Positions 1 through 64,000 of a stretch of DNA of 64,000 nt are shown here, in pieces. Source of the stretch: Omphalotus guepiniiformis. Its lineage: Eukaryota > Basidiomycota > Agaricomycetes > Agaricales > Omphalotaceae. Within the stretch, counting starts at the first letter, position 1; each line of letters opens with the position of its first letter. A program made the position numbers and the translations under genes. The notes under the pieces were generated by a model. The model was not told the origin of the DNA, made no database searches, and saw only the letters and a list, made by a program, of their open reading frames with translations. The stretch spans positions 558,001 through 622,000 of the forward strand of contig JAQOOI010000079.1 of the NCBI GenBank assembly GCA_028554645.1, read 5' to 3'.

Positions 1-3000
1 GAGGACGTATGAGAGGCGGCGCGCGCGGTGGACGAGGAGGAGGGATGACGTTACAAGAACGGCTGAGTATGGCTGCTCACGATCATGATGAAGACGGTTT
101 CTCCCCTGAAAGAGATTCGTCTCCACTACCGGCTGTCCCTGCAATTCCTATTCGTTTCACCAATGCCGACGACGACGAAGGCATGTTCGATGCGCCAGAC
201 GCATACGGAGGTATTGAGGGCGAAGAAGAAGACCAAGTTCCAGACGAAATGGACTTCCAAGCTTCCCCGTCGCCTGTCCCATCCTCGAATAGAAATAGTG
301 TGGCGAGCGTGACAAGCGTTGAGGGAATGGACCCTGTTTTCGCTAACGTGCTGCGCCGTACACCGTCTACCAGTTCAGTTCAAGCCAGTCCTCTTAGGCA
401 ATCACTTTTGCGTCGCTCAGCAAGGGGTCGGGGAGGAGCAGGTACAAGTGTTGGTGTTGGCAGGCGTACTAGAGGTGGTGCTGCTTACCATGATGGGAGA
501 CCGCCGTCTTTGGTTGGTCAACCCGAGGATCTGGCTCAAGCTCTTGGAGGCAGCGTCGGCGGCTCACCAATGTCGATCAGGGACGGTTCAACGATGGATA
601 TCATGGAGGAGCTGGCTGGCGAAGTCATAGAAACGGCAGAGTTTGGATGTCAGACTGAGCCCGAGCCCGAACCTGTTAAGGAGAGTCACCCTGAACCCGA
701 ACCCGTTCCTGTTATACCGGAGAAGGTCATGGCTGATATGGGGGTACAGCATGAACCGGAGCCCATACCACCACCACCGCCCGCACCTGTCATGATGGAG
801 TTTTCAGTGCAGACAGAACCGCCCCCTGTGGTGGAGCGAGATGAAGTTGCCGTCCAGCATCAGCCTCGTCTCGTCTCCGCGAGCACGAACACCCAGCCTC
901 CTGCTATGGCTGAGATGGAAGTGCAGACTGTGAAGCCTGTGGAGGACGAGATGCTCCGGAGAAGAACGACAATTACGCAGAACGATGTTTCCATCGGAAG
1001 CTCTCACGGGGACAGCACAATTAAAAATGCCCCTGGGCGAACTTTCCTTGCCGCTGTGGCCGCTGGTGAGGATGCTGCATTTGACGAAGAAGAGGATGAC
1101 GGGGAGGAGACGGAGACGGGTGCGGATACGGAGACAGATACTGACACTGACTACCAAGATGCTAGGCAGAGCATTGTGATGTCGACTCCGTCCGCTTCTC
1201 AAGACGACTTCCATTCGATGATGACTATGACGGACAATGAGGTGTCGGATGAAGAAGAGGGCGCTGACGATATTGATGATGGTGAGAGTATCAAGGTTTC
1301 TCGGCTTCCTAGTCGGAACGCACAACGGGTTTCGGTGGCTTCAACCGCTTCTCTTGGTGCGGGTGAGACCTCCTCATTCTATGGTACACCTGCTGGTTCC
1401 GCTGCAGCAGTGGTGCCTGTGCCCACAGTGACATATGATTCAAAGAGCGTAGAGGTTGACCTGATTGAACCGCCCAAGGTTGAACCGAAACCAGAAGTGA
1501 AGGAAATGTCCATTCAGACAGATGAATGGACACCTCCTGTACCTTTCCCTCCCGCTGTACCCAGCTCCTCAGCGCCTATTCCATCATCTCCTGTCATGTA
1601 TCGTGTAGGATCGACGAAACAACAATTCCAGTTCGTTCCTCCCGCACCCCCTGCCGCACTTCCTGCCCCCTCAAGTTCCTCTCTCATGTCCTCACCTACT
1701 TCTAGTCTTTTCAAAGAAACAAGCACTGGATTTGCGACTATCATCAAGCAACGTTCCTCGGAGGATCGTCGTCAATCTATAGATTCTGCTGTGTCTTCAG
1801 TCCTTGATGATGGTGCCAGCATCCTGAACCGCTCGAGGGCACCCTCGGGGAACACTCTCATAGACAAGACAAAACCACCTATGATGACTCTTCCACCACC
1901 TCCCCGAGCACCACCACCACCTGGAAGCATGCCCCCTCCTTCATTTATACCAGAAAGGAGGATACCCACAAGTTCCAGTGGATCGTACGATATGCCTCCC
2001 CCTCGACCGTCTTCTCCTCCACCCCCCGAGCTCATACAGAGGGCGACTACCCCGACGTTTGGTTCGGCACTGTCTGTACCTAGTGGAAGGGGAAGCGGGT
2101 TTTCACTCCGACAAGCTGGGTCCAGTATGCCTCCATCGCAAGCCGGTCTTAGGCAACCTCCATCAACGAGTAGCTTTAGGTCAGCTGCCAACGCTACTTC
2201 ATATGCTCAGCAGCACGGACTACATCCTTCGAGTCAAATGTCTTTCAAGGAGAGGCGGGAGCTTTCGTCGACCTCGCTGCCATCAGAAAGGAGCATTGCT
2301 TCTCCACGGTCGTCTATGTCCTCTGAACATCACCCATACATGAATCGCTCTCAACACAGCTCGAATAACCAGAACGTTAATCCAAATGGTGTTGCTACGC
2401 CTAATAAGACGCTTTTGGCTGGAGACCCAATGGGCTTGGCCAATAGATCTCAAGCTTCGAACCCTACGGATCCTGCTGTTATACATGCAATCACGCAAAC
2501 GATGATTGGAGAGTTTTTATACAAGTACACCAGGAAGGCAATAGGCAAAGGTTATGGAACGGCCCGCCATAGACGGTTCTTCTGGGTACATCCATACACC
2601 AAGACGTTGTATTGGAGTTCTGCTGATCCTAATTCGACGAATGTGTCAGAGTCGAGTGCTAAGAGCGGTATGTTTGTGCTTGTCATGTCGCTGCAGTGAC
2701 CATACTCACGCTGGTAATTCTGTTTAGCGTACATCGAAGGTGTAAGACAGGTCCTTGATCCCAACCCAATGCCACCTGGTTTATACCAGTATAGCGTTGT
2801 GGTGTCTACACCACAAAGGGAGATGAAATTTACTGCCCCGACGAAGGAACGGCATGATATCTGGCTCAATGTTCGCATCGTTTTTGTTGTTTCATTGACG
2901 TTCAGCTTTACTAATTATAAATTCTTAAACAGTCTTTGAAGTATCTATTAGCTCGACCCGCTCCCACTCATATCACCTCTCCTGGCAATGCTACCGTCGT

Positions 3001-3643
3001 TCCTGAAAGCCCTGGTACAGGTGATGAATACGAAGACGAGCAACATCTGGACGTAAACGCAAGTCCTCGAAGTCAACGTAGCGGTAGAAGTATGAGAAAG
3101 GATACATGGAATACTACTCCGCGTGGGAAACGCAGTCGATCGCAGCTCTCGGTTGGGGGATCCATTGGACGTCGAGCAGGGACTCCAGCTGCTGAATATC
3201 TACGATGGAATGGACCTGAAAGTCCATACAGTCCAACAAAATCTTTCGTTGACGTTCCGGCAAACGATGATGAGGAGGATGAAGATTTAGATTTCGAACT
3301 TCATGGGGATTCGCTATCTGATGAAGGTTTTGAAGGGCTTGAGAATGTTCGTGCTTGTTGTGATGGACGACATACTGTTGGGCATTCGGGTAAACATCAT
3401 CATCATCATCATCATCATCATCAGCATGATGGATCGCAAAATGGGGATCATACTGGGAGTATTGGGCCTGTTAGACCTGTTTCGCCTTCTGCGTGGTCGT
3501 TCCGTTCACGTACTGGGAGTGCGAATTCTCATGAGGGTACTGCTAGTAGTTTTTTCTCTTGGAGTAAGGCGAAAACTGAAGATGGGAAGTTGAGGTTTGG
3601 GTCTAGACGTTCGAATAAGACGGTTCTTACACAAGCTCCGTAG
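1..3643 (+). CDS. Num1/ApsA/Mcp5-like cortical anchor protein, C-terminal part
   Basis: Exons read 1..2667, 2728..2870 and 2933..3643, joined by GT-AG introns of 60 and 62 bp. The conserved part is a PH domain split over all three exons. It runs from IGEFLYKYTRKA through FFWVHPYTKTLYW and YQYSVVVSTPQREMKF to HDIWLNSLKYLL, the signature of the Mcp5/Num1 PH family. In that family the domain binds phosphoinositides and tethers the protein to the cell cortex, where it anchors dynein for nuclear or spindle movement. Upstream the protein is low-complexity, Ser/Pro/acid-rich, with repeated short motifs of the type CQTEPEPEP, VQTEPPP and IQTDEW, as seen in ApsA-like proteins. After the PH domain comes a His run (about 3394-3426). 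The first ATG at position 9 is probably internal, because this family has a long coiled-coil N-terminus that would lie left of the window. Confidence 0.85.
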
Positions 3644-4656
3644 TTGCGGAGGTTGATAACACATTCATTGTATTTTGTTTTTTTTGTTTCTTCACCTTTC
3701 TTTCCTTTGATTTGACTTTGTCATTTCTCTATATTGTTCTTTGTCTAGTTTCCAGTCTCGTCCTCGTCCGCGTCTCGTCTCGTCTCTCGTCTCTCTGCAA
3801 CTCTGCCCCCTCTCTCTCTATTTCATTTCTTTCTATTATCGTCGGTGCTCAAGTTATGTTTCTTGATAATGAATTCGCTATGGCTATACCCGTACTAGTT
3901 CGTTTACTTTTCCATTTTTAGTTTGATTGATTTGTTTGTATCTTTTCGTATTATTCTTCTTCTTATAAAGAAACAAAACATTCCTTACCCCTTCACAAGT
4001 GTCAAGTGTTCGTCGTAAGGGAATATGGTATACATTTCTCATGTGGAGGGTATGTAATCGATAAGTGTTTTGTTAGGTCGACAAGGGCAAAATATCTTGA
4101 ACAAACGTTGGATTATCATTATCATTATCATGCTGGCTTCTGGCTTTCTTTCACTGGCTAAGTACTTATGTCTATGTCTATGTATGTATATCGTATTGAA
4201 TATTCAGTGGGGTTCGAAACACTGGCAAGGACCTGAGGTCATAAAAAAGACTTCGGCATCACCATCCCCTTCGTTTGTCTTATACATCCAGAAGCGGTGT
4301 TTCTGTCTAGGGACCGTACCGCAATACACTTCCTTCCTTCCTTCCTTCCATCATCCCGGACCCCAAGGGTTCGTTCCCTTTTGGCTAGAGTCCTCTTTCA
4401 TTCCTTTCCTTTTGCATTTTTTTTTTACGACTATCTTTATCTTCATTCCAGCTGGTCTGTAAAACCCTTTGTTGTTCCTTTTCTTTTTACTTGCAAAAAG
4501 TTCGTTGGCAAAATTCGATCTATATAACTTGGAAAGGATGCCAGATCACGTTCACATTCAAGAAACTTTCAATCATTCGTAAATCATACAAGGAAAACAC
4601 CCTACTTACACCATACTATACAGAGTACACTATCCAAAACCCCCTTCATTCAAGAA
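3644..4656. other. intergenic: 3' flank of Num1-like gene
   Basis: This stretch lies between the Num1-like stop and the convergent aldo-keto reductase stop. It is T/C-rich and holds a short TTCC repeat near 4327-4345. The open frames in it (for example 4070-4462) are low-complexity with no recognisable protein. I see no gene here; it most likely contains the 3' UTRs of both convergent genes. Confidence 0.6.
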
Positions 4657-6100
4657 TCAAACCTCCCCCTCCCCCTTCCACTCACTCAACCCAATACAAT
4701 CCTCATTCGGTACAACCTGAGGAGGATACCGATCACCAGCAACATCAGCTTCTTCAGTTAACCTACGTATAGCCTTAACAGCTTCAGCTGAGAGTGTGAA
4801 TTCTGCTGCTGCTGCGTTTTCTTCGACTCGTTCGGGTGATCGACAGCCTGGGATTGGGATCCCTGAGAAACGAAGCTTCGGTATCAGCATCGGTTATCAT
4901 CATCGAGGGAAACTTGAAGAGGGTGTGGGGGTAAGGGAAGAAACGTACACCCAGGATGTTCCGCAAGAATCCAATTAATAGCAATCTGAGCAGTAGTAAC
5001 CCCATTCCCATTCCCATTCCCATTCTCTCTCGCAATCTCACTAATCTTCTCAACGAGCTCTATATTCTTTGGGAAATTCTCTTCTGACCAACGAGGGAGC
5101 CAAAGTCGGATATCATCTGGGTCGAAATCTGCTCGTGAGGTGAATCTTCAGGCAAGGTCAAGTCAGTAATGCGTTTGCGTTTGTAAAGCAAATACAGATA
5201 TTGCCGCACCTGCCACCAGTAAGAAGCCCTCTAGAAAGCGGACTATACGCAACAACACCCACCCCCAACTCATCCGCCGCCCTTGCAAACCCATTCCTCT
5301 CAATATCCAACGTAAAAACACTAAACTCCATCTGAACAGCAATAACCCTCTCCCCCACCCCCTTCACAGCCCTCGCCCTCCTCAGTGTCTCCACACTACA
5401 CTCCGACAACCCAATATACTTGACCGTACCGCTCTCAATATACGGACGGAGAGTTTCCAAAACGATCTCGATGGGGACTGTAAGGTCGACACGGTGTTGG
5501 TATAGGAGGTCTATGTAGGTTGTTTGGAGGCTGGAGAGCGAAAGGGAGATACATGTACGAATGTGGGATGGGGTAGAGTTTGGTGGGGATGTTTGGCCTT
5601 GAGGATGGGAAGGATCGAATGCACCGAATTTGGTGGCTAGGAATATTTCGGAACGACGGGATGTTTTTTGAAACCATTCTCCGATGACTTGTTCGGCTAA
5701 TGGACAGTGGAAAATATTAAATGGACAGAACACATGGGAATCAAGATGAAATTCCAGGGATTCAGGATAAATTAAGAGAGAGATGGTTTGGGGGGGAGAA
5801 CTCACAATCTCCATAAACATTCGAAGTATCCCAAAAGTTCATTCCACGATCAGCAGCATAAGTAAGAGTTTTGAATGCTTCTTCACGGGAAGGTGTTGAG
5901 CCGTACCATCTTCCAATACCTATCGAATCATGGATGAATTGTTACATGTTACACTCGAGTCGAAACGTCCCGTCCCATGGCCCCGGGGGGGAAAAATATG
6001 AGAAATCCCTGAGTAAGTACTCACCCATCGCTCCCAATCCAATTGCTCCCACCTCGGGTCCATTTCTACCAATTCGGCGTGTAGGAATCTTCTTTGGCAT
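4657..6100 (-). CDS. aldo-keto reductase
   Basis: Five exons on the minus strand: 6100..6025, 5919..5806, 5696..5210, 5145..4949 and 4862..4657. They total 1080 nt (359 aa) in one frame. The N-terminus PTRRIGRNGPEVGAIGLGAMGIGRWYG is typical of NADPH aldo-keto reductases. The catalytic tetrad is visible: Asp and Tyr in NFWDTSNVYGDSE, Lys in FLATKFGAF, His in LYQHRVD. Conserved family blocks follow: YIGLSECS, AVQMEFSVF, GVVAYSPLSRGLLTG, and the C-terminal WIPIPGCRSPERVEENAAA involved in cofactor binding. Length fits the YakC/IolS-type AKR of fungi, a soluble (TIM-barrel) enzyme reducing carbonyls with NADPH; the substrate cannot be told. The start is the ATG just before the conserved block; an in-frame ATG at 6136 would add a Lys/Asn-rich stretch and looks less likely. 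The exon 4 donor was chosen because it restores the W before IPIPG. Confidence 0.88.
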
Positions 6101-7355
6101 TTGTTCCAAATTCCAATTGTTTTTTTTTTTCTTCACGTTAGCAGACTAGGGCTCGAGAACTTCAAGGGGACGGAGGATTTGGATTTGGGGGGGGGGGGGG
6201 GGACTGAAATCGCGTTTGACGAGATGGCAGAGGGGGGGGGGAGTTCTTATGCTTTTTCCTGTGCTCTTTCTCATCAAGCCCTTTCCTTTTGCAGTTCTTG
6301 CAGAATTGAATAATTGAATCCTTATCCGGGCTTTGTGAATTGCGTGGTCCATTGCGGCAAGGAGATTTTAATTTGTTTGCAGGAGGTTGGAGCCCATCAT
6401 GGTGCGGCGTCATGGACGGCAAGAATCCTACTTAGCCCGCGGCCGCTGCTTTACGATATGGATGGAAATCTTTGCTCACACCACTGTCCGCCCCCCAAGT
6501 ACTTATAATCTCAACAAAATGAGCATGCTAAGCTAAGCTTTACCTCGGGTGTCTGATTACACGGGGGACTAAGAAGTTACATAGCACAAAGAAAGAAACC
6601 TTTCATTCAAATGCCAATCGTATTCAGATTCGGAATTCCCTACTTGGTATCTGGTAGTCCTCACGTCCGGACTCCGTAGCGTTCTGGCATTTGGGCTCGT
6701 TATCGGGTGTAGTAAGTTGTAACGTGAAAGGTTTGATATGCATCGCATCCCGACGGGGCTGGACTATAAGTTCGAGCCGACTTCATCAACGACGGAATCC
6801 CTGGCAAGTCCAAACGATGTACATATGTAGGGGACTCACCCCTCAACCCTCAACCCAACATACATTTCCCGAAGCAAAGCACGGTTGAGCGTACGAGAGA
6901 AAGACAGTAGAAAGACTACAAAGTTGAAGTTAACCATTTAGTTGAAACGCGTAGCTTGAAGCTTGAACGTGGCTCGGAGAGTCACCGTGGGTGGGGTGAC
7001 CCTCGAACGCGCTCAAGTTTGCCATAACTTGATTGTTTCTTTCGCGCTGTGGTGTTTTGAATGTCGTATAAGAAGTGTATGGATCCCCAATACGCGAGAT
7101 GGATGGTTGGAATTGTTGTCTGCCGGTTGTCTGCCTGCCACCCGCGGAAGTTTCGACCGTGGACGGTTACTCTTCCACTACTTACGCTGACCATCGAAAT
7201 TCTCATGTACAGTGCAGGAGAAATGAGGGAGATATAACTCATCGGTAGCCATGATTTGGACGGATGTACGATGCACCGTCCTAACTGTAACACGGCCGGC
7301 GCGGTGTGTGTACCGTTATACGCCTCACTGATACCCTGAACTTCCGTCGGACTCG
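6101..7355. other. intergenic, with G homopolymer tracts
   Basis: No gene is supported here. The region is the divergent spacer between the aldo-keto reductase (minus) and the next gene (plus), so it should hold both promoters. It contains G runs at about 6187-6202 and 6231-6241 and a T run near 6120-6130. These lie close upstream of the reductase start. Small open frames on both strands lack protein-like composition. Confidence 0.5.
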
Positions 7356-8730
7356 ATGACGATTCATTTCTTCGATCGCAGTACCAGTGGACCTCTAGAG
7401 CAACTCAACAGACTAACCCCCCCTCTCTCACTCGTAAAAGCTGGAATACCCAGTGTCGTTATCGCAGAAGACGCATTGTCAATTATACATCGTGTACCCA
7501 CTGCACTTTTTGATCAGCAATTGCTCGTTGAGGATACACGACCTGGGGACGCTGTTAATGCGATTTGTGGGGATTTACCTTACTATGAGGTGGTTTCTAT
7601 GGATTGTAGGAATGATTGGAAGGATATAGGGATGTATAATAGGGATCGTCCGCATGCTTTTGATCTTGGGTCGTCTACTGCTCTTTTGAAGCATGTTGAT
7701 CCCGAGGTTGACTCGGATACACCAGTCAGTACATAACATTTATTCACCATCTTTCTTATCATAATATCTTTCATCTTTCATTCAGGACCACATCCTCATC
7801 CACCGCGCATCAACATTCCACTTCGAAATCCACAACCTCCACAAAACCACACTCAACCCCACACCACCCCACCCACAATTCGCCCCCATCCGGTTCCCAA
7901 CTCTTCCCGCATTCTACGATTCTCTGATTGATACATACCACGAACCACCAAGACCTTTTCTTCATATGAAGTTTAGAGGTCATATTCTTAACCTCGTTTC
8001 TTATTTATCGGTTTATACTCTTCGGATTCCCGGGGGAGGTCTTTACGAAGGTAAAGGTGTAAGAGACACCACCGTGACCACAGACGAAGACGAAGACACC
8101 ACTGGCACCACTGGCACTAGCAACGACACCTCGAAACGCAAACGCGAACGCAGAACTATCCCACCATCCGTTCTATCCGTCTTATCAGAGATGAAACCTG
8201 AAAATCGACCAATGCTCATTCGGATGCTTTCGGAGGTGAAACCATTAGAGTTTGAAGAATCGGTTATGGAGAGGCAGATGATTAAAAGAGATCGTTTGTA
8301 CGCCCCTCCCCTTGTACCCCAATTTTATCTCATTCTCATTCCCCCTAAACGACCTAATACTAATATATATATTTATGTATTTAGGACGCGAATACACACA
8401 GAGTACAACCCCCCACCTCAAATCCTACATAACCCATACTACCGTTCCCGTTCCCGTTCCCGTTCCCGTTCGCGTACTTCAAAACCGACATTATCACAGC
8501 CTCGATTAACGCCGTACGTGTCCCCTCTCCCTCTCTCCCTATCACACGACACGACACACCACACCACACCTAGGCCTCTAAGCATCTAAGTAGTGCGAGT
8601 ACGCAAAGCTGAAACGATTTCATGTTTTCACAGATTCCTTACGAGGACCGACTCGGAAGGCGGGAAGTTGATGGTTCAATGGGGTCCTTTGAGACGATAT
8701 GGGGCGTTGGTGAGGAGGATGATGAGATAG
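7356..8730 (+). CDS. conserved-looking protein of unknown function
   Basis: I do not recognise the family. The best gene model has four exons, 7356..7724, 7786..8297, 8385..8513 and 8634..8730, joined by GT-AG introns. The sum is 1107 nt (368 aa). Exon 1 is clearly protein-like (SVVIAEDALSIIHRVPTALFDQQ, LPYYEVVSMDCRNDW). Exon 2 continues with DHILIHRASTFHFEIHNL and FRGHILNLVSYLSVYTLR, then a Thr/Asp-rich acidic insert and a basic stretch. The last exon ends with LMVQWGPLRRYGALVRRMM. Exon 3 contains a perfect hexanucleotide repeat that encodes alternating Ser-Arg, so its frame is the least certain part. No signal peptide is evident. Confidence is good that a gene exists and low for its 3' half. 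Confidence 0.6.
8443..8472 (+). repeat. TTCCCG hexanucleotide repeat inside exon 3 of the unknown gene
   Basis: The unit TTCCCG (CGTTCC) is repeated about five times in a row. In the chosen frame it encodes an SRSRSR run; in another frame it encodes PVPVPV. Unit-number changes would keep the frame, so it is a length-variable coding microsatellite. Confidence 0.7.
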
Positions 8731-9512
8731 GTGATTGACGAACAAGCTTTCCTATTGAGTTTGTTTGGGTACATCGAGAAAGTAGACTTGGAGGTGGTAT
8801 GCGTTACGCGTTGCTATGCTAGGGCAGGCAGGCGATGTTATTCGTTGTTCATTTGGGATGAGTGATTCGTATACTAAAATATAAAATAATACTGTATAAT
8901 GATTGTCTTTCTCTTAATCATGATCATTACATTAATGACTATGACTATGTACATAGGTTCTACCTCATGATCACCCTCACAAGACAATAGCCCGTTTACA
9001 ATACATACCGCAAAAGGATCCAATTCTACTCATTACCACCCATTACCATCCCCATTGTTCCCGCCATTTTTCGCTTCGCTTCGTACACCACACTATTCAT
9101 TGTTCAAGTCCTACTTAGTATGGTCATCTCCCTTCTTCGGGATCTATCAGAAGACCAAAACCACGGACTCTGGAGGAAAATGTTCATTGTCAATTAGGGT
9201 TGTGTCTGTGGACACTATGGATGGTGTATTGTGTTCGATTAAAAGCCTCTTCTGTTCCACCCCCCCGCGCGGCGCGTTCCTTGTACCTTCATTTAATAGT
9301 AATACTGATCATGATTTAAATTTCGTATACTTATGACGGAATAACATACACGCAATTACACTACAAAAGTGTTTATTCCTGAGTACCTAAAAGAAACCAG
9401 AATTATTTCGGCTTGACAAGTACTATAAGCCCAACACGTAGCGTAGCGTAGTATAACTATAACTATAACTTGACGCAACGCAAAGCAACGCAAAGCAACG
9501 CAACGCAAAGCA
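8731..9512. other. intergenic with short CAACGCAAAG-type repeats
   Basis: Convergent spacer between the unknown gene (plus) and the F-box gene (minus). AT-rich with no protein-like frame. At about 9471-9510 the words CAACG and CAAAG alternate several times just beyond the F-box gene stop, forming a small degenerate direct repeat. Confidence 0.5.
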
Positions 9513-12361
9513 TCAAGTCCCCCAAACATCAACCAAATGCTTATACATACGCCCCAAAGGTTTACCAGGAATAACCCAATCAAAATCTTGTACAGTATAA
9601 TAATCTTCATCTCTTGGTGAACCGAGTTTATGCCTGTTGTTCAAGTCAATAAGTGAATTAGCAATTAATTCATTATATATGTAGAAGAATACGGTAAATG
9701 AAAAATGAGACTCACTTGGACGCTAAATGTGACCTTAAACCTTCAAAGTTGTACAACGGCCCCAATGGTTTCTGGGGAGCAGGTGGGTTTGGGTTTGGGG
9801 CGGCGGATGTTGTACCCGTACCCATACCCGTACTCGTACCGGTCTCCGCTACCGCTACCGCTTCTACAGAAGTAGGTGCAGGTATCGGAGCACTAGCAGT
9901 ATTGCTTGATGTCCTCATCGCACCCGTCGCACCCGTCGCATCCGCCACATCCGAACCATCCGAACCCTTCCTACTCTTCGTCTTCGTCTTCAAGCAATGT
10001 CTACACCCATAAACCTTCTGCAATCGAAACCCCCTCGCTTTCTTCTCAGTCCCCAACAACCTTATCGTAAGCCCACGAGTAATAGAATATCCTCCTAGTA
10101 TTTTCCTTGATTCTTCTTCAGTTAATAACGACATTGACATGTTTTCGTGACGATGTGAATGTCCGATCTATCAGGGTATTACATCAGGGATTATATCAGG
10201 GGATATCCACACTTTGGGGGGGTTGGGGAAAAAAAGATAACACGCACGACGCTCTTTGGATCCATAACAATTTGACCATCACAATCTAAACAAAGCACCC
10301 GCGGTCCAATTGCCTTTAGTGTACCATGCGATTGTGGGTCTTCAGAGTCGATGTTACACAATTGTAACAGCTTCGTCATAGCAGCAGTAGCCTAAAGCGA
10401 ATGCATTTAGCAAGACCCCGCCCCTCCTCAAAAGATGCGTCAAAAGGGTAATCACCTTCTCATCAACAACAAACCTCCCAGCTTTCCACGGCCTAGCCTT
10501 CGGCTTCTTCTTATCTGGAGTAAAAGTACACGTATGTGTCCAAGCACCCACAAAATCCAAACACTCGTCTTCTTTATGCACAAGATCAACTCTATTACAC
10601 GCCCGACAACGAAATCTCGCCGTCAACCTATCGACCGGATGAAGTTTCGTCTCGCCCGGCGATGTCGACGACCTCCAATCAGGAAAACCAAGTGTGGTAC
10701 CCAATTCCCTCCTCGCTCGTTCCTTAGACTGCCCCAACTGAGATTGCGTCAACGATTCGTTAACTGGCTTTTGTAGCTCCTCAGTCAGATCAAGTGGGGT
10801 GGTGGAAGTTTGTAGTTGACGATTAATAGGAAGGTCTCTGAACGTCTGGAGAGATGGAAGTTCGGTTTTTTTGATTTGAAGACGTTTGTAATGCTTTTCG
10901 ATGGTTTCACGAGATTCTCTATATGATTCTTCGTGTTTCTTTCGTGCACGACTCTCTTTGACTTTGTTGAGCTCTGCTTCGACAGCTGCTTTGATCGGCT
11001 CGTATTCTAAGAAGCGTCGTCATTATGAGAGAGTAAATCTTTAACTACAGGGAATGCAATGTACTAACCTGAAGGAAGGATTTTTTCAAGAAGCTTGCCT
11101 TTGGTCTTGAAAAGCGCGTCAAAAGTGGGAGCATGACGAAGGTCCCAATAATCGATATCCTGATCCTTAGCAAATTCCTTCGTACTACAGAATAAGTCAT
11201 GTCAGAAAATACAATAAAAAGTGAATAAACTAACGCACATTTGCCGATTCACGTAATCCACGCTGTTAGAGAGCGAGGTGTAGACAGTCTTCCAATCATG
11301 TAATACAGCGCACATCTACAATAGTATATGAAAGAAAACTGGGGAAGGATAAGTGATAGGATGTACCGTCATGAATTTTTTCATACAATCAGCTTTGACA
11401 GCGCATTCCTATACAGTGTAGATTTTAGAAGATGTACTTTTAGAGTACGCAGGGCAACTCACATCCGCGAACCGTTGGAAGGTATCAGGGTTCATTGAAG
11501 CTTCGAGGTAGTCTTGGAGAGCATTTGACCAATCGATAGTACGAAATACCCGAGTAGCATCCGGCCCTATGAATTATTAGTCTCTTACTAATTCGTCATT
11601 AGAATGAGAATTGAATATACAAGTAGCGTATCGAGTGTTTTCAAGGCAAAAGAGTGCTAATAAAAGGGTCAGACACTGCGTGTGTGTATCATGAAGATGT
11701 GAGAACCTACGTAGACAGGTATCAGCTTCAACCGTTGGAAGGGTATTCGCAAAGATCTGTGGAGGGCTTGAAAGATCTGGCTTCTCGAGTAGGTTTTTCC
11801 TACACAACTAGATGAGTAAACGAGACGTGTTAAGACGGTATACGCTCACTTGGCGAATGTTCGTGCACATGAGGGCTGCAAAAAGAGGGGCTAAGTGTTT
11901 GGGTTTCATCGAGTATATATGCTGGCTATTGCATACCCTACAGAATCGCAATCTGAGAGCGAACGAAGTGTACATAGAGCTCGTTGCCTTTCCACAGTTC
12001 TATCACGAAAAAAAGGTCAGCCAGAATCGCGTCAAATCCATTCACCACATACCTCACAAATCCCTCCATCAAACACGAAAGCAGCATACGATGCTTCACT
12101 GAATAACCAACAAGGGTCCGGAAGCGGTTTAGGTTTACAATTATTCCTTGCATATCGCCAAATGAATTGGTTGGCGTCCTCGAGTAGGGTGTTATAGTAG
12201 AATTTGTTACATCTTGAGAGAGAAAGAATGTCTTGGGGAGACTGGGTGTACAAAAGAATTTCGGCGATGAGTTCGAGGGGTAGTTTGGCAAAATAGCATG
12301 GTGCGATTGACGTTTCGGTATTCTTTGTTACTTTAGCTTTCTTTGAAGTACGACGAGCCAT
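9513..12361 (-). CDS. F-box protein with C-terminal Cys/His zinc-binding-like motifs
   Basis: A multi-exon minus-strand gene with many short introns. It starts at the ATG at 12361 (MARRTSKKAKV). Residues about 20-60 form an F-box, FAKLPLELIAEILLYTQSPQDILSLSRCNKFYYN, which in this family binds Skp1 in an SCF ubiquitin ligase. Exon 1 is followed by ENCGKATSSMYTSFALRLRFC, a Cys-rich block common in agaricomycete F-box proteins. The middle is a charged helical region: the segment near 11150-11090 (DIDYWDLRHAPTFDALFK) is followed near 10990-10930 by AEAELNKVKESRARKKHEESY. Cys pairs follow (FRCRACNRVDLVHK near 10620; VLCLDCDGQI near 10300). The last two exons give a C2H2-like finger, GCRHC ... LRSHLASKH, ending with HKLGSPRDEDYY and a stop at 9513. 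Exon borders in the middle (11000-12000) are approximate. Substrates are unknown. Confidence 0.75.
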
Positions 12362-12658
12362 CTTGAGTGAAGTGGAACAGTTTTGAGTAGCGCCACGTGC
12401 CAAATCTCCTAGAGATGGCTTGGTCCAAGATGATCATATCTCAAGTCGATATTTTATTTTACTACTGGAAAGTTCGAATTATACACAAGTTCATACAGGT
12501 ATGTCCATCTGGTTACAGTACATGCTTGCAAAAAAAGTACATGGTTGTATACAACGACAATTTCAGGATTTGATTTGCCTATTTTATGAACGTCCGCCGC
12601 GGTCGTGAAAAAGAATTGTATGATACTGCAACTCGCATTGTTCATCTTGTCATCCGGC
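12362..12658. other. short intergenic spacer
   Basis: Spacer between the F-box gene start and the hydrolase stop; both genes are on the minus strand. No gene seen. It should contain the F-box promoter and the hydrolase 3' UTR. Confidence 0.5.
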
Positions 12659-14642
12659 CTAGTGTACAGGTGTTCGAAGCCAGTCGAGAACAACTTTGCG
12701 TCCCCCACCACCAGCGAGCAATGTTTGACCATGACGGCCATTGGGATCATACCAAAGACCCTTGCTAACCCCATGACACTGCAGGTATAGTTTTACTCGC
12801 TGAGGGAACTGGTCAGAGAGTAAGGAGAAGATATTCGGCACACAATCTTACCGAAGCATTAACAATACTATCCTTGCCGCCCAGTAGGAAGAGGGTTCGG
12901 GAAGGATCACGAGCATTCGGAATTTCCTCGTACCAAAGAGCATTCGAAGACCAGTCAAAGTGGCGCCACAGAAGATTAGCAACGCCCAGCTCGGTACCCA
13001 CAAAATATCGCAGGAGAAGTTCGGTGCCCTATGATTGCCAAGGTGAGCTTTCTGTTTGAATGGAGGAATCATAAGAGACTGACGTTCGTACAAATCTTGT
13101 ACAAAAAGTTGTGGCACACATCTTGGGAGAGCAGTTGAGCATACAGTCGCCAGTCCAAACAAGCTCTCACCTCCTTCCCAAGAGCAGAATGTAACGGGGT
13201 CCAAAAAGCATGAACGAGTGATCATATGAGGGCAGTCCTTGAGTATCCAGGCATGGCAGTATGACCCACTATACGACGTTTAAGCAAGGCCTACATAGAA
13301 AGAATGACACACCCTACTTGGAATGACTCATCAAAGTAACACCTTTGCGGGGTTTGTCGACCATAACTTGTTCTGCTTCCTTTTCCTTGACACCAGCCAT
13401 GATGTCTGCGTAATCTAGCAGATCGACCCATCCGAGCGCACTAATCAGTTTGGCTAATCGTTGAACTGTCTCCCTCCTTGACATTGGTATGAGGTAACGA
13501 GAATGGAATATGTTTTGACTTATGTGTGGCTGGAGAAGAATCAATAATGGCCGATCGTCGAGACTTTCAGCAAGATATGTAATGAGGGCGCTATATTGCA
13601 GAAGGCCTAACCCCAGGCCATGGACAAAGACCAAAGGGCGAGGATCGCGGGCGGGATCCCAGTGACTAGGAATGCGGAGGAGATATCTGAAGCGCGCAAT
13701 TAGAATGCTAGACTCCGGCAAAGTAGATTAGCACTCACTCAAGGCCGTCGAGAGAACCGTGGCGGAACTGCCATCTTCTCTGGTACCAGGTTTGGATACA
13801 AAAATTTGTTACAGCAATAACTGCGTAGAACGTAAGGGGACGCCAAAAAACCTTAACCTCGTCCAGTGTAACTCGCATGGGCTTGCTTTTAGGTGAGCTT
13901 CCTTCGGGAATTCTCTTTCCCAAACGCTTCTGTAAAAGGTCTAAAGTGTCATCTAAAGTTGCGCGATGTGCATGGGAAAGAGTATCCAGAGGTGGCAAAT
14001 CCTTATTATAGATAGACCAGTAAAGCCACTGGCGAACTTCATGCAGTCTGATTGTCGACCACTCGGCCCTACCGAACCACCTGTTTGCACAGTCAGCTAA
14101 ATGTGGTCTTGTACACGAAAGAAAAACCCGTACGTTCGAAAGACATTACGGAAATCAACAGCGCGATGGTCGTCATGCTCAAGCTGCACGATAATCTGGG
14201 CCGGACTGTCATGTCGCTCGTCATCTAAGGTTTCGTGGTCATCGCCATCCGGGGGAAGGTATGCGAGACCGGCTTTCAGAACTCGTTGAAACGCGGCCTG
14301 AAGGTCAGACAGATTCCCCGGGGGAACGCTAATTCGCCCAGAAACTTGCTTGACAAGGTGCAGATGATAGATGCTGAAGATTACCTGTGCCAGACCAGTG
14401 AGTGAGCTACAACAGCATTGACGGCGAGTTATACGACGTACCTCAGAGAGGGCAATAAAGAACAGGCATATATGCGACCAAGAGAGGTACCAAACTCTGC
14501 CAGAAATAAGGCTATAAATGACGAATCCCCAAGCAAAGGGAACTGAGCCCCATAACGGAAGTACGAGTAGAAGTAAAACGACATAAAAAGTGAGAGACCG
14601 CCTTGAGGGCACATCAGGGAGATCTGAGGCATCGTTGAGCAT
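12659..14642 (-). CDS. membrane-anchored alpha/beta hydrolase
   Basis: About eight exons on the minus strand. The main ones are 14642..14442, 14384..14134, 14080..13739, 13686..13318, 13268..13171, a short exon near 13121-13084, then about 13030-12851, and a last exon ending at 12659. The N-terminus (SLTFYVVLLLLVLPLWGSVPFAWGFVIYSL) gives one or two membrane segments, and a second hydrophobic stretch (FYAVIAVTNFCIQTWY) precedes the catalytic domain. Hydrolase hallmarks are the oxyanion motif PLVFVHGLGLG, a nucleophile elbow split by an intron (LMSHSNGSYCHAW, with SHSNG instead of GxSxG), the Asp loop FLLGGKDSIVNAS and a late His in GRHGQTLL. This fits a group of fungal membrane alpha/beta hydrolases of unknown substrate. 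The start is the first ATG before the hydrophobic segment. Element A lies about 250 bp upstream, so its LTR may sit in this promoter. Confidence 0.82.
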
Positions 14643-14891
14643 GATAGTCGTGAAGAAAGGACAAGACTTTTAACAGCTGACAGGAGTGACCATCCGTGTG
14701 ACGGCAAGCTTCTTAGTAAGCGCGTCGGCACACGAAGTTTTCTCAGAGGTTCAAACAGAGGTGACTGGTGTAAGGACTGATGTTCTCCAGAGAGTAGACT
14801 ACCCAATACATGCAAGTATGAAAGTGTTTTTATACTTATTCTGAAGAGAAATAGGAGAGTAAGAACTATATTATTCGGGAGGGGCAGGAAG
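14643..14891. other. spacer between hydrolase gene and element A
   Basis: No coding feature. It is the 5' flank of the hydrolase gene up to the presumed end of the element A LTR. The exact host/element border is uncertain because the other end of element A is outside the window, so no target duplication can be compared. Confidence 0.4.
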
Positions 14892-15047
14892 TGTTATTGA
14901 ATGAAGAAAATTTAGTAATTGAGTAGGATTGAATGAGAGTGACGAAGATAACCCATAAGAGTGGAAAAATGGCTAGCGGAACCTAAAGGAGTAGTAGACG
15001 GAGTCGGAGAAGTAATCCGTCGGCCGAATAGTCGACTGGGTGTTACA
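14892..15047 (-). repeat. probable 3' LTR of element A
   Basis: The inner edge is clear: reading the minus strand, a purine tract is followed by TGTAACACCC at 15047. The outer edge is a guess at TGTTATTG (14892 on plus). That gives TG...CA ends but only an imperfect inverted repeat, and the LTR could extend left towards 14815. Confidence 0.4.
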
Positions 15048-15076
15048 TACCTCCCCCAGTACCTGTAACGAGGTAC

Positions 15077-15759
15077 TCAAGTATCCGTGTCGTCGTTAAG
15101 GAACTGATCTTCGTCGTCAACGATAATGTCAGAGATGATTGGGTCTTTTACTGAAGTAGAGGTGGAAGGGGTGGACACGGAAGAGGAAGCAGTCGCTTCA
15201 TGAGTAGTACCGGTGAAAACCTTGCGCTTCTTGAAAGCAGGTAGAGAGCTGGGAGAAGGGGAAAGTGGCAATTCACCGGCCCGGCGACGAGCAGCCATCA
15301 ACTTGTTTTTCTCCCTTTGATAATCGTCACGGCCCTTCTGATCCACCAAATCTTTGATTATAATTTGAGCACGGCGTTGGTCGTTAACGAGACCCAAAGT
15401 GTCACGTTCGGAAATATAGGACTTGACCTGAGCATCGGGCTCCCAAGGTCCGTAAATGTCGTTGGTAGTGGGGAGAGAGTCAGGAACTACATCCTTGGCT
15501 AAAGCGGAGTCGTAATAAGGAATGGATGTGATTTGGGTAGTGGCAGCTAGAGCAGCGGCAACAGTACGATAGCCGGCAGGGGTAACCGGCCCTTCGCCAT
15601 TGTGATTTCGAAGTCGATGGCGACCATCGCGCACCCCAGCGGCAAATAGCAAGATTCGATCAAACTGTCCTCTGTGAACCACGGTTAGGTCGTTAGTGAC
15701 CGGATTTTTGAATTGAGCAAGGTCACGATTTCGGAGGGGTTGGGCGAGGTAGTGGACAT
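15077..15759 (-). pseudogene. sense ORF downstream of pol in element A
   Basis: Two overlapping minus-strand frames make one protein-like sequence. MSTTSPNPSEIVTLLNSKIRSL (from 15759) runs to a stop at 15685. The other frame then continues TVVHRGQFDRILLFAAGVRDG down to 15077. A one-base frame change around 15690 separates them, so the gene looks broken. The rest has a Lys/Arg-rich region (KNKLMAARRRAGELP) and a Ser/Thr then Asp-rich acidic tail. I do not recognise it. Its position between chromodomain and LTR, in the sense direction, marks it as an extra ORF of element A, or alternatively a 3' extension of pol: no stop separates it from pol. It is unrelated, as far as I can see, to the antisense genes of B, C and D. 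Confidence 0.5.
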
Positions 15760-18697
15760 GATAGAAAAAGATTGAGAATGTGGGGAAATTCGAAATTGAT
15801 CCCTAATGTTGTCCGCTCCTTCATTTATATCCTCCCATCCTACTTTTGCTCCTATACCAATTGCTCCACAGAATACATCCTCCTCCCCTGTATAAACCTG
15901 TCCTAAGAACACTTGGGGGTCATCTGAGGGCGGAACGCCCGACCCAGTGTTCAATTCTGAGACTTCATTGATCCCGAGTGTCTCGAAGTAATCGGATAAA
16001 GGCGTGAGGTCGACGAGTTCTGAGTAAGTCAACCACGTAACATCGCCTGAAGACCATTGTACTTCGAATAAGGCGCTCACTCCCGAACCTGTATGGCTTA
16101 GTATTCGGTTTATTGCCCATTCTCCAGATTCGGTATCAAATTCGGCAATCTGATTTTCAAGTCGTCCGGGGAAAAGACGATCATTGTTGGGGACATGTGC
16201 GCGGAGTAACGATGCATGGAATACGTCATGAACACCGCGTTGTTTCAAATTATCTGGTAACTTAATTAAATATGATTCGTTGCCGAAATTTCGCAGTATT
16301 TGGTATGGTCCGATATATTTCGGCACAAACTTTCTAACAAGTCCCTTAGGAAACCGTATGTTTTTGGTAGAGATATACACGAGGTCATTCACCTCAAAGT
16401 GTATTTCACGCCGTTTTCTATTAGCATTTCGGTGTAGTGACTATGAAATGAACGAGAGAGATACTCAAATGAGCACAATCCAACTCAAATCAAAATGATG
16501 TAGGGTGAGGTGTGACTGGCGTTGTCAGGGATTCCGCACAGTTAGACGCAACAATTGAACTTCCAATCTGCAGGGTTACAGATGTCTTTATCTCAATCTG
16601 GGTGAAAAATGGCAGAGGGTATCTCAAAACACAAGATTCAGACAGAAGGTAAGGGTGGTTTTCAGGGTTCAGGAGGGATTCAGGACAATCAATCTCGATG
16701 TTTAAACTCGATCCAATGGTCAGACAATGCAGGGAACAGTCTCAGATGCAGCACAGACAGTTTCAGCAGGCAGATTCAGCACAGACAGAACAGCAGTTTC
16801 AGCAAAGATTCAGTATCTCTTTCAATTTATCTGCCACAAGGGACTTTACAGAAGTTTTCACAACTGGATATTTCTCGAACTGAACTCTAAAGAGCCAGGC
16901 TATATTTCGTCTAAGAAGGTTTTCCTGCTTTGGCTTGTAGCTTTGGGCAGTACTTGCTTAAGAAAATCTAAATAGATACTCTGTAAGCTATATATACTAA
17001 ATCATAAAATCAAACATATATCTCGAAATTAAAAGAGTAATCTGAACAGTAAATGAGTCAAAAGTAAGTAAGTATCAATTGAGCAGAGATTGGATTCTTT
17101 TTAGGTAGTTTTCTAGGTAATTTTCCAGTTAGATAGTCAAAATGTAGGAACTTTGGGTATAGATTGGTATAAAAACAGAAATATATCGCTTTGTCCGCGT
17201 TCTAGGTGTGTTAGGGCGTACCCAGGGTATCTAAATAAAGGTCCAGATCCTGTAAATAGCAACCAGTATCCTGACAGGTGACATTCTCCTTAGTGCATTG
17301 CAAATCTGGTCCCCTATAAGTTTCTCCAAAATTGGCACATTCTCCTCTACTAGGGCAGCATTAGGAGTTGTGTAGAAGCTCTAGAGCTTATCTAGACCAT
17401 GCTTCATCGTTTCTATCAGCCACAGTAAGGTACAGTAACTGTTTATTTCAAGTTTTACCCCTATACATCTCTTTTTGGTCAGATTTGTACTCAGGTTATA
17501 TTTCTTGTTTAGGATAGCTCTCAGCTTCTCCTAGGACAGTATTCTATCCCATAGTTTCGTCTAAGACCTCCCATTAGAGCGCCTTTGTCTTTCATCAAGT
17601 TCAGAGGGTTACTGAATTTCAGAGAGATACTCAGATCCAGAGAGATACTCATTTTCAGTATCTAACTCCTTCCAGCATGAGTATTGAGTATCTAACTCAT
17701 TTGTGCAGATGTAACTTTTGAATCTACTTCCCTTATTACACAGATTGGCATTTCATCTCAGTGACATTATATCCACATAGTACTCAATGTACAATATTTC
17801 TCTGGTAATACAATCTTCAAGATTGCCCATATTCTCAGCATTCAATCTTATAGTGCCAACTTAGTTAGCAAGACCAGCTGGAACTTTTGATCAGTCCAAA
17901 GGACTTAGATAGTTGTTCAATTGAAGTGAAAATCCATCAACCCCTTGGATTACAGTCAACAACACTTGGTAGAGTCTCTAGTTATTAGAGGGTGGGTCTG
18001 ACCAACTCAATCTGGTATGGAACATTGGAATTCCAACACATCTGGAGAGGCATAACTAGTATCTCTTTGTATAACCCATTGGTCACAGTTGCTTAGTACC
18101 AGATTCAGTACTGTAGCAAACACTACACTTAGGTATTGTGAGTACAAGTATGTTTCATGTCTTAACTAGCAGTCTGGGGTGACTCTAGTCCTTTATGTTC
18201 AGTTTCCAATGCTTGAACATTCCATATTTACTTCAATCTGATAGATTTCAGTACTGAAAGGCTTTTTGACGCAACATCGGGTTTGCTTAACACGGGCGGC
18301 AATAATACTATCGTGGGCTTCAAGAATCGCTTGTCGGATTTTTTCTGCGAAAACTCGTACGCCCGGGATTTCTGAATCCGATGGTGAGTTCCAAATAAAG
18401 GAACGAGGGATACGCCCTGAATTTAAAAAGAAAGGGGAAAAACCCGTGCTTTCGGATCGGGCTAGATTGATAGCGAACTCAATGGCGGGTAGTCTAGACA
18501 CCCAATCCTTCTGATTTGATCCTATACATTGTCTTATCATTTGTACAATTGTTCGATTAGCACGTTCTGTAGATCCATCGCTTTCTGGATGATATGCGCT
18601 TGACATATTAAGACGTATTCCAATCAAGGAGTTCAAATGTTTCCAAAATGCGCTTGTAAATAAAACGTCTCTGTCGGAAATGATTCTCTTCGGTAGA
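15760..18697 (-). pseudogene. element A pol fragment: integrase core and chromodomain, split by a solo LTR
   Basis: In minus-strand order, 18697..18277 encodes GLPKRIISDRD (catalytic Asp region), then AYHPESDGSTERANRT with the catalytic Glu, then RVKQT. The solo LTR 16433-18276 then interrupts. The frame resumes at 16428 with NANRKRREIHFEVNDLVYIS, the GPF-like block FVPKYIGPYQIL and a chromodomain-like end, EWAINRILSHTGSGVSALFEVQW. Removing the LTR and one TCGG copy restores the reading frame exactly. The 5' side stops at the element B boundary just upstream of the SDRD motif. As it stands the fragment cannot make a functional polymerase. Confidence 0.8.
16433..18276 (-). mobile_element. solo LTR (D-like family) inside element A
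   Basis: 1844 bp, read on the minus strand from TGTTGCGTCAAAAAG (18276) to ...CACTACA (16433). It is flanked by the 4-bp duplication TCGG (16429-16432 and 18277-18280). It resembles the D LTR at both ends: the start matches TGTCGCGACTAAAAG in pattern, and the 3' part shares the GCGGAA...CAACGCCAG block. It also carries two copies of the D word (17657-17665, 17687-17695). No internal region is left, so it is a recombined solo LTR. Confidence 0.85.
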
Positions 18698-18701
18698 CCG
18701 T

Positions 18702-19940
18702 TGATACGACCGCGGGAATACCACTACCATTTTCGGCCTCGCGGGATTGATCACTCCAGTACAAACCTACTAAGTACACTGTATAGTCCTAAGTTCCGCG
18801 GTGTATTACGCACATTCAACCACTAGTATATGTGTACAAAGGTGTACAAGACTGTAGAACGGCACTAAATGGGTCTTCTCAGTGTAGGTATTACCTAAGT
18901 ATGCACTCAAGTAAAGCGTCGCGGCACTTGTTCTAAGGTCCGACGTGTATAACTTGATGGCCCCAATACTGTATAAACCAACGCGTAGGTAACGAGGTAC
19001 CGCGGCACTACTCAGAAGGCCAGACTTAGAAACCAGGTAGCAGTAGCTCCGTGCACTAGTCATATCTAATGACCACTGTTGAGCCACAGAAGGGTCTAGA
19101 CATACGATGTAACACGAAGTACTTCCGACGACGCGGAAGTAGAACACGTAAGGAGACACAGCGTTAGCGAACTACCGCGATACTTTCTAAAAGCGGCAAG
19201 ATTATAACCCGATATAGGATACCCTGCTACCGCGTACTATACTTCATCCCTACCTTACGCGGTGCACCATATGCACCATATATCTCATAACTGTCAAGTA
19301 TCGCGACATTTGTTTGTACTATGTAAATAGAGATACTGTATATAAGAAATAGAACCTGGGCAAGGAAGGACAGGTTCCCGAGCCCCCCATAGAGCTAATA
19401 GCATTTGTGTGTGGAAAAGCTTAAGTCCCTCTGAGTGATTAGAAGTTTTAAAGTGTTAACCGTCGCGTTAGTTCATAAGTCAGTGTGCCTAAGTGTTTAC
19501 AAGCGGGATCGTCTGGTACCGCGGAGCCTGTGTGTGTAGTGCGAATAAGAGTGGATTGTCTGGTCACTCGTTGAACTCGTCGTCTGGCAGTTCTGAAATC
19601 CTCCTATACCCAACTCCACTAAGTGAGAAGTCGTCTGGCATCTCCCAACAATCGTCTGGTTGTTGTATCGTTTGTAGTCACTGGTCGCGGTGATTTGTTA
19701 AAGTTACGCGTTAGTTCGTTTGAGTGGTGTGTAGCATAGAGTTATCTGTGCCGCGTCGGTTTTGACTGTGTCTCCGCGTTCCTCTTACAACAACCTTATT
19801 CGCTTCACAGAGTTTGTTAGTCCCCCAAACCCCACGAACTTAAAAGTCTTGGTGTGTTGTGTGTGTGTTTTGAGTGCTTGATAGATTCATTCGAGTTAGT
19901 TAGCACTTCTTCTTATTCATACCCCATACCAAGCACATCA
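18702..19940 (+). repeat. 5' LTR of element B (1239 bp)
   Basis: Begins TGATACGACC and ends CACATCA directly before TC + primer-binding site. The LTR end (CACATCA) resembles the D end (CACATTA). It carries 17 CGCG words and several GTCGTCTGG-like repeats near 19505-19665. The small open frames inside have no recognisable protein. Confidence 0.75.
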
Positions 19941-19942
19941 TC

Positions 19943-19959
19943 TGGAGCCCACCGCGAGG
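19943..19959 (+). promoter_or_regulatory. primer-binding site of element B
   Basis: TGGAGCCCACCGCGAGG starts 2 nt after the LTR. The same 17 nt occurs at the equivalent place in C and D. Its complement ends GGGCTCCA, which would fit the 3' end of a tRNA with U at position 73 (for example tRNA-Cys or tRNA-Thr). The tRNA was not identified. Confidence 0.7.
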
Positions 19960-20021
19960 GGTTTCTGATTAATAAACTAAGTAAAGTGTTTTAGGTTTCG
20001 TACGAGACCGAAGAGTTATAG

Positions 20022-21791
20022 TCGCGGTTGTCTAACCAACAATCAGACAAAACGTCTAGGCGAAGTTCACGGCCTTCAACGGTAGAGAATACCAGAGAGT
20101 CGTTAGCACGTGCAAAGGCAATCAAAAGAGTTAGTAGCTACAGGAAGTCACATCCTGAAGTTGTTGCTCAACCCCGAGAATCGATTAACGTAGTTGACGC
20201 GGAAGATTCGAGTATTAGACAGTCGCGGAACTTTGACGAAGAACTATCTGATTACGGAGAAGGTACTTCAATTCAATTTCCTAGGCCAGACCCACCGTCA
20301 CGTCGAAACTCAGTAGTCCCACCAACTATTGATAGACATTCTCATTCGGACGAGGAACTATCCGAAGTCCACACACTTCTATTTGATTTACATATTTCAC
20401 CGAACTCTGCACCTATTTTACCTATAATTCAAGAAAATATCATAAAAATGCCGGCTATGGATAAGATTCCGAGGAGAAGAGAACGTGGAGCACCAGATTT
20501 GCGTCGCGATCATGATGTAGACGACGTTAGAGACTATCTGGGGGAGATTGAGGATATTATCCAAGATTTCAAAATAGAGGAAGAAGCGGATAAGAAATCA
20601 GTCGCGTTGCGTTACCTACCCGCAACTATAAGAGAACAATGGAAGGCGTTGCCTACGTACGAGAAAGAGGAAGGGACGTTTATCGAGTTCCGCGACGAGA
20701 TTTTGAAGAGTTATGATGGAGGATCGGACGAGGGAACTTTCTCCTTCGCAAAATTCGAAAGAGCCGCGAAGAAGTATAAGAATATAACGATGGAAGATCT
20801 CGAAGATGTATTAAGAATGAGGAATACCCTAAGGCCGTTCCTTAAGCACTACACTACGACCGCGTTGTATACTAACAGAGAAATTGTCAGAGTCCTCCGC
20901 GGAATGTTTGAAGATGAATTTTGGAGATCCATCACGTTGACTTTGAAGTTACAAAAGCGTGCGAACCCACCTGCAGAGGCTAGACCGAGAGATGATGCCT
21001 ATACAGCAGAAGAGATTCTGGACGAGGCAGAATTTAACGCGAGATCTCAGGTTGAGGAAGTAATTAGTCTTGGGAACGTAAGGTCCGCGAAGGAAGATAG
21101 AGGAAAGAAAGTAGAAAAAGTGAAGCATGAGCAAACGGAAGGATGGGTGGCGGAATTGAAAGATCTAATCACGATTCAAACAAAGAACCTTACCCAGAGA
21201 GCCGCGAGAGAAGAAGAAATGATGGGTAAACTGCTAGAGCAATTAAAGCTCGCGGCACCTGGAACGAGTAGCGGTACCAGGCATCCAGAACGTATACCCT
21301 ATATGGCGCCGCGGGACTACGGGAGAACCGCGTTGAATGACAACCGTCCCGACTACTTTCGAGCCGCGACGTGTTGGTTCTGTGGCTTAAACGGACATAT
21401 GGCAGGGCAATGTATGGTACGCAAGCAGTACGTAGATGATGGAAAGATCATTTTGAAAGAAGGGATCACTTGTATGCCAGATGGAGAGCCAGTAGCACAG
21501 AAAGCTCCAAATGGGCCTCCTCAGAAAGACTTTGTGGACCGAAGACTGTCTGAAAAGAAAGTACAAGCTTCTCAGGTTGAGGTACTACAGATGCAACTAG
21601 AGGAGGTCGAGTCGTACAATAAACAGTACACTAGAGTTTGGCAAGAATATGAAGAGGCGAAGCGTGCTCAAGAAAGGGTGTTAGAATCCAATCTCAGCGC
21701 GGCCTATATTCGAGGGTCGGCAAGAGATTCAATAAGTAACGTGGCAGTTAGTAACAATGAGAAAGGAAGGTTCGAGGAGGGTTTTCGGTAA
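20022..21791 (+). CDS. element B gag
   Basis: Capsid/nucleocapsid polyprotein. The frame is open from just after the stop at 20019. It contains no ATG until about 20449 (MPAMDKIPRRRERG), so the true N-terminus is either that ATG or an upstream spliced or non-AUG start. The capsid-like region (YLGEIEDIIQDFKIEEEADKKSVALRYLP and onwards) is helical and comparable to C and D gag. A CCHC zinc knuckle, CWFCGLNGHMAGQC, follows at about two-thirds of the length, then a coiled-coil-like tail. The gag stop is preceded by GGGTTTT, a -1 slippery heptamer. The protease ATG lies 11 nt after the first base of the stop, as in C and D. Confidence 0.85.
   Translation, partial: SRLSNQQSDKTSRRSSRPSTVENTRESLARAKAIKRVSSYRKSHPEVVAQPRESINVVDAEDSSIRQSRNFDEELSDYGEGTSIQFPRPDPPSRRNSVVPPTIDRHSHSDEELSEVHTLLFDLHISPNSAPILPIIQENIIKMPAMDKIPRRRERGAPDLRRDHDVDDVRDYLGEIEDIIQDFKIEEEADKKSVALRYLPATIREQWKALPTYEKEEGTFIEFRDEILKSYDGGSDEGTFSFAKFERAAKKYKNITMEDLEDVLRMRNTLRPFLKHYTTTALYTNREIVRVLRGMFEDEFWRSITLTLKLQKRANPPAEARPRDDAYTAEEILDEAEFNARSQVEEVISLGNVRSAKEDRGKKVEKVKHEQTEGWVAELKDLITIQTKNLTQRAAREEEMMGKLLEQLKLAAPGTSSGTRHPERIPYMAPRDYGRTALNDNRPDYFRAATCWFCGLNGHMAGQCMVRKQYVDDGKIILKEGITCMPDGEPVAQKAPNGPPQKDFVDRRLSEKKVQASQVEVLQMQLEEVESYNKQYTRVWQEYEEAKRAQERVLESNLSAAYIRGSARDSISNVAVSNNEKGRFEEGFR
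21779..21785 (+). promoter_or_regulatory. putative -1 frameshift site, B gag to protease
   Basis: G GGT TTT in the gag frame, followed by CGG and the stop TAA. Sliding back one base enters the protease frame, which is open here and reaches the ATG at 21800. The heptamer fits the X XXY YYZ rule. Confidence 0.65.
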
Positions 21792-21799
21792 GTTCGAGG

Positions 21800-22147
21800 A
21801 TGGAAAGCCAGGCCCCTACAAAAGAGAAAAATCCTGTTAGGGCCGCGGCACCTGAGAATGATACTGAAAACAAGGGTAATGAACGACGGTTGTGGAAAGA
21901 AAAGGACGCGGTAATAGCAGCGTAATGAGCACTCTAAGACGTAGGAACTCGTCTAAACTCAAAGGTTGCCTTGTAAAAGCGAGTGTAGTCTGGCGTTGGC
22001 AAAGATTCCGCACGCAGAAAACTGACTAAAGTCGAGCTAGACTGTTGGAAAGACTAACTGAACTGTAAGATCACCGTCTAGACCCTTCGACGAGTACCAG
22101 AAACAGCAAACAGACAGACACAGACAGACAGACACAGACAGACAGAC

Positions 22148-22186
<39 letters not shown>

Positions 22187-25100
22187 GTTCAAACACAACA
22201 GATGTTCAGATATTTAGCACTCTATTAAAGCACTGCAATTCCTAATAGTCCGCCTCTACCAGCTCGAAGAACCGGGGCCTGACGTTCACAATCAAGAGGC
22301 CTTCTGCGATTTAACGCTCTAGAAGATACGTAAAGTTCTCCAATTTGGCGGGCAGTCGTAACCTGGGGCGCTCGACCCTATACATGACAGTATATGTACT
22401 CTACTGCTTGTAAGTATTTCATAAATAGATAGAAAACTGAGTGGAGTAATTAAAAGGAACAGAGGGATAACATCGAGTATAAAATGGATATAAACAGAAA
22501 CAATATGACTGAGTTGGGTAAGTAGGCACGTCTAGAGGGTAATTATGTGCAGTTCTTGGGTATATATGTGTAAGTATTATGTTTTAGTGATGTTTTTGGT
22601 ACATCTAGACCCTTCTTATCATGCGCTCGAGCCATTCTAAACGAACTACTCCTATGCATTTCGTTATTATTCATCTTCGTAACTGTTTTACAGTGTACTT
22701 ATAGGGGCGCCGAGGGCAGTTTCTAGTCATTTATCCCGTCGGGCTTCCGTATTTTCTCCTATTTCGACATCTAGACCCCATAGCACCTCGTAGATATACC
22801 AATATCCAGCGCTCGAAGGTCAATTCTGTCATTACTTTACTAATAAGTTATTATACAGTCATCGAGACTGATCATTTTCATAGCTTTGACCATCTAGTAT
22901 CTCGGAACGGAATCGTCGATCATATATTTCCGATCATAAAGCGTTATTTCCAGTATATCATCAATCTGCAGGTTCTAGGAGGTCGGCTAAGTTCGAACAA
23001 ACCATTTTGATGGCTCGGCGATACCTCTAGCTTTGTCCTTTCGACATTATCGAGGCTCATGAGGCTATTACGCCTGTGTGTGTGTAGTTTCTTCCTTCCT
23101 AAGTCCCGTGGGTTACACAGATACTTAAATAGCGACTTCCAGACGAAGGGCTCTTTGCCAGGCAGGGTGGGTCTGACCATACTGTACAGTCTCGCAGCAG
23201 GTAGTTACTTCGCCGAAGGTCTAGAGGCATATCAGCCATAAGGTCTTGATGCATACTCGTACATCGTAGTCCTTTCACTTCGAGCCTTTAACTATTCGTG
23301 TTCTATGTTTTAGCTAGCACTATGGGACATAGCCTAGCCCTTTATTCCCATCATATTCACAGTAGAAATCGTTTAATTTCAGGTATTTCAGGTGTGTATG
23401 CGTTTTCAGCGCAACATCTCCCCCAAACCAAATCTAGACCGTCCCCGGTCTGGTGATCGGTCAGTCATACAGCCAAAGATACATTCTAAAGCTTCGCAGA
23501 CAGCCTGTTGATTATATAATACTTATTCACACACATCTCAGAGTTCGCCGAAGCAGTGGTACACTGTTCATTGCTTTTTGCCGGTCTATGCCGATCATCA
23601 AATTTCAAACTCCGACCAAAATACTCTCGGCCAGTTGTTTGCCTTCGGCAATTGCCGTAGGTTCTTTTCAGGCAAGTGACTTTCCGTCTCTTTTCCTCTT
23701 TCACATTTCTTATTCAGTTTCTTACTTCTCTATTCTTTCTTTTCACGCATCTCTCAGCCTTTCACTGGTCCGTGCGCCGTGGGAACATGGTCAGGTGAGT
23801 CGTTCCATAAGTAAACGGACTTCAACTTTTTCACGCCCATTCTTCCTTTCTCTCTATTTTTCACTCAGAGTGGCTCTAGCCTTCTGTTTTTCTCTATACA
23901 TACTTGTTCTTTTCTTTTCTTCTAATGGCGCGAACTACCGGCAAAGCTTCCAAAGGGAAGGGCAAGGGTCCGGCCTCAGCAGTGGCTAAGAAAACTCGCG
24001 CGGGCAAGAAGAGCGCAAAGCCTCCGTCTCCACACGATCTGGCCAACCAACTGATTTCGATTCTTAACGACGTGTACCGTCGACAGTTCGATAAACCTCG
24101 TCGTAACCCCCCTACCGTTTCCGAGATGGTGAAGGCGGTTGAAAACGCGGTCCCCATCATGGTAAGTAGTAATCCGTTTTTAAATTCTTATTATTTTCTC
24201 ATTATTCTTTCAGGATTCCCTCTTTGAAGATGTCAATTTTGAAGTCGACGAGTTTTGCCCCCACGTCCGTGGTGTGTGGCTTGCTCTCCTTCGACTCTCC
24301 CATCCGCTCGAATCTCGTATCTCCGCCCTCTCTGAATGCGGGTGGTATCTTTCCAAAACCGAACGCCAAGATAAATATGCACTCGAATCAGTAAGTTCAA
24401 AATTTCTCTTTAAATCTTTCCCCAGGTCTTAGTTCTTCATTCTTCAGTTTCATGACTTCAAGACTGAACTAGACGATGTCTGCGACGCTCTTGGCGACGA
24501 TACTATTCTCGATGTCTCTGATGACGAGTTCGTCGATGTCTCGGACGATGAATCTGTCACCATTAAGACCGAAGTATGTTTCTCTTATCTTTTATCCACA
24601 TGTTTTCTTACCCCTTCTCTTCAGCCTATCCAGACTTCAAAGAAGCGACGCATTACCGAGATCGACGACGACGACGACTTGTTCTCGTTCAAAAAGACTC
24701 GGGCCGCGACACCTTCTGATAAAAAGGTTCGCGCACCCTCGAGTCTGTCTAAACCGAAGCCAAGGCCTAAGCCCAAAGTCGAACGCGTGCCCTCACCGTC
24801 TCCTAGTGCTGCATCTCAGGTCCCTCCCGCCGTGGACGATGCTCCGTCTCACCCCAGCGGACAAACTTCAGAACTCGGCACTTTTACTCTTCCTGGGAGC
24901 GACCAGGTATTTAATTTGGAGGAGCTTCTGCAAGCGACGTATACGCTCGACTCGGTAAGCTTCTCTTTTCTCTTTTCCATCTATGATTTATTAATCCCTT
25001 TTCCTTAGGTGGTGGGCCATCTTCCTTGTACTCGATGTACCGCTAGCCACACCGCTCACCAATGTGTCGCTCCGACGAACCCCAGTACGACACACAAGTG

Positions 25101-28100
25101 TCTGTCCTGCTACAAGGGCAGGCAGCCTTGTTCCTGGACACTTTCCCCGGCCAAAGCGAGCGAGATGCGCAATATTCTGCTTGGCTACACTCGTCAGGGC
25201 TCGTTGAGTAAGTTCCTCTATTACTTATTTTATTTTCAAGCTAAATTGCTTTCTCTAGATCTGTCTCTCGAGGTCTCCTCACTGGTGGAAAAGATCGCCT
25301 CCTATGAGCAGATGCTTCGCAGCATTTCGAGCCTCGTCGACTGTGCTAACGGTCTTCGAGAGTCGATTGGCAAGGACCAGGACCGTCTCCGAAAGGCATC
25401 CCCCGACCCTACCATCATTTTCCAAATTCTTCAGCAACACGACCCCTCGTTCAAAGGCAACCTCGACGAGTTGAAGATGATCGGTGCAGGCTTGGGCTGG
25501 AACCTCTCCCTTCTGGACAAAGGCGTCGTCTTGACTAAATCTAGCGCAGGCTTTCAGATTCAATCCGCGGCGACTCGACAAGGTTCCGATTTTTCGTCTT
25601 CAGATTCCCGAGGCCGGATTGAGCGCATGGTGGCTTCGGTCCTAGGCCCTACTCGAATGCCATCGTCTTCGTCTCGTGGGCCAGCGCCTGCCAGTCCTTC
25701 CTTTCCCGCGTCCTCTCTTCCAACCTTCACCACTCTCGATTCCAATCGTTCCCCGTTGGAGGAGGAAAGGGTGGGACAGCTCTTGGTCGAGGATACTCCG
25801 GAGAAGTAGGTCCAGGTCATTGTCGAGGCGTAGTCAACAGTCCACGGACTTAAAATAATCTTTCATTATAGCGCAGCACGGAGTCTCTTTATAGAGCTCC
25901 AAAATTACTACATCTAGCAAGGGTTCTCTTCACAGAGGCCCCAAATATCTTTGTTTTCATTTCTTGTACCTTGTACATAGAAATATCGTGGCCTTAGTGC
26001 CAAAAATAAAAGCTTTCATGTTCTTCCTTTATGTGTGACTCATTGTTAAGTTCAAATTTAATTTAATATCTTTAAGATTGCCTTCGTCGAGGCTGTAAGT
26101 ATGGACTCGACTTAGAGAAATCCCAGCTCGAAGGTAATAAGTAGTAACTAGACCCGTTATTCGTAAGTCTCGTGCCCTTACTTATCACTTCTGTGCCTCA
26201 GGCACTTATTTGTTCGTTTCAACCAATCTTAGATGTTGATTTATTGAAATCTAAAACACTTAAGTTTCGTTTTTATGAAATCTTTAGAAATTTCAAAATT
26301 CTATGTCCTAGATGGACTCCTCTCCCCCAAACCAAAAGAAGTTCAGCGTCCCCGCTGCATATCTCGGCTAGTCCTTAGTTAAGTCCAGGGTGCCTTAATC
26401 AGTCGGGCATGTTACTTCGTCGAAGGGACCAGGAGTTCCGCTTTCAGTCAGAAAAGTATAAAGGAGGGTCGCCGAAGGTGGGTCCAAGTTATCAGTACAC
26501 TTTAAGACCTTCAACCTGCATTCTCGACCTTACTTTCGTCTTCTTCTCGTTCATATTTCATCGTCACATGGCTCGAGGATCCAACAAGACCTGGCCCGAG
26601 AGGGATCAATGGTTAAAGGAGACTCAAGAGGCCATTACTGCCGCTCAAGCCGTTCAAGCCTTCCCCAAAGCCAGTCCCAAGCTTCTAGGACCAGTCGTGA
26701 CGGCTCTAGCCGATCATATGGTTTGTTTATTATATTCTTCAGGCTTCGTCGAGCTCATATTTCTTCATAGTCAAAGCCTTTGAATGCCAAAGTGGTGGCC
26801 AAGGATGATATCGCCTTTGATACCTTCCAGAAAGGACTCAACACTGTGATAGCTATTACAGAGATTGATGGGGTAAATCGTCCCTACCATCTAAATGGGC
26901 TCGAGGAGTTCTTTGCCAAGCTCGAGGTGCTTCGACAGCCCACTCGCAAGCGCAAGGTAACTCTCCTCTTTCCTCATTAATCTTTACAAGCTTCATTCTA
27001 TACTCTTCACAGAACGTTAAATCTCCTCTTATCATCGAAGACGATGATGATGATGATGAGATCGAGTTCGTCGGAGGTCGGATTGCTTCTACTCCAGTAA
27101 GTATCCATATTTCTTAGGTCGAGACTCCGACTTGACCTAAGTTTAGGACTATAAAGCCGGACTCGCAGCCGCATTGGGTCTTTCTGCATCCATGCATGCC
27201 CCTTCTCAAGAATTAAGCCTTCCACCTGGCCTCAAGTTCAACAAGAAGGTCAGGGTAAGTGCGGTGTCTTCTTATCCATCATATTATAACTTCGCCGAAC
27301 GTTCAGGACGTCGCGAATCGTTCTTCTACTCTTTCATTGGCCCTCGGCGATGTACCTGGAATGGATGTACGTTCTCGTTCCTACCTCAAGGCCATGTATT
27401 ACTTATCAGTTGCTCAGGATAACATTGCAGCTGCCAATGGCAAGCGCATTCGCCTCGAGCAACCCATTTCCGATCTTCGTGAGGATATTGAGGGTAAGTA
27501 AGCATGGGTTCTCCCTGTCTCGACCCTACTGATCATATTGACCAGAGGATAAGACCCTACGAGAAGCCGCCATCGCTACAACTTTCCGTCATATCGCGCT
27601 CACTCCATATCTCGAACTGCCCAAGCTTAGCGTCGAAGCTTTACGCTCAGTTCTCAATTTCCTTCGTACCGAACAAGTCACTCTTCAGCATGCTGTACAT
27701 TTCCATGCCAATCAATACCAGTTCGTTGTTAAACAGATGGACAACATTCAACGAGAGCAATTTAGTCGTCTCTCAGTCGAGGACAAGCAAACCGCTGATT
27801 CTTCATCTTCGGGGACCCCTCAAGATGCTACCATGGAGGAGGCTGGGTCTAGCTCGGCTGATACCACAGCTACCAACTCTAGCAGTGCCTAAGTAAGTTT
27901 CGTCGATCCCCATAATCTAGTTCTTTCTAATTGAATTGTTGTGAGAATAGGCGCTAGACCCTGTATTCAGAGTCTCCAACCTACTTTACACTCCCAACTC
28001 ATGATATAGTTCATATACCTTCGTACATATAACTCTTTTGAGTTTCTTATTACTGTCATTACTTCGAGCCTTCAGAATATCGATTAAGTACCACTTCGAC

Positions 28101-31100
28101 GCAATAGAACAAACTGTTTATTGCTTCTAGTTCGTACTCCAGTGATCTCTTCAGGTTCTGCGCTTAAATCCCTCTCAGGAGAAGGATGATCATCTTCTTC
28201 ATCAGAATCATCTTCATATTCCTCATCCCGAGGCATTCTTAAGTTCGGAATGGAGTCAAAAATGTAATCTCGACTTTGTTCGTCGTAAGTATCCTCATCT
28301 TCGTTCACCATACGTTCTAACTGTTCTGCAGTAAGGTCTATGAGGTCTAGCACGTTCGTAGGTAGGTCTATAGGCTCATATCTTGCAAAATGCGGCAGTA
28401 CGCGAAAGGCAGCAATCTTTTCTTTAAGTACCGAGCCATCCATTTCAGCAATAATGTAGGCACCACCCTTAGTTCGTCTGATGACAATCATAGGTCCTCT
28501 ATACCTTGGATACATCTTCCTGTCCAAGCTCTTCTCAATTTGAGTGTTTCGAACTTGTACTAGAGTTCCAGGTTTGAAATCATAGTCTTTTATTACATGT
28601 TCATAATCTTGTTCAAACTTCTTCATAGTTCTTCTTTTCTCTTCGTCGACCCTGGAAATCATGCCCATAACATGAGTTCTATGCTTTGCCAAGGCTCTAG
28701 CCCTGTAGCCGATCAATTCTTCGTAAGTAAGGACTCTATCTGGTACTTCTACCAACCAAGTTGATTCTATAAGGTCTAGAGGCAGTATTGGTTCTGCTCC
28801 AGTTACTAAGAAGTAAGGAGAACATCCAAATCCTCTTCTAGTTGTTACTCTGTCTGCCCAAAGCACATGTTTGAGAAACCAGTACCAACGTTTAAGATCA
28901 CCTCCCGTTGCTTTTACTAAAGCTTGACGGATATCAAAGTGTGCTCTTTCAATCTTTCCATTGGCTTGAGAATTATAGGCTGAGATACGAATCCCTTTAA
29001 TCCCATACTTCTCTTCCAGCCATTTCAACATTGCAATCATGCTTCTAGCATTATCAGTTACCACTTCTTGAGGGCAACCCCATCTACATATTATATCTTC
29101 AAAGAACCATTCGCCTAAGGCTCGAGCTGTCTCATCTCTGATTGCTCGTCCCTCTGACCAAGAAGATAAAGCACATCGGCCATGTACAACGTTCTTACAG
29201 CCATTACTAGCCGGAGATACTTTGAATACATCCACATGTACCTTCTGGAACAGAGAAGGGGTGTGAGTAAGGGTAGGTGGTATTTTCAATAGCGCTAGAG
29301 CTCGATCTTGACATGCCTGACACGTTTTCACGAACCAGTTGACATCTCGCTCCAGTTCTGGCCACCAGAACCTCTTTTCTATCACAGCCTTCGTAGCATA
29401 CATTCCTTTGTGTCCCAAATGATCATGAGCACTATGCAGGATATACATACGGCGTTCTTTCTCAACTATCAGCTGATGTTGTCCACCAACTTCATCATTT
29501 CTTCGATACATACGTCCTTTCTTGTCGACGAAGTATCGAGACGCCTTCGAAAGAAATTTCCTTCGAGCTCGAGCATCCATCTCATCCAGCATATCCGATT
29601 CAGGATGCATTAAGAACTCTTTTATTCTTGGTAGCAGTCGATCTAGCTCAATCCCTATGGTAGTTCTATGTTCTTCCATATAAGGATGATCATGTTCCCA
29701 TTCTTCTGTCGATTCAGGAGCTACTAGAACCTGTGCAAACTGGTCTAGAGTCTTTCCTTGTTCAAATAGTATGTGTTCTCGCCAGTAGGCGAATCTTCGT
29801 TCTTCTTCAATTAATTCTTGAATATCATCTTCGAAGTCTTCTACTGACAAGGCTAGACCCTGTAAGTATCCACCTCTAGAGTCTATTTCATGCTTAAAGT
29901 CTTCAAAGTCATAAGGGCCCTGCTCATTCTCATCTTCCTGACGAAACCGCAATGGTTCCCCATCATCTTCATCTAGATAATCTTCCTCTTCAGCAGGTAA
30001 TCTCTCTGTTGGTTCACTACCCGGTGGTGGTCTAGATAGTCCATCAGGTCCATGTATAGACCCCTTGATATGTACCAATTCAAAGTGATACTTTCTTATT
30101 TCTTCAATCCAACGATTAATAGTTGCATTTGGGCCACTACTTGGGTTATCTAACATCCCTTTTATGTAGCTAGCATCCGTTTCTACAGTTAGATCCCTAC
30201 AACCATAAGTTTGGTAGTAAGTATGGGCTAGCGCGAGCTTGAGCCCATATAACTCTCTCTTAGGCTGTGAGAACCTTGCTTCTCGTTCATTTAATGTTAT
30301 AGATCCAAAGTAGTTATAAAACTTCTTCTTAGGATCTTTAGGATCTCTTTGGTATAAATAATATCCTACAGCCATCCATGATGTATCCACTGCTAGAGTA
30401 ATGCCGCTAGACAACGAATAATCAATTGGTTTCAATGCAGGAGCATTTCTAATGCCTTCTTTTAATAGCTCGACGGCTTCTAACTCTTTTTCTCCTATCT
30501 CAAAGGGAACTTGTGAACTAGTCAACCTCGTGAGGGGTCTAGCCTTCTTTGCATAGTCTTTAATGAACATCCTGAGTTGTCCTGCAGTCCCCAAGAATGA
30601 TTTAACGTGTGTACGCTTCGTCCATTGAGTTGCATCCCATGACAAAATGGTCTTAGCCATCTTTTCTTCAGGTAATTCACCCTCATACGAGACTCTATGT
30701 CCCACAACATTTCCTTCTGCGCAGCAAATGAATGCTTTAGGTCCTGAGAAGGTTCCTCCAGCATGTTTCATTCGTTGAACAATTCTATTCATATTTTGCA
30801 TGTGTTCCCATACAAATCTTCTAATTCCACTGTTCTCAGGAATTGTTTCGTATCCTCCACCTTCAAGCTCATATCTAGTAGACGGTCCTTTCACTGGAAC
30901 ATCATCTATATAGGGTCTCGTTATGTGTGGAATTTCTTCTTTCAATATATAAGTGATATCATCATGATAGATTGGTACTGAGTTAGTCCAACCCATTGGT
31001 AGTTTTACAAGTCGGTGAGGGCCAAAAGGAGTTTGAAACGTCGTCAAATCCCTCGATCCCTCATCTACGAGCCTTTCATCATAGCCTACAAATACATCTA

Positions 31101-34100
31101 GCAGTCCAATACAAGATCTGCCTGCAAAGCTTCTAGCTATATCAGCCGTAGCAGGAGGTATGCCTGAGTGTTGAATTGTGACCTTATTTAACGGTTCTAG
31201 ACTGTGTACTAGCCGTAAACTTTTGCCATCTTTCTTCAAAACACAGAACCATCTGGATCTATAAGAGGAGCTCGAGGGTTCGTAGACCCCAGAATCAATC
31301 TTATCTTTAATTATTTTGCATACATCTCCATAGATCCCGGGCGGAATAGGTATATTCCTCTCGACCCATGGAGTATGTGGTATAACAGGAAATTTAACAG
31401 GTGGAAAGAACTCTGTCTTGAAAGTTCCCCCTTCTGAAGCTTCCCATGCAAAACCTTTCTCTTGTACCTTCATTAAGTGATGTACTAGCTTCATTTCTTC
31501 AGGCCATAAGAAGTCTTCATCATGATTCTTCTCAATAATAGCTTTTCTTTCTTCATTATAACGTTCTCCAGGTGTGAAGTCTGGTGGATTTGGTGACAAA
31601 GTCGGCATCCCTTCTAGCGGGTCACCAGTTATGTGCCTTTCTATCCTGAACTCTTCTGGAAGCGTAGTTTTTACTGGTTTCACTTTTATTGCCACAGGTT
31701 TGTACTTACTGCCGAATACTGCAAACGGTTTTCGAAATCTAGCCTTACTTCCACGAGGTAGGATCCTACAGTGTAAGTTTGGCATTCGCCGAACCATTTT
31801 CTCAGTTCGAGCAGCCGTATTGAATACAGTAGCTGCCTCGAGACCCTCATACGCAGGTCTCGAAGGTACTTTCTCATCCTGTACTCTAGCTTCACGCCAA
31901 GTACAATATACCTTGCAATTATCTTCGGTTATTTCCTTCTTCATGTAGCTTTTAAGCATAAGGGCAGCCTTGGGATCACTCTCTTCAATGCTAGCTCGAG
32001 ATGCATATACATATGCCTCAGCCTTCTCATTATTAGAGAATGTCTCCTCATCAGGCAGTCTATACCCAGTTATTTCATATCTACCATCTTTTCCTAGGCC
32101 AATACTTACAGCAACCTCTCCCTGATGGCCTGTCAGATCTTCGAGGATTGAAAATTTCCATCTTGTGGACTTCTTTCCTCTTCTGCAGCTTTTTGGGTAG
32201 CTGGTGTAAGTTTTTCTTCTCCTTCAGGCTTCGGTCCAATACCTCTGCCTCGTTCATATGTTCCCATTGTGCAGGTCATGCCAGAATTAGGGTCTCGAAT
32301 CGTTAATTCTTGACTTCCATCCTTATTTGTCTTAATATTACTTTCTGTTAAAACATCGAAGGGTCTTCCCAACAGAACTTTATATGGAGCTTTATCCATC
32401 ACATGAATCTGCATATAAACGACTATTTCACCAAAGGTAAACGGTACGTTCCTAGCTAGACCCCTGGTTGGGCTTAGCTGTCCACTAGCACTTTGCATAT
32501 GGATAACAGTCTTTGGATCCCAGGCTAGACCTAGTCCCATTGCTATATCCGTGTCCATTGATACTATTTGAGACCCACTGTCAAGTATACACTCGACTGG
32601 CCCTTGTTTATTAATATCAGGAAAGATAACTCGCAGACTATCACTTGGTCTGGCTACAATGATAATCTTTCCTCGTTCAGATGGCGGAACATCTTCGAGA
32701 TATTGTTCTACAACATCTACATGGACTAAAGATCCTGTTTGCAAGCCGCTCGAGCCTTCGAGGACCTGTACAAAGCAGTCTCCCCATGCTAGATCATCAA
32801 TATCCACTACTTGAGTGTCATATGGCAAAGAGATAGAATCCTCAGGTAGATCAGTGTCTTCTGGGTTTTCCTCGTCTCTAATCTCTTGTACAAATGCCTT
32901 TAGAGGCCTCTTATATACTCGACTATTCTTAGTCTTTCTATTCAATATTTTCTGCAAAGTAGGGGAAATAGCAATTACTTCTTCCATACTTATAGGTATT
33001 TCACTCTTTAATATCTTCGTTGCAACTTCTTCAGCAACTCCAGGCCTGTACACGCCACTTTGTAGTTTGTATTCAGGTCCCTTAGGCAAATCAAATGTTA
33101 CTTTCTTCTTCGCCGAGCCTCGAGACTCTTCTATATCCACACTAGGTGTTCTAGCGGTCACTGGGGACGTTTCTAGACCCTCCTTTGGTGGTTGGATTCG
33201 TCTCTCAATAGGCTTTATGTTATCAAATGGTCTTTTATTTAAGTTTTTCGTTTCCGGGACGTTATGCGCGGGCGCCTCTTTGCCTAATTCGGGCTCAGGG
33301 GTTTCCAACGACTCATCCGTCATGTTTATGGGTTTATACAAGTGTCGATTAAAGTTCTTAGGACGCTCTAGCACCACTTCGAGGCGTCTAGACGTCTTTC
33401 CAGCATTATCTTCCTCCGGAGCTTTGCTGGGAACAGGGCTAGGTAACTTCTTTGCACCAACTAGCACCTGTTTAAGCTCCTTCATCGAAAGTATTAGTTT
33501 TTCGAACCTCCAGGAGTGTTTATAGACACTTGTCCATCAGACAAGGCCTTATACTCAACTCCCATCCTTTCTAGCTGTTCAAGTACTTGTACAGCCAATG
33601 TATCAACTTCATTATTTTCCATTCCCAGGGGGCTAGCTTCGTGCAGCTGCACCTGGTATGCATTTGGCATAGATTCTACTTCATATAAGAACTGATCTGG
33701 GTGGACTTCTACATCCCATCCCTTCTCTTTTGCAATTTTCTCAATCTTTTCTTTTCTAGTCTCTTTATCTCCTTCATTTATCCAAGGAAGTGGCGAACCA
33801 TCCTTTAGTTCCCATCTATTCCTCGCATTTCGCTTCATCCATCCCTTACTTACAAAGTGATGTTGAGCTGGACAGTCTTGTGAACCATGTCCTCTGCCTC
33901 CACACATGAAACAAGCTAGATCACGGGCAGGCATAACTCTACTCGTGTCCAGAAGTCCTCTGTTAGGCATAGAAGACATACCAACATTCGTCGAAGACGC
34001 TAGACCCATATTTCCAGTGTTTCTACTTGACATTTGTACCATCCTTATCAAGGACTTCATCATCTCTTGATTCTGGTTCGTCATAGTGTCTAGCTTCTGG

Positions 34101-35718
34101 TGAATGGTCTTAATTTTCGTCTCGTTATCATCTACTGTGTACGAAATCTTTCGTTCCCACTCATTCTGTGCTTCTTCCTGCTTTATAGCAGTTAACCTGT
34201 CAGTCATAGATGGTCGGCTCGAGAGGGGTCTAGCTCCAGTGTTTATGACACCTGGTAGGCTCCAACCCGCTCCTACATCATATAATTCCTCAGGAGGAAT
34301 AGCACATACAGCTTTTGCAGCTTTTACAACTTGCTCTAGAGTCCAAGGATCATCTCTTCGACGAACCCCTTCTCCAGTACCATTAGTTGATAATTTTCGA
34401 ATAACTCTCTTTCTAAACTGTTCTTCTAGAGCAGCTAGATATCCTTGTACTGCCTCGAAGTTCGAGATGACAGCATGTCCACTCATTAACTTCTTTGCTT
34501 CAATCTGATACGCCCTCGAGAAGGCCAAAAGCTTCTCTAGTTGACCAGATGGCACTAGCATGTACTTTTCAATTACACTCATGAGCCTCTGCTTCGAGCC
34601 ATATCCGTCCTTATCACTAGAATCCGGATAGCAGTCAAGCAAGGCAACTCTAAATGTTTCCCAATCATCTCCTGAAGCTGCATCAAGCGTAGCTAGCTCC
34701 TTTCTCGTCTCATAAGTCATGTATTTCAAGGCTAGATGGATCTTCGCCATCTCAGATCTGATATTTAAAGTCCTAAAGATTTCCTCTAAGTCCTCGAGCC
34801 ATCCTGCAAGTTTCTCAGGACGATCTCTATCAAATATGGGTGCCTTCTTTGAGACTTTCGGTAACTGCTCGTTTTGTACTTCGGCGAGCACCTCAGCAGG
34901 TAGCTCTCGTAAGTATGCATCTACTACTTCAGTTTGTTGAGGTCGGCGCGGCCGATTTCCTCCAGGATTTCGATTCGCCGCAGCCTCATCATTATTTGGT
35001 TGTCTCTGCTGCTGTGGGTTTCGCCCTTGACCAGCAGGTCCAGCAGTAGCATTATTTCCTTCATCAGGCATGTTTGTAAAATCAGAGAATTCAGGACTTG
35101 GTAGTCTTATATCTCCTATAACTTCGTTTGTTCCTCTATACCTCTCTCTAGACAGAGGCAAGTTGTTTCGAACAGGGATTCTACTACGACGAGGGGGTCT
35201 AGACTCGAATATTAATTCTTCTTGTCCAGCCTCACGGGAATTTCGTGTAGTTCTAGGTTTTCCACGACGGCTAGAGTCACTAATCTTTGCAAGAGACTCG
35301 GATTCGAAGTAGAATACCTTGAAGTGTTATGCAAATGTACAATTTCCACTTCGAGAGGCAAATCAAATCGTCAATTCAATTCGCCGAGGTCAAAAGACAG
35401 CGATATTTAGACACAGAGGTCTTTCAAGAGTAAAACTCGATATAATTGTTTTCTGAAACTACCCCTCGCGGTGGGCTCCAGATAATAGCAGCGTAATGAG
35501 CACTCTAAGACGTAGGAACTCGTCTAAACTCAAAGGTTGCCTTGTAAAAGCGAGTGTAGTCTGGCGTTGGCAAAGATTCCGCACGCAGAAAACTGACTAA
35601 AGTCGAGCTAGACTGTTGGAAAGACTAACTGAACTGTAAGATCACCGTCTAGACCCTTCGACGAGTACCAGAAACAGCAAACAGACAGACACAGACAGAC
35701 AGACACAGACAGACAGAC

Positions 35719-35757
<39 letters not shown>

Positions 35758-38085
35758 GTTCAAACACAACAGATGTTCAGATATTTAGCACTCTATTAAA
35801 GCACTGCAATTCCTAATAGTCCGCCTCTACCAGCTCGAAGAACCGGGGCCTGACGTTCACAATCAAGAGGCCTTCTGCGATTTAACGCTCTAGAAGATAC
35901 GTAAAGTTCTCCAATTTGGCGGGCAGTCGTAACCTGGGGCGCTCGACCCTATACATGACAGTATATGTACTCTACTGCTTGTAAGTATTTCATAAATAGA
36001 TAGAAAACTGAGTGGAGTAATTAAAAGGAACAGAGGGATAACATCGAGTATAAAATGGATATAAACAGAAACAATATGACTGAGTTGGGTAAGTAGGCAC
36101 GTCTAGAGGGTAATTATGTGCAGTTCTTGGGTATATATGTGTAAGTATTATGTTTTAGTGATGTTTTTGGTACATCTAGACCCTTCTTATCATGCGCTCG
36201 AGCCATTCTAAACGAACTACTCCTATGCATTTCGTTATTATTCATCTTCGTAACTGTTTTACAGTGTACTTATAGGGGCGCCGAGGGCAGTTTCTAGTCA
36301 TTTATCCCGTCGGGCTTCCGTATTTTCTCCTATTTCGACATCTAGACCCCATAGCACCTCGTAGATATACCAATATCCAGCGCTCGAAGGTCAATTCTGT
36401 CATTACTTTACTAATAAGTTATTATACAGTCATCGAGACTGATCATTTTCATAGCTTTGACCATCTAGTATCTCGGAACGGAATCGTCGATCATATATTT
36501 CCGATCATAAAGCGTTATTTCCAGTATATCATCAATCTGCAGGTTCTAGGAGGTCGGCTAAGTTCGAACAAACCATTTTGATGGCTCGGCGATACCTCTA
36601 GCTTTGTCCTTTCGACATTATCGAGGCTCATGAGGCTATTACGCCTGTGTGTGTGTAGTTTCTTCCTTCCTAAGTCCCGTGGATTACACAGATACTTAAA
36701 TAGCGACTTCCAGACGAAGGGCTCTTTGCCAGGCAGGGTGGGTCTGACCATACTGTACAGTCTCGCAGCAGGTAGTTACTTCGCCGAAGGTCTAGAGGCA
36801 TATCAGCCATAAGGTCTTGATGCATACTCGTACATCGTAGTCCTTTCACTTCGAGCCTTTAACTATTCGTGTTCTATGTTTTAGCTAGCACTATGGGACA
36901 TAGCCTAGCCCTTTATTCCCATCATATTCACAGTAGAAATCGTTTAATTTCAGGTATTTCAGGTGTGTATGCGTTTTCAGCGCAACAGCGGAACCTGAGA
37001 AGGACGAGAGCCTAGAGAAAGATAAGTATAAGGAGTTGGTCAAGAGGGAAAAACGTTTGAGATTCGATGGTGTCGAGATGCCTCCGCTACCTACAGTAGT
37101 GAAGAAGAGCCGCGTACCAGAGGTTCCTTACGCGAACGTACCTGATGTGTCGTATTCGCCAACTGAGCAAGAGAAACTGAAAGCTCAGAAAGAGCGGTTA
37201 GAGAACCCGAGGGGGATAATTTGGAAGACAAGGAATGAGAAGGCCGCGGAGTCTCCTGTTATTCCGTTAACTAAACATCCTGACGCGGAAGAAACAGTAG
37301 TGGAATCAGAAATTTCACTCAGAGGAACGATCAAGTCAAGAGTCAAATTGAAGCCTGAAGAGACCGCGGGAGGTTTGAGAGAGATCCTAGCCAAAAGCCC
37401 CCTATTACCTTTTAGCGAGGAAAATGTAGGAGAGGTTCACGTAACAGCAAATACAGTCGCGTTAGCTGACCTTAATGTCACCGCGGAAGTTTTTGTTCTG
37501 AAACAGGCGGAAGGAGATCTTCCAGCAGGAGCGGTTGTGATTAGCGATCCAGTTGAACAGTACGTGGAAAGCCTGGGAAGCAAAGATAACCCAATTCAGA
37601 TCTACGTGGCAAGAGATTCAGAGTCGCTTCGATGCGTGTATCCTTTGGTAAATGGTACCGCGAAGATCGAAAGTCTACTAGACTCGGGTTCACAGATTAT
37701 CTCTACATCGGAGAAAAGAGCTCGCGAAGCAGGTTTATCGTGGGACCCGGACATAGTAATCTTTATGCAATCGGCTAACAAGGGTGTTGAGAAGTCTTTG
37801 GGATTGGCGCGTAATGTACCATTCTTACTAGGCGGAATCACCGTGTACTTACAAGTACATGTAATTCGAGACCCCGCATATGAATTGCTACTGGGACGGC
37901 CTTTTGACACGATCACGGAGAGTTTAGTGGATAATCATGCAGATGGAACGCAGGACCTCGTTATTCAGGACCCTAACACTAAGAAGCGAGCTGTTGTACC
38001 TACCTATGAGAGAGGGAAAGGTTCTGTACCTATAAGCAAAGACAAGGAACAGACTCAGGGTTTTTCAGCAGCTTCGAGGAATTGA
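21800..38085 (+). CDS. element B protease ORF, split by element C
   Basis: Two pieces, 21800..21911 and 36992..38085; the target duplication GCGG is counted once at 21908-21911. The junction reads KDA-EPEKDE in frame. The N-terminal half is charged linker. The retropepsin core has the catalytic LLDSGSQI, then a long beta-rich part (ARNVPFLLGGITVYLQVHV) and the substrate-flap-like ELLLGRPFD. The ORF ends at TGA 38083-38085, 18 nt after a GGGTTTT heptamer that links it to pol. As interrupted now it is not expressible; before C inserted it was intact. Confidence 0.8.
21912..23416 (-). repeat. 3' LTR of element C (1505 bp)
   Basis: Reads TGTTGCGCTGAAAACG at 23416 to ...GCTATTA at 21912 on the minus strand. 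It appears identical to the other C LTR except G at 23112 against A at 36683. It contains a CAGA microsatellite and several CTAGACC words. Confidence 0.93.
22111..22187. repeat. CAGA tetranucleotide microsatellite in C LTR
   Basis: About 77 bp of CAGA units with occasional CACAGA variants. The same tract is at 35682-35758 in the other LTR, with no length difference visible, which supports a very recent insertion because such tracts mutate fast. Confidence 0.9.
23417..23432 (-). promoter_or_regulatory. polypurine tract of element C
   Basis: Read on minus, TTTGGTTTGGGGGAGA ends exactly at the LTR start TGTTGCG. This is the expected site for plus-strand primer generation. An identical 16-mer occurs inside the element at 26331. 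Confidence 0.8.
23925..25809 (+). CDS. antisense accessory gene A1 of element C, Cys6 zinc-cluster-like protein
   Basis: Six exons against the direction of element C: 23925..24161, 24214..24390, 24448..24573, 24625..24954, 25009..25207 and 25259..25809. They total 1620 nt (539 aa), all GT-AG and in frame. The N-terminus is strongly basic (MARTTGKASKGKGKGPASAVAKK), which suggests DNA binding or a nuclear signal. A helical block follows (HDLANQLISILNDVYRRQ), then CPHVRGVWLALLRLSHPLESRI, an acidic stretch, and a KKRRITEIDDDDDLF segment. Exon 5 holds CTRC...HQC...KCLSCYKGRQPC, a C-x2-C-x8-C-x11-C-x2-C-x6-C pattern close to fungal Zn(II)2Cys6 clusters. Exon 6 starts with a coiled-coil-like helix (LSLEVSSLVEKIASYEQML) and ends Ser/Pro-rich. 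The last exons match the partial gene at 63616-64000 in element B in position, intron site and pattern. Function is unknown; a DNA-binding role is inference. Confidence 0.75.
25810..26567. other. spacer between A1 and A2 of element C, with internal PPT copy
   Basis: No ORF is supported. It holds the 3' end of A1, the presumed A2 promoter and the exact polypurine-tract copy at 26331-26346. One CTAGACC word lies near 26149. Confidence 0.55.
26331..26346 (-). promoter_or_regulatory. internal copy of the element C polypurine tract
   Basis: TCTCCCCCAAACCAAA on plus, identical to 23417-23432. It lies 237 bp upstream of the A2 ATG; the terminal copy lies 508 bp upstream of the A1 ATG. It may be a second plus-strand primer site or a pyrimidine-rich promoter element shared by the antisense genes. 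A similar tract sits at the same relative place in D (52761-52778). Confidence 0.6.
26568..27892 (+). CDS. antisense accessory gene A2 of element C
   Basis: Six exons against the element: 26568..26720, 26771..26956, 27013..27096, 27147..27254, 27307..27493 and 27546..27892. They total 1065 nt (354 aa), all GT-AG and in frame. The N-terminus is MARGSNKTWPERDQWLKETQEA, then a helical region ending HLNGLEEFFAKLEVLRQPTRKRK. A short exon encodes an acidic run (IIEDDDDDDEIEFVGG), the next AGLAAALGLSASMHAP, and the last a conserved helical block, LSVEALRSVLNFLRTEQVTLQHAVHFHANQYQF, with a Ser/Thr-rich tail. The acidic run, GLSAS-hAP block and FLRTE-HQH block recur in order in D (51744-52690). The homologous gene in B (61692-63131) is more diverged. 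No known domain is recognised. It ends 191 bp from the convergent pol stop. Confidence 0.75.
28084..32154 (-). CDS. element C pol: RT, RNase H, integrase
   Basis: The frame is entered by a -1 shift at 32151-32157; the first in-frame ATG is only at 31959, so translation as a Pro-Pol fusion is likely. The RT is divergent but has catalytic Asp in GLLDVFVGYDER and Y-I-D-D in RPYIDDVPVKGP, with LPMGWTNSVPIYHDD between. RNase H has D in LAVDTSWMAVG, E in QPKRELYGL, D in VETDASYIKGML and D in HGPDGLSR. The integrase has the HHCC finger (HDHLGHKGMYATK ... CQACQ), then catalytic D in HVDVFKVSPA, D in VVTDNA and E in NGKIERAHFD. A GPF-like block (YPRYRGPMIVIRRTKGG) follows, then an acidic tail. There is no chromodomain. 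No inactivating change was seen. Confidence 0.9.
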   Translation of the reverse strand, partial: FSILEDLTGHQGEVAVSIGLGKDGRYEITGYRLPDEETFSNNEKAEAYVYASRASIEESDPKAALMLKSYMKKEITEDNCKVYCTWREARVQDEKVPSRPAYEGLEAATVFNTAARTEKMVRRMPNLHCRILPRGSKARFRKPFAVFGSKYKPVAIKVKPVKTTLPEEFRIERHITGDPLEGMPTLSPNPPDFTPGERYNEERKAIIEKNHDEDFLWPEEMKLVHHLMKVQEKGFAWEASEGGTFKTEFFPPVKFPVIPHTPWVERNIPIPPGIYGDVCKIIKDKIDSGVYEPSSSSYRSRWFCVLKKDGKSLRLVHSLEPLNKVTIQHSGIPPATADIARSFAGRSCIGLLDVFVGYDERLVDEGSRDLTTFQTPFGPHRLVKLPMGWTNSVPIYHDDITYILKEEIPHITRPYIDDVPVKGPSTRYELEGGGYETIPENSGIRRFVWEHMQNMNRIVQRMKHAGGTFSGPKAFICCAEGNVVGHRVSYEGELPEEKMAKTILSWDATQWTKRTHVKSFLGTAGQLRMFIKDYAKKARPLTRLTSSQVPFEIGEKELEAVELLKEGIRNAPALKPIDYSLSSGITLAVDTSWMAVGYYLYQRDPKDPKKKFYNYFGSITLNEREARFSQPKRELYGLKLALAHTYYQTYGCRDLTVETDASYIKGMLDNPSSGPNATINRWIEEIRKYHFELVHIKGSIHGPDGLSRPPPGSEPTERLPAEEEDYLDEDDGEPLRFRQEDENEQGPYDFEDFKHEIDSRGGYLQGLALSVEDFEDDIQELIEEERRFAYWREHILFEQGKTLDQFAQVLVAPESTEEWEHDHPYMEEHRTTIGIELDRLLPRIKEFLMHPESDMLDEMDARARRKFLSKASRYFVDKKGRMYRRNDEVGGQHQLIVEKERRMYILHSAHDHLGHKGMYATKAVIEKRFWWPELERDVNWFVKTCQACQDRALALLKIPPTLTHTPSLFQKVHVDVFKVSPASNGCKNVVHGRCALSSWSEGRAIRDETARALGEWFFEDIICRWGCPQEVVTDNARSMIAMLKWLEEKYGIKGIRISAYNSQANGKIERAHFDIRQALVKATGGDLKRWYWFLKHVLWADRVTTRRGFGCSPYFLVTGAEPILPLDLIESTWLVEVPDRVLTYEELIGYRARALAKHRTHVMGMISRVDEEKRRTMKKFEQDYEHVIKDYDFKPGTLVQVRNTQIEKSLDRKMYPRYRGPMIVIRRTKGGAYIIAEMDGSVLKEKIAAFRVLPHFARYEPIDLPTNVLDLIDLTAEQLERMVNEDEDTYDEQSRDYIFDSIPNLRMPRDEEYEDDSDEEDDHPSPERDLSAEPEEITGVRTRSNKQFVLLRRSGT
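32133..33485 (-). CDS. element C protease ORF
   Basis: Starts at ATG 33485 (MKELKQVLVGAKK), 11 nt after the first base of the gag stop. A long charged linker precedes a retropepsin-like core with ILDSGSQIVSMD, ARNVPFTFGEIVVYMQIHV and KVLLGRPFDV. It stops at 32133, 15 nt after the AAATTTT slippery heptamer. It could also be made by reinitiation at this ATG rather than by frameshifting from gag. Confidence 0.88.
   Translation of the reverse strand: MKELKQVLVGAKKLPSPVPSKAPEEDNAGKTSRRLEVVLERPKNFNRHLYKPINMTDESLETPEPELGKEAPAHNVPETKNLNKRPFDNIKPIERRIQPPKEGLETSPVTARTPSVDIEESRGSAKKKVTFDLPKGPEYKLQSGVYRPGVAEEVATKILKSEIPISMEEVIAISPTLQKILNRKTKNSRVYKRPLKAFVQEIRDEENPEDTDLPEDSISLPYDTQVVDIDDLAWGDCFVQVLEGSSGLQTGSLVHVDVVEQYLEDVPPSERGKIIIVARPSDSLRVIFPDINKQGPVECILDSGSQIVSMDTDIAMGLGLAWDPKTVIHMQSASGQLSPTRGLARNVPFTFGEIVVYMQIHVMDKAPYKVLLGRPFDVLTESNIKTNKDGSQELTIRDPNSGMTCTMGTYERGRGIGPKPEGEEKLTPATQKAAEEERSPQDGNFQSSKI
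32151..32157 (-). promoter_or_regulatory. putative -1 frameshift site, C protease to pol
   Basis: A AAT TTT in the protease frame (GGA AAT TTT CAA), five sense codons before the TGA. The -1 frame is open here and runs into RT. The same heptamer sits at the same junction in D and the equivalent GGGTTTT in B. Confidence 0.72.
33494..35326 (-). CDS. element C gag
   Basis: The frame is open from 35326 but the first ATG is at 35071 (MPDEGNNATAGPAGQ). The pre-ATG part reads as protein and shares KIS-SSR and TRNS-AG-EEL with D gag, so it is probably translated. The capsid-like region has LAGWLEDLEEIFRTLNIRSEMAKIHLALKY. The zinc knuckle is CFMCGGRGHGSQDC near 33895. It ends GGSKN with stop at 33494, directly after GAAAAAC (33497-33503 complement), a possible weak -1 slip site. 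Confidence 0.85.
   Translation of the reverse strand, partial: HFKVFYFESESLAKISDSSRRGKPRTTRNSREAGQEELIFESRPPRRSRIPVRNNLPLSRERYRGTNEVIGDIRLPSPEFSDFTNMPDEGNNATAGPAGQGRNPQQQRQPNNDEAAANRNPGGNRPRRPQQTEVVDAYLRELPAEVLAEVQNEQLPKVSKKAPIFDRDRPEKLAGWLEDLEEIFRTLNIRSEMAKIHLALKYMTYETRKELATLDAASGDDWETFRVALLDCYPDSSDKDGYGSKQRLMSVIEKYMLVPSGQLEKLLAFSRAYQIEAKKLMSGHAVISNFEAVQGYLAALEEQFRKRVIRKLSTNGTGEGVRRRDDPWTLEQVVKAAKAVCAIPPEELYDVGAGWSLPGVINTGARPLSSRPSMTDRLTAIKQEEAQNEWERKISYTVDDNETKIKTIHQKLDTMTNQNQEMMKSLIRMVQMSSRNTGNMGLASSTNVGMSSMPNRGLLDTSRVMPARDLACFMCGGRGHGSQDCPAQHHFVSKGWMKRNARNRWELKDGSPLPWINEGDKETRKEKIEKIAKEKGWDVEVHPDQFLYEVESMPNAYQVQLHEASPLGMENNEVDTLAVQVLEQLERMGVEYKALSDGQVSINTPGGSKN
35464..35480 (-). promoter_or_regulatory. 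primer-binding site of element C
   Basis: Complement of TGGAGCCCACCGCGAGG, two nucleotides from the 5' LTR, identical to the B and D sites. Confidence 0.75.
35483..36987 (-). repeat. 5' LTR of element C (1505 bp)
   Basis: Same length as the 3' LTR and almost identical to it. It should hold the promoter for the sense transcript. I did not fix a TATA box or start site. Confidence 0.93.
38058..38064 (+). promoter_or_regulatory. putative -1 frameshift site, B protease to pol
   Basis: G GGT TTT in the protease frame (CAG GGT TTT TCA), six sense codons before the stop. The -1 frame reads FSSFEELIPDQGEAAV and continues into RT; this stretch of pol has no ATG. Confidence 0.72.
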
Positions 38086-41000
38086 TCCCAGATCAAGGAG
38101 AAGCCGCGGTGGTTTTGGAATTAAATGACGAAGGTATTCCCATTGGCATAAGTGATGTAGTATTTGCAGATATAAACGAAGAGCAAAAATCAAAGTTTGA
38201 GAAGCGAGAGTTACGCGATCTATACTTATCTGCCGCGGAAAAGTATATTGATCTAAAAAGTGATAAAGAAACGACGAGACCCGTATTGAGATCCTATTTG
38301 AGTTCGGTGTATGGAGCGCAAAATCCTGCCGCGTACTCTCAAGCAAATTTCACGGTGCAAGAAGTAGAGCTAGAAGACGGCGTAGAAGAGTTACAGCAAA
38401 TTCCCCTGTTTGATGTAAGGAGCATCGCGATGCTTGATGTATCCCCTGATATGAAAGATCAAGTGAGGAGGCACGCGTCGCGGCTGTGGAAGGAACGTTA
38501 CGAACCAATTAGTATCTTGGCAGGGAAGAAATACAAACCTGTCGCGTTGAAAACACGCCCTGTTCTAGGAGATTTACCATCGAAGTTTAGAATCATAAGA
38601 GAGATTAAAGGAGATCCATTGGCTGATATGCCGCCGCTTTCGCCTAATCCTCCAGAATTCACGCCGACTGGTAGGTATACTCAGGAACGTAAAGAGATAA
38701 TAGACGAGATACATAAGGAAGAATTCCTTTGGCCAGAAGAACGGAAGTTGATGCATCATATGATGATGCAGCAAGAGAAAGGGTTCGCGTGGGACGACAG
38801 TGAACGCGGAAGATTCAGAACAGATTTCTTTCCTTCAGTAGAGATGCCCGTGATACCTCATACACCTTGGGTTGAGAGGAACATTCCTATTCCCCCTGGT
38901 ATTTTTAATGAAGTATGCGCGGCAGTTAGACGAAAGATTGACGCGGGAGTTTACGAACCATCGAACTCGTCTTACCGATCGAAGTGGTTCGCGGTGTTAA
39001 AGAAAGACGGAAAGAGTATTCGACTAGTACATAGTTTGGAACCGTTGAACGCGGTAACAATAGCACATTCTGGTATACCGCCTGCTACTGAAGAGCTCGC
39101 GGAGAAATTCTGTGGTAGAGCTTGTGGAGGGATTCTAGATTTATATGTTGGCTATGATGAAAGAGAGTTGGCAATAGCATCGCGAGACTTAACTACATTC
39201 CAGACTCCCTTTGGAGCCCTGAGGTTAGTAACACTACCGATGGGATGGACGAATTCAGTACCAATCTTCCACGATGATGTAACACACATATTACAAGAAG
39301 AGATCCCGGAGTTTACGCAACCATACATCGATGATGTTCCTGTACGCGGTCCTGAAACGACTTATCAAAGTGAAGATGGTACGTACGAGACCATTCCTGG
39401 TAATGATGGGATACGGAGGTTTATTTGGGAACATTTCACCAATATGAATAGAGTCATTCAAAGAATGAAGTACTGTGGTGGGACTTTCTCAGGCCCCAAA
39501 GCTGTATTGTGTAAAAGCGAGATTACCGTGGTCGGACATAGGTGTACACGAGAAGGAAGAGAGATCGACCCGGAACGAGCGAAAACTATTACCAACTGGG
39601 GTGGACCTGAGAATATCCTAGAAGAGAAGGATATAAGACCATTCTTAGGCACCGCGGGACTAGTAAGAATGTTCGTCAAAGACTATGCAAAGATCGCGGA
39701 GCCTTTAACCCGATTTACGCGTAAAGATATTCCGTTCGAATGGCGACAAGAGCAAAGTGACGCGTTGGCAAAGTTGAAAGAGGCAGTAAAGAATAGCAAG
39801 GCATTACGACCACTAAAGTATGATGTGGAAGACCCTGTTATATTGGCAGTAGATACGTCGTGGAAAGCGGTTGGGTTCTATATTTGTCAAGTGGATCCAG
39901 AGAATCCGCGACGAAGGTTCTACTCCAGATTCGGTTCGATTACACTAAGTGATCGCGAAGCTAGGTTTTCACAGCCGAAACGGGAGTTGTTTGGTTTGTA
40001 TCGCGCGTTACGAGCGTGCCAGTATTGGTTGTTTGGTATTCGCAACCTTATAATCGAAACTGACGCGAAGTACATTAAAGGCATGTTAGAGCATCCTGAT
40101 CAAATGCCAAACGCCGCGATAAATAGGTGGATAGAGTCGATCATGATGTTTCATTTTAAACTGAAGCACGTACCAGGCAAGGTTCACGGACCTGATGGAC
40201 TATCACGGCGGGATAAGCAAGTAGGAGACGATGAGTATGACAATCCTGAAGATGGTGAAGTTCAAGAACCCTATAAATTAGAGGAGTTTGTAGATAAGAT
40301 TGACTCTAAGCATGGTTACGCGCAAGTATTAGTTGATGAGAAAGAGGAATGGAAAAGTAATTATATGACTGGTTTAGCCGCGTCGGTAGACGACTTTAAG
40401 GAAGAATTGACGCGTGCTTATAAGCAAGAACGAGAGTTCCGCGACATACCAGAAGTAAAACAGTTTGTAGCCGCGAACTTGGCTAGTGAAGTACCAGAAC
40501 TCGAGGAGCCACCAGAGCATATTGACGAAACAGAGTATGATGAGTCTAAGCGATCGAAGGGAGCGATAAACCAAGATAAAACAGTCGCGGAGGTTTTCAA
40601 ATGGCTAACAGACACTTCTAAGAGGCCTGTAGGCTATGAGAATAACAAACGCTTCAAGAACTTTTTAAGGTTAGCGCGGAACTTCTTTATACAAGACGGA
40701 AAACTCTATCGACGTGGAATTGAGGCAAAACATAAGCTGGTAGTTGAGAAGTCGCGTTGCGTCGCCATGATCCATGCTTGTCATGATAGTCTGGGGCACC
40801 GCGGCTTCTTCGCTACTAAATCCTTACTTATGGAACGCTTTTGGTGGCCTGAAATGGAGAAAGACATCTATGAGTATGTGAAGACCTGTCATACGTGCCA
40901 AGTAAGACAAAAGACAAAGATCAGGATTCCTCCTACCGAGACGAAGACACCGTCAATCTTTCAGAAAATTCACGCTGACACCATGTATATGCCGGCGTCG

Positions 41001-44000
41001 AATGGCTACAAGCTGATTGTACATGGTAGGTGCGCGTTAACCGGCTGGATGGAAGGAAGACCGTTGAAAGCAGAGTCCGCAAGAGCGATTGGGCAGTGGT
41101 TGTGGGAAGAAATTATATGCCGCTGGGGCTGTCTTATAGAGATAGTAACAGATAATGGCGGACCTTTTCTAAAGGCGTTGGAATGGTTAGAGAAGAAATA
41201 TGGCGTGCGCGGTATTCGCATATCACCTTATAACTCCCAAGCCAACGGTATCGTGGAACACGCGCATTATGATGTGCGACACAGTCTCATAAAGGCCGCG
41301 GGAGGTGACGATTCAAAATGGTTTTACTATTTCTACTTAGTAATGTGGGCTGATAGGTGTACCATAAGAAAGAGATTTGGGTGCTCCCCATTCTTCGCAG
41401 TAACTGGTGCGCACCCCTCGCTACCTTTTGATATCGTTGAGGCAACATGGCTTGTAGAATATCCTGATCATTTCATAAGTGACGCGGAACTAATTGGACT
41501 ACGGGCGAAAGCATTGGCTAAGCACGCGAAGCACGTAGTTGAATTGCGGGAACGCGTAACATGCGAGAAAAGGTCACGGTTGTTGAAGTTCGAAAAAGAG
41601 TATAAGTGTCAGCGACTCGAGTTATAAACTCAAATAACCAAACACAATGATCTTAGTTTCACACGAGTAAGAGAAAAGCAGAAAGTGGAATTGAGAAAAG
41701 AGACGATACAAGGAAGTATGCTAAGTACAAGTCTAAACTCGAGGAGTTATTGACAAGATCGAAGCTAAAGAAATATCTACCTAAACGGACTTATTATATA
41801 CGTAAATAAAACCCTAAACCCTGGGCTATAACCCTTGACTAATACACCGTGTGTCTACCATGAGTTCGATCGCCTCAAGTACTTCATTAATGATCGTGAT
41901 CGCCTTGAGGTCTACATGCTTGATCTCGATCATCATGCTACATACGTATGTATTTAATATAACCCTAGATCTATAACTTACGATGTTATCTACTGATAAT
42001 AAAAGTGTCTATATGTACAAACAATGAGATAAGATGAAAAAAGAAAACATTCGTAACATGACCCCCTCCTTAGGGACGATGTCCCCATCGTCCTAACTTC
42101 ACTGCTAATGCTTCTGTCGGCATCTTCTTCGTTTCTACTACTTCCGTACATGCTTCAGGGATAGGTCGTTGTCGCGACTAAAAGCGGTCTAGGCTTGAAA
42201 TCATGCAGATTGAGAAAGATTTTGGTTGTTCAAACATTGGAAACTGAACAATGAGGACTAGAGTTCACCCAGACTGCTAGTTGAAACATGAGAACACACT
42301 CAGTTACTCAAGCCTGAGTGTAGAGTTAGCTACAGTACATGATATGGTACTTAGCAACTGTGACCAATGGGATCATGGAGAGAGATACTAGTTTTGCCTC
42401 TCACTTTGTATTGGAGTACCAATGTTCCATGCTAAGTTGAGTTGGTCAGACCCACCCTCTAAAGACTAGAGACTCTCATGAGTGTTGTTTGATTGTAATC
42501 CAAGGGAATGATGGAAGTTACAATTCAATCTGAGAAACATCTAAGTCCACTGGACTACCTAACTCCAGCTGGTCTTGCTAACTCAGGTTGGCTGTAAAGA
42601 CTGAATGCTGAGAGTGCAGACAATCTTGTATTGTGCTAACCAGAGAAATATGTTGTACATTTGGTACTATGCTTAGGATGGTGTTACTACTGGTGAACCA
42701 CCTTTGTCTGTTGGCTAAAGAGGAAAAATCCTCTAAGTCATTTCTGAAGAATGGAGTTAGATACTCAAGCTATCCTACCATGGAGCTAGATGTTGATTCT
42801 GGAGTATCCCTCTGAAATGTAACATCTAACTGAGTGATACCCTGCACCCAGACACCCAAATAGGGAAGAAGAAACGATTATTGGGACATAATACTGCCCA
42901 TAGCTTGTTGCTAGAACCAGCTAAAAGGAGAAGTACCTCCTGGAGACAAATCAGATGCAAGATCTGGCCAGATAGACACATGTGCTACTGTACAGCTTGT
43001 GGATGATAGTAACAACGGAGTAGGGTCTAGATGACCTCTGAAACGAAGAAATAACCACTGGATCTGCTAGGAACCTCACCAGCAGCCCCCAGTTAGGAAA
43101 TCCAAAAGAGTTGCAAATTTCAAAATCATAAAAGATGTTGTCATATGGCACCATTCTGGACTGATATTGCGTGCTGTACACCCTGGTTAGATACCCTGGA
43201 CTTGATTGCCAAGCCACTATATGGACAAAGCGATTTTTATAACAATTTTTATACCCAAGATACCTATACATGACAGTATCTAACTGAAAAATACCTACAA
43301 AAATACCTAAAAAGACACCAATCCCTGCTCAATTAGTCTTTCTGTTATCTATTCTAGTTACTCTGCTCAGATTCCCTTACATTTTCGAGATTTACTATAT
43401 TTATTTTCTGACCTGTATATAAGAACTACCTACTTGTAGATATTTTTCCTTAAGTTAGGACTGCCTAGGCTCACTACCAAAGCAGAACTTCTTCTAGACG
43501 AAAATTGCCTGGCTCTTAGGAGTTCAGTTATAGAGAAATATACCAGTTGTGCAAACTTCTGTAAAGTCCCTTGTGGCAAACCTTGAGAGAGATACTGAAA
43601 CTGTTGCTGTCCCTGCTGTTCTGTCTGTGCTGTTCTGCCTGCTGAAACTGTTGCTGCTACTGTTCTGATTGATACTGTCACTGTTTGGACCATTGGATCG
43701 AGTTGCCCACTCTGATTATTGCCCTGAACCATCCCCTGAACCCCTGAGAAACTAGTTGCCCTCTGTCTTGAACCTGTGTTTTTGAGTTGCCCTGTCACTT
43801 ATACCCTGTTCAGAGCGGACTGCAGACACTTGCTAGCTCAGTATTGAGTTCGATTGTCGAGTTTAACTGTGCGGAACCTTTGACAACGCCAGCCACACCT
43901 CCACAAACCCCCTAGAATTGAGTTAGAGGTTGTTTCTTGAGACTCCCTCTCAGTCAAATTCTTGCACATTATCTGGAGCCCACCGCGAGGGGTGGCTTTA

Positions 44001-47000
44001 GACTTGATATTTGAACCCTTCTGTGCTATTTGCACGCGTCTGGAACCTATCTGGACTATTCCCCTGCTTGAACTTTGTTCTGTTCTGCAGTTAGCAACTA
44101 CATCTTTATAGAAGTTGTTGCAAGGAAAACATAGCTATATACTTCGAGTTTGCTTTGTCAAAATTAGCAGCTCAAGGAAAAGCACCCACCCTAGACAAAC
44201 TAGAAATTCTGTGAGAGCTGGAACAGAAGAGTTACCTCTGAACCAGTTACCCAGAAGGAAAAGTTCAAAAGGAAAGGAGAAAGAAGTGTCACCTGAACCT
44301 GAATCTAGTCCACTTTCGTCTCTATCATCCCTTAGTCCTATTCCTGAAAGGAATCTTCCAGAGTTTGCTGAACTTTCAGCTAGATACAAGAAAAATAAGA
44401 GGAAATTTCTTAATAGTCCTCAATTCTTTTCCTTGACTCATAAGAGAATACCTGTGAGGATTGTGAAAGATAAAAGAAACAACATGTCTACCACTGGTGA
44501 ACAAGCTAATCCTGGAGAAGGTACTCAAGGGCAAGGTCCCACCGAGAATCTAACTCCACGGAGCGAGATACTATCTTTGGGAATTGCACCTGATATTCAG
44601 ATACCTGCCCCAGCAATCCTAGAGTTGCAAAATGAGAAATTACCGAAAGTTTCGAAGCATGCACCCATATTTGACAAGAGACATCCATCTGAATTAGTTG
44701 CATGGTTGGCAGAGTTAGAGAATATCTTTGTCTCCACTGGAACTAAGACTGATGCTGCAAAGGTCATGTTGGCTCTCAGATATATGGAGTTCCATACTAA
44801 AGCAGAGTTTCAACGGCTTGAAGCAGTCAGAAATTTAGATTGGCTTGCATTTAAGGAGGCTTTGATGAAGAACTTTCCTGAATCTGCAGACAGAGGTCTG
44901 GGATCAAGACAAAAGCTTTATGCTATTGTAGAAGAATATAAACTCATTGTGCTTGGTGCTATTCAGAAACTGATGGCATTTAAGAGAGAGTATGAGATTG
45001 AATATGAGAAACTGTCCTCTGGTGCTACACCTGTAGTATCTAACTCAGAAGCTGTTGCTGGTTTTTTGAGTGCATTGGATGAACCTTTCAGAAGAAAGCT
45101 TCTGGATCGCCTGGAAAACAAAGTAATCAATGGCCACATACATGTTCAGAGAGAAGATGATCCTTTTACTCTGAAAGATGTCATGTCTGAGGCTGAGAAG
45201 CTCTGTTCTGTAAAAAGAGCAGGTGGTTATAACTTTGGTTTATTCATGAATGGTCCTAGCATAGCTGAGGGTTACTCCAGAGCGCTTCCAACACCTGAAC
45301 AGAGTGCTACTAGGAAATTGTATGATCCATACCAAGTAGCAACTACTGTGAAGGCAGAACCAGACCAATGGGCAATGAAGTTGTCTGCTACAGTGGATAG
45401 TCACCAGAATCAGTTTAATCAGATCAGACAAGCTCAGGAATCGAATTTGGCAGCTCTTGCAAAGCTCTCAGAGACAGTTGCTAACTTGGCAAAAATGACC
45501 CAAGTAACATCTAGCTCCATGAGAATGAACATGAATGCTCCAATTCAAAATTCTGGGTCTGGGATGAATTCAAATGGACACAATGGTGCCCCTAGGTCGT
45601 CTCAGGTCTCCTCTGTTCATAACAATTCTCACTCTGACTCTAATTGCTACATGTGTGATGAACCTGGACATAGATCTGTGGACTGTCCCCATCAACTTAG
45701 ATTTATCAGGTTGGGGTGGATGACCAAAAACAGTGCTGGTAAATGGGCATTAAAAGATGGAGTGTATTGGCCAAGAGCTGATCCTTCAGATACTCGGTCT
45801 AAGAAAGATAAGATTGAGGAAATTGCCAGAAGACATGGTTGGGACCAATCTCCCACTCATGTTGACCAGAATCTGTATGCTTTTGAAGAAGAGGATACTG
45901 CTGTAATGGCAGGCCCTTCTCAAAACAGTTCACTAGATGCTATAAACAGTCTTGTTGCGCAGTTCAGTCATGTTTGTACTACACTACAGAATTTAGCTCC
46001 AGTTGCTAACTCGGAGAAAAAGCAGATTCTGAAGAGAGATAGTACCTCTGAGTCGAAAAACTAGAGGTTCCAATGAAGGAGTTTGGTGTAGAAGATGTAT
46101 TTTCACAACATCCTTCTCACAGAGCAAGTCAAACTCCTGAGGATTTTAATCTTGCAAAGAGAAAGAAAATGGAAGTCTTGTTACCCACCTTGAAACCATC
46201 TGAAAAGGAGAAATACAGACCCCCTGCCATGAGAAAAGAACAAGTTCGTTTTGAGCTACCTGTTGAATCTGACACTGAGGAGCCTGAGTCTCCCTCTGAC
46301 ATGGAGTTCGATACTGCACGGAGAGTATCTAACCGACCATTTGACAATGTAAAGGCAATTGATAGGCCACCTATACCAAAGGGAGCGCCTGTAGGGAGCC
46401 AACACAAGTCAAAGGAAGGTGATATTACTCAGTCTAGAACTAGAGAAGGAATGAATAGTGACACAAAGAATGCTATTGTTTATACAAAGCCTTTGCGCAA
46501 ATCTGAGCCTGATTTCAAGCTTAGAAACTCATTATTCAAACCTGGTCTTGCTGAAGAAATAGCAGACAAAATCTTTAGGTCTGAGATAGATATTAGTAGT
46601 GGTGATCTCATTGCTATATCTCCTGCACTACAGAAAATCATGCAGAGAAAGTTGAAAAACAGTAGAGTGTATAAACGGCCTATAAAGGCTTTTGTTCAAG
46701 AGGTTAGGGATGAAGATGATCCTGAGTATGGTACTCAACTTGAGGAAGATGTTACTCTGTCTAAGGCAACCTATATGGTTAATGTTGATGATATGGCCTA
46801 TGAGAGGGAAGATGTGTTTATTATCTTAGATGAAGACACAGGTGACCTTAAGAAAGGTTCAGTGGTTCACAAGGATGTTGTGGATCAATATCAACGAGAT
46901 ATTCCTTCAGAAGAAAGGGATAAGATCATTATAGTAGCCAGTCAGACTGACAGTCTAAAGGCAATCTATCCAAAAATAAACTACTCTGACCAGCAAATTG

Positions 47001-50000
47001 AGACAGTCATTGACAGTGGCTCTCAAATTGTATCAATGGACACTAGAGTTGCAATTGGTTTAGGCCTGAGATGGGACCCTGCTACAGTAATCCATATGCA
47101 AAGTGCAAATGGGCAACTACAAGCAACAAGGGGACTAGCTAGGAATGTACCATTTACCTTTGGGGAGATTACAATCTATATGCAGATACATGTAATAGAT
47201 AAAGTGCCTTATGATGTTCTCTTGGGGAGACCATTTGATGTGTTAACAAGCAGTGTGATTAGGAACTTTGAGACTGGAGAGCAAGAAATCACTATCACAG
47301 ATCCAAACAGCGGAATGAAGTGTACAATGGGCACATATGATAGAGGTCATGGAGTAAAGGTCAAACCTGTACCCAGTGAACTGAAACTTGTCCCAGAAAC
47401 ACAAAAATCTTCGAGTATCCCACTCAAGCCTGAGGGGGAGACTCAAAATTTTCATCGGACCTTAATGAACTGATAAAAGATCAGGGAGAGGTTGCTGTTT
47501 GTATTGAAATAGATGATGATGGAAATGCTACCATTGCTGGATTTAAGCTGCCAGATGCGAAATTGTTCTCAGAACCTGAAAAGGCTGAAGCATTTGTGTT
47601 TGCAGCTGAATCCTCCATAAGAGAAAAAGATAAAGGTGCTGCAGATACAGTTAGATCATATCTAAATCGTTCTGTAGACTCTGAAAAGAAGCAGGTGTAT
47701 TGTACCTGGCGTGAAAATCAAACTTTGGATGAAAATCTGGAGTTAGATACTCCACCAGCGCCTGTATACAATGAAGAACCAGTATCTAAGCGTCAACAAA
47801 AGAGGATTGACAAGTGTAAATCTGTTAAAGAAAAACACAAACAATCGCCTCTTAGACCTAGATGGAGCAGAAATGCTAATGGAAACAAGTTTGCTGAGTT
47901 AGTGACTGTATTGGCTTCAAGAAAGTACAAACCAGTTGCTGTAAAAGTTAAACCTGTTAAAGCTACATTGCCTGCAGAGTTCCGAATTGAGAGAAAAATC
48001 ATAGGAAATCCGTTAAAGGATATGCCTGAGCTACCTACTCATCCACCAGAGTTCACTCCTGGGGAGAGGTATACTCAAGAAAGAAAAGAAATTATAGACA
48101 AGAATCATAATGAAGGTTTCTTATGGCCTGAAGAAATGAAGCTTGTACATCATCTCATGAAAGTCCAAGAGAAATCATTTGCATGGGAAGCATCTGAAGG
48201 TGGAACTTTTAATACAGAATTCTTTCCTCCAGTGAAGTTTCCAGTATTGCCTCACACACCTTGGGTGGAAAGGAATATTCCTATACCTCCAGGGATCTAT
48301 GATCAAGTGTGTAAGATGATCAAGGACAAGATAGATGCTGGTGTCTATGAGCCTTCTAGTTCATCCTATAGATCTAAATGGTTCTGTGTCTTAAAGAAAG
48401 ATGGAAAAAGCTTAAGATTGGTACACAGTTTGGAACCACTCAATAAAGTGACTATCCAACATTCAGGAATTCCTCCTGCAACTGCAGATATAGCTAGAAG
48501 CTTTTCTGGAAGAGCATGTTTGGGATTGCTGGATATCTTTGTTGGCTATGATGAGAGACTGGTTGATGAAAGTTCAAGAGACCTTACAACCTTCCAGACA
48601 CCTTTTGGCCCACATAGATTAGTGAAGTTACCTATGGGTTGGACAAACTCTGTTCCTATCTATCATGATGATGTTACATATATCTTCAGAGATGAAATTC
48701 CACATGTAACTAAACCTTACATTGATGATGTACCAGTAAAAGGTCCAGCTACTCGTTATGAAACTCCAGATGGAGGATATGAGACTATACCTGAGAATTC
48801 TGGCATCAGAAGGTTTGTGTGGGAGCATCTACAGAATATGAACAGAATTGTACAGAGAATGAAACATGCTGGTGGTACTTTTGCTGGTACCAAAGCTTTT
48901 ATCTGTGTAGCTGAAGGTGATGTTGTTGGACATCATGTCAGTTATGAAGGAGAAAAACCAGTTGAACGGCTAGCTGAGGTTGTTCTGACTTGTGATGCAT
49001 CAAAATGGTCTGAAAAGAAAGATATCCGGTCATTTTTGGGCACTGCTGGTCAGATGAGAATGTTCATAAAGGATTATGCTAAGAAAGCTAGACCTTTAAC
49101 AATCTTAACTGGAGATGTACCGTTTCAAATGGGTCCTGCAGAGTTAGAAGCTGTAGAAATGATTAAAGATGGGATTAGGAATGCTCCAGCACTCCGTCCT
49201 ATTGACTATGATTTAAGTTCTGGAATCACCCTTTCAGTAGATACTTCATGGATGGCAGTTGGTTTTCAATTGTACCAAACAGATCCTCTGGATCCTAAGA
49301 AGAAATACTACAATTGGATGGGTTCTATTACTTTAAATGAGAGAGAAGCAAGGTTTTCCCAACCTAAGAGAGAACTTTATGGCTTGATGTTGGCCTTACA
49401 ACAAACATACTACCAGACATATGGATGTAGGGAACTTACTGTGGAAACAGATGCAAGCTACATTAAAGGCATGCTTGACAAGCCCAGTAGTGGTCCCAAT
49501 GCAACTATAAACAGGTGGATTGAAGAAATAAGGAAGTTTCACTTCACCTTAGTACACATCAAAGGTACTGAACACAAAGGACCTGATGGTTTATCAAGAC
49601 CCCCTAGGGGCACCATACCAACTGAAAGAGCTGCGTCTAGAGATCCTGATTCATTTATTGATGAAGATGACGGTCTGCCAGTGAAATTCAGGATGGGAGA
49701 TGGTGAAACCGAGTCACCCTTTGAGTTTGAGTCCTTTAAAGATGAAATAGATACTAGAGGAGGTTACTTGCAGGATGTTGCTAAGTCAATTGATGACTTT
49801 GAAGACGATTTGCAAGAAGCCATTGAAGAAGAACGCCATCTGAATTCCATTAGAGCGTTGTTGCTAACTCAATATCCAGTATCTAACTCGGTGTTGCAGT
49901 TTGCTCAAACTCTTGTTGTGCCTGAAGGAGGTACTGAATGGACACATGAACACCCTTACCAGGAAGATCATAGATCTGCATCTACAAAAGAGCTGGATGA

Positions 50001-53000
50001 TCAACTTGATTTAATTAGAGACTGGTATCTGCATGGAAACCAGTATCTAACTCAATTGAGTGGGACACTCCAGAAAAAGTTCTTATCCAGAGCTGTAAAG
50101 TTCTTTGTAGACAGAGATGGTCGTCTCTATAGGAGAACTGATGATACAGGAGGCCAGCATAGACTGGTTGTGCCTAAAGAGAAAAGGATGTACATGATGC
50201 ATGCTGCTCATGATCATCTGGGACATAAAGGAATGTTTGCAACAAAAGCCCTTATAGAAAAGCGTTTTTGGTGGCCAGACTTGAATGGTGATGTCAATTG
50301 GTTTGTCAAATCCTGCCAAGTCTGCCAGAACCGCAAAATGGACTTGTTGAAAATTCCTCCCACTCTTACCCACACTCCCTCTCTGTTTCAGAAGATTCAT
50401 GTTGATGTTTTCAAAGTATCACCTGCAAGCAATGGTTGCAAAGATGTTGTACATGGCAGATGTGCACTATCATCTTGGTCTGAAGGAAGAGCTTTAAGAT
50501 CTGACAATGCTAGGTCATTGGGAGAATGGTTCTTTGATGATATTATATGCAGATGGGGTTGTCCTGATGAAGTTGTAACTGATAATGCACCCCAAATGCG
50601 AGCTATGCTTAAATGGCTAGAAGAGAAATATGGAATTAAAGGGATTAACATATCTCCTTACAATTCACAAGCCAATGGCAAGATTGAGAGAGCCCACTTT
50701 GACATTAGAACTGCCCTTGCAAAAGCTACAGGGGGAGATTTAAAAAGATGGTGGTGGTTTCTCAAGCATGTCTTCTGGGCAGATAGAATTACAGCTAGAA
50801 AGGGACTTGGATGTTCACCATACTTCCTTGTTACCGGTGCTGAACCTATTTTACCCTTAGATATTGTTGAGTCCACTTGGTTGGTAAAACTACCAGATAG
50901 AATTCTGACATATGAGGAACTTATTGGCTATAGAGCTCAAGCTCTAGCTAAACATAGAACCCATGTTCAAGAAATGATATCCAGGATAGATACTACCAAG
51001 AGGGATACTCTAAGACAATATGAAGAAGAATACAGAAATGTTATCAGAGACTTTGATTTCAAACCTGGTACATTAGTACAAATCAGAAATACACAAGTTG
51101 AGAAGAACTTGGACAGGAAAATGTATCCTAGATACTTGGGACCCATGATTGTAATAAGGAGAACCAAAGGGGGATCCTACATTGTGGCCCAAATGGATGG
51201 TACTGTACTCAGAGAAAAGGTTGCTGCCTTCAGAGTACTGCCCCATGTTGCTAGATATGAACCAATTGAACTGCCTGAGAACATTCATGAACTTATAGAC
51301 TTGACTAGTGAACAGCTAGAAGCCATGGTTAATGAAAACACGGAGTTAGATAGTGAACTTGAAAGGGATTATATCTTTGACAGTATTCCTCAGTTGAGAA
51401 TTCCTGTTGATGATGAAGACTTAGAAGAGTTCACTGATGAAGAAGCTGCATCTGACAATGATGTAGATGAAGAAGAACCTGATTGGGATGCTCCAATGCA
51501 GACCAGGGCTCGCTCTTCAAAGAGATAGAAAGATAAAACACACTGTATTCGAAAAAGTAGCTAGTTAGATACTCGAGAGAGACTATCTAGCTCAATGAAA
51601 AATAAATAAAAGTGTAAAAAGTAGTTCTAAACTACTAAGATGAACGAAAAAGGATATTCTAAATACTCGAGGATGTCCTATGTGATGTACCAGTGACGTG
51701 TATACTACCTATACATTGAAACTAAGGTGCTAAAAAGTAACATCTAGTTCAGTGTTAAGTCTGCAGGAGGAAATTCATGAAATGGAGCTGGGTCTGAAGC
51801 TACTGCTGGACCTGCCTGCAAGGGATCCTGAGAGGCACGATTGGCCTTCTCTTTCGCCTTCCTGAGCTGCTCCAACTTGGAATATTCCTGGTAGGCAAAC
51901 CTGTACTGAGAATGGTGATACTGGATAGCATGTTGGTGAACACTGAGTTCAGTCCTCAGAAAGTTGGAAATAGAGTGGAGGACTTCTGGAGAGAAGTGGT
52001 CAAGGTCCATGAACGGAAATAAAGCCGTAATACGATTGACTATCTCTTCTCCACTCTCCCTGAGTTTGCGCTCATCTGTAAAGCATAGAGTTAGATACTC
52101 GACGCGGTACCAGATTGAGTTAGATACTCATGCTCTGTCTCTTCACTAAGGTTGACAAAGGGCTTCTCAATGTGAGGCTTCTTCTGACTACCAGCCTTGG
52201 GAGTTTCTGGGACAGTCTCAGGCTATAGGAGCAATAAACAGTCAGTCATGCTGTACTTAGCAACTCAGAGTAAAATAACACTTACCACTTTGGACTGAAT
52301 TGGATTGGCCTATATGGTCCAAAAGACGTTCAAAGTAAGTAAAAGAGATGAAATAATAAGGCTGGGAAAGGATACCTACCACTGGAGTAGTAGGTACTAC
52401 TTTGTCCTTAGCAGTCTTAGCAGCTGCACTAGGGGTGTTGGTAACCTTGCCTGAGTCCTTGCTATCCTTCTTGGGAGCATGGATGGACGCAGAGAGTCCC
52501 AGGGCTGGTCCATCAGCCATCTGAAAAATGAAAGGAAAGGAAAATTAGAAATTATTCAGGCCACTATGGAGTTAGATACTCAACAGTAACGTCTCCGTCG
52601 CCTGTAATAACTTCGATTTCCTCATCCTCATCATCGTCGTCATCAACAAGCTCAGGAGTTTTTTCTGGCTGCACATAAACAGGCAGTTAGATACTCAAGG
52701 TGACGAGGATACTTGAGAAAAATGTTTATTGTGTACATGCAATGAGGACATTGCAGTTCATTTTGCTTTGGGGGAGAGGGCATAGGCAGATTCAAAGCAA
52801 AATACAAGAAATTTTTGATTTTCTCAAAGATTCTATGATATTGAGCTCTGGAATTGCTTTTACCTTCAAGATACTAGATGTTTTAAACAGTCAAACATTG
52901 AATATCCCTTTGGAAGCGTAAATTGACTTCAATGTTAGATGAAATTCATGAGTTCTGATTGACTTAGAGACTCAAACAAGTAACATCTAGCTGAAATATG

Positions 53001-56000
53001 ACTTAAATGTTGTATTGAGTGAGATGTTGCATGTAAAGACTTAGTATCAAACCTGTTTATACAGTTTGGTGTTGAGTGAATGAAATATTTGAAGTTCTAT
53101 GAGCTTTACTTCATGATGTACTAAGATCTTAGAATATATCTTACTACTTGGTAAGTATAGCTCTATGGTCTAAGTACAAGAGAAATAGTAACTGTTAAGT
53201 GCTAGACTTTGCATTTTAAGAATGCTAAAGTGTACTTATACAGTGTCAGCAATGATAAATGAAAGCACAAGAATCATTCACCTTCTGTTAAAAGAAGATA
53301 GATGGTCAAATCAAGAAATTCCATATAACAGAGATGTTGTTATAAAAGATTAATGAGAAAGAAATACTGGTTGATCTAGTTGCTTACTTGACAACCAAGG
53401 CTATTATGCCTGAACAAGATAGAACAAGTGGAATCCCTAGAGATGTATTCTTCAGGAGGCTCAGGAAGATGTTAAAAGAATGAGAGTTCCTTTGACTTTG
53501 ATCTGAACTTCAACAGAAACAGCAATGGGGTTCACTGAAAGTGGCACTGTCTAAGGCATGCTGAATGAGAAATGCATTGATCTGTGATCAAGACAAGACA
53601 GAGATCTGCTTGGCAGTTCACTGTGACAAGGTGTCAACGTGATAGTAAAGCAATTGACTTGACTTCTGTGACTATCTACCTGAAAAAGTAGTATCTAACT
53701 CGATATTGGCCATCATGGACGATCGAGGTCGATCTTATTTTACTTTGAGGGAGATGTCGCGACTAAAAGCGGTCTAGGCTTGAAATCATGCAGATTGAGA
53801 AAGATTTTGGTTGTTCAAACATTGGAAACTGAACAATGAGGACTAGAGTTCACCCAGACTGCTAGTTGAAACATGAGAACACACTCAGTTACTCAAGCCT
53901 GAGTGTAGAGTTAGCTACAGTACATGATATGGTACTTAGCAACTGTGACCAATGGGATCATGGAGAGAGATACTAGTTTTGCCTCTCACTTTGTATTGGA
54001 GTACCAATGTTCCATGCTAAGTTGAGTTGGTCAGACCCACCCTCTAAAGACTAGAGACTCTCATGAGTGTTGTTTGATTGTAATCCAAGGGAATGATGGA
54101 AGTTACAATTCAATCTGAGAAACATCTAAGTCCACTGGACTACCTAACTCCAGCTGGTCTTGCTAACTCAGGTTGGCTGTAAAGACTGAATGCTGAGAGT
54201 GCAGACAATCTTGTATTGTGCTAACCAGAGAAATATGTTGTACATTTGGTACTATGCTTAGGATGGTGTTACTACTGGTGAACCACCTTTGTCTGTTGGC
54301 TAAAGAGGAAAAATCCTCTAAGTCATTTCTGAAGAATGGAGTTAGATACTCAAGCTATCCTACCATGGAGCTAGATGTTGATTCTGGAGTATCCCTCTGA
54401 AATGTAACATCTAACTGAGTGATACCCTGCACCCAGACACCCAAATAGGGAAGAAGAAACGATTATTGGGACATAATACTGCCCATAGCTTGTTGCTAGA
54501 ACCAGCTAAAAGGAGAAGTACCTCCTGGAGACAAATCAGATGCAAGATCTGGCCAGATAGACACATGTGCTACTGTACAGCTTGTGGATGATAGTAACAA
54601 CGGAGTAGGGTCTAGATGACCTCTGAAACGAAGAAATAACCACTGGATCTGCTAGGAACCTCACCAGCAGCCCCCAGTTAGGAAATCCAAAAGAGTTGCA
54701 AATTTCAAAATCATAAAAGATGTTGTCATATGGCACCATTCTGGACTGATATTGCGTGCTGTACACCCTGGTTAGATACCCTGGACTTGATTGCCAAGCC
54801 ACTATATGGACAAAGCGATTTTTATAACAATTTTTATACCCAAGATACCTATACATGACAGTATCTAACTGAAAAATACCTACAAAAATACCTAAAAAGA
54901 CACCAATCCCTGCTCAATTAGTCTTTCTGTTATCTATTCTAGTTACTCTGCTCAGATTCCCTTACATTTTCGAGATTTACTATATTTATTTTCTGACCTG
55001 TATATAAGAACTACCTACTTGTAGATATTTTTCCTTAAGTTAGGACTGCCTAGGCTCACTACCAAAGCAGAACTTCTTCTAGACGAAAATTGCCTGGCTC
55101 TTAGGAGTTCAGTTATAGAGAAATATACCAGTTGTGCAAACTTCTGTAAAGTCCCTTGTGGCAAACCTTGAGAGAGATACTGAAACTGTTGCTGTCCCTG
55201 CTGTTCTGTCTGTGCTGTTCTGCCTGCTGAAACTGTTGCTGCTACTGTTCTGATTGATACTGTCACTGTTTGGACCATTGGATCGAGTTGCCCACTCTGA
55301 TTATTGCCCTGAACCATCCCCTGAACCCCTGAGAAACTAGTTGCCCTCTGTCTTGAACCTGTGTTTTTGAGTTGCCCTGTCACTTATACCCTGTTCAGAG
55401 CGGACTGCAGACACTTGCTAGCTCAGTATTGAGTTCGATTGTCGAGTTTAACTGTGCGGAACCTTTGACAACGCCAGCCACACCTCCACAAACCCCCTAG
55501 AATTGAGTTAGAGGTTGTTTCTTGAGACTCCCTCTCAGTCAAATTCTTGCACATTATCGTAACAATGATGTCGGGAATAAGGAAATTGGGACCTCAATCT
55601 TTCTTAACTGAGGTGGTCGTGGTTTAGTGGGGAATTTTTTATGGAACTCTTCGATTGCTTCTTTTGCGTTTGCAAGGTTTGCTAATGGTTCCCATGTTTG
55701 TTCGTGCCGCGAGTATCCCTTCCATTGAACTTTGTATCCAAATCTCCCTCCCCTATATTTCCCTGAATCTACTATTTCTTCCACTTCGAACTCCGGTTCT
55801 TCTCCTTCTATCACTGGTGGCGGATTATCATTCTTAGGCTGCTCGGGGAATTCAGGCGGATGATAGGGTGACAGTAAAACTTCGTTAAAGACTGGATGTA
55901 TTCTCTTCCAAGTCTTCGGAATCTTTAGCTGGTATGACGTTGCTCCAATTTTCTTTACAACTTCGAAAGGACCAAATCGTTTATCATCCAACTTCTTCAT

Positions 56001-59000
56001 TGGTCGATCAGAAGTCAGATTTGTCGCTTCAAGCCATACTTTGTCATTAGGCTTATATTCGACTGATGGTTTCCTTTTCTTGTCGTAATACCGAATCATG
56101 TCTTCCTTTGCCTTTTTGAGTGCTGCTCCTACTTCGTCCCTGATCTTGACCATCTTATCGGCAAATTCCTGTGCTGTGGGTAATATGCCGTTGTGAAACT
56201 CCCCTGAATGCCTAATAATCGGTATAGTTCCTTCATGAATCGGGAATGATATTGAGGTCCCCGATCATGAATAATCTTTCTCGGTAATCCATGTATAGGG
56301 AAGATTTTGTCCCTATAGATTCTGGCCATTCCTTCAGACGTTAACGACATGTGTGTGGGTACCAAACGTGTTCGTTTGGTGAAATGGTCCACAGTCACAC
56401 TTATGGCATTAAAACCTCCAGCTTCCGGTAGTTCTCCGATCAGATCCGTTCCTATGACTTCCCAGGGACCTTGTGGAACATTGTTTGTGACTAGTGTTCC
56501 CGTTGGTTTGGTTCGATGAATCTTAGTGGCCTGACACTTTTCACACCCTTTAACGTATTTCCGTACATCCTGAGTGATTCCCGGCCACCAATAGTTTCTT
56601 GTCACCAATTCCATGGTTTTGAACTGTCCTGGATGTCCCGTCAGAACGGTATCATGATGTAGTCCGATGATCTTTCCCCGTAACCTATTATCAATAGGCA
56701 CGTAAATCCTATCCTGCCACGTCACAATTCCTTCCTCTGACTCGACCCAATCCTTCTCTTTTCCTTCTAAAGCCTTATTCACTAGATTATCCCGTACTTT
56801 TGACTTTTTCTTGATAAGATCTAAGATCTCGTCTTCGGGCATCTCTAATCTGTTGATCGAAAAAAGTTCCGGCTTTAAAAGTACCACATCCTCATTGTCT
56901 TTCTCCCCCGTCTCATGATTGGCCATCCTGGACAATGCATCTGGCTTTCCCATCGACTTTCCGGGTTTATGAATCAATGTAAAGTCATATTCGGATAATT
57001 CAGTGATCCATTGGGCTTGTCGACGATTCAATTTCTGAGGCTTTTTGAAATACTGAAGATTTTGATGATCTGTATAGATCTCAAATGACTCTTCCGCACC
57101 CATCAGATACTGTCTCCAATCTGCTAAGGAATCCATAATGGCCATCATTTCCTTATCATAGATCTCATAATTACGTTCTGTTTCATTTAGAGATCTAGAT
57201 CTGAATGCAATAGGCCACCATTTTCCATCTATCTTTTGCGATAAGACAGCTCCGTTCGCATAATCTGAGGAATCTGCCTCGACTCTGAATTGCCCATGAT
57301 CACGGGGTATGGTTAGAACAACTTCTTCGGCAATTCTACTTTTGAGTTCTTCGAATGCCTGCTGTTGCTGCTCTGTCCATTCCCACTTTGAATTCCCAGT
57401 CAGTGATGACAATGGTTTCGCCACTTGACTGAATCCTCGGATAAATCGTCGGTAGAAATTACAGAAACCCAAGAAGGACTGTACTTCCTTCTTGTTTCCT
57501 GGTATTTTCCATTCTTTTACCGCTTTGACTTTTTTTGGATCCATCCGCACTTGTCCGTTTCCTACAAACACTCCAAGGTACTCGACATTACTGGTCTCGA
57601 ATTCGCACTTTTCAGGTCTAAGATACAACTTGTGTTGTCGTAATATATCTAACACCTGTTTTACAATTGACTCGTGCTCTTCGATTGTATTTGTGAAAAC
57701 CAAAATGTCGTCTAAGTACACCATGACATGACCTTCATTGATCAAATCCCTTAAGATATGATTCATGAACGCTTGGAAGGTCGCCGGAGAATTTGTGAGA
57801 CCAAAGAACATAACCGTTGGTTCAAAGAGCCCCCGATTAGTCCTAAATGCCGCCTTCCACTCATCACCTTCTTTGATCCGGATATTATTGTATCCCCATC
57901 GAACATCCATTTTCGAAAATACTTTCGAATCCTTCAGTTTATCAATGAGTTCTTGAATGAGCGGCAACGGGTATTTGTTCTTTATCGTTGCTTCATTCAA
58001 TTTCCGATAATCCTGGACGGGTCGAAGTTTCCCATCTTTCTTTGCCACAAAGAAGAATGGTGAGGCCATCGGTGACTTTGATGGTCTAATTCGTCCAGAT
58101 TTCAGATTTTCCTTAATGAACTCATCTAAAACTTTCTGTTCCGAAGGATTTAATGGATAGACCTTGCAATCTACTGGCGTAAAGTCTGGCTTCAGTTCAA
58201 TTGCATGGTCCCAGGGTCTTCGTTCGGGTAAATTTTGGAAATCGGCTTCATCAAAAACATCCTTGTACTCATTGACGTACTTGTCTGCTTTTGACTCAGT
58301 CTTTTTGCCTTTTCCAAAGTTCATACTCCGAAGATATCCATCCCAATTCAGGTAAAACAAACGATCCCCTTCTTCCAGTTCCCGGACTTCAGCGTCGGAT
58401 TCAGGTTTTAGGTAATACGGTATGTAACCACACTTCTTAGGACATCGATCAAACTTTAAGGTTGAATCGTTCCAATCTATATTGGGGTTATGACGTCTTA
58501 ACCAATCGAGTCCTAGGAATATGTCCGTTTTGCCTAAATTTGTAACAGCAAGTTCAATGCGTTCCGCATGATCTCCCATTACTAATCTGACTTCTATGAA
58601 TCCTTCAATTGAACCGTCCTCGTTTAAGGTACCATCAGCATTGTATACCGGCATCTTTACTGGTAATCTCTTAACAGTTAAGCCATGTCGCTCTACGAAT
58701 TCTTTATTGACGCAAGAACCCGTTGCTCCACTGTCAAGTAATGCCGATGTTTCTATCTGCTTGCCACTTTCGATGTCATCGATTGTAACAGACAGCTTGA
58801 GATCTCTGCCCTTAGTACCTTTTACGAACCGCAAGTTTTTCTTGAGTGACTTTACAGCTGTGACGGCTTCGCTAATGTCCAATGACCGGATCTGGGCAAC
58901 CGTTTCTTCCGATGCTTCCCTGGCCCGACAGGTTGGCATCCATGCTCTCAAAATTCCCACCGCTCGTTCTGACTCATCCTCCCTTACTCTCTGCGCTATC

Positions 59001-61471
59001 CATTCTGGTGAATTCGGCGGATAACGTTCTCTCACAGGTTTTGAATCGGACTTTGTAGATACTGACGCAAATTTATTCTCAGGATGATTAAATACAAAGT
59101 GAAAATTGCTGTCCTTGTGATCTACACTAGACTGTTCCGATTCTAACTCAGAAGGACCTGTATTCACTTCTGAGCCCTGACAAAACCCGTATCCGATTTC
59201 AACCAGTTCAAGAACCAGCTCGGCGGCTGTTCTTCTTTCTTCTCTTCTTCCTGCACGTTCACCTGCCTCACTCTCTGACCCCGCTTTGCTGGACAATCCC
59301 GCGAGATATGCCCCCTCTGTCCACAATTGAAACACTGCCCATTCCTTCGGGCCGCGTTAATGTCCATGGGTTTACCTGTACCCCCAAAGGTCGTTCCTGT
59401 GGCGTCTCTCCGATCACCACTTCCTGCCGCTTGCTGCGGACTTTGTTCCCTTCTTGGCGTAAACGCCGGTCTGTTCTGGTTCTTGCGCCATTCCTGACGC
59501 CTTCTCCATAGTTGATCAATCTTGATCACTACGTCCTTCCATTCATCGTACACTTTGGGCAACTCGTCCCTCGTGTAGATGGCATCAATAGTTTTCTCGT
59601 TAATGCCCTTCTCAATAAGCCGCACCACATACGGGTCATCCTTCTTGTAATCTGCCTCCGTCAACAGTATCTCCAACTCCTGGAAATACTCCTCCGCCGT
59701 CCCCGCTCCCTGCTTCAACAACTCCACCTTCTCCTGCACTGTCCTCTGCAGACCGGAATCTAGGAACGCCTTGTTCAAGGCTTGCTTGAATTGCGCCCAG
59801 TCCTTCTGCCACTTCTCGTTGTCTTGGTCAAAATGGGTATTGTAGTAATTATTGACCCATCCGTCTACAAGCTTTCCATTCATGAAAGAGATCGCAACAT
59901 CGATCCTTTCATCATCTGTCGTGATACCGTTTTTCTTATCACGGATGTATGTGAAGAGTCTTCGACGCCAATTCTTGAATTCGGATTTGACACCGGTGAA
60001 GTTATCGGGTTTGTTGAGGAGTGATTTTCCTCGCGAAGTTTCGATTTCAGACATTCTGATAGGAGTATGAGGTCGGGTAGAATAGGGAGATGATGAAAGA
60101 GATTTGTATGAAGGTGTGACAGGTGATGGGATAGTGGTTTCTTCGAAGAGACTGCTAAAGTTCCCCCAAGATTCCGTAATGGTAGAGTTTACTTCGGTCC
60201 GTCAGTAACCTCACGAAGAGATTTCGGGACCTTTTCTGCCTCTAATAAACGAGTTCCTAAATCCGTGCTCACTTGCTGAGTAAACCTGGGCGTGCCTTTC
60301 TAGGAGTGCACCTCGTTCCCCAAGCGCAAAGTCCCTTCCCCGAAGGTCAGTTATCAGACGATGCTTTCTGCTGCCAGTACAGAGTCGGACTCAACGTTAC
60401 TCTTTTGTACTATAGGCGCAATTACTCTATTAGAGCACAGATTCCTAATTCGGACGGAAACCCGAATATCAAAGGGAGAAAAATGAAGTAAACGTGTGAA
60501 GGTGAAGAGAAACTTACTTGCTACTGAAATAGCAACAAGAAGGCAAACTTGAATTGTGTTGGTCGGGTGAGTTGTGTTAGCTTCGATCTTATGTCAGCGA
60601 CTCGAGTTATAAACTCAAATAACCAAACACAATGATCTTAGTTTCACACGAGTAAGAGAAAAGCAGAAAGTGGAATTGAGAAAAGAGACGATACAAGGAA
60701 GTATGCTAAGTACAAGTCTAAACTCGAGGAGTTATTGACAAGATCGAAGCTAAAGAAATATCTACCTAAACGGACTTATTATATACGTAAATAAAACCCT
60801 AAACCCTGGGCTATAACCCTTGACTAATACACCGTGTGTCTACCATGAGTTCGATCGCCTCAAGTACTTCATTAATGATCGTGATCGCCTTGAGGTCTAC
60901 ATGCTTGATCTCGATCATCATGCTACATACGTATGTATTTAATATAACCCTAGATCTATAACTTACGATGTTATCTACTGATAATAAAAGTGTCTATATG
61001 TACAAACAATGAGATAAGATGAAAAAAGAAAACATTCGTAACAATAAGTATGTTATTAAAGACTACGCGTTTAAGCCAGGTAGTTTGGTATTAGTTAGGA
61101 ATACTCAGATTGAAAAATCTTTGAACTCTAAAACGAAGCCGCGCTATTTAGGACCTATGGTAGTACTCAGGCGTACCACAGGTGGCAGTTACATTGTGGC
61201 AGACCTAAATGGTGCGGTGTTCCAGAATAAAATCGGAGCCTTCCGCGTAATTCCATATTGGCCAAGGTCGCACATTGAACTCCCTGAGAACCTAAGGGAG
61301 TTGATTGGTTTGTCAGAAGATGGCTTGTTGAGAATTGAACAAGGTCTAGAAGAAGAAGAAGAAGATTTATCCGTAGAACACGATCAAGCAGACCTAGATG
61401 GTGAAATTCACGCGGACGTTTCAGTATACGACGCGAAGCACTGGATATCGAAGCCGAAGATCTTTCAGTAA
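38059..61471 (+). CDS. element B pol: RT, RNase H, integrase, split by element E
   Basis: Pieces 38059..41606 and 61049..61471; the duplication ATAAG is counted once. The junction reads KFEKEYK-YVIKDYAFK in frame. RT: GILDLYVGYDER and QPYIDDVPVRGP. RNase H: LAVDTSWKAVG, QPKRELFGL, IETDAKYIKGML, HGPDGLSR. Integrase: CHDSLGHRGFFATK with CHTCQ, then HADTMYMPASNG, IVTDNGGP and NGIVEHAHYD. A GPF-like PRYLGPMVVLRRTTGG is in the right piece, then an acidic tail ending KPKIFQ. It is about 40-60% like C and D by eye. Apart from E, no stop or frameshift was seen. Confidence 0.85.
41607..42058 (-). repeat. 3' LTR of element E (452 bp)
   Basis: TGTCAGCGACTC...CATTCGTAACA on plus. I found no difference from the other copy at 60592-61043. 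Confidence 0.93.
42170..43971 (+). repeat. 5' LTR of element D (1802 bp)
   Basis: TGTCGCGACTAAAAGCGG ... CTTGCACATTA. Ends directly before TC + primer-binding site. Contains two TTAGATACT words (42757, 43275) and several near-matches. The small open frames recur in both LTRs only because the LTRs are identical. Confidence 0.93.
43974..43990 (+). promoter_or_regulatory. primer-binding site of element D
   Basis: TGGAGCCCACCGCGAGG two nucleotides after the LTR, identical to B and C. Confidence 0.75.
44112..46064 (+). CDS. element D gag
   Basis: The frame is open from 44112 but the first ATG is at 44484 (MSTTGEQANPGEG). The pre-ATG segment includes VKISSSRKSTHPRQTRNSVRAGTEEL in part, which aligns with C gag upstream of its own first ATG. 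The capsid-like region has LVAWLAELENIFVSTGTKTDAAKVMLALRYM. The zinc knuckle is CYMCDEPGHRSVDC near 45650. The tail ends SESKN with stop at 46062-46064 directly after GAAAAAC (46055-46061). The protease ATG is 11 nt beyond the first stop base. Confidence 0.85.
   Translation, partial: KLLQGKHSYILRVCFVKISSSRKSTHPRQTRNSVRAGTEELPLNQLPRRKSSKGKEKEVSPEPESSPLSSLSSLSPIPERNLPEFAELSARYKKNKRKFLNSPQFFSLTHKRIPVRIVKDKRNNMSTTGEQANPGEGTQGQGPTENLTPRSEILSLGIAPDIQIPAPAILELQNEKLPKVSKHAPIFDKRHPSELVAWLAELENIFVSTGTKTDAAKVMLALRYMEFHTKAEFQRLEAVRNLDWLAFKEALMKNFPESADRGLGSRQKLYAIVEEYKLIVLGAIQKLMAFKREYEIEYEKLSSGATPVVSNSEAVAGFLSALDEPFRRKLLDRLENKVINGHIHVQREDDPFTLKDVMSEAEKLCSVKRAGGYNFGLFMNGPSIAEGYSRALPTPEQSATRKLYDPYQVATTVKAEPDQWAMKLSATVDSHQNQFNQIRQAQESNLAALAKLSETVANLAKMTQVTSSSMRMNMNAPIQNSGSGMNSNGHNGAPRSSQVSSVHNNSHSDSNCYMCDEPGHRSVDCPHQLRFIRLGWMTKNSAGKWALKDGVYWPRADPSDTRSKKDKIEEIARRHGWDQSPTHVDQNLYAFEEEDTAVMAGPSQNSSLDAINSLVAQFSHVCTTLQNLAPVANSEKKQILKRDSTSESKN
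46073..47473 (+). CDS. element D protease ORF
   Basis: Starts MKEFGVEDVFSQH. Linker, then a retropepsin-like core with VIDSGSQIVSMD, ARNVPFTFGEITIYMQIHV and DVLLGRPFDV. It stops at 47471-47473, six codons after AAATTTT. Collinear with the C protease over most of its length. Confidence 0.88.
   Translation: MKEFGVEDVFSQHPSHRASQTPEDFNLAKRKKMEVLLPTLKPSEKEKYRPPAMRKEQVRFELPVESDTEEPESPSDMEFDTARRVSNRPFDNVKAIDRPPIPKGAPVGSQHKSKEGDITQSRTREGMNSDTKNAIVYTKPLRKSEPDFKLRNSLFKPGLAEEIADKIFRSEIDISSGDLIAISPALQKIMQRKLKNSRVYKRPIKAFVQEVRDEDDPEYGTQLEEDVTLSKATYMVNVDDMAYEREDVFIILDEDTGDLKKGSVVHKDVVDQYQRDIPSEERDKIIIVASQTDSLKAIYPKINYSDQQIETVIDSGSQIVSMDTRVAIGLGLRWDPATVIHMQSANGQLQATRGLARNVPFTFGEITIYMQIHVIDKVPYDVLLGRPFDVLTSSVIRNFETGEQEITITDPNSGMKCTMGTYDRGHGVKVKPVPSELKLVPETQKSSSIPLKPEGETQNFHRTLMN
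47446..47452 (+). promoter_or_regulatory. putative -1 frameshift site, D protease to pol
   Basis: A AAT TTT in the protease frame (CAA AAT TTT CAT). The -1 frame reads FSSDLNELIKDQGEVAV and runs into RT without an early ATG. Confidence 0.72.
47449..51528 (+). CDS. element D pol: RT, RNase H, integrase
   Basis: RT: GLLDIFVGYDER, LPMGWTNSVPIYHDD, KPYIDDVPVKGP. RNase H: LSVDTSWMAVG, QPKRELYGL, VETDASYIKGML, GPDGLSRPP. Integrase: HDHLGHKGMFATK with CQVCQ, HVDVFKVSPASNG, VVTDNAPQM, NGKIERAHFD. GPF-like block YPRYLGPMIVIRRTKGG and an acidic tail ending TRARSSKR. There is no chromodomain. It is close to C pol along its whole length. It carries at least five TTAGATACT words in coding sequence. No inactivating change was seen; with identical LTRs this element may be active. 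Confidence 0.9.
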   Translation, partial: FSSDLNELIKDQGEVAVCIEIDDDGNATIAGFKLPDAKLFSEPEKAEAFVFAAESSIREKDKGAADTVRSYLNRSVDSEKKQVYCTWRENQTLDENLELDTPPAPVYNEEPVSKRQQKRIDKCKSVKEKHKQSPLRPRWSRNANGNKFAELVTVLASRKYKPVAVKVKPVKATLPAEFRIERKIIGNPLKDMPELPTHPPEFTPGERYTQERKEIIDKNHNEGFLWPEEMKLVHHLMKVQEKSFAWEASEGGTFNTEFFPPVKFPVLPHTPWVERNIPIPPGIYDQVCKMIKDKIDAGVYEPSSSSYRSKWFCVLKKDGKSLRLVHSLEPLNKVTIQHSGIPPATADIARSFSGRACLGLLDIFVGYDERLVDESSRDLTTFQTPFGPHRLVKLPMGWTNSVPIYHDDVTYIFRDEIPHVTKPYIDDVPVKGPATRYETPDGGYETIPENSGIRRFVWEHLQNMNRIVQRMKHAGGTFAGTKAFICVAEGDVVGHHVSYEGEKPVERLAEVVLTCDASKWSEKKDIRSFLGTAGQMRMFIKDYAKKARPLTILTGDVPFQMGPAELEAVEMIKDGIRNAPALRPIDYDLSSGITLSVDTSWMAVGFQLYQTDPLDPKKKYYNWMGSITLNEREARFSQPKRELYGLMLALQQTYYQTYGCRELTVETDASYIKGMLDKPSSGPNATINRWIEEIRKFHFTLVHIKGTEHKGPDGLSRPPRGTIPTERAASRDPDSFIDEDDGLPVKFRMGDGETESPFEFESFKDEIDTRGGYLQDVAKSIDDFEDDLQEAIEEERHLNSIRALLLTQYPVSNSVLQFAQTLVVPEGGTEWTHEHPYQEDHRSASTKELDDQLDLIRDWYLHGNQYLTQLSGTLQKKFLSRAVKFFVDRDGRLYRRTDDTGGQHRLVVPKEKRMYMMHAAHDHLGHKGMFATKALIEKRFWWPDLNGDVNWFVKSCQVCQNRKMDLLKIPPTLTHTPSLFQKIHVDVFKVSPASNGCKDVVHGRCALSSWSEGRALRSDNARSLGEWFFDDIICRWGCPDEVVTDNAPQMRAMLKWLEEKYGIKGINISPYNSQANGKIERAHFDIRTALAKATGGDLKRWWWFLKHVFWADRITARKGLGCSPYFLVTGAEPILPLDIVESTWLVKLPDRILTYEELIGYRAQALAKHRTHVQEMISRIDTTKRDTLRQYEEEYRNVIRDFDFKPGTLVQIRNTQVEKNLDRKMYPRYLGPMIVIRRTKGGSYIVAQMDGTVLREKVAAFRVLPHVARYEPIELPENIHELIDLTSEQLEAMVNENTELDSELERDYIFDSIPQLRIPVDDEDLEEFTDEEAASDNDVDEEEPDWDAPMQTRARSSKR
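51744..52690 (-). pseudogene. truncated antisense accessory gene A2 of element D
   Basis: Exons recognisable on the minus strand: about 52676-52590 (EKTPELVDDDDDEDEEIEVITG), about 52520-52375 (ALGLSASIHAPKKDSKDSG ... TTPV), short exons near 52310 and 52225-52155 (PKAGSQKKPHIEKPFVNL), and a last exon about 52078-51744 (SPEVLHSISNFLRTELSVHQHAIQYHHSQYRF, ending FHEFPPADLTLN). These align in order with exons 3-6 of A2 in element C. No counterpart of C exons 1-2 is seen: upstream of the acidic exon the sequence goes within about 100 bp into a polypurine-like tract. A methionine exists before the ALGLSAS block, so a shorter protein is possible. Confidence 0.65.
52761..52778 (+). promoter_or_regulatory. 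internal polypurine-like tract of element D
   Basis: TTTTGCTTTGGGGGAGAG resembles the tract in front of the D 3' LTR (TTTTACTTTGAGGGAGA, 53738-53754) and the C tract. It sits just upstream of the A2 remnant, as in C. Confidence 0.55.
52779..53737. other. gene-free stretch of element D where A1 sits in C and B
   Basis: AT-rich, with no frame resembling A1 on either strand. Several near-copies of the D word occur (AACATCTAGCT near 52980). It is either a decayed A1 or a replaced segment. Confidence 0.5.
53738..53754 (+). promoter_or_regulatory. polypurine tract of element D
   Basis: TTTTACTTTGAGGGAGA ends immediately before the 3' LTR start TGTCGCG. Confidence 0.75.
53755..55556 (+). repeat. 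3' LTR of element D (1802 bp)
   Basis: Same length and apparently the same sequence as 42170-43971. Confidence 0.93.
59164..60054 (-). CDS. element E gag
   Basis: MSEIETSRGKSLLNKPDNFTG at 60054. A typical Ty3/gypsy capsid region (FKNWRRRLFTYIRDKKNGI, WAQFKQALNKAFLDSG, EEYFQELEILLTEADY) is followed by a zinc knuckle, CFNCGQRGHISRDC. It ends FVRAQK with stop at 59164. The pol frame overlaps and is entered at GGGTTTT (59182-59188 complement) by a -1 shift. Intact as read. Confidence 0.9.
   Translation of the reverse strand: MSEIETSRGKSLLNKPDNFTGVKSEFKNWRRRLFTYIRDKKNGITTDDERIDVAISFMNGKLVDGWVNNYYNTHFDQDNEKWQKDWAQFKQALNKAFLDSGLQRTVQEKVELLKQGAGTAEEYFQELEILLTEADYKKDDPYVVRLIEKGINEKTIDAIYTRDELPKVYDEWKDVVIKIDQLWRRRQEWRKNQNRPAFTPRREQSPQQAAGSGDRRDATGTTFGGTGKPMDINAARRNGQCFNCGQRGHISRDCPAKRGQRVRQVNVQEEEKKEEQPPSWFLNWLKSDTGFVRAQK
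59182..59188 (-). promoter_or_regulatory. putative -1 frameshift site, E gag to pol
   Basis: G GGT TTT in the gag frame (ACG GGT TTT GTC) on the minus strand. The -1 frame reads GFCQGSEVNTGPSE and stays open into protease. Confidence 0.68.
60055..60576. other. 5' leader of element E
   Basis: About 520 bp between primer-binding site and gag start, with no protein-like frame. It probably holds the packaging signal; nothing specific was recognised. Confidence 0.5.
60577..60590 (-). promoter_or_regulatory. self-priming primer-binding site of element E
   Basis: On the minus (RNA-sense) strand this reads AAGATCGAAGCTAA, one nucleotide after the 5' LTR. It is exactly complementary to TTAGCTTCGATCTT, located in the LTR at the complement of 60740-60753. 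This is the arrangement known for self-primed Tf1/sushi elements, where the 5' end of the RNA folds back as primer. It does not start with TGG as a tRNA 3'-end site would. Confidence 0.72.
60592..61043 (-). repeat. 5' LTR of element E (452 bp)
   Basis: Identical by eye to 41607-42058. On the minus strand a TATA-like word (TATATAATAAG, complement of about 60777-60787) lies about 32 nt upstream of the 14-nt primer sequence (complement 60740-60753). Confidence 0.93.
60740..60787 (-). promoter_or_regulatory. predicted E core promoter and RNA 5' end
   Basis: TATA-like sequence followed about 32 nt later by TTAGCTTCGATCTT. A transcript starting there would carry the self-primer at its extreme 5' end. 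Confidence 0.6.
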
Positions 61472-61691
61472 ATCACTCAAAAGATAGGGCCACATGGCAG
61501 TTTTATTATAAAAACGAGTGTATGATCTGTACGTGTTATGTTGAAATATACGCGACAAATTGGAAATAAATAAGTTTACGCGATAGTTGAATACAAGTGC
61601 GGAAGGGAAACGGAAAGTTACGTGGTACCTCTATTCACGACAAGAAGATTAAAAAGTGTCGCGGAAGCACAAGAAAAGTTCCAGAAGCAGT

Positions 61692-63131
61692 TCAAGTATC
61701 AGTCACGGAGGGCATATCTTCGTCGCCAGTCATATCGATAAGGGGAACGTTAGTTTTATTAACCAGCTCCTTCTGCTGCGACGCGATGCTCTGGTAGCTC
61801 TTCATCAGCAAATCCCGCATTTGGAGCTGGAGACTGATCTGATGGTTGACCGCGATAAGTTTAGAGCGAGTCTCGAACTCCAGCATGGTGAGGCTACGAT
61901 CAGTAGGCCCACTAACGGGTTCGAGCACCGCGAGATTGGCACGATCAACGAGTGACTGCACAACCGAGTTAGAGAAAGTGGAGACAGGGTCTACCAAAAG
62001 ATAGGTTAGTTGAAAAGTCGCTAGCGGCGGTATGAAAACGTGACACGTACTAGGGGGTGCCAGAGGTGGATCGAGCATAGAGAAGTTGTGCGCCCAAGTA
62101 GGAGGAGCTGCCGCGACACTAACCACCTCCATCTTAGCTTTCTTGGCAGGAGGATTGATGGTACTCTTATCCACCGCGGCAACTGCCTTAAGGTATTGCC
62201 GTGAAGTAATAAGCATGCGTGGTATCTCAGAAAAGTGGAGATATCTTACGAGGTGATTAGTCGACGCGTGAGGCTATGAAAGGAGCGTTAAGTCAGAATA
62301 ACATTGGGAGAAGGAATGGTGGTCGTACCCTTTTAACTGCCGCGACGCTAGGCTCAACCTTTGGAGTAAAGGGGGCAACGCGGGTAACTTCTTCAACTGC
62401 TGCGAGGTCGAGAGTCTGAAGCGAGGTACATAGTTTTAGCAACAGAGCAAGCTGGCTCGGGGTAGGGTGGCGACCTACCGTGGTATTAGTAGTGGAATCT
62501 GCAATAGAGGGGGATTCATCGTCACCCATAGCAATATCGCTACCCGCCGCGTCGTCGTCAACCTCCTCGTCACTACTATCAATACGAGCTTGGGATGCAA
62601 TACGCTTGCGAATCTAGGAAAAAGTTTTAGTACCAGTGGTTATTCAAGAAAAAGAACTGATTACTTACGCGGCGGCTAGTACGAACGCGACCTTTGCCTT
62701 TGACGGGCACTGGGGTTACAGCAGTTGGAACAGGAGCAGCCGCGGCGACTTTGGGAACCTCCTTGGGTTTACCAAACTGAACACATTTACCGCGGTACGG
62801 ACCAAGTAAATGATGAGTTGGTGTATACTTCGCGGTAACTGGGTCCCGCGGCAGTTGTTCAAAGAAGAACAGAGTGAAAGTACGAATGTCAGCGTTAGCC
62901 AACGCGGCATCAGGGTGAGCTTTCCAGAGCTCGAGCTAAAAAGAGTGAAGTAAGGCGCAGGAACAGAAGGCAGAACATTAGAAAACTTGCGAGTTTTTGT
63001 GCACACGACATCGCGACGCGATTAGCATCATCGGCACCACGTTTGACTCGACGCTCGCTAAACGACTTGTAAAGAGGTGCTACCTCTTCCACGAGAAACT
63101 GGACGTCAACAGAAGAAGTATCAGTAGACAT
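61692..63131 (-). CDS. antisense accessory gene A2 of element B
   Basis: Multi-exon minus-strand gene, opposite to B. It starts MSTDTSSVDVQFLVEEVAPLYKSFSERRVKRG at 63131. Further exons are about 62936-62669 (LELWKAHPDAALANADIRTFTLFFFEQLP ... KGKGRVRTSRR), about 62613-62480 (RKRIASQARIDSSDEEVDDDAAGSDIAM), about 62405-62330 (VEEVTRVAPFTPKVEPSVAAVKR), short ones, about 62225-62050 (INPPAKKAKMEVV ... WAHNFSMLDPPLAPP), and a last exon ending at 61692 with FETRSKLIAVNHQISLQLQMRDLLMKSYQ. The basic KKAK and RVRTSRR segments and the acidic stretch suggest a nuclear protein. It occupies the place of A2 in C and has the same overall plan (acidic exon, helical last exon), but sequence identity is low. 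Some splice sites, especially the first donor, are uncertain. It ends 220 bp from the convergent pol stop. Confidence 0.65.
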
Positions 63132-63615
63132 AAGTGATTCAGATAGGAAGAACTTAGTGTTTGGAGGTCCTTTTATAACTGGCCAGGGCAGTCTGGACCA
63201 GAAGGAAACTTGTCCGCGTAGAATTCTAATTCCGCGCACCGTCCTTCAAAGTTGACGCGGTGGACATATGGTACTTTACCAAGCGTCGCGAGTGTTCTGA
63301 ACAACTGGGGACAGTTGTGATTTCAAAGATGGGGAAGGGTCGTAGGAATAGAAAGCACCGCGTACAGTTTAGTACCGCGTAGAATCGCGTGAATTTGGGA
63401 AAAGTGCCGCGTAGAATTTCTTGAATATTTTCGATTTTATAGAACAAGGAAAATGTCACACAGTTTAAAATCACTCGAGACAAAGCTAATAACATTTCCA
63501 AGTAATAAAATAAAGAAAAAAAAACAAGCTCCGCGATACTACAAACACTACGAGACTAAGAGCTTTTACTTCCGCGGAACCAGAGCAAGAAAATGAACAG
63601 AGAAGGCAGGGACCA

Positions 63616-64000
63616 CTATTTCTGATATGCCTGATGTTCGGATGCCGCGTTGATTGATTTGAGCTGCCCAGCCTCGATGGCGGGCAGGATCTTCTCATCC
63701 ACAATCATTTGAGCAAGGTCACCACTAAGGCGGACCTGCGTCAAATAGTCGCGACCGAAGTTATAGTAACCCTGTACTAAAACATCCGCGAGTTCGTCGA
63801 TCTTGGCTTGAGCCATTTTCTGAATACCGTGCATCGCGGCAACTTGTTCATTCAAGCGGTCAGTAAGCATTGACGCTTCAAGTTGCAGAGACATAGCATC
63901 TAAAGGAAAGATCAGAGAAAAGGGAAAGTAGTAAGGGAGAAGACATACGGCGCGCAGAAAAGAGTCCGCGGTTGTGAAAAGCTTCATCCTCCAACGCGAT
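63616..64000 (-). CDS. antisense accessory gene A1 of element B, 3' end
   Basis: Exon 63949..64000 and last exon 63616..63899, joined by a GT-AG intron. The product fragment reads FHNRGLFSAR, then HAMSLQLEASMLTDRLNEQVAAMHG, a helical region, and ends SINAASEHQAYQK. In C the A1 intron falls at the same place, before NLSLEVSSLVEKIASYEQM, so the two look homologous. The zinc-cluster exon expected upstream would lie beyond the window. Confidence 0.6.
   Translation of the reverse strand, partial: SRWRMKLFTTADSFLRAVCLLPYYFPFSLIFPLDAMSLQLEASMLTDRLNEQVAAMHGIQKMAQAKIDELADVLVQGYYNFGRDYLTQVRLSGDLAQMIVDEKILPAIEAGQLKSINAASEHQAYQK

What the first reader, a model, noticed from the sequence alone, without database searches (positions are those of the whole stretch)
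61472..64000. Antisense accessory genes shared by related retrotransposons B, C and D
Between pol and the 3' LTR, elements C (23925-27892), B (61692-64000) and D (51744-52690) carry intron-containing genes on the strand opposite to gag-pol. C has two apparently intact six-exon genes (539 and 354 aa). B has an A2-like gene and the end of an A1-like gene in the same order. D keeps exons 3-6 of A2. The same place, strand, order and partly the same exon plan in three elements means they belong to the elements, not to captured host DNA. Introns in an antisense gene survive retrotransposition because the sense genomic RNA is not spliced there. Extra antisense ORFs are known in some plant gypsy elements; I do not know of a two-gene antisense module like this described in fungi.
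Basis: partly seen in the sequence, partly recalled or inferred. Interest (0 to 1): 0.9.

Follow-up and report, generated by a model that had tools for sequence, protein, structure and literature searches.

The report
Spliced antisense gene pair in retrotransposons
A lineage of fungal retrotransposons carries two intron-containing genes on its opposite strand; one of the two exists as deeply different versions inside otherwise nearly identical elements, and several of the element families are sprinkled with a DNA word of their own, which hints at a self-recognition or anti-silencing system.

Summary
Element C has two intact six-exon genes (A1, 539 aa; A2, 354 aa) antisense between pol and the 3' LTR. 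The pair belongs to the elements: of 131 listed pol 3' ends of this lineage, 120 face an A2-type gene, across five families (C, D, D', F5, B). Exons are under purifying selection (A2 pooled pN/pS 0.14), and introns persist (GT/AG at all five A2 introns in 29 of 30 copies). (2) D and D' antisense genes look older than their pol (dS 1.3 against 0.36). (3) D, C and B each carry a different over-represented short motif, in gag-pol beyond synonymous shuffles; D' shares D's; F5 only weakly shows one. Best mechanism: A1, with a six-cysteine cluster, is a family-specific nuclear regulator, most likely VANC-like anti-silencing; Ty1-like self-restriction is the main rival. Neither was tested. Single antisense genes are known in plant elements and fungal Boty; this is a new variant.

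The parts
21912..23416 (-). LTR of element C on the antisense-gene side (3' LTR of the minus-strand element)
   Evidence: 99.93% identical over 1505 nt to 35483-36987
35483..36987 (-). 5' LTR of element C
23925..25809 (+). A1 gene of C, type I allele, 539 aa: exons 23925-24161, 24214-24390, 24448-24573, 24625-24954, 25009-25207, 25259-25809
   Evidence: 35 last-exon matches in the genome besides three remnants, in two types and one chimera
25009..25207 (+). A1 exon 5, six-cysteine cluster CX2CX8CX11CX2CX6C; the crossover of a chimeric copy lies near its start
23965..25820 (+). approximate limits of the divergent A1 cassette: two of three type II copies match at 99.0-99.3% up to 23965 (the third was aligned to 24144 at 94.6%), and identity returns to 87-100% after the A1 stop
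26568..27892 (+). A2 gene of C, 354 aa: exons 26568-26720, 26771-26956, 27013-27096, 27147-27254, 27307-27493, 27546-27892
28084..32223 (-). pol of C (RNase H, H2C2 integrase domains)
32133..33536 (-). protease frame of C (DUF4100, Asp_protease_2)
33494..35326 (-). gag frame of C
   Evidence: by position, and a zinc-knuckle-like stretch seen by eye; no gag profile matched
42170..43973 (+). 5' LTR of element D
   Evidence: 100% identical over 1804 nt to 53755-55558
53755..55558 (+). 3' LTR of element D
44112..51528 (+). gag, protease and pol frames of D (44112-46064, 46052-47473, 47434-51528)
   Evidence: pol only scanned
51744..52690 (-). A2 remnant of D (exons 3-6); A2 exons 1-2 and A1 not found in this copy
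36988..41606 (+). protease-pol part of element B (a gag-like frame at 20022-21791 lies on the other side of inserted C)
61044..61471 (+). 3' end of pol of B after the nested insertion
61692..63131 (-). second antisense gene of B (A2 position); exons near 62935-62720, in 62613-62329 and 62273-61692; first intron and its phase uncertain
   Evidence: 33 places in the genome
63619..64000 (-). 3' end of the A1-like gene of B (last exon about 63619-63899; the six-cysteine exon is 63949-64129, cut by the window end; complete in L061)

Best explanation
SHOWN: a lineage of Ty3-type LTR retrotransposons carries, between pol and the 3' LTR and on the opposite strand, a two-gene module (A1 nearer the LTR, A2 nearer pol) of intron-containing protein-coding genes kept by purifying selection; the module is inherited with the element and recombines separately from pol; in C and B, A1 exists as deeply diverged alleles on a common backbone; D/D', C and B bear different dispersed short motifs. 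INFERRED: the genes are transcribed in antisense from a promoter in the 3' part of the element, and the introns survive because the sense genomic RNA is not spliced there. A1 is a nuclear, trans-acting regulator that recognises its own family's motif and keeps that family's copies expressible (anti-silencing, as VANC does for VANDAL transposons), with A2 as partner. The A1 body changes fast by exchange of ancient alleles because a host factor or resident element copies target it, while the DNA word and the cysteine cluster that would read it change mainly between families. Copies that lost A1 (the window's D) are still mobile because A1 works in trans.
For: Element-borne: 120 of 131 listed pol ends face an A2-type gene; in 30 of 30 fetched C-family A2 loci (of 36 places) A2, a 191-nt gap and the pol end follow in the same arrangement. 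Selection: A2 pooled pN/pS 0.135, codon changes shared by 4 or more copies 14 synonymous to 2 nonsynonymous against 255 to 807 sites; A1 dN/dS 0.08-0.17 in six of eight comparisons with dS above 0.02; A2 last exon D against D' 0.11. Allele cassette: A1 I against II dS 2.2, dN 0.32; LTR and upstream 94.6-99.3% identical in three type II copies; 0 fixed differences and 43 shared polymorphisms between 5 type I and 23 type II backbones, random labels reach the observed difference in 1222 of 2000 permutations; family B repeats it (one copy at sequence level). Motifs: cross-table; against synonymous shuffles with the maximum over all 7-mers, 0 of 200 for D, C and B, 32 of 200 for chromovirus E; 13-mer GAGTTAGATACTC 327 times in the genome, reversed control 0, 73 of the 100 listed places within 12 kb of a D or D' A2 place, which is at most 3.5% of the genome; both orientations. 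Cysteine segment 86% identical between two B alleles on one backbone, against 55-56% beside it. VANC21 recognises YAGTATTAY, enriched in its own family (PMC5735166, abstract and one results section read).
Against: No transcript, binding or localisation data. The cysteine cluster matches nothing in Pfam, and the structure prediction was poor (pLDDT 42). That A1 is the protein that reads the motif is association only: C alleles I and II share their backbone motifs, yet their cysteine segments are only 65% identical. F5 has A1 but only a weak, different word (best-7-mer test 3 of 200, with a word that is not the one seen outside pol). D' has the D word in its antisense region but 0 in the pol end held. 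Some motif words fail the shuffle test on their own (TCGACGA in C 25 of 1000, CGCGGCA in B 12 of 1000), and in C the strongest shuffle came up to the observed score after rounding (7.2). In the antisense region the D word is strongly sense-biased. 27 of the 100 listed 13-mer places are not near a D or D' A2 place (not inspected). VANC targets are tandem arrays in noncoding DNA; here motifs are dispersed and also coding.
Confidence: 0.4

Rival explanations
1. Self-restriction with allele escape: A1 (or A1 with A2) limits new insertions of elements with the same A1, as Ty1 p22 does for canonical Ty1; a different A1 allele escapes and spreads, so diverged alleles are maintained on one backbone.
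For: Deeply diverged A1 alleles on a shared backbone, repeated in family B, and a chimera. In yeast, canonical Ty1 acquired a diverged gag, the restriction determinant, by recombination onto a Ty1'-like element (PMC7055915, passages read).
Against: A1 and A2 show no similarity to the gag frame of C, so no gag-derived dominant negative. Does not explain the family motifs.
Confidence: 0.25
2. A1 and A2 are antagonists of a host protein (silencing or nuclear import) acting through protein contacts; the motifs serve something else, such as host transcription factors or packaging.
For: Fast A1 divergence against pol (57% against 93% between D and D'); acidic and lysine- and proline-rich stretches in A1 (seen by eye in the translation); sense bias of the D word in the antisense region.
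Against: Motifs differ by family within one host, which a shared host factor would not predict.
Confidence: 0.15
3. The A1 dimorphism is only recombination history: one template switch brought in a foreign A1 and both forms then spread neutrally.
For: Reverse transcription recombines co-packaged RNAs (recalled); one chimera exists.
Against: Type I lies in at least three places of the backbone tree, some with low support; young and older copies exist of both types; B has several divergent A1 forms as well, and in the two B alleles compared both carry CGCGG at about five times expectation, so neither looks freshly imported.
Confidence: 0.15
4. Captured host genes or non-coding antisense RNA, no element function.
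For: The window's D copy lacks A1 yet has identical LTRs; six more of 17 D copies have no listed A1 within 5 kb (lists incomplete).
Against: Same place, strand and order in five families; purifying selection; conserved splice sites.
Confidence: 0.03

Closest known systems
Plant Ty3 elements with antisense ORFs between pol and 3' LTR (Grande gene23, RIRE2, Retand TRP28)
   Same: Place and strand; kept in most copies; 104 antisense ORFs reported in Retand clusters; Grande product reported nuclear, with a promoter upstream of gene23 (PMC11963269 and PMC7264820, passages read)
   Different: The word intron was not found in either main text; TRP28 domain not found here; no allele cassettes or family words in the passages read
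Boty brtn of Botrytis cinerea and Sclerotinia (Zhao et al. 2011, not read; cited in PMC7264820 and PMC8365987)
   Same: Fungal LTR element with an antisense gene between pol and 3' LTR
   Different: One gene named; sequence could not be compared here
VANDAL transposon VANC anti-silencing proteins (PMC5735166, PMC10398659)
   Same: Element-encoded accessory protein, dense family-specific short motif within the element, related families with different motifs
   Different: DNA transposons of plants; motifs mainly in noncoding tandem arrays; sequence relation to A1 not tested
Ty1 copy number control p22/p18 and Ty1/Ty1' gag exchange (PMC7055915)
   Same: One diverged gene swapped on a common backbone by recombination, linked to self-control
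   Different: Sense strand and gag-derived; A1 and A2 show no similarity to gag
HTLV-1 HBZ (search listing only, PMC3185765)
   Same: Antisense regulatory gene of a retro-element (spliced: recalled)
   Different: bZIP factor from a transcript starting in the 3' LTR; no bZIP match here

Membership tests
Ty3-type LTR retrotransposon | paired LTRs, gag, protease, RT-RNase H, integrase in that order | tested here: met
   LTR pairs for C and D; protease (C), RNase H and H2C2 integrase by Pfam; RVT_1 is not recognised in C, D or B pol at E 0.001 although it is in E, and no gag profile matched
Retand-type antisense TRP28 elements | antisense ORF with TRP28 domain (PF04195) | tested here: not met
   no such match in the five A1/A2 proteins scanned at E up to 1
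Fungal Zn2Cys6 (Zn_clus, PF00172) regulators | profile match to Zn_clus | tested here: not met
   no match at E up to 1 in the three A1 proteins scanned (C-I, B, D')
Fungal Zn2Cys6 (Zn_clus, PF00172) regulators | six cysteines CX2CX6CX5-12CX2CX6-8C (recalled consensus) followed by a coiled coil | tested here: inconclusive
   B fits the spacing; C, D, D' and F5 have 8-10 residues in the first loop; six cysteines conserved in 7 of 7 sequences; helix after it only predicted at low confidence
VANC-type anti-silencing system | family-specific short motif enriched within the element | tested here: met
   D, C and B, D' in the antisense region; weak in F5
VANC-type anti-silencing system | encoded protein binds the motif and removes silencing | not testable with these tools
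   needs binding and methylation assays
Ty1-type copy number control | inhibitor derived from gag | tested here: not met
   A1 against gag of C best E 0.033 over 27 residues; A2 profile against gag E 0.19
Boty brtn | sequence similarity to BRTN | not tested
   sequence not held; protein database switched off

The most novel reading that the evidence does not exclude
Each family of this lineage runs a private self-recognition system: antisense-encoded A1 binds a DNA word written throughout its own element, even into synonymous sites of gag and pol, and A1 itself is held as several ancient alleles by balancing selection within one genome's element population, with the cassette exchanged among element backbones.
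Probability: 0.22. Interest if true: 0.93.

Novelty: new variant of a known kind. Interest (0 to 1): 0.8.

Why it matters
The papers read in part here call the function of antisense genes of LTR retrotransposons unknown (PMC7264820, PMC11963269). Here one genome holds five families and about 150 places of a two-gene spliced module, with a natural allele series, a natural chimera, natural deletions and candidate DNA target words. That makes the function testable in vitro: does A1 bind its own family's word? It also shows that intron-containing genes can live inside a retro-element for long if antisense, and that a transposon gene can keep deeply diverged alleles while the rest of the element is homogenised.

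Tried and rejected
A viral-contig scan with the pol end found nothing. Pfam scans of A1 and A2 and solved-structure searches of A1 gave nothing significant; A2 was not sent to the structure library. Single-sequence structure prediction was poor, so no fold search was made. The first idea, that A1 is an ordinary GAL4-type factor, was dropped as a membership claim because Zn_clus does not match. The idea that A1 type goes with LTR type was tested and rejected for C: LTR and A1 upstream are 94.6-99.3% identical between types. An RNA-level role of the motifs was considered: the D word is sense-biased in the antisense region (6 to 1 and 8 to 1 for AGATACT in D and D'), and its complement contains CTAAC, a branch-point-like word (recalled); but in gag-pol and LTR of D it occurs in both orientations (7 to 5 and 3 to 1). 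B against C homology by profile was not significant. Automatic gene models overran true stops. The stretch fetched was not used.
Full report
OBSERVATION. The two genes of element C are there as described: A1 with exons 23925-24161, 24214-24390, 24448-24573, 24625-24954, 25009-25207, 25259-25809 (539 aa) and A2 with exons 26568-26720, 26771-26956, 27013-27096, 27147-27254, 27307-27493, 27546-27892 (354 aa), all GT-AG. C is a minus-strand element with LTRs 21912-23416 and 35483-36987, 99.93% identical over 1505 nt. It sits inside B, whose gag-like frame (20022-21791) and pol frame (36988-41606) lie on either side; a chromovirus-type element E (LTRs 41607-42058 and 60592-61043) interrupts B's pol, and D (LTRs 42170-43973 and 53755-55558, identical over 1804 nt) lies inside E. 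B resumes at about 61044, with pol ending at 61471 and an antisense gene at 61692-63131. The fetched continuation L061 completes a seven-exon A1-like gene of about 615 aa; B is interrupted again at about 66110 by another D copy (LTR at L061:3110-4922, 99.5%). D in this window has only A2 exons 3-6.

GENOME-WIDE. The window lies in a 42.5 Mb assembly of 80 contigs; a host gene with an Mcp5_PH domain, a fungal domain (recalled), is at 3-2699. I searched A1, A2 and their counterparts in it. A2-type last exons fall into five families: C (36 places), D (17), D' (45, 69-81% to D), F5 (22, 31-34% to D) and B (33). With the pol 3' end of C as query, 131 places were scored of 348 candidates. Of those 131, 120 face an A2-type exon on the opposite strand and 11 do not. 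Of the 153 A2-type places, 120 have such a listed pol end (411-574 nt between the two matches), none has a listed one in the same orientation, and 33 have none listed, 20 of these in B, whose pol was at the cut of the list. In all 30 C-family A2 loci fetched (of 36 places), A2, a 191-nt gap and the pol end follow in this order; in L049 the pol match is cut to 621 nt. A2 of C, D' and F5 aligns end to end (36% and 27% to C). B's two genes share position, order, strand and a six-cysteine cluster with the others, but profile comparison is not significant.

SELECTION AND SPLICING. In 30 C-family A2 copies: 27 without internal stop, GT/AG at all five introns in 29, pooled pN/pS 0.135 (the pooled figure counts the window copy twice, as reference and as L034). 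Codon changes shared by four or more copies are 14 synonymous to 2 nonsynonymous (sites 255 to 807); private ones 35 to 40, the pattern expected when active lineages are constrained and inserted copies decay. A1 type II reference against other type II copies with dS above 0.02: dN/dS 0.09, 0.12, 0.12, 0.11, 0.17 and 0.08 for L019, L022, L023, L024, L067 and L073; 0.79 for L071 and 0.56 for the degraded L068. Over all type II A1 copies of that call, changes shared by four or more are 18 synonymous to 6 nonsynonymous (sites 405 to 1233), private ones 174 to 283. Two old B copies give 0.38 and 0.43 over the last exon of the second gene. So these are protein-coding genes on the antisense strand, and their introns have passed through many rounds of retrotransposition.

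A1 IS AN ALLELIC CASSETTE. By last-exon matches the C family has 6 type I copies (90-99% to the window, its own included), 28 type II copies (49-57%) and one chimera, besides three remnants. Type I and type II proteins are 57% identical in the search (59% in the alignment), with dS about 2.2 (saturated) and dN 0.32; introns are as different as exons (44-57% against 52-66% nucleotide identity). Yet the LTR and A1 upstream of the three type II copies fetched are 94.6-99.3% identical to type I, in two of them in a stretch that ends at window 23965, about 40 nt into exon 1, and identity returns to 87-100% after the A1 stop. On the A2-plus-pol backbone (2855 columns, L049 and the chimera left out) 5 type I and 23 type II copies show 0 fixed differences and 43 shared polymorphisms; mean distance between types is 0.0125 and within types 0.0139, and random labels reach the observed difference in 1222 of 2000 permutations. 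Type I lies in at least three places of the tree, some with low support. L025/L020 is a chimera, type I through exon 4 and type II from exon 5 on. Family B repeats this: in 18 places (the window's own included) the main A1 exon matches at 89-96%, in 15 at 49-56%, while the second gene beside seven of these 15 is 98-99% identical. At sequence level one such B copy (L076) was compared in 100-nt windows: 99-100% in the two windows available upstream before B is interrupted, 70-77% in the two windows just before the ATG, 32-76% through A1, 42-95% in the intergenic part, and 87-100% in the second gene (last window 82%). B's LTR was not compared. D and D' differ by dS 0.36 at the pol end (412 codons) but 1.29 in A2 and 1.32 in A1 last exons (107 and 168 codons), so pol and module have separate histories there too, unless synonymous rates differ strongly.

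FAMILY MOTIFS. Scanning for over-represented words gave a different one for each group (observed against first-order expectation): AGATACT and AGTTAGA in D (23 against 2.5, 19 against 2.8) and in D' (9 against 1.0, 5 against 1.2), extended GAGTTAGATACTC; CTAGACC (20 against 1.7) and TCGACGA (15 against 1.4) in C; CGCGGAA (16 against 1.4) and CCGCGG (22 against 1.7) in B. In the other families they are near expectation, with exceptions: AGATACT 3 against 0.4 in E and 8 against 0.9 in the old D-like element at 14-19 kb; TCGACGA 5 against 1.9 in 13.9 kb of host DNA. In D and C they occur in LTR, gag-pol and antisense region; in B in pol and antisense region (LTR not held); in D' in the antisense region but not in the 1245 nt of pol held. 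In gag-pol, shuffling synonymous codons never reached the count in 1000 trials for AGATACT and AGTTAGA in D, CTAGACC in C, CGCGGAA and CCGCGG in B; TCGACGA in C was reached in 25 and CGCGGCA in B in 12; in E, AGATACT (2) in 21. Taking the best of all 7-mers, 0 of 200 shuffles reached the observed score in D, C and B (in C one came level after rounding), 32 of 200 in E and 3 of 200 in F5, where the best word was not the one seen in its antisense region. F5 shows a weaker word, ATAAAG (33 against 9.0 in 9.5 kb; in pol 11 against 4.2, 0 of 1000 shuffles). The 13-mer occurs 327 times in the genome, its reversed control 0 times; of the 100 places listed, 73 lie within 12 kb of a D or D' A2 place, at most 3.5% of the genome, and 27 do not and were not inspected. 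In D gag-pol the words occur in both orientations and all three frames, in C in both orientations and two frames; in the antisense region of D and D' they are mostly in sense orientation. On the whole this fits double-stranded DNA recognition better than RNA. Both B alleles of A1 compared carry CGCGG at about five times expectation (26 against 5.4, 31 against 6.5), so both have probably long lived in B elements.

WHAT A1 AND A2 MAY DO. A1 has an N-terminal part, an acidic, lysine- and proline-rich middle, six cysteines conserved in all seven sequences compared and then a predicted long helix (low confidence). No Pfam family reaches its cut-off in the five proteins scanned. Between two B alleles the cysteine segment is 86% identical against 55-56% beside it; D against D' 73%; C-I against C-II 65%, so in C it is hardly better kept than the rest. 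The best reading is a nuclear regulator that recognises the family word, with the rest of A1 under diversifying pressure, most like VANC anti-silencing proteins, whose family words also differ between related elements (PMC5735166, abstract and section 8 read; PMC10398659, passages). The rival is self-restriction as in Ty1, where a diverged gag was exchanged on a common backbone (PMC7055915, passages). Fungal DNA transposons are also proposed to carry anti-silencing genes of another kind, TET/JBP dioxygenases (PMC12730594, abstract). At least 7 of 17 D copies, the window's among them, have no listed A1 within 5 kb (lists incomplete), yet the window's has identical LTRs, so A1 is dispensable in cis, which fits a trans-acting product or a dispensable one.

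NOVELTY. [quoted passage not shown] Zhao et al. 2011, seen only as cited). In the listings of my searches I saw no report of a two-gene, multi-intron antisense module in basidiomycete elements, of A1-like allele cassettes, or of family-wide words in such elements; the Laccaria TE paper PMC3411680 does not use the words antisense, opposite strand, additional ORF or accessory in its main text. Most subscription papers are not in that library, and I read passages, not whole papers.

Noticed in passing
20022-66110: Nested insertions: C and E inside B, D inside E, and another D copy inside B at about 66110. C sits where B reads CGCGGAA, B's own motif; a 4-nt GCGG is found on both sides of C, n = 1.
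   Followed up: partly
28084-32223, 47434-51528, 38010-41627: pol of C, D and B has RNase H and integrase matches but no RVT_1 match at E 0.001, and C has DUF4100 beside the protease: a diverged Ty3-type lineage.
   Followed up: no
51529-53754: The window's D copy lacks A1 and A2 exons 1-2 although its LTRs are identical; six other D copies also have no listed A1 within 5 kb.
   Followed up: partly
L062/L077 against window D: dS between D and D' is about 3.5 times higher in the antisense genes than at the pol end.
   Followed up: partly
14000-19000: Older element with D-like LTR stretches (74-78%) and the AGATACT word at 8 against 0.9 expected.
   Followed up: no
L069 (C77:85600-92400): A third, more diverged A1-like copy (about 69% to type I over most of exons 1-4) interrupted by several kb that include a piece matching the stretch at C's LTR end.
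   Followed up: no
22100-22190: ACAGACAG simple repeat inside the LTR of C.
   Followed up: no
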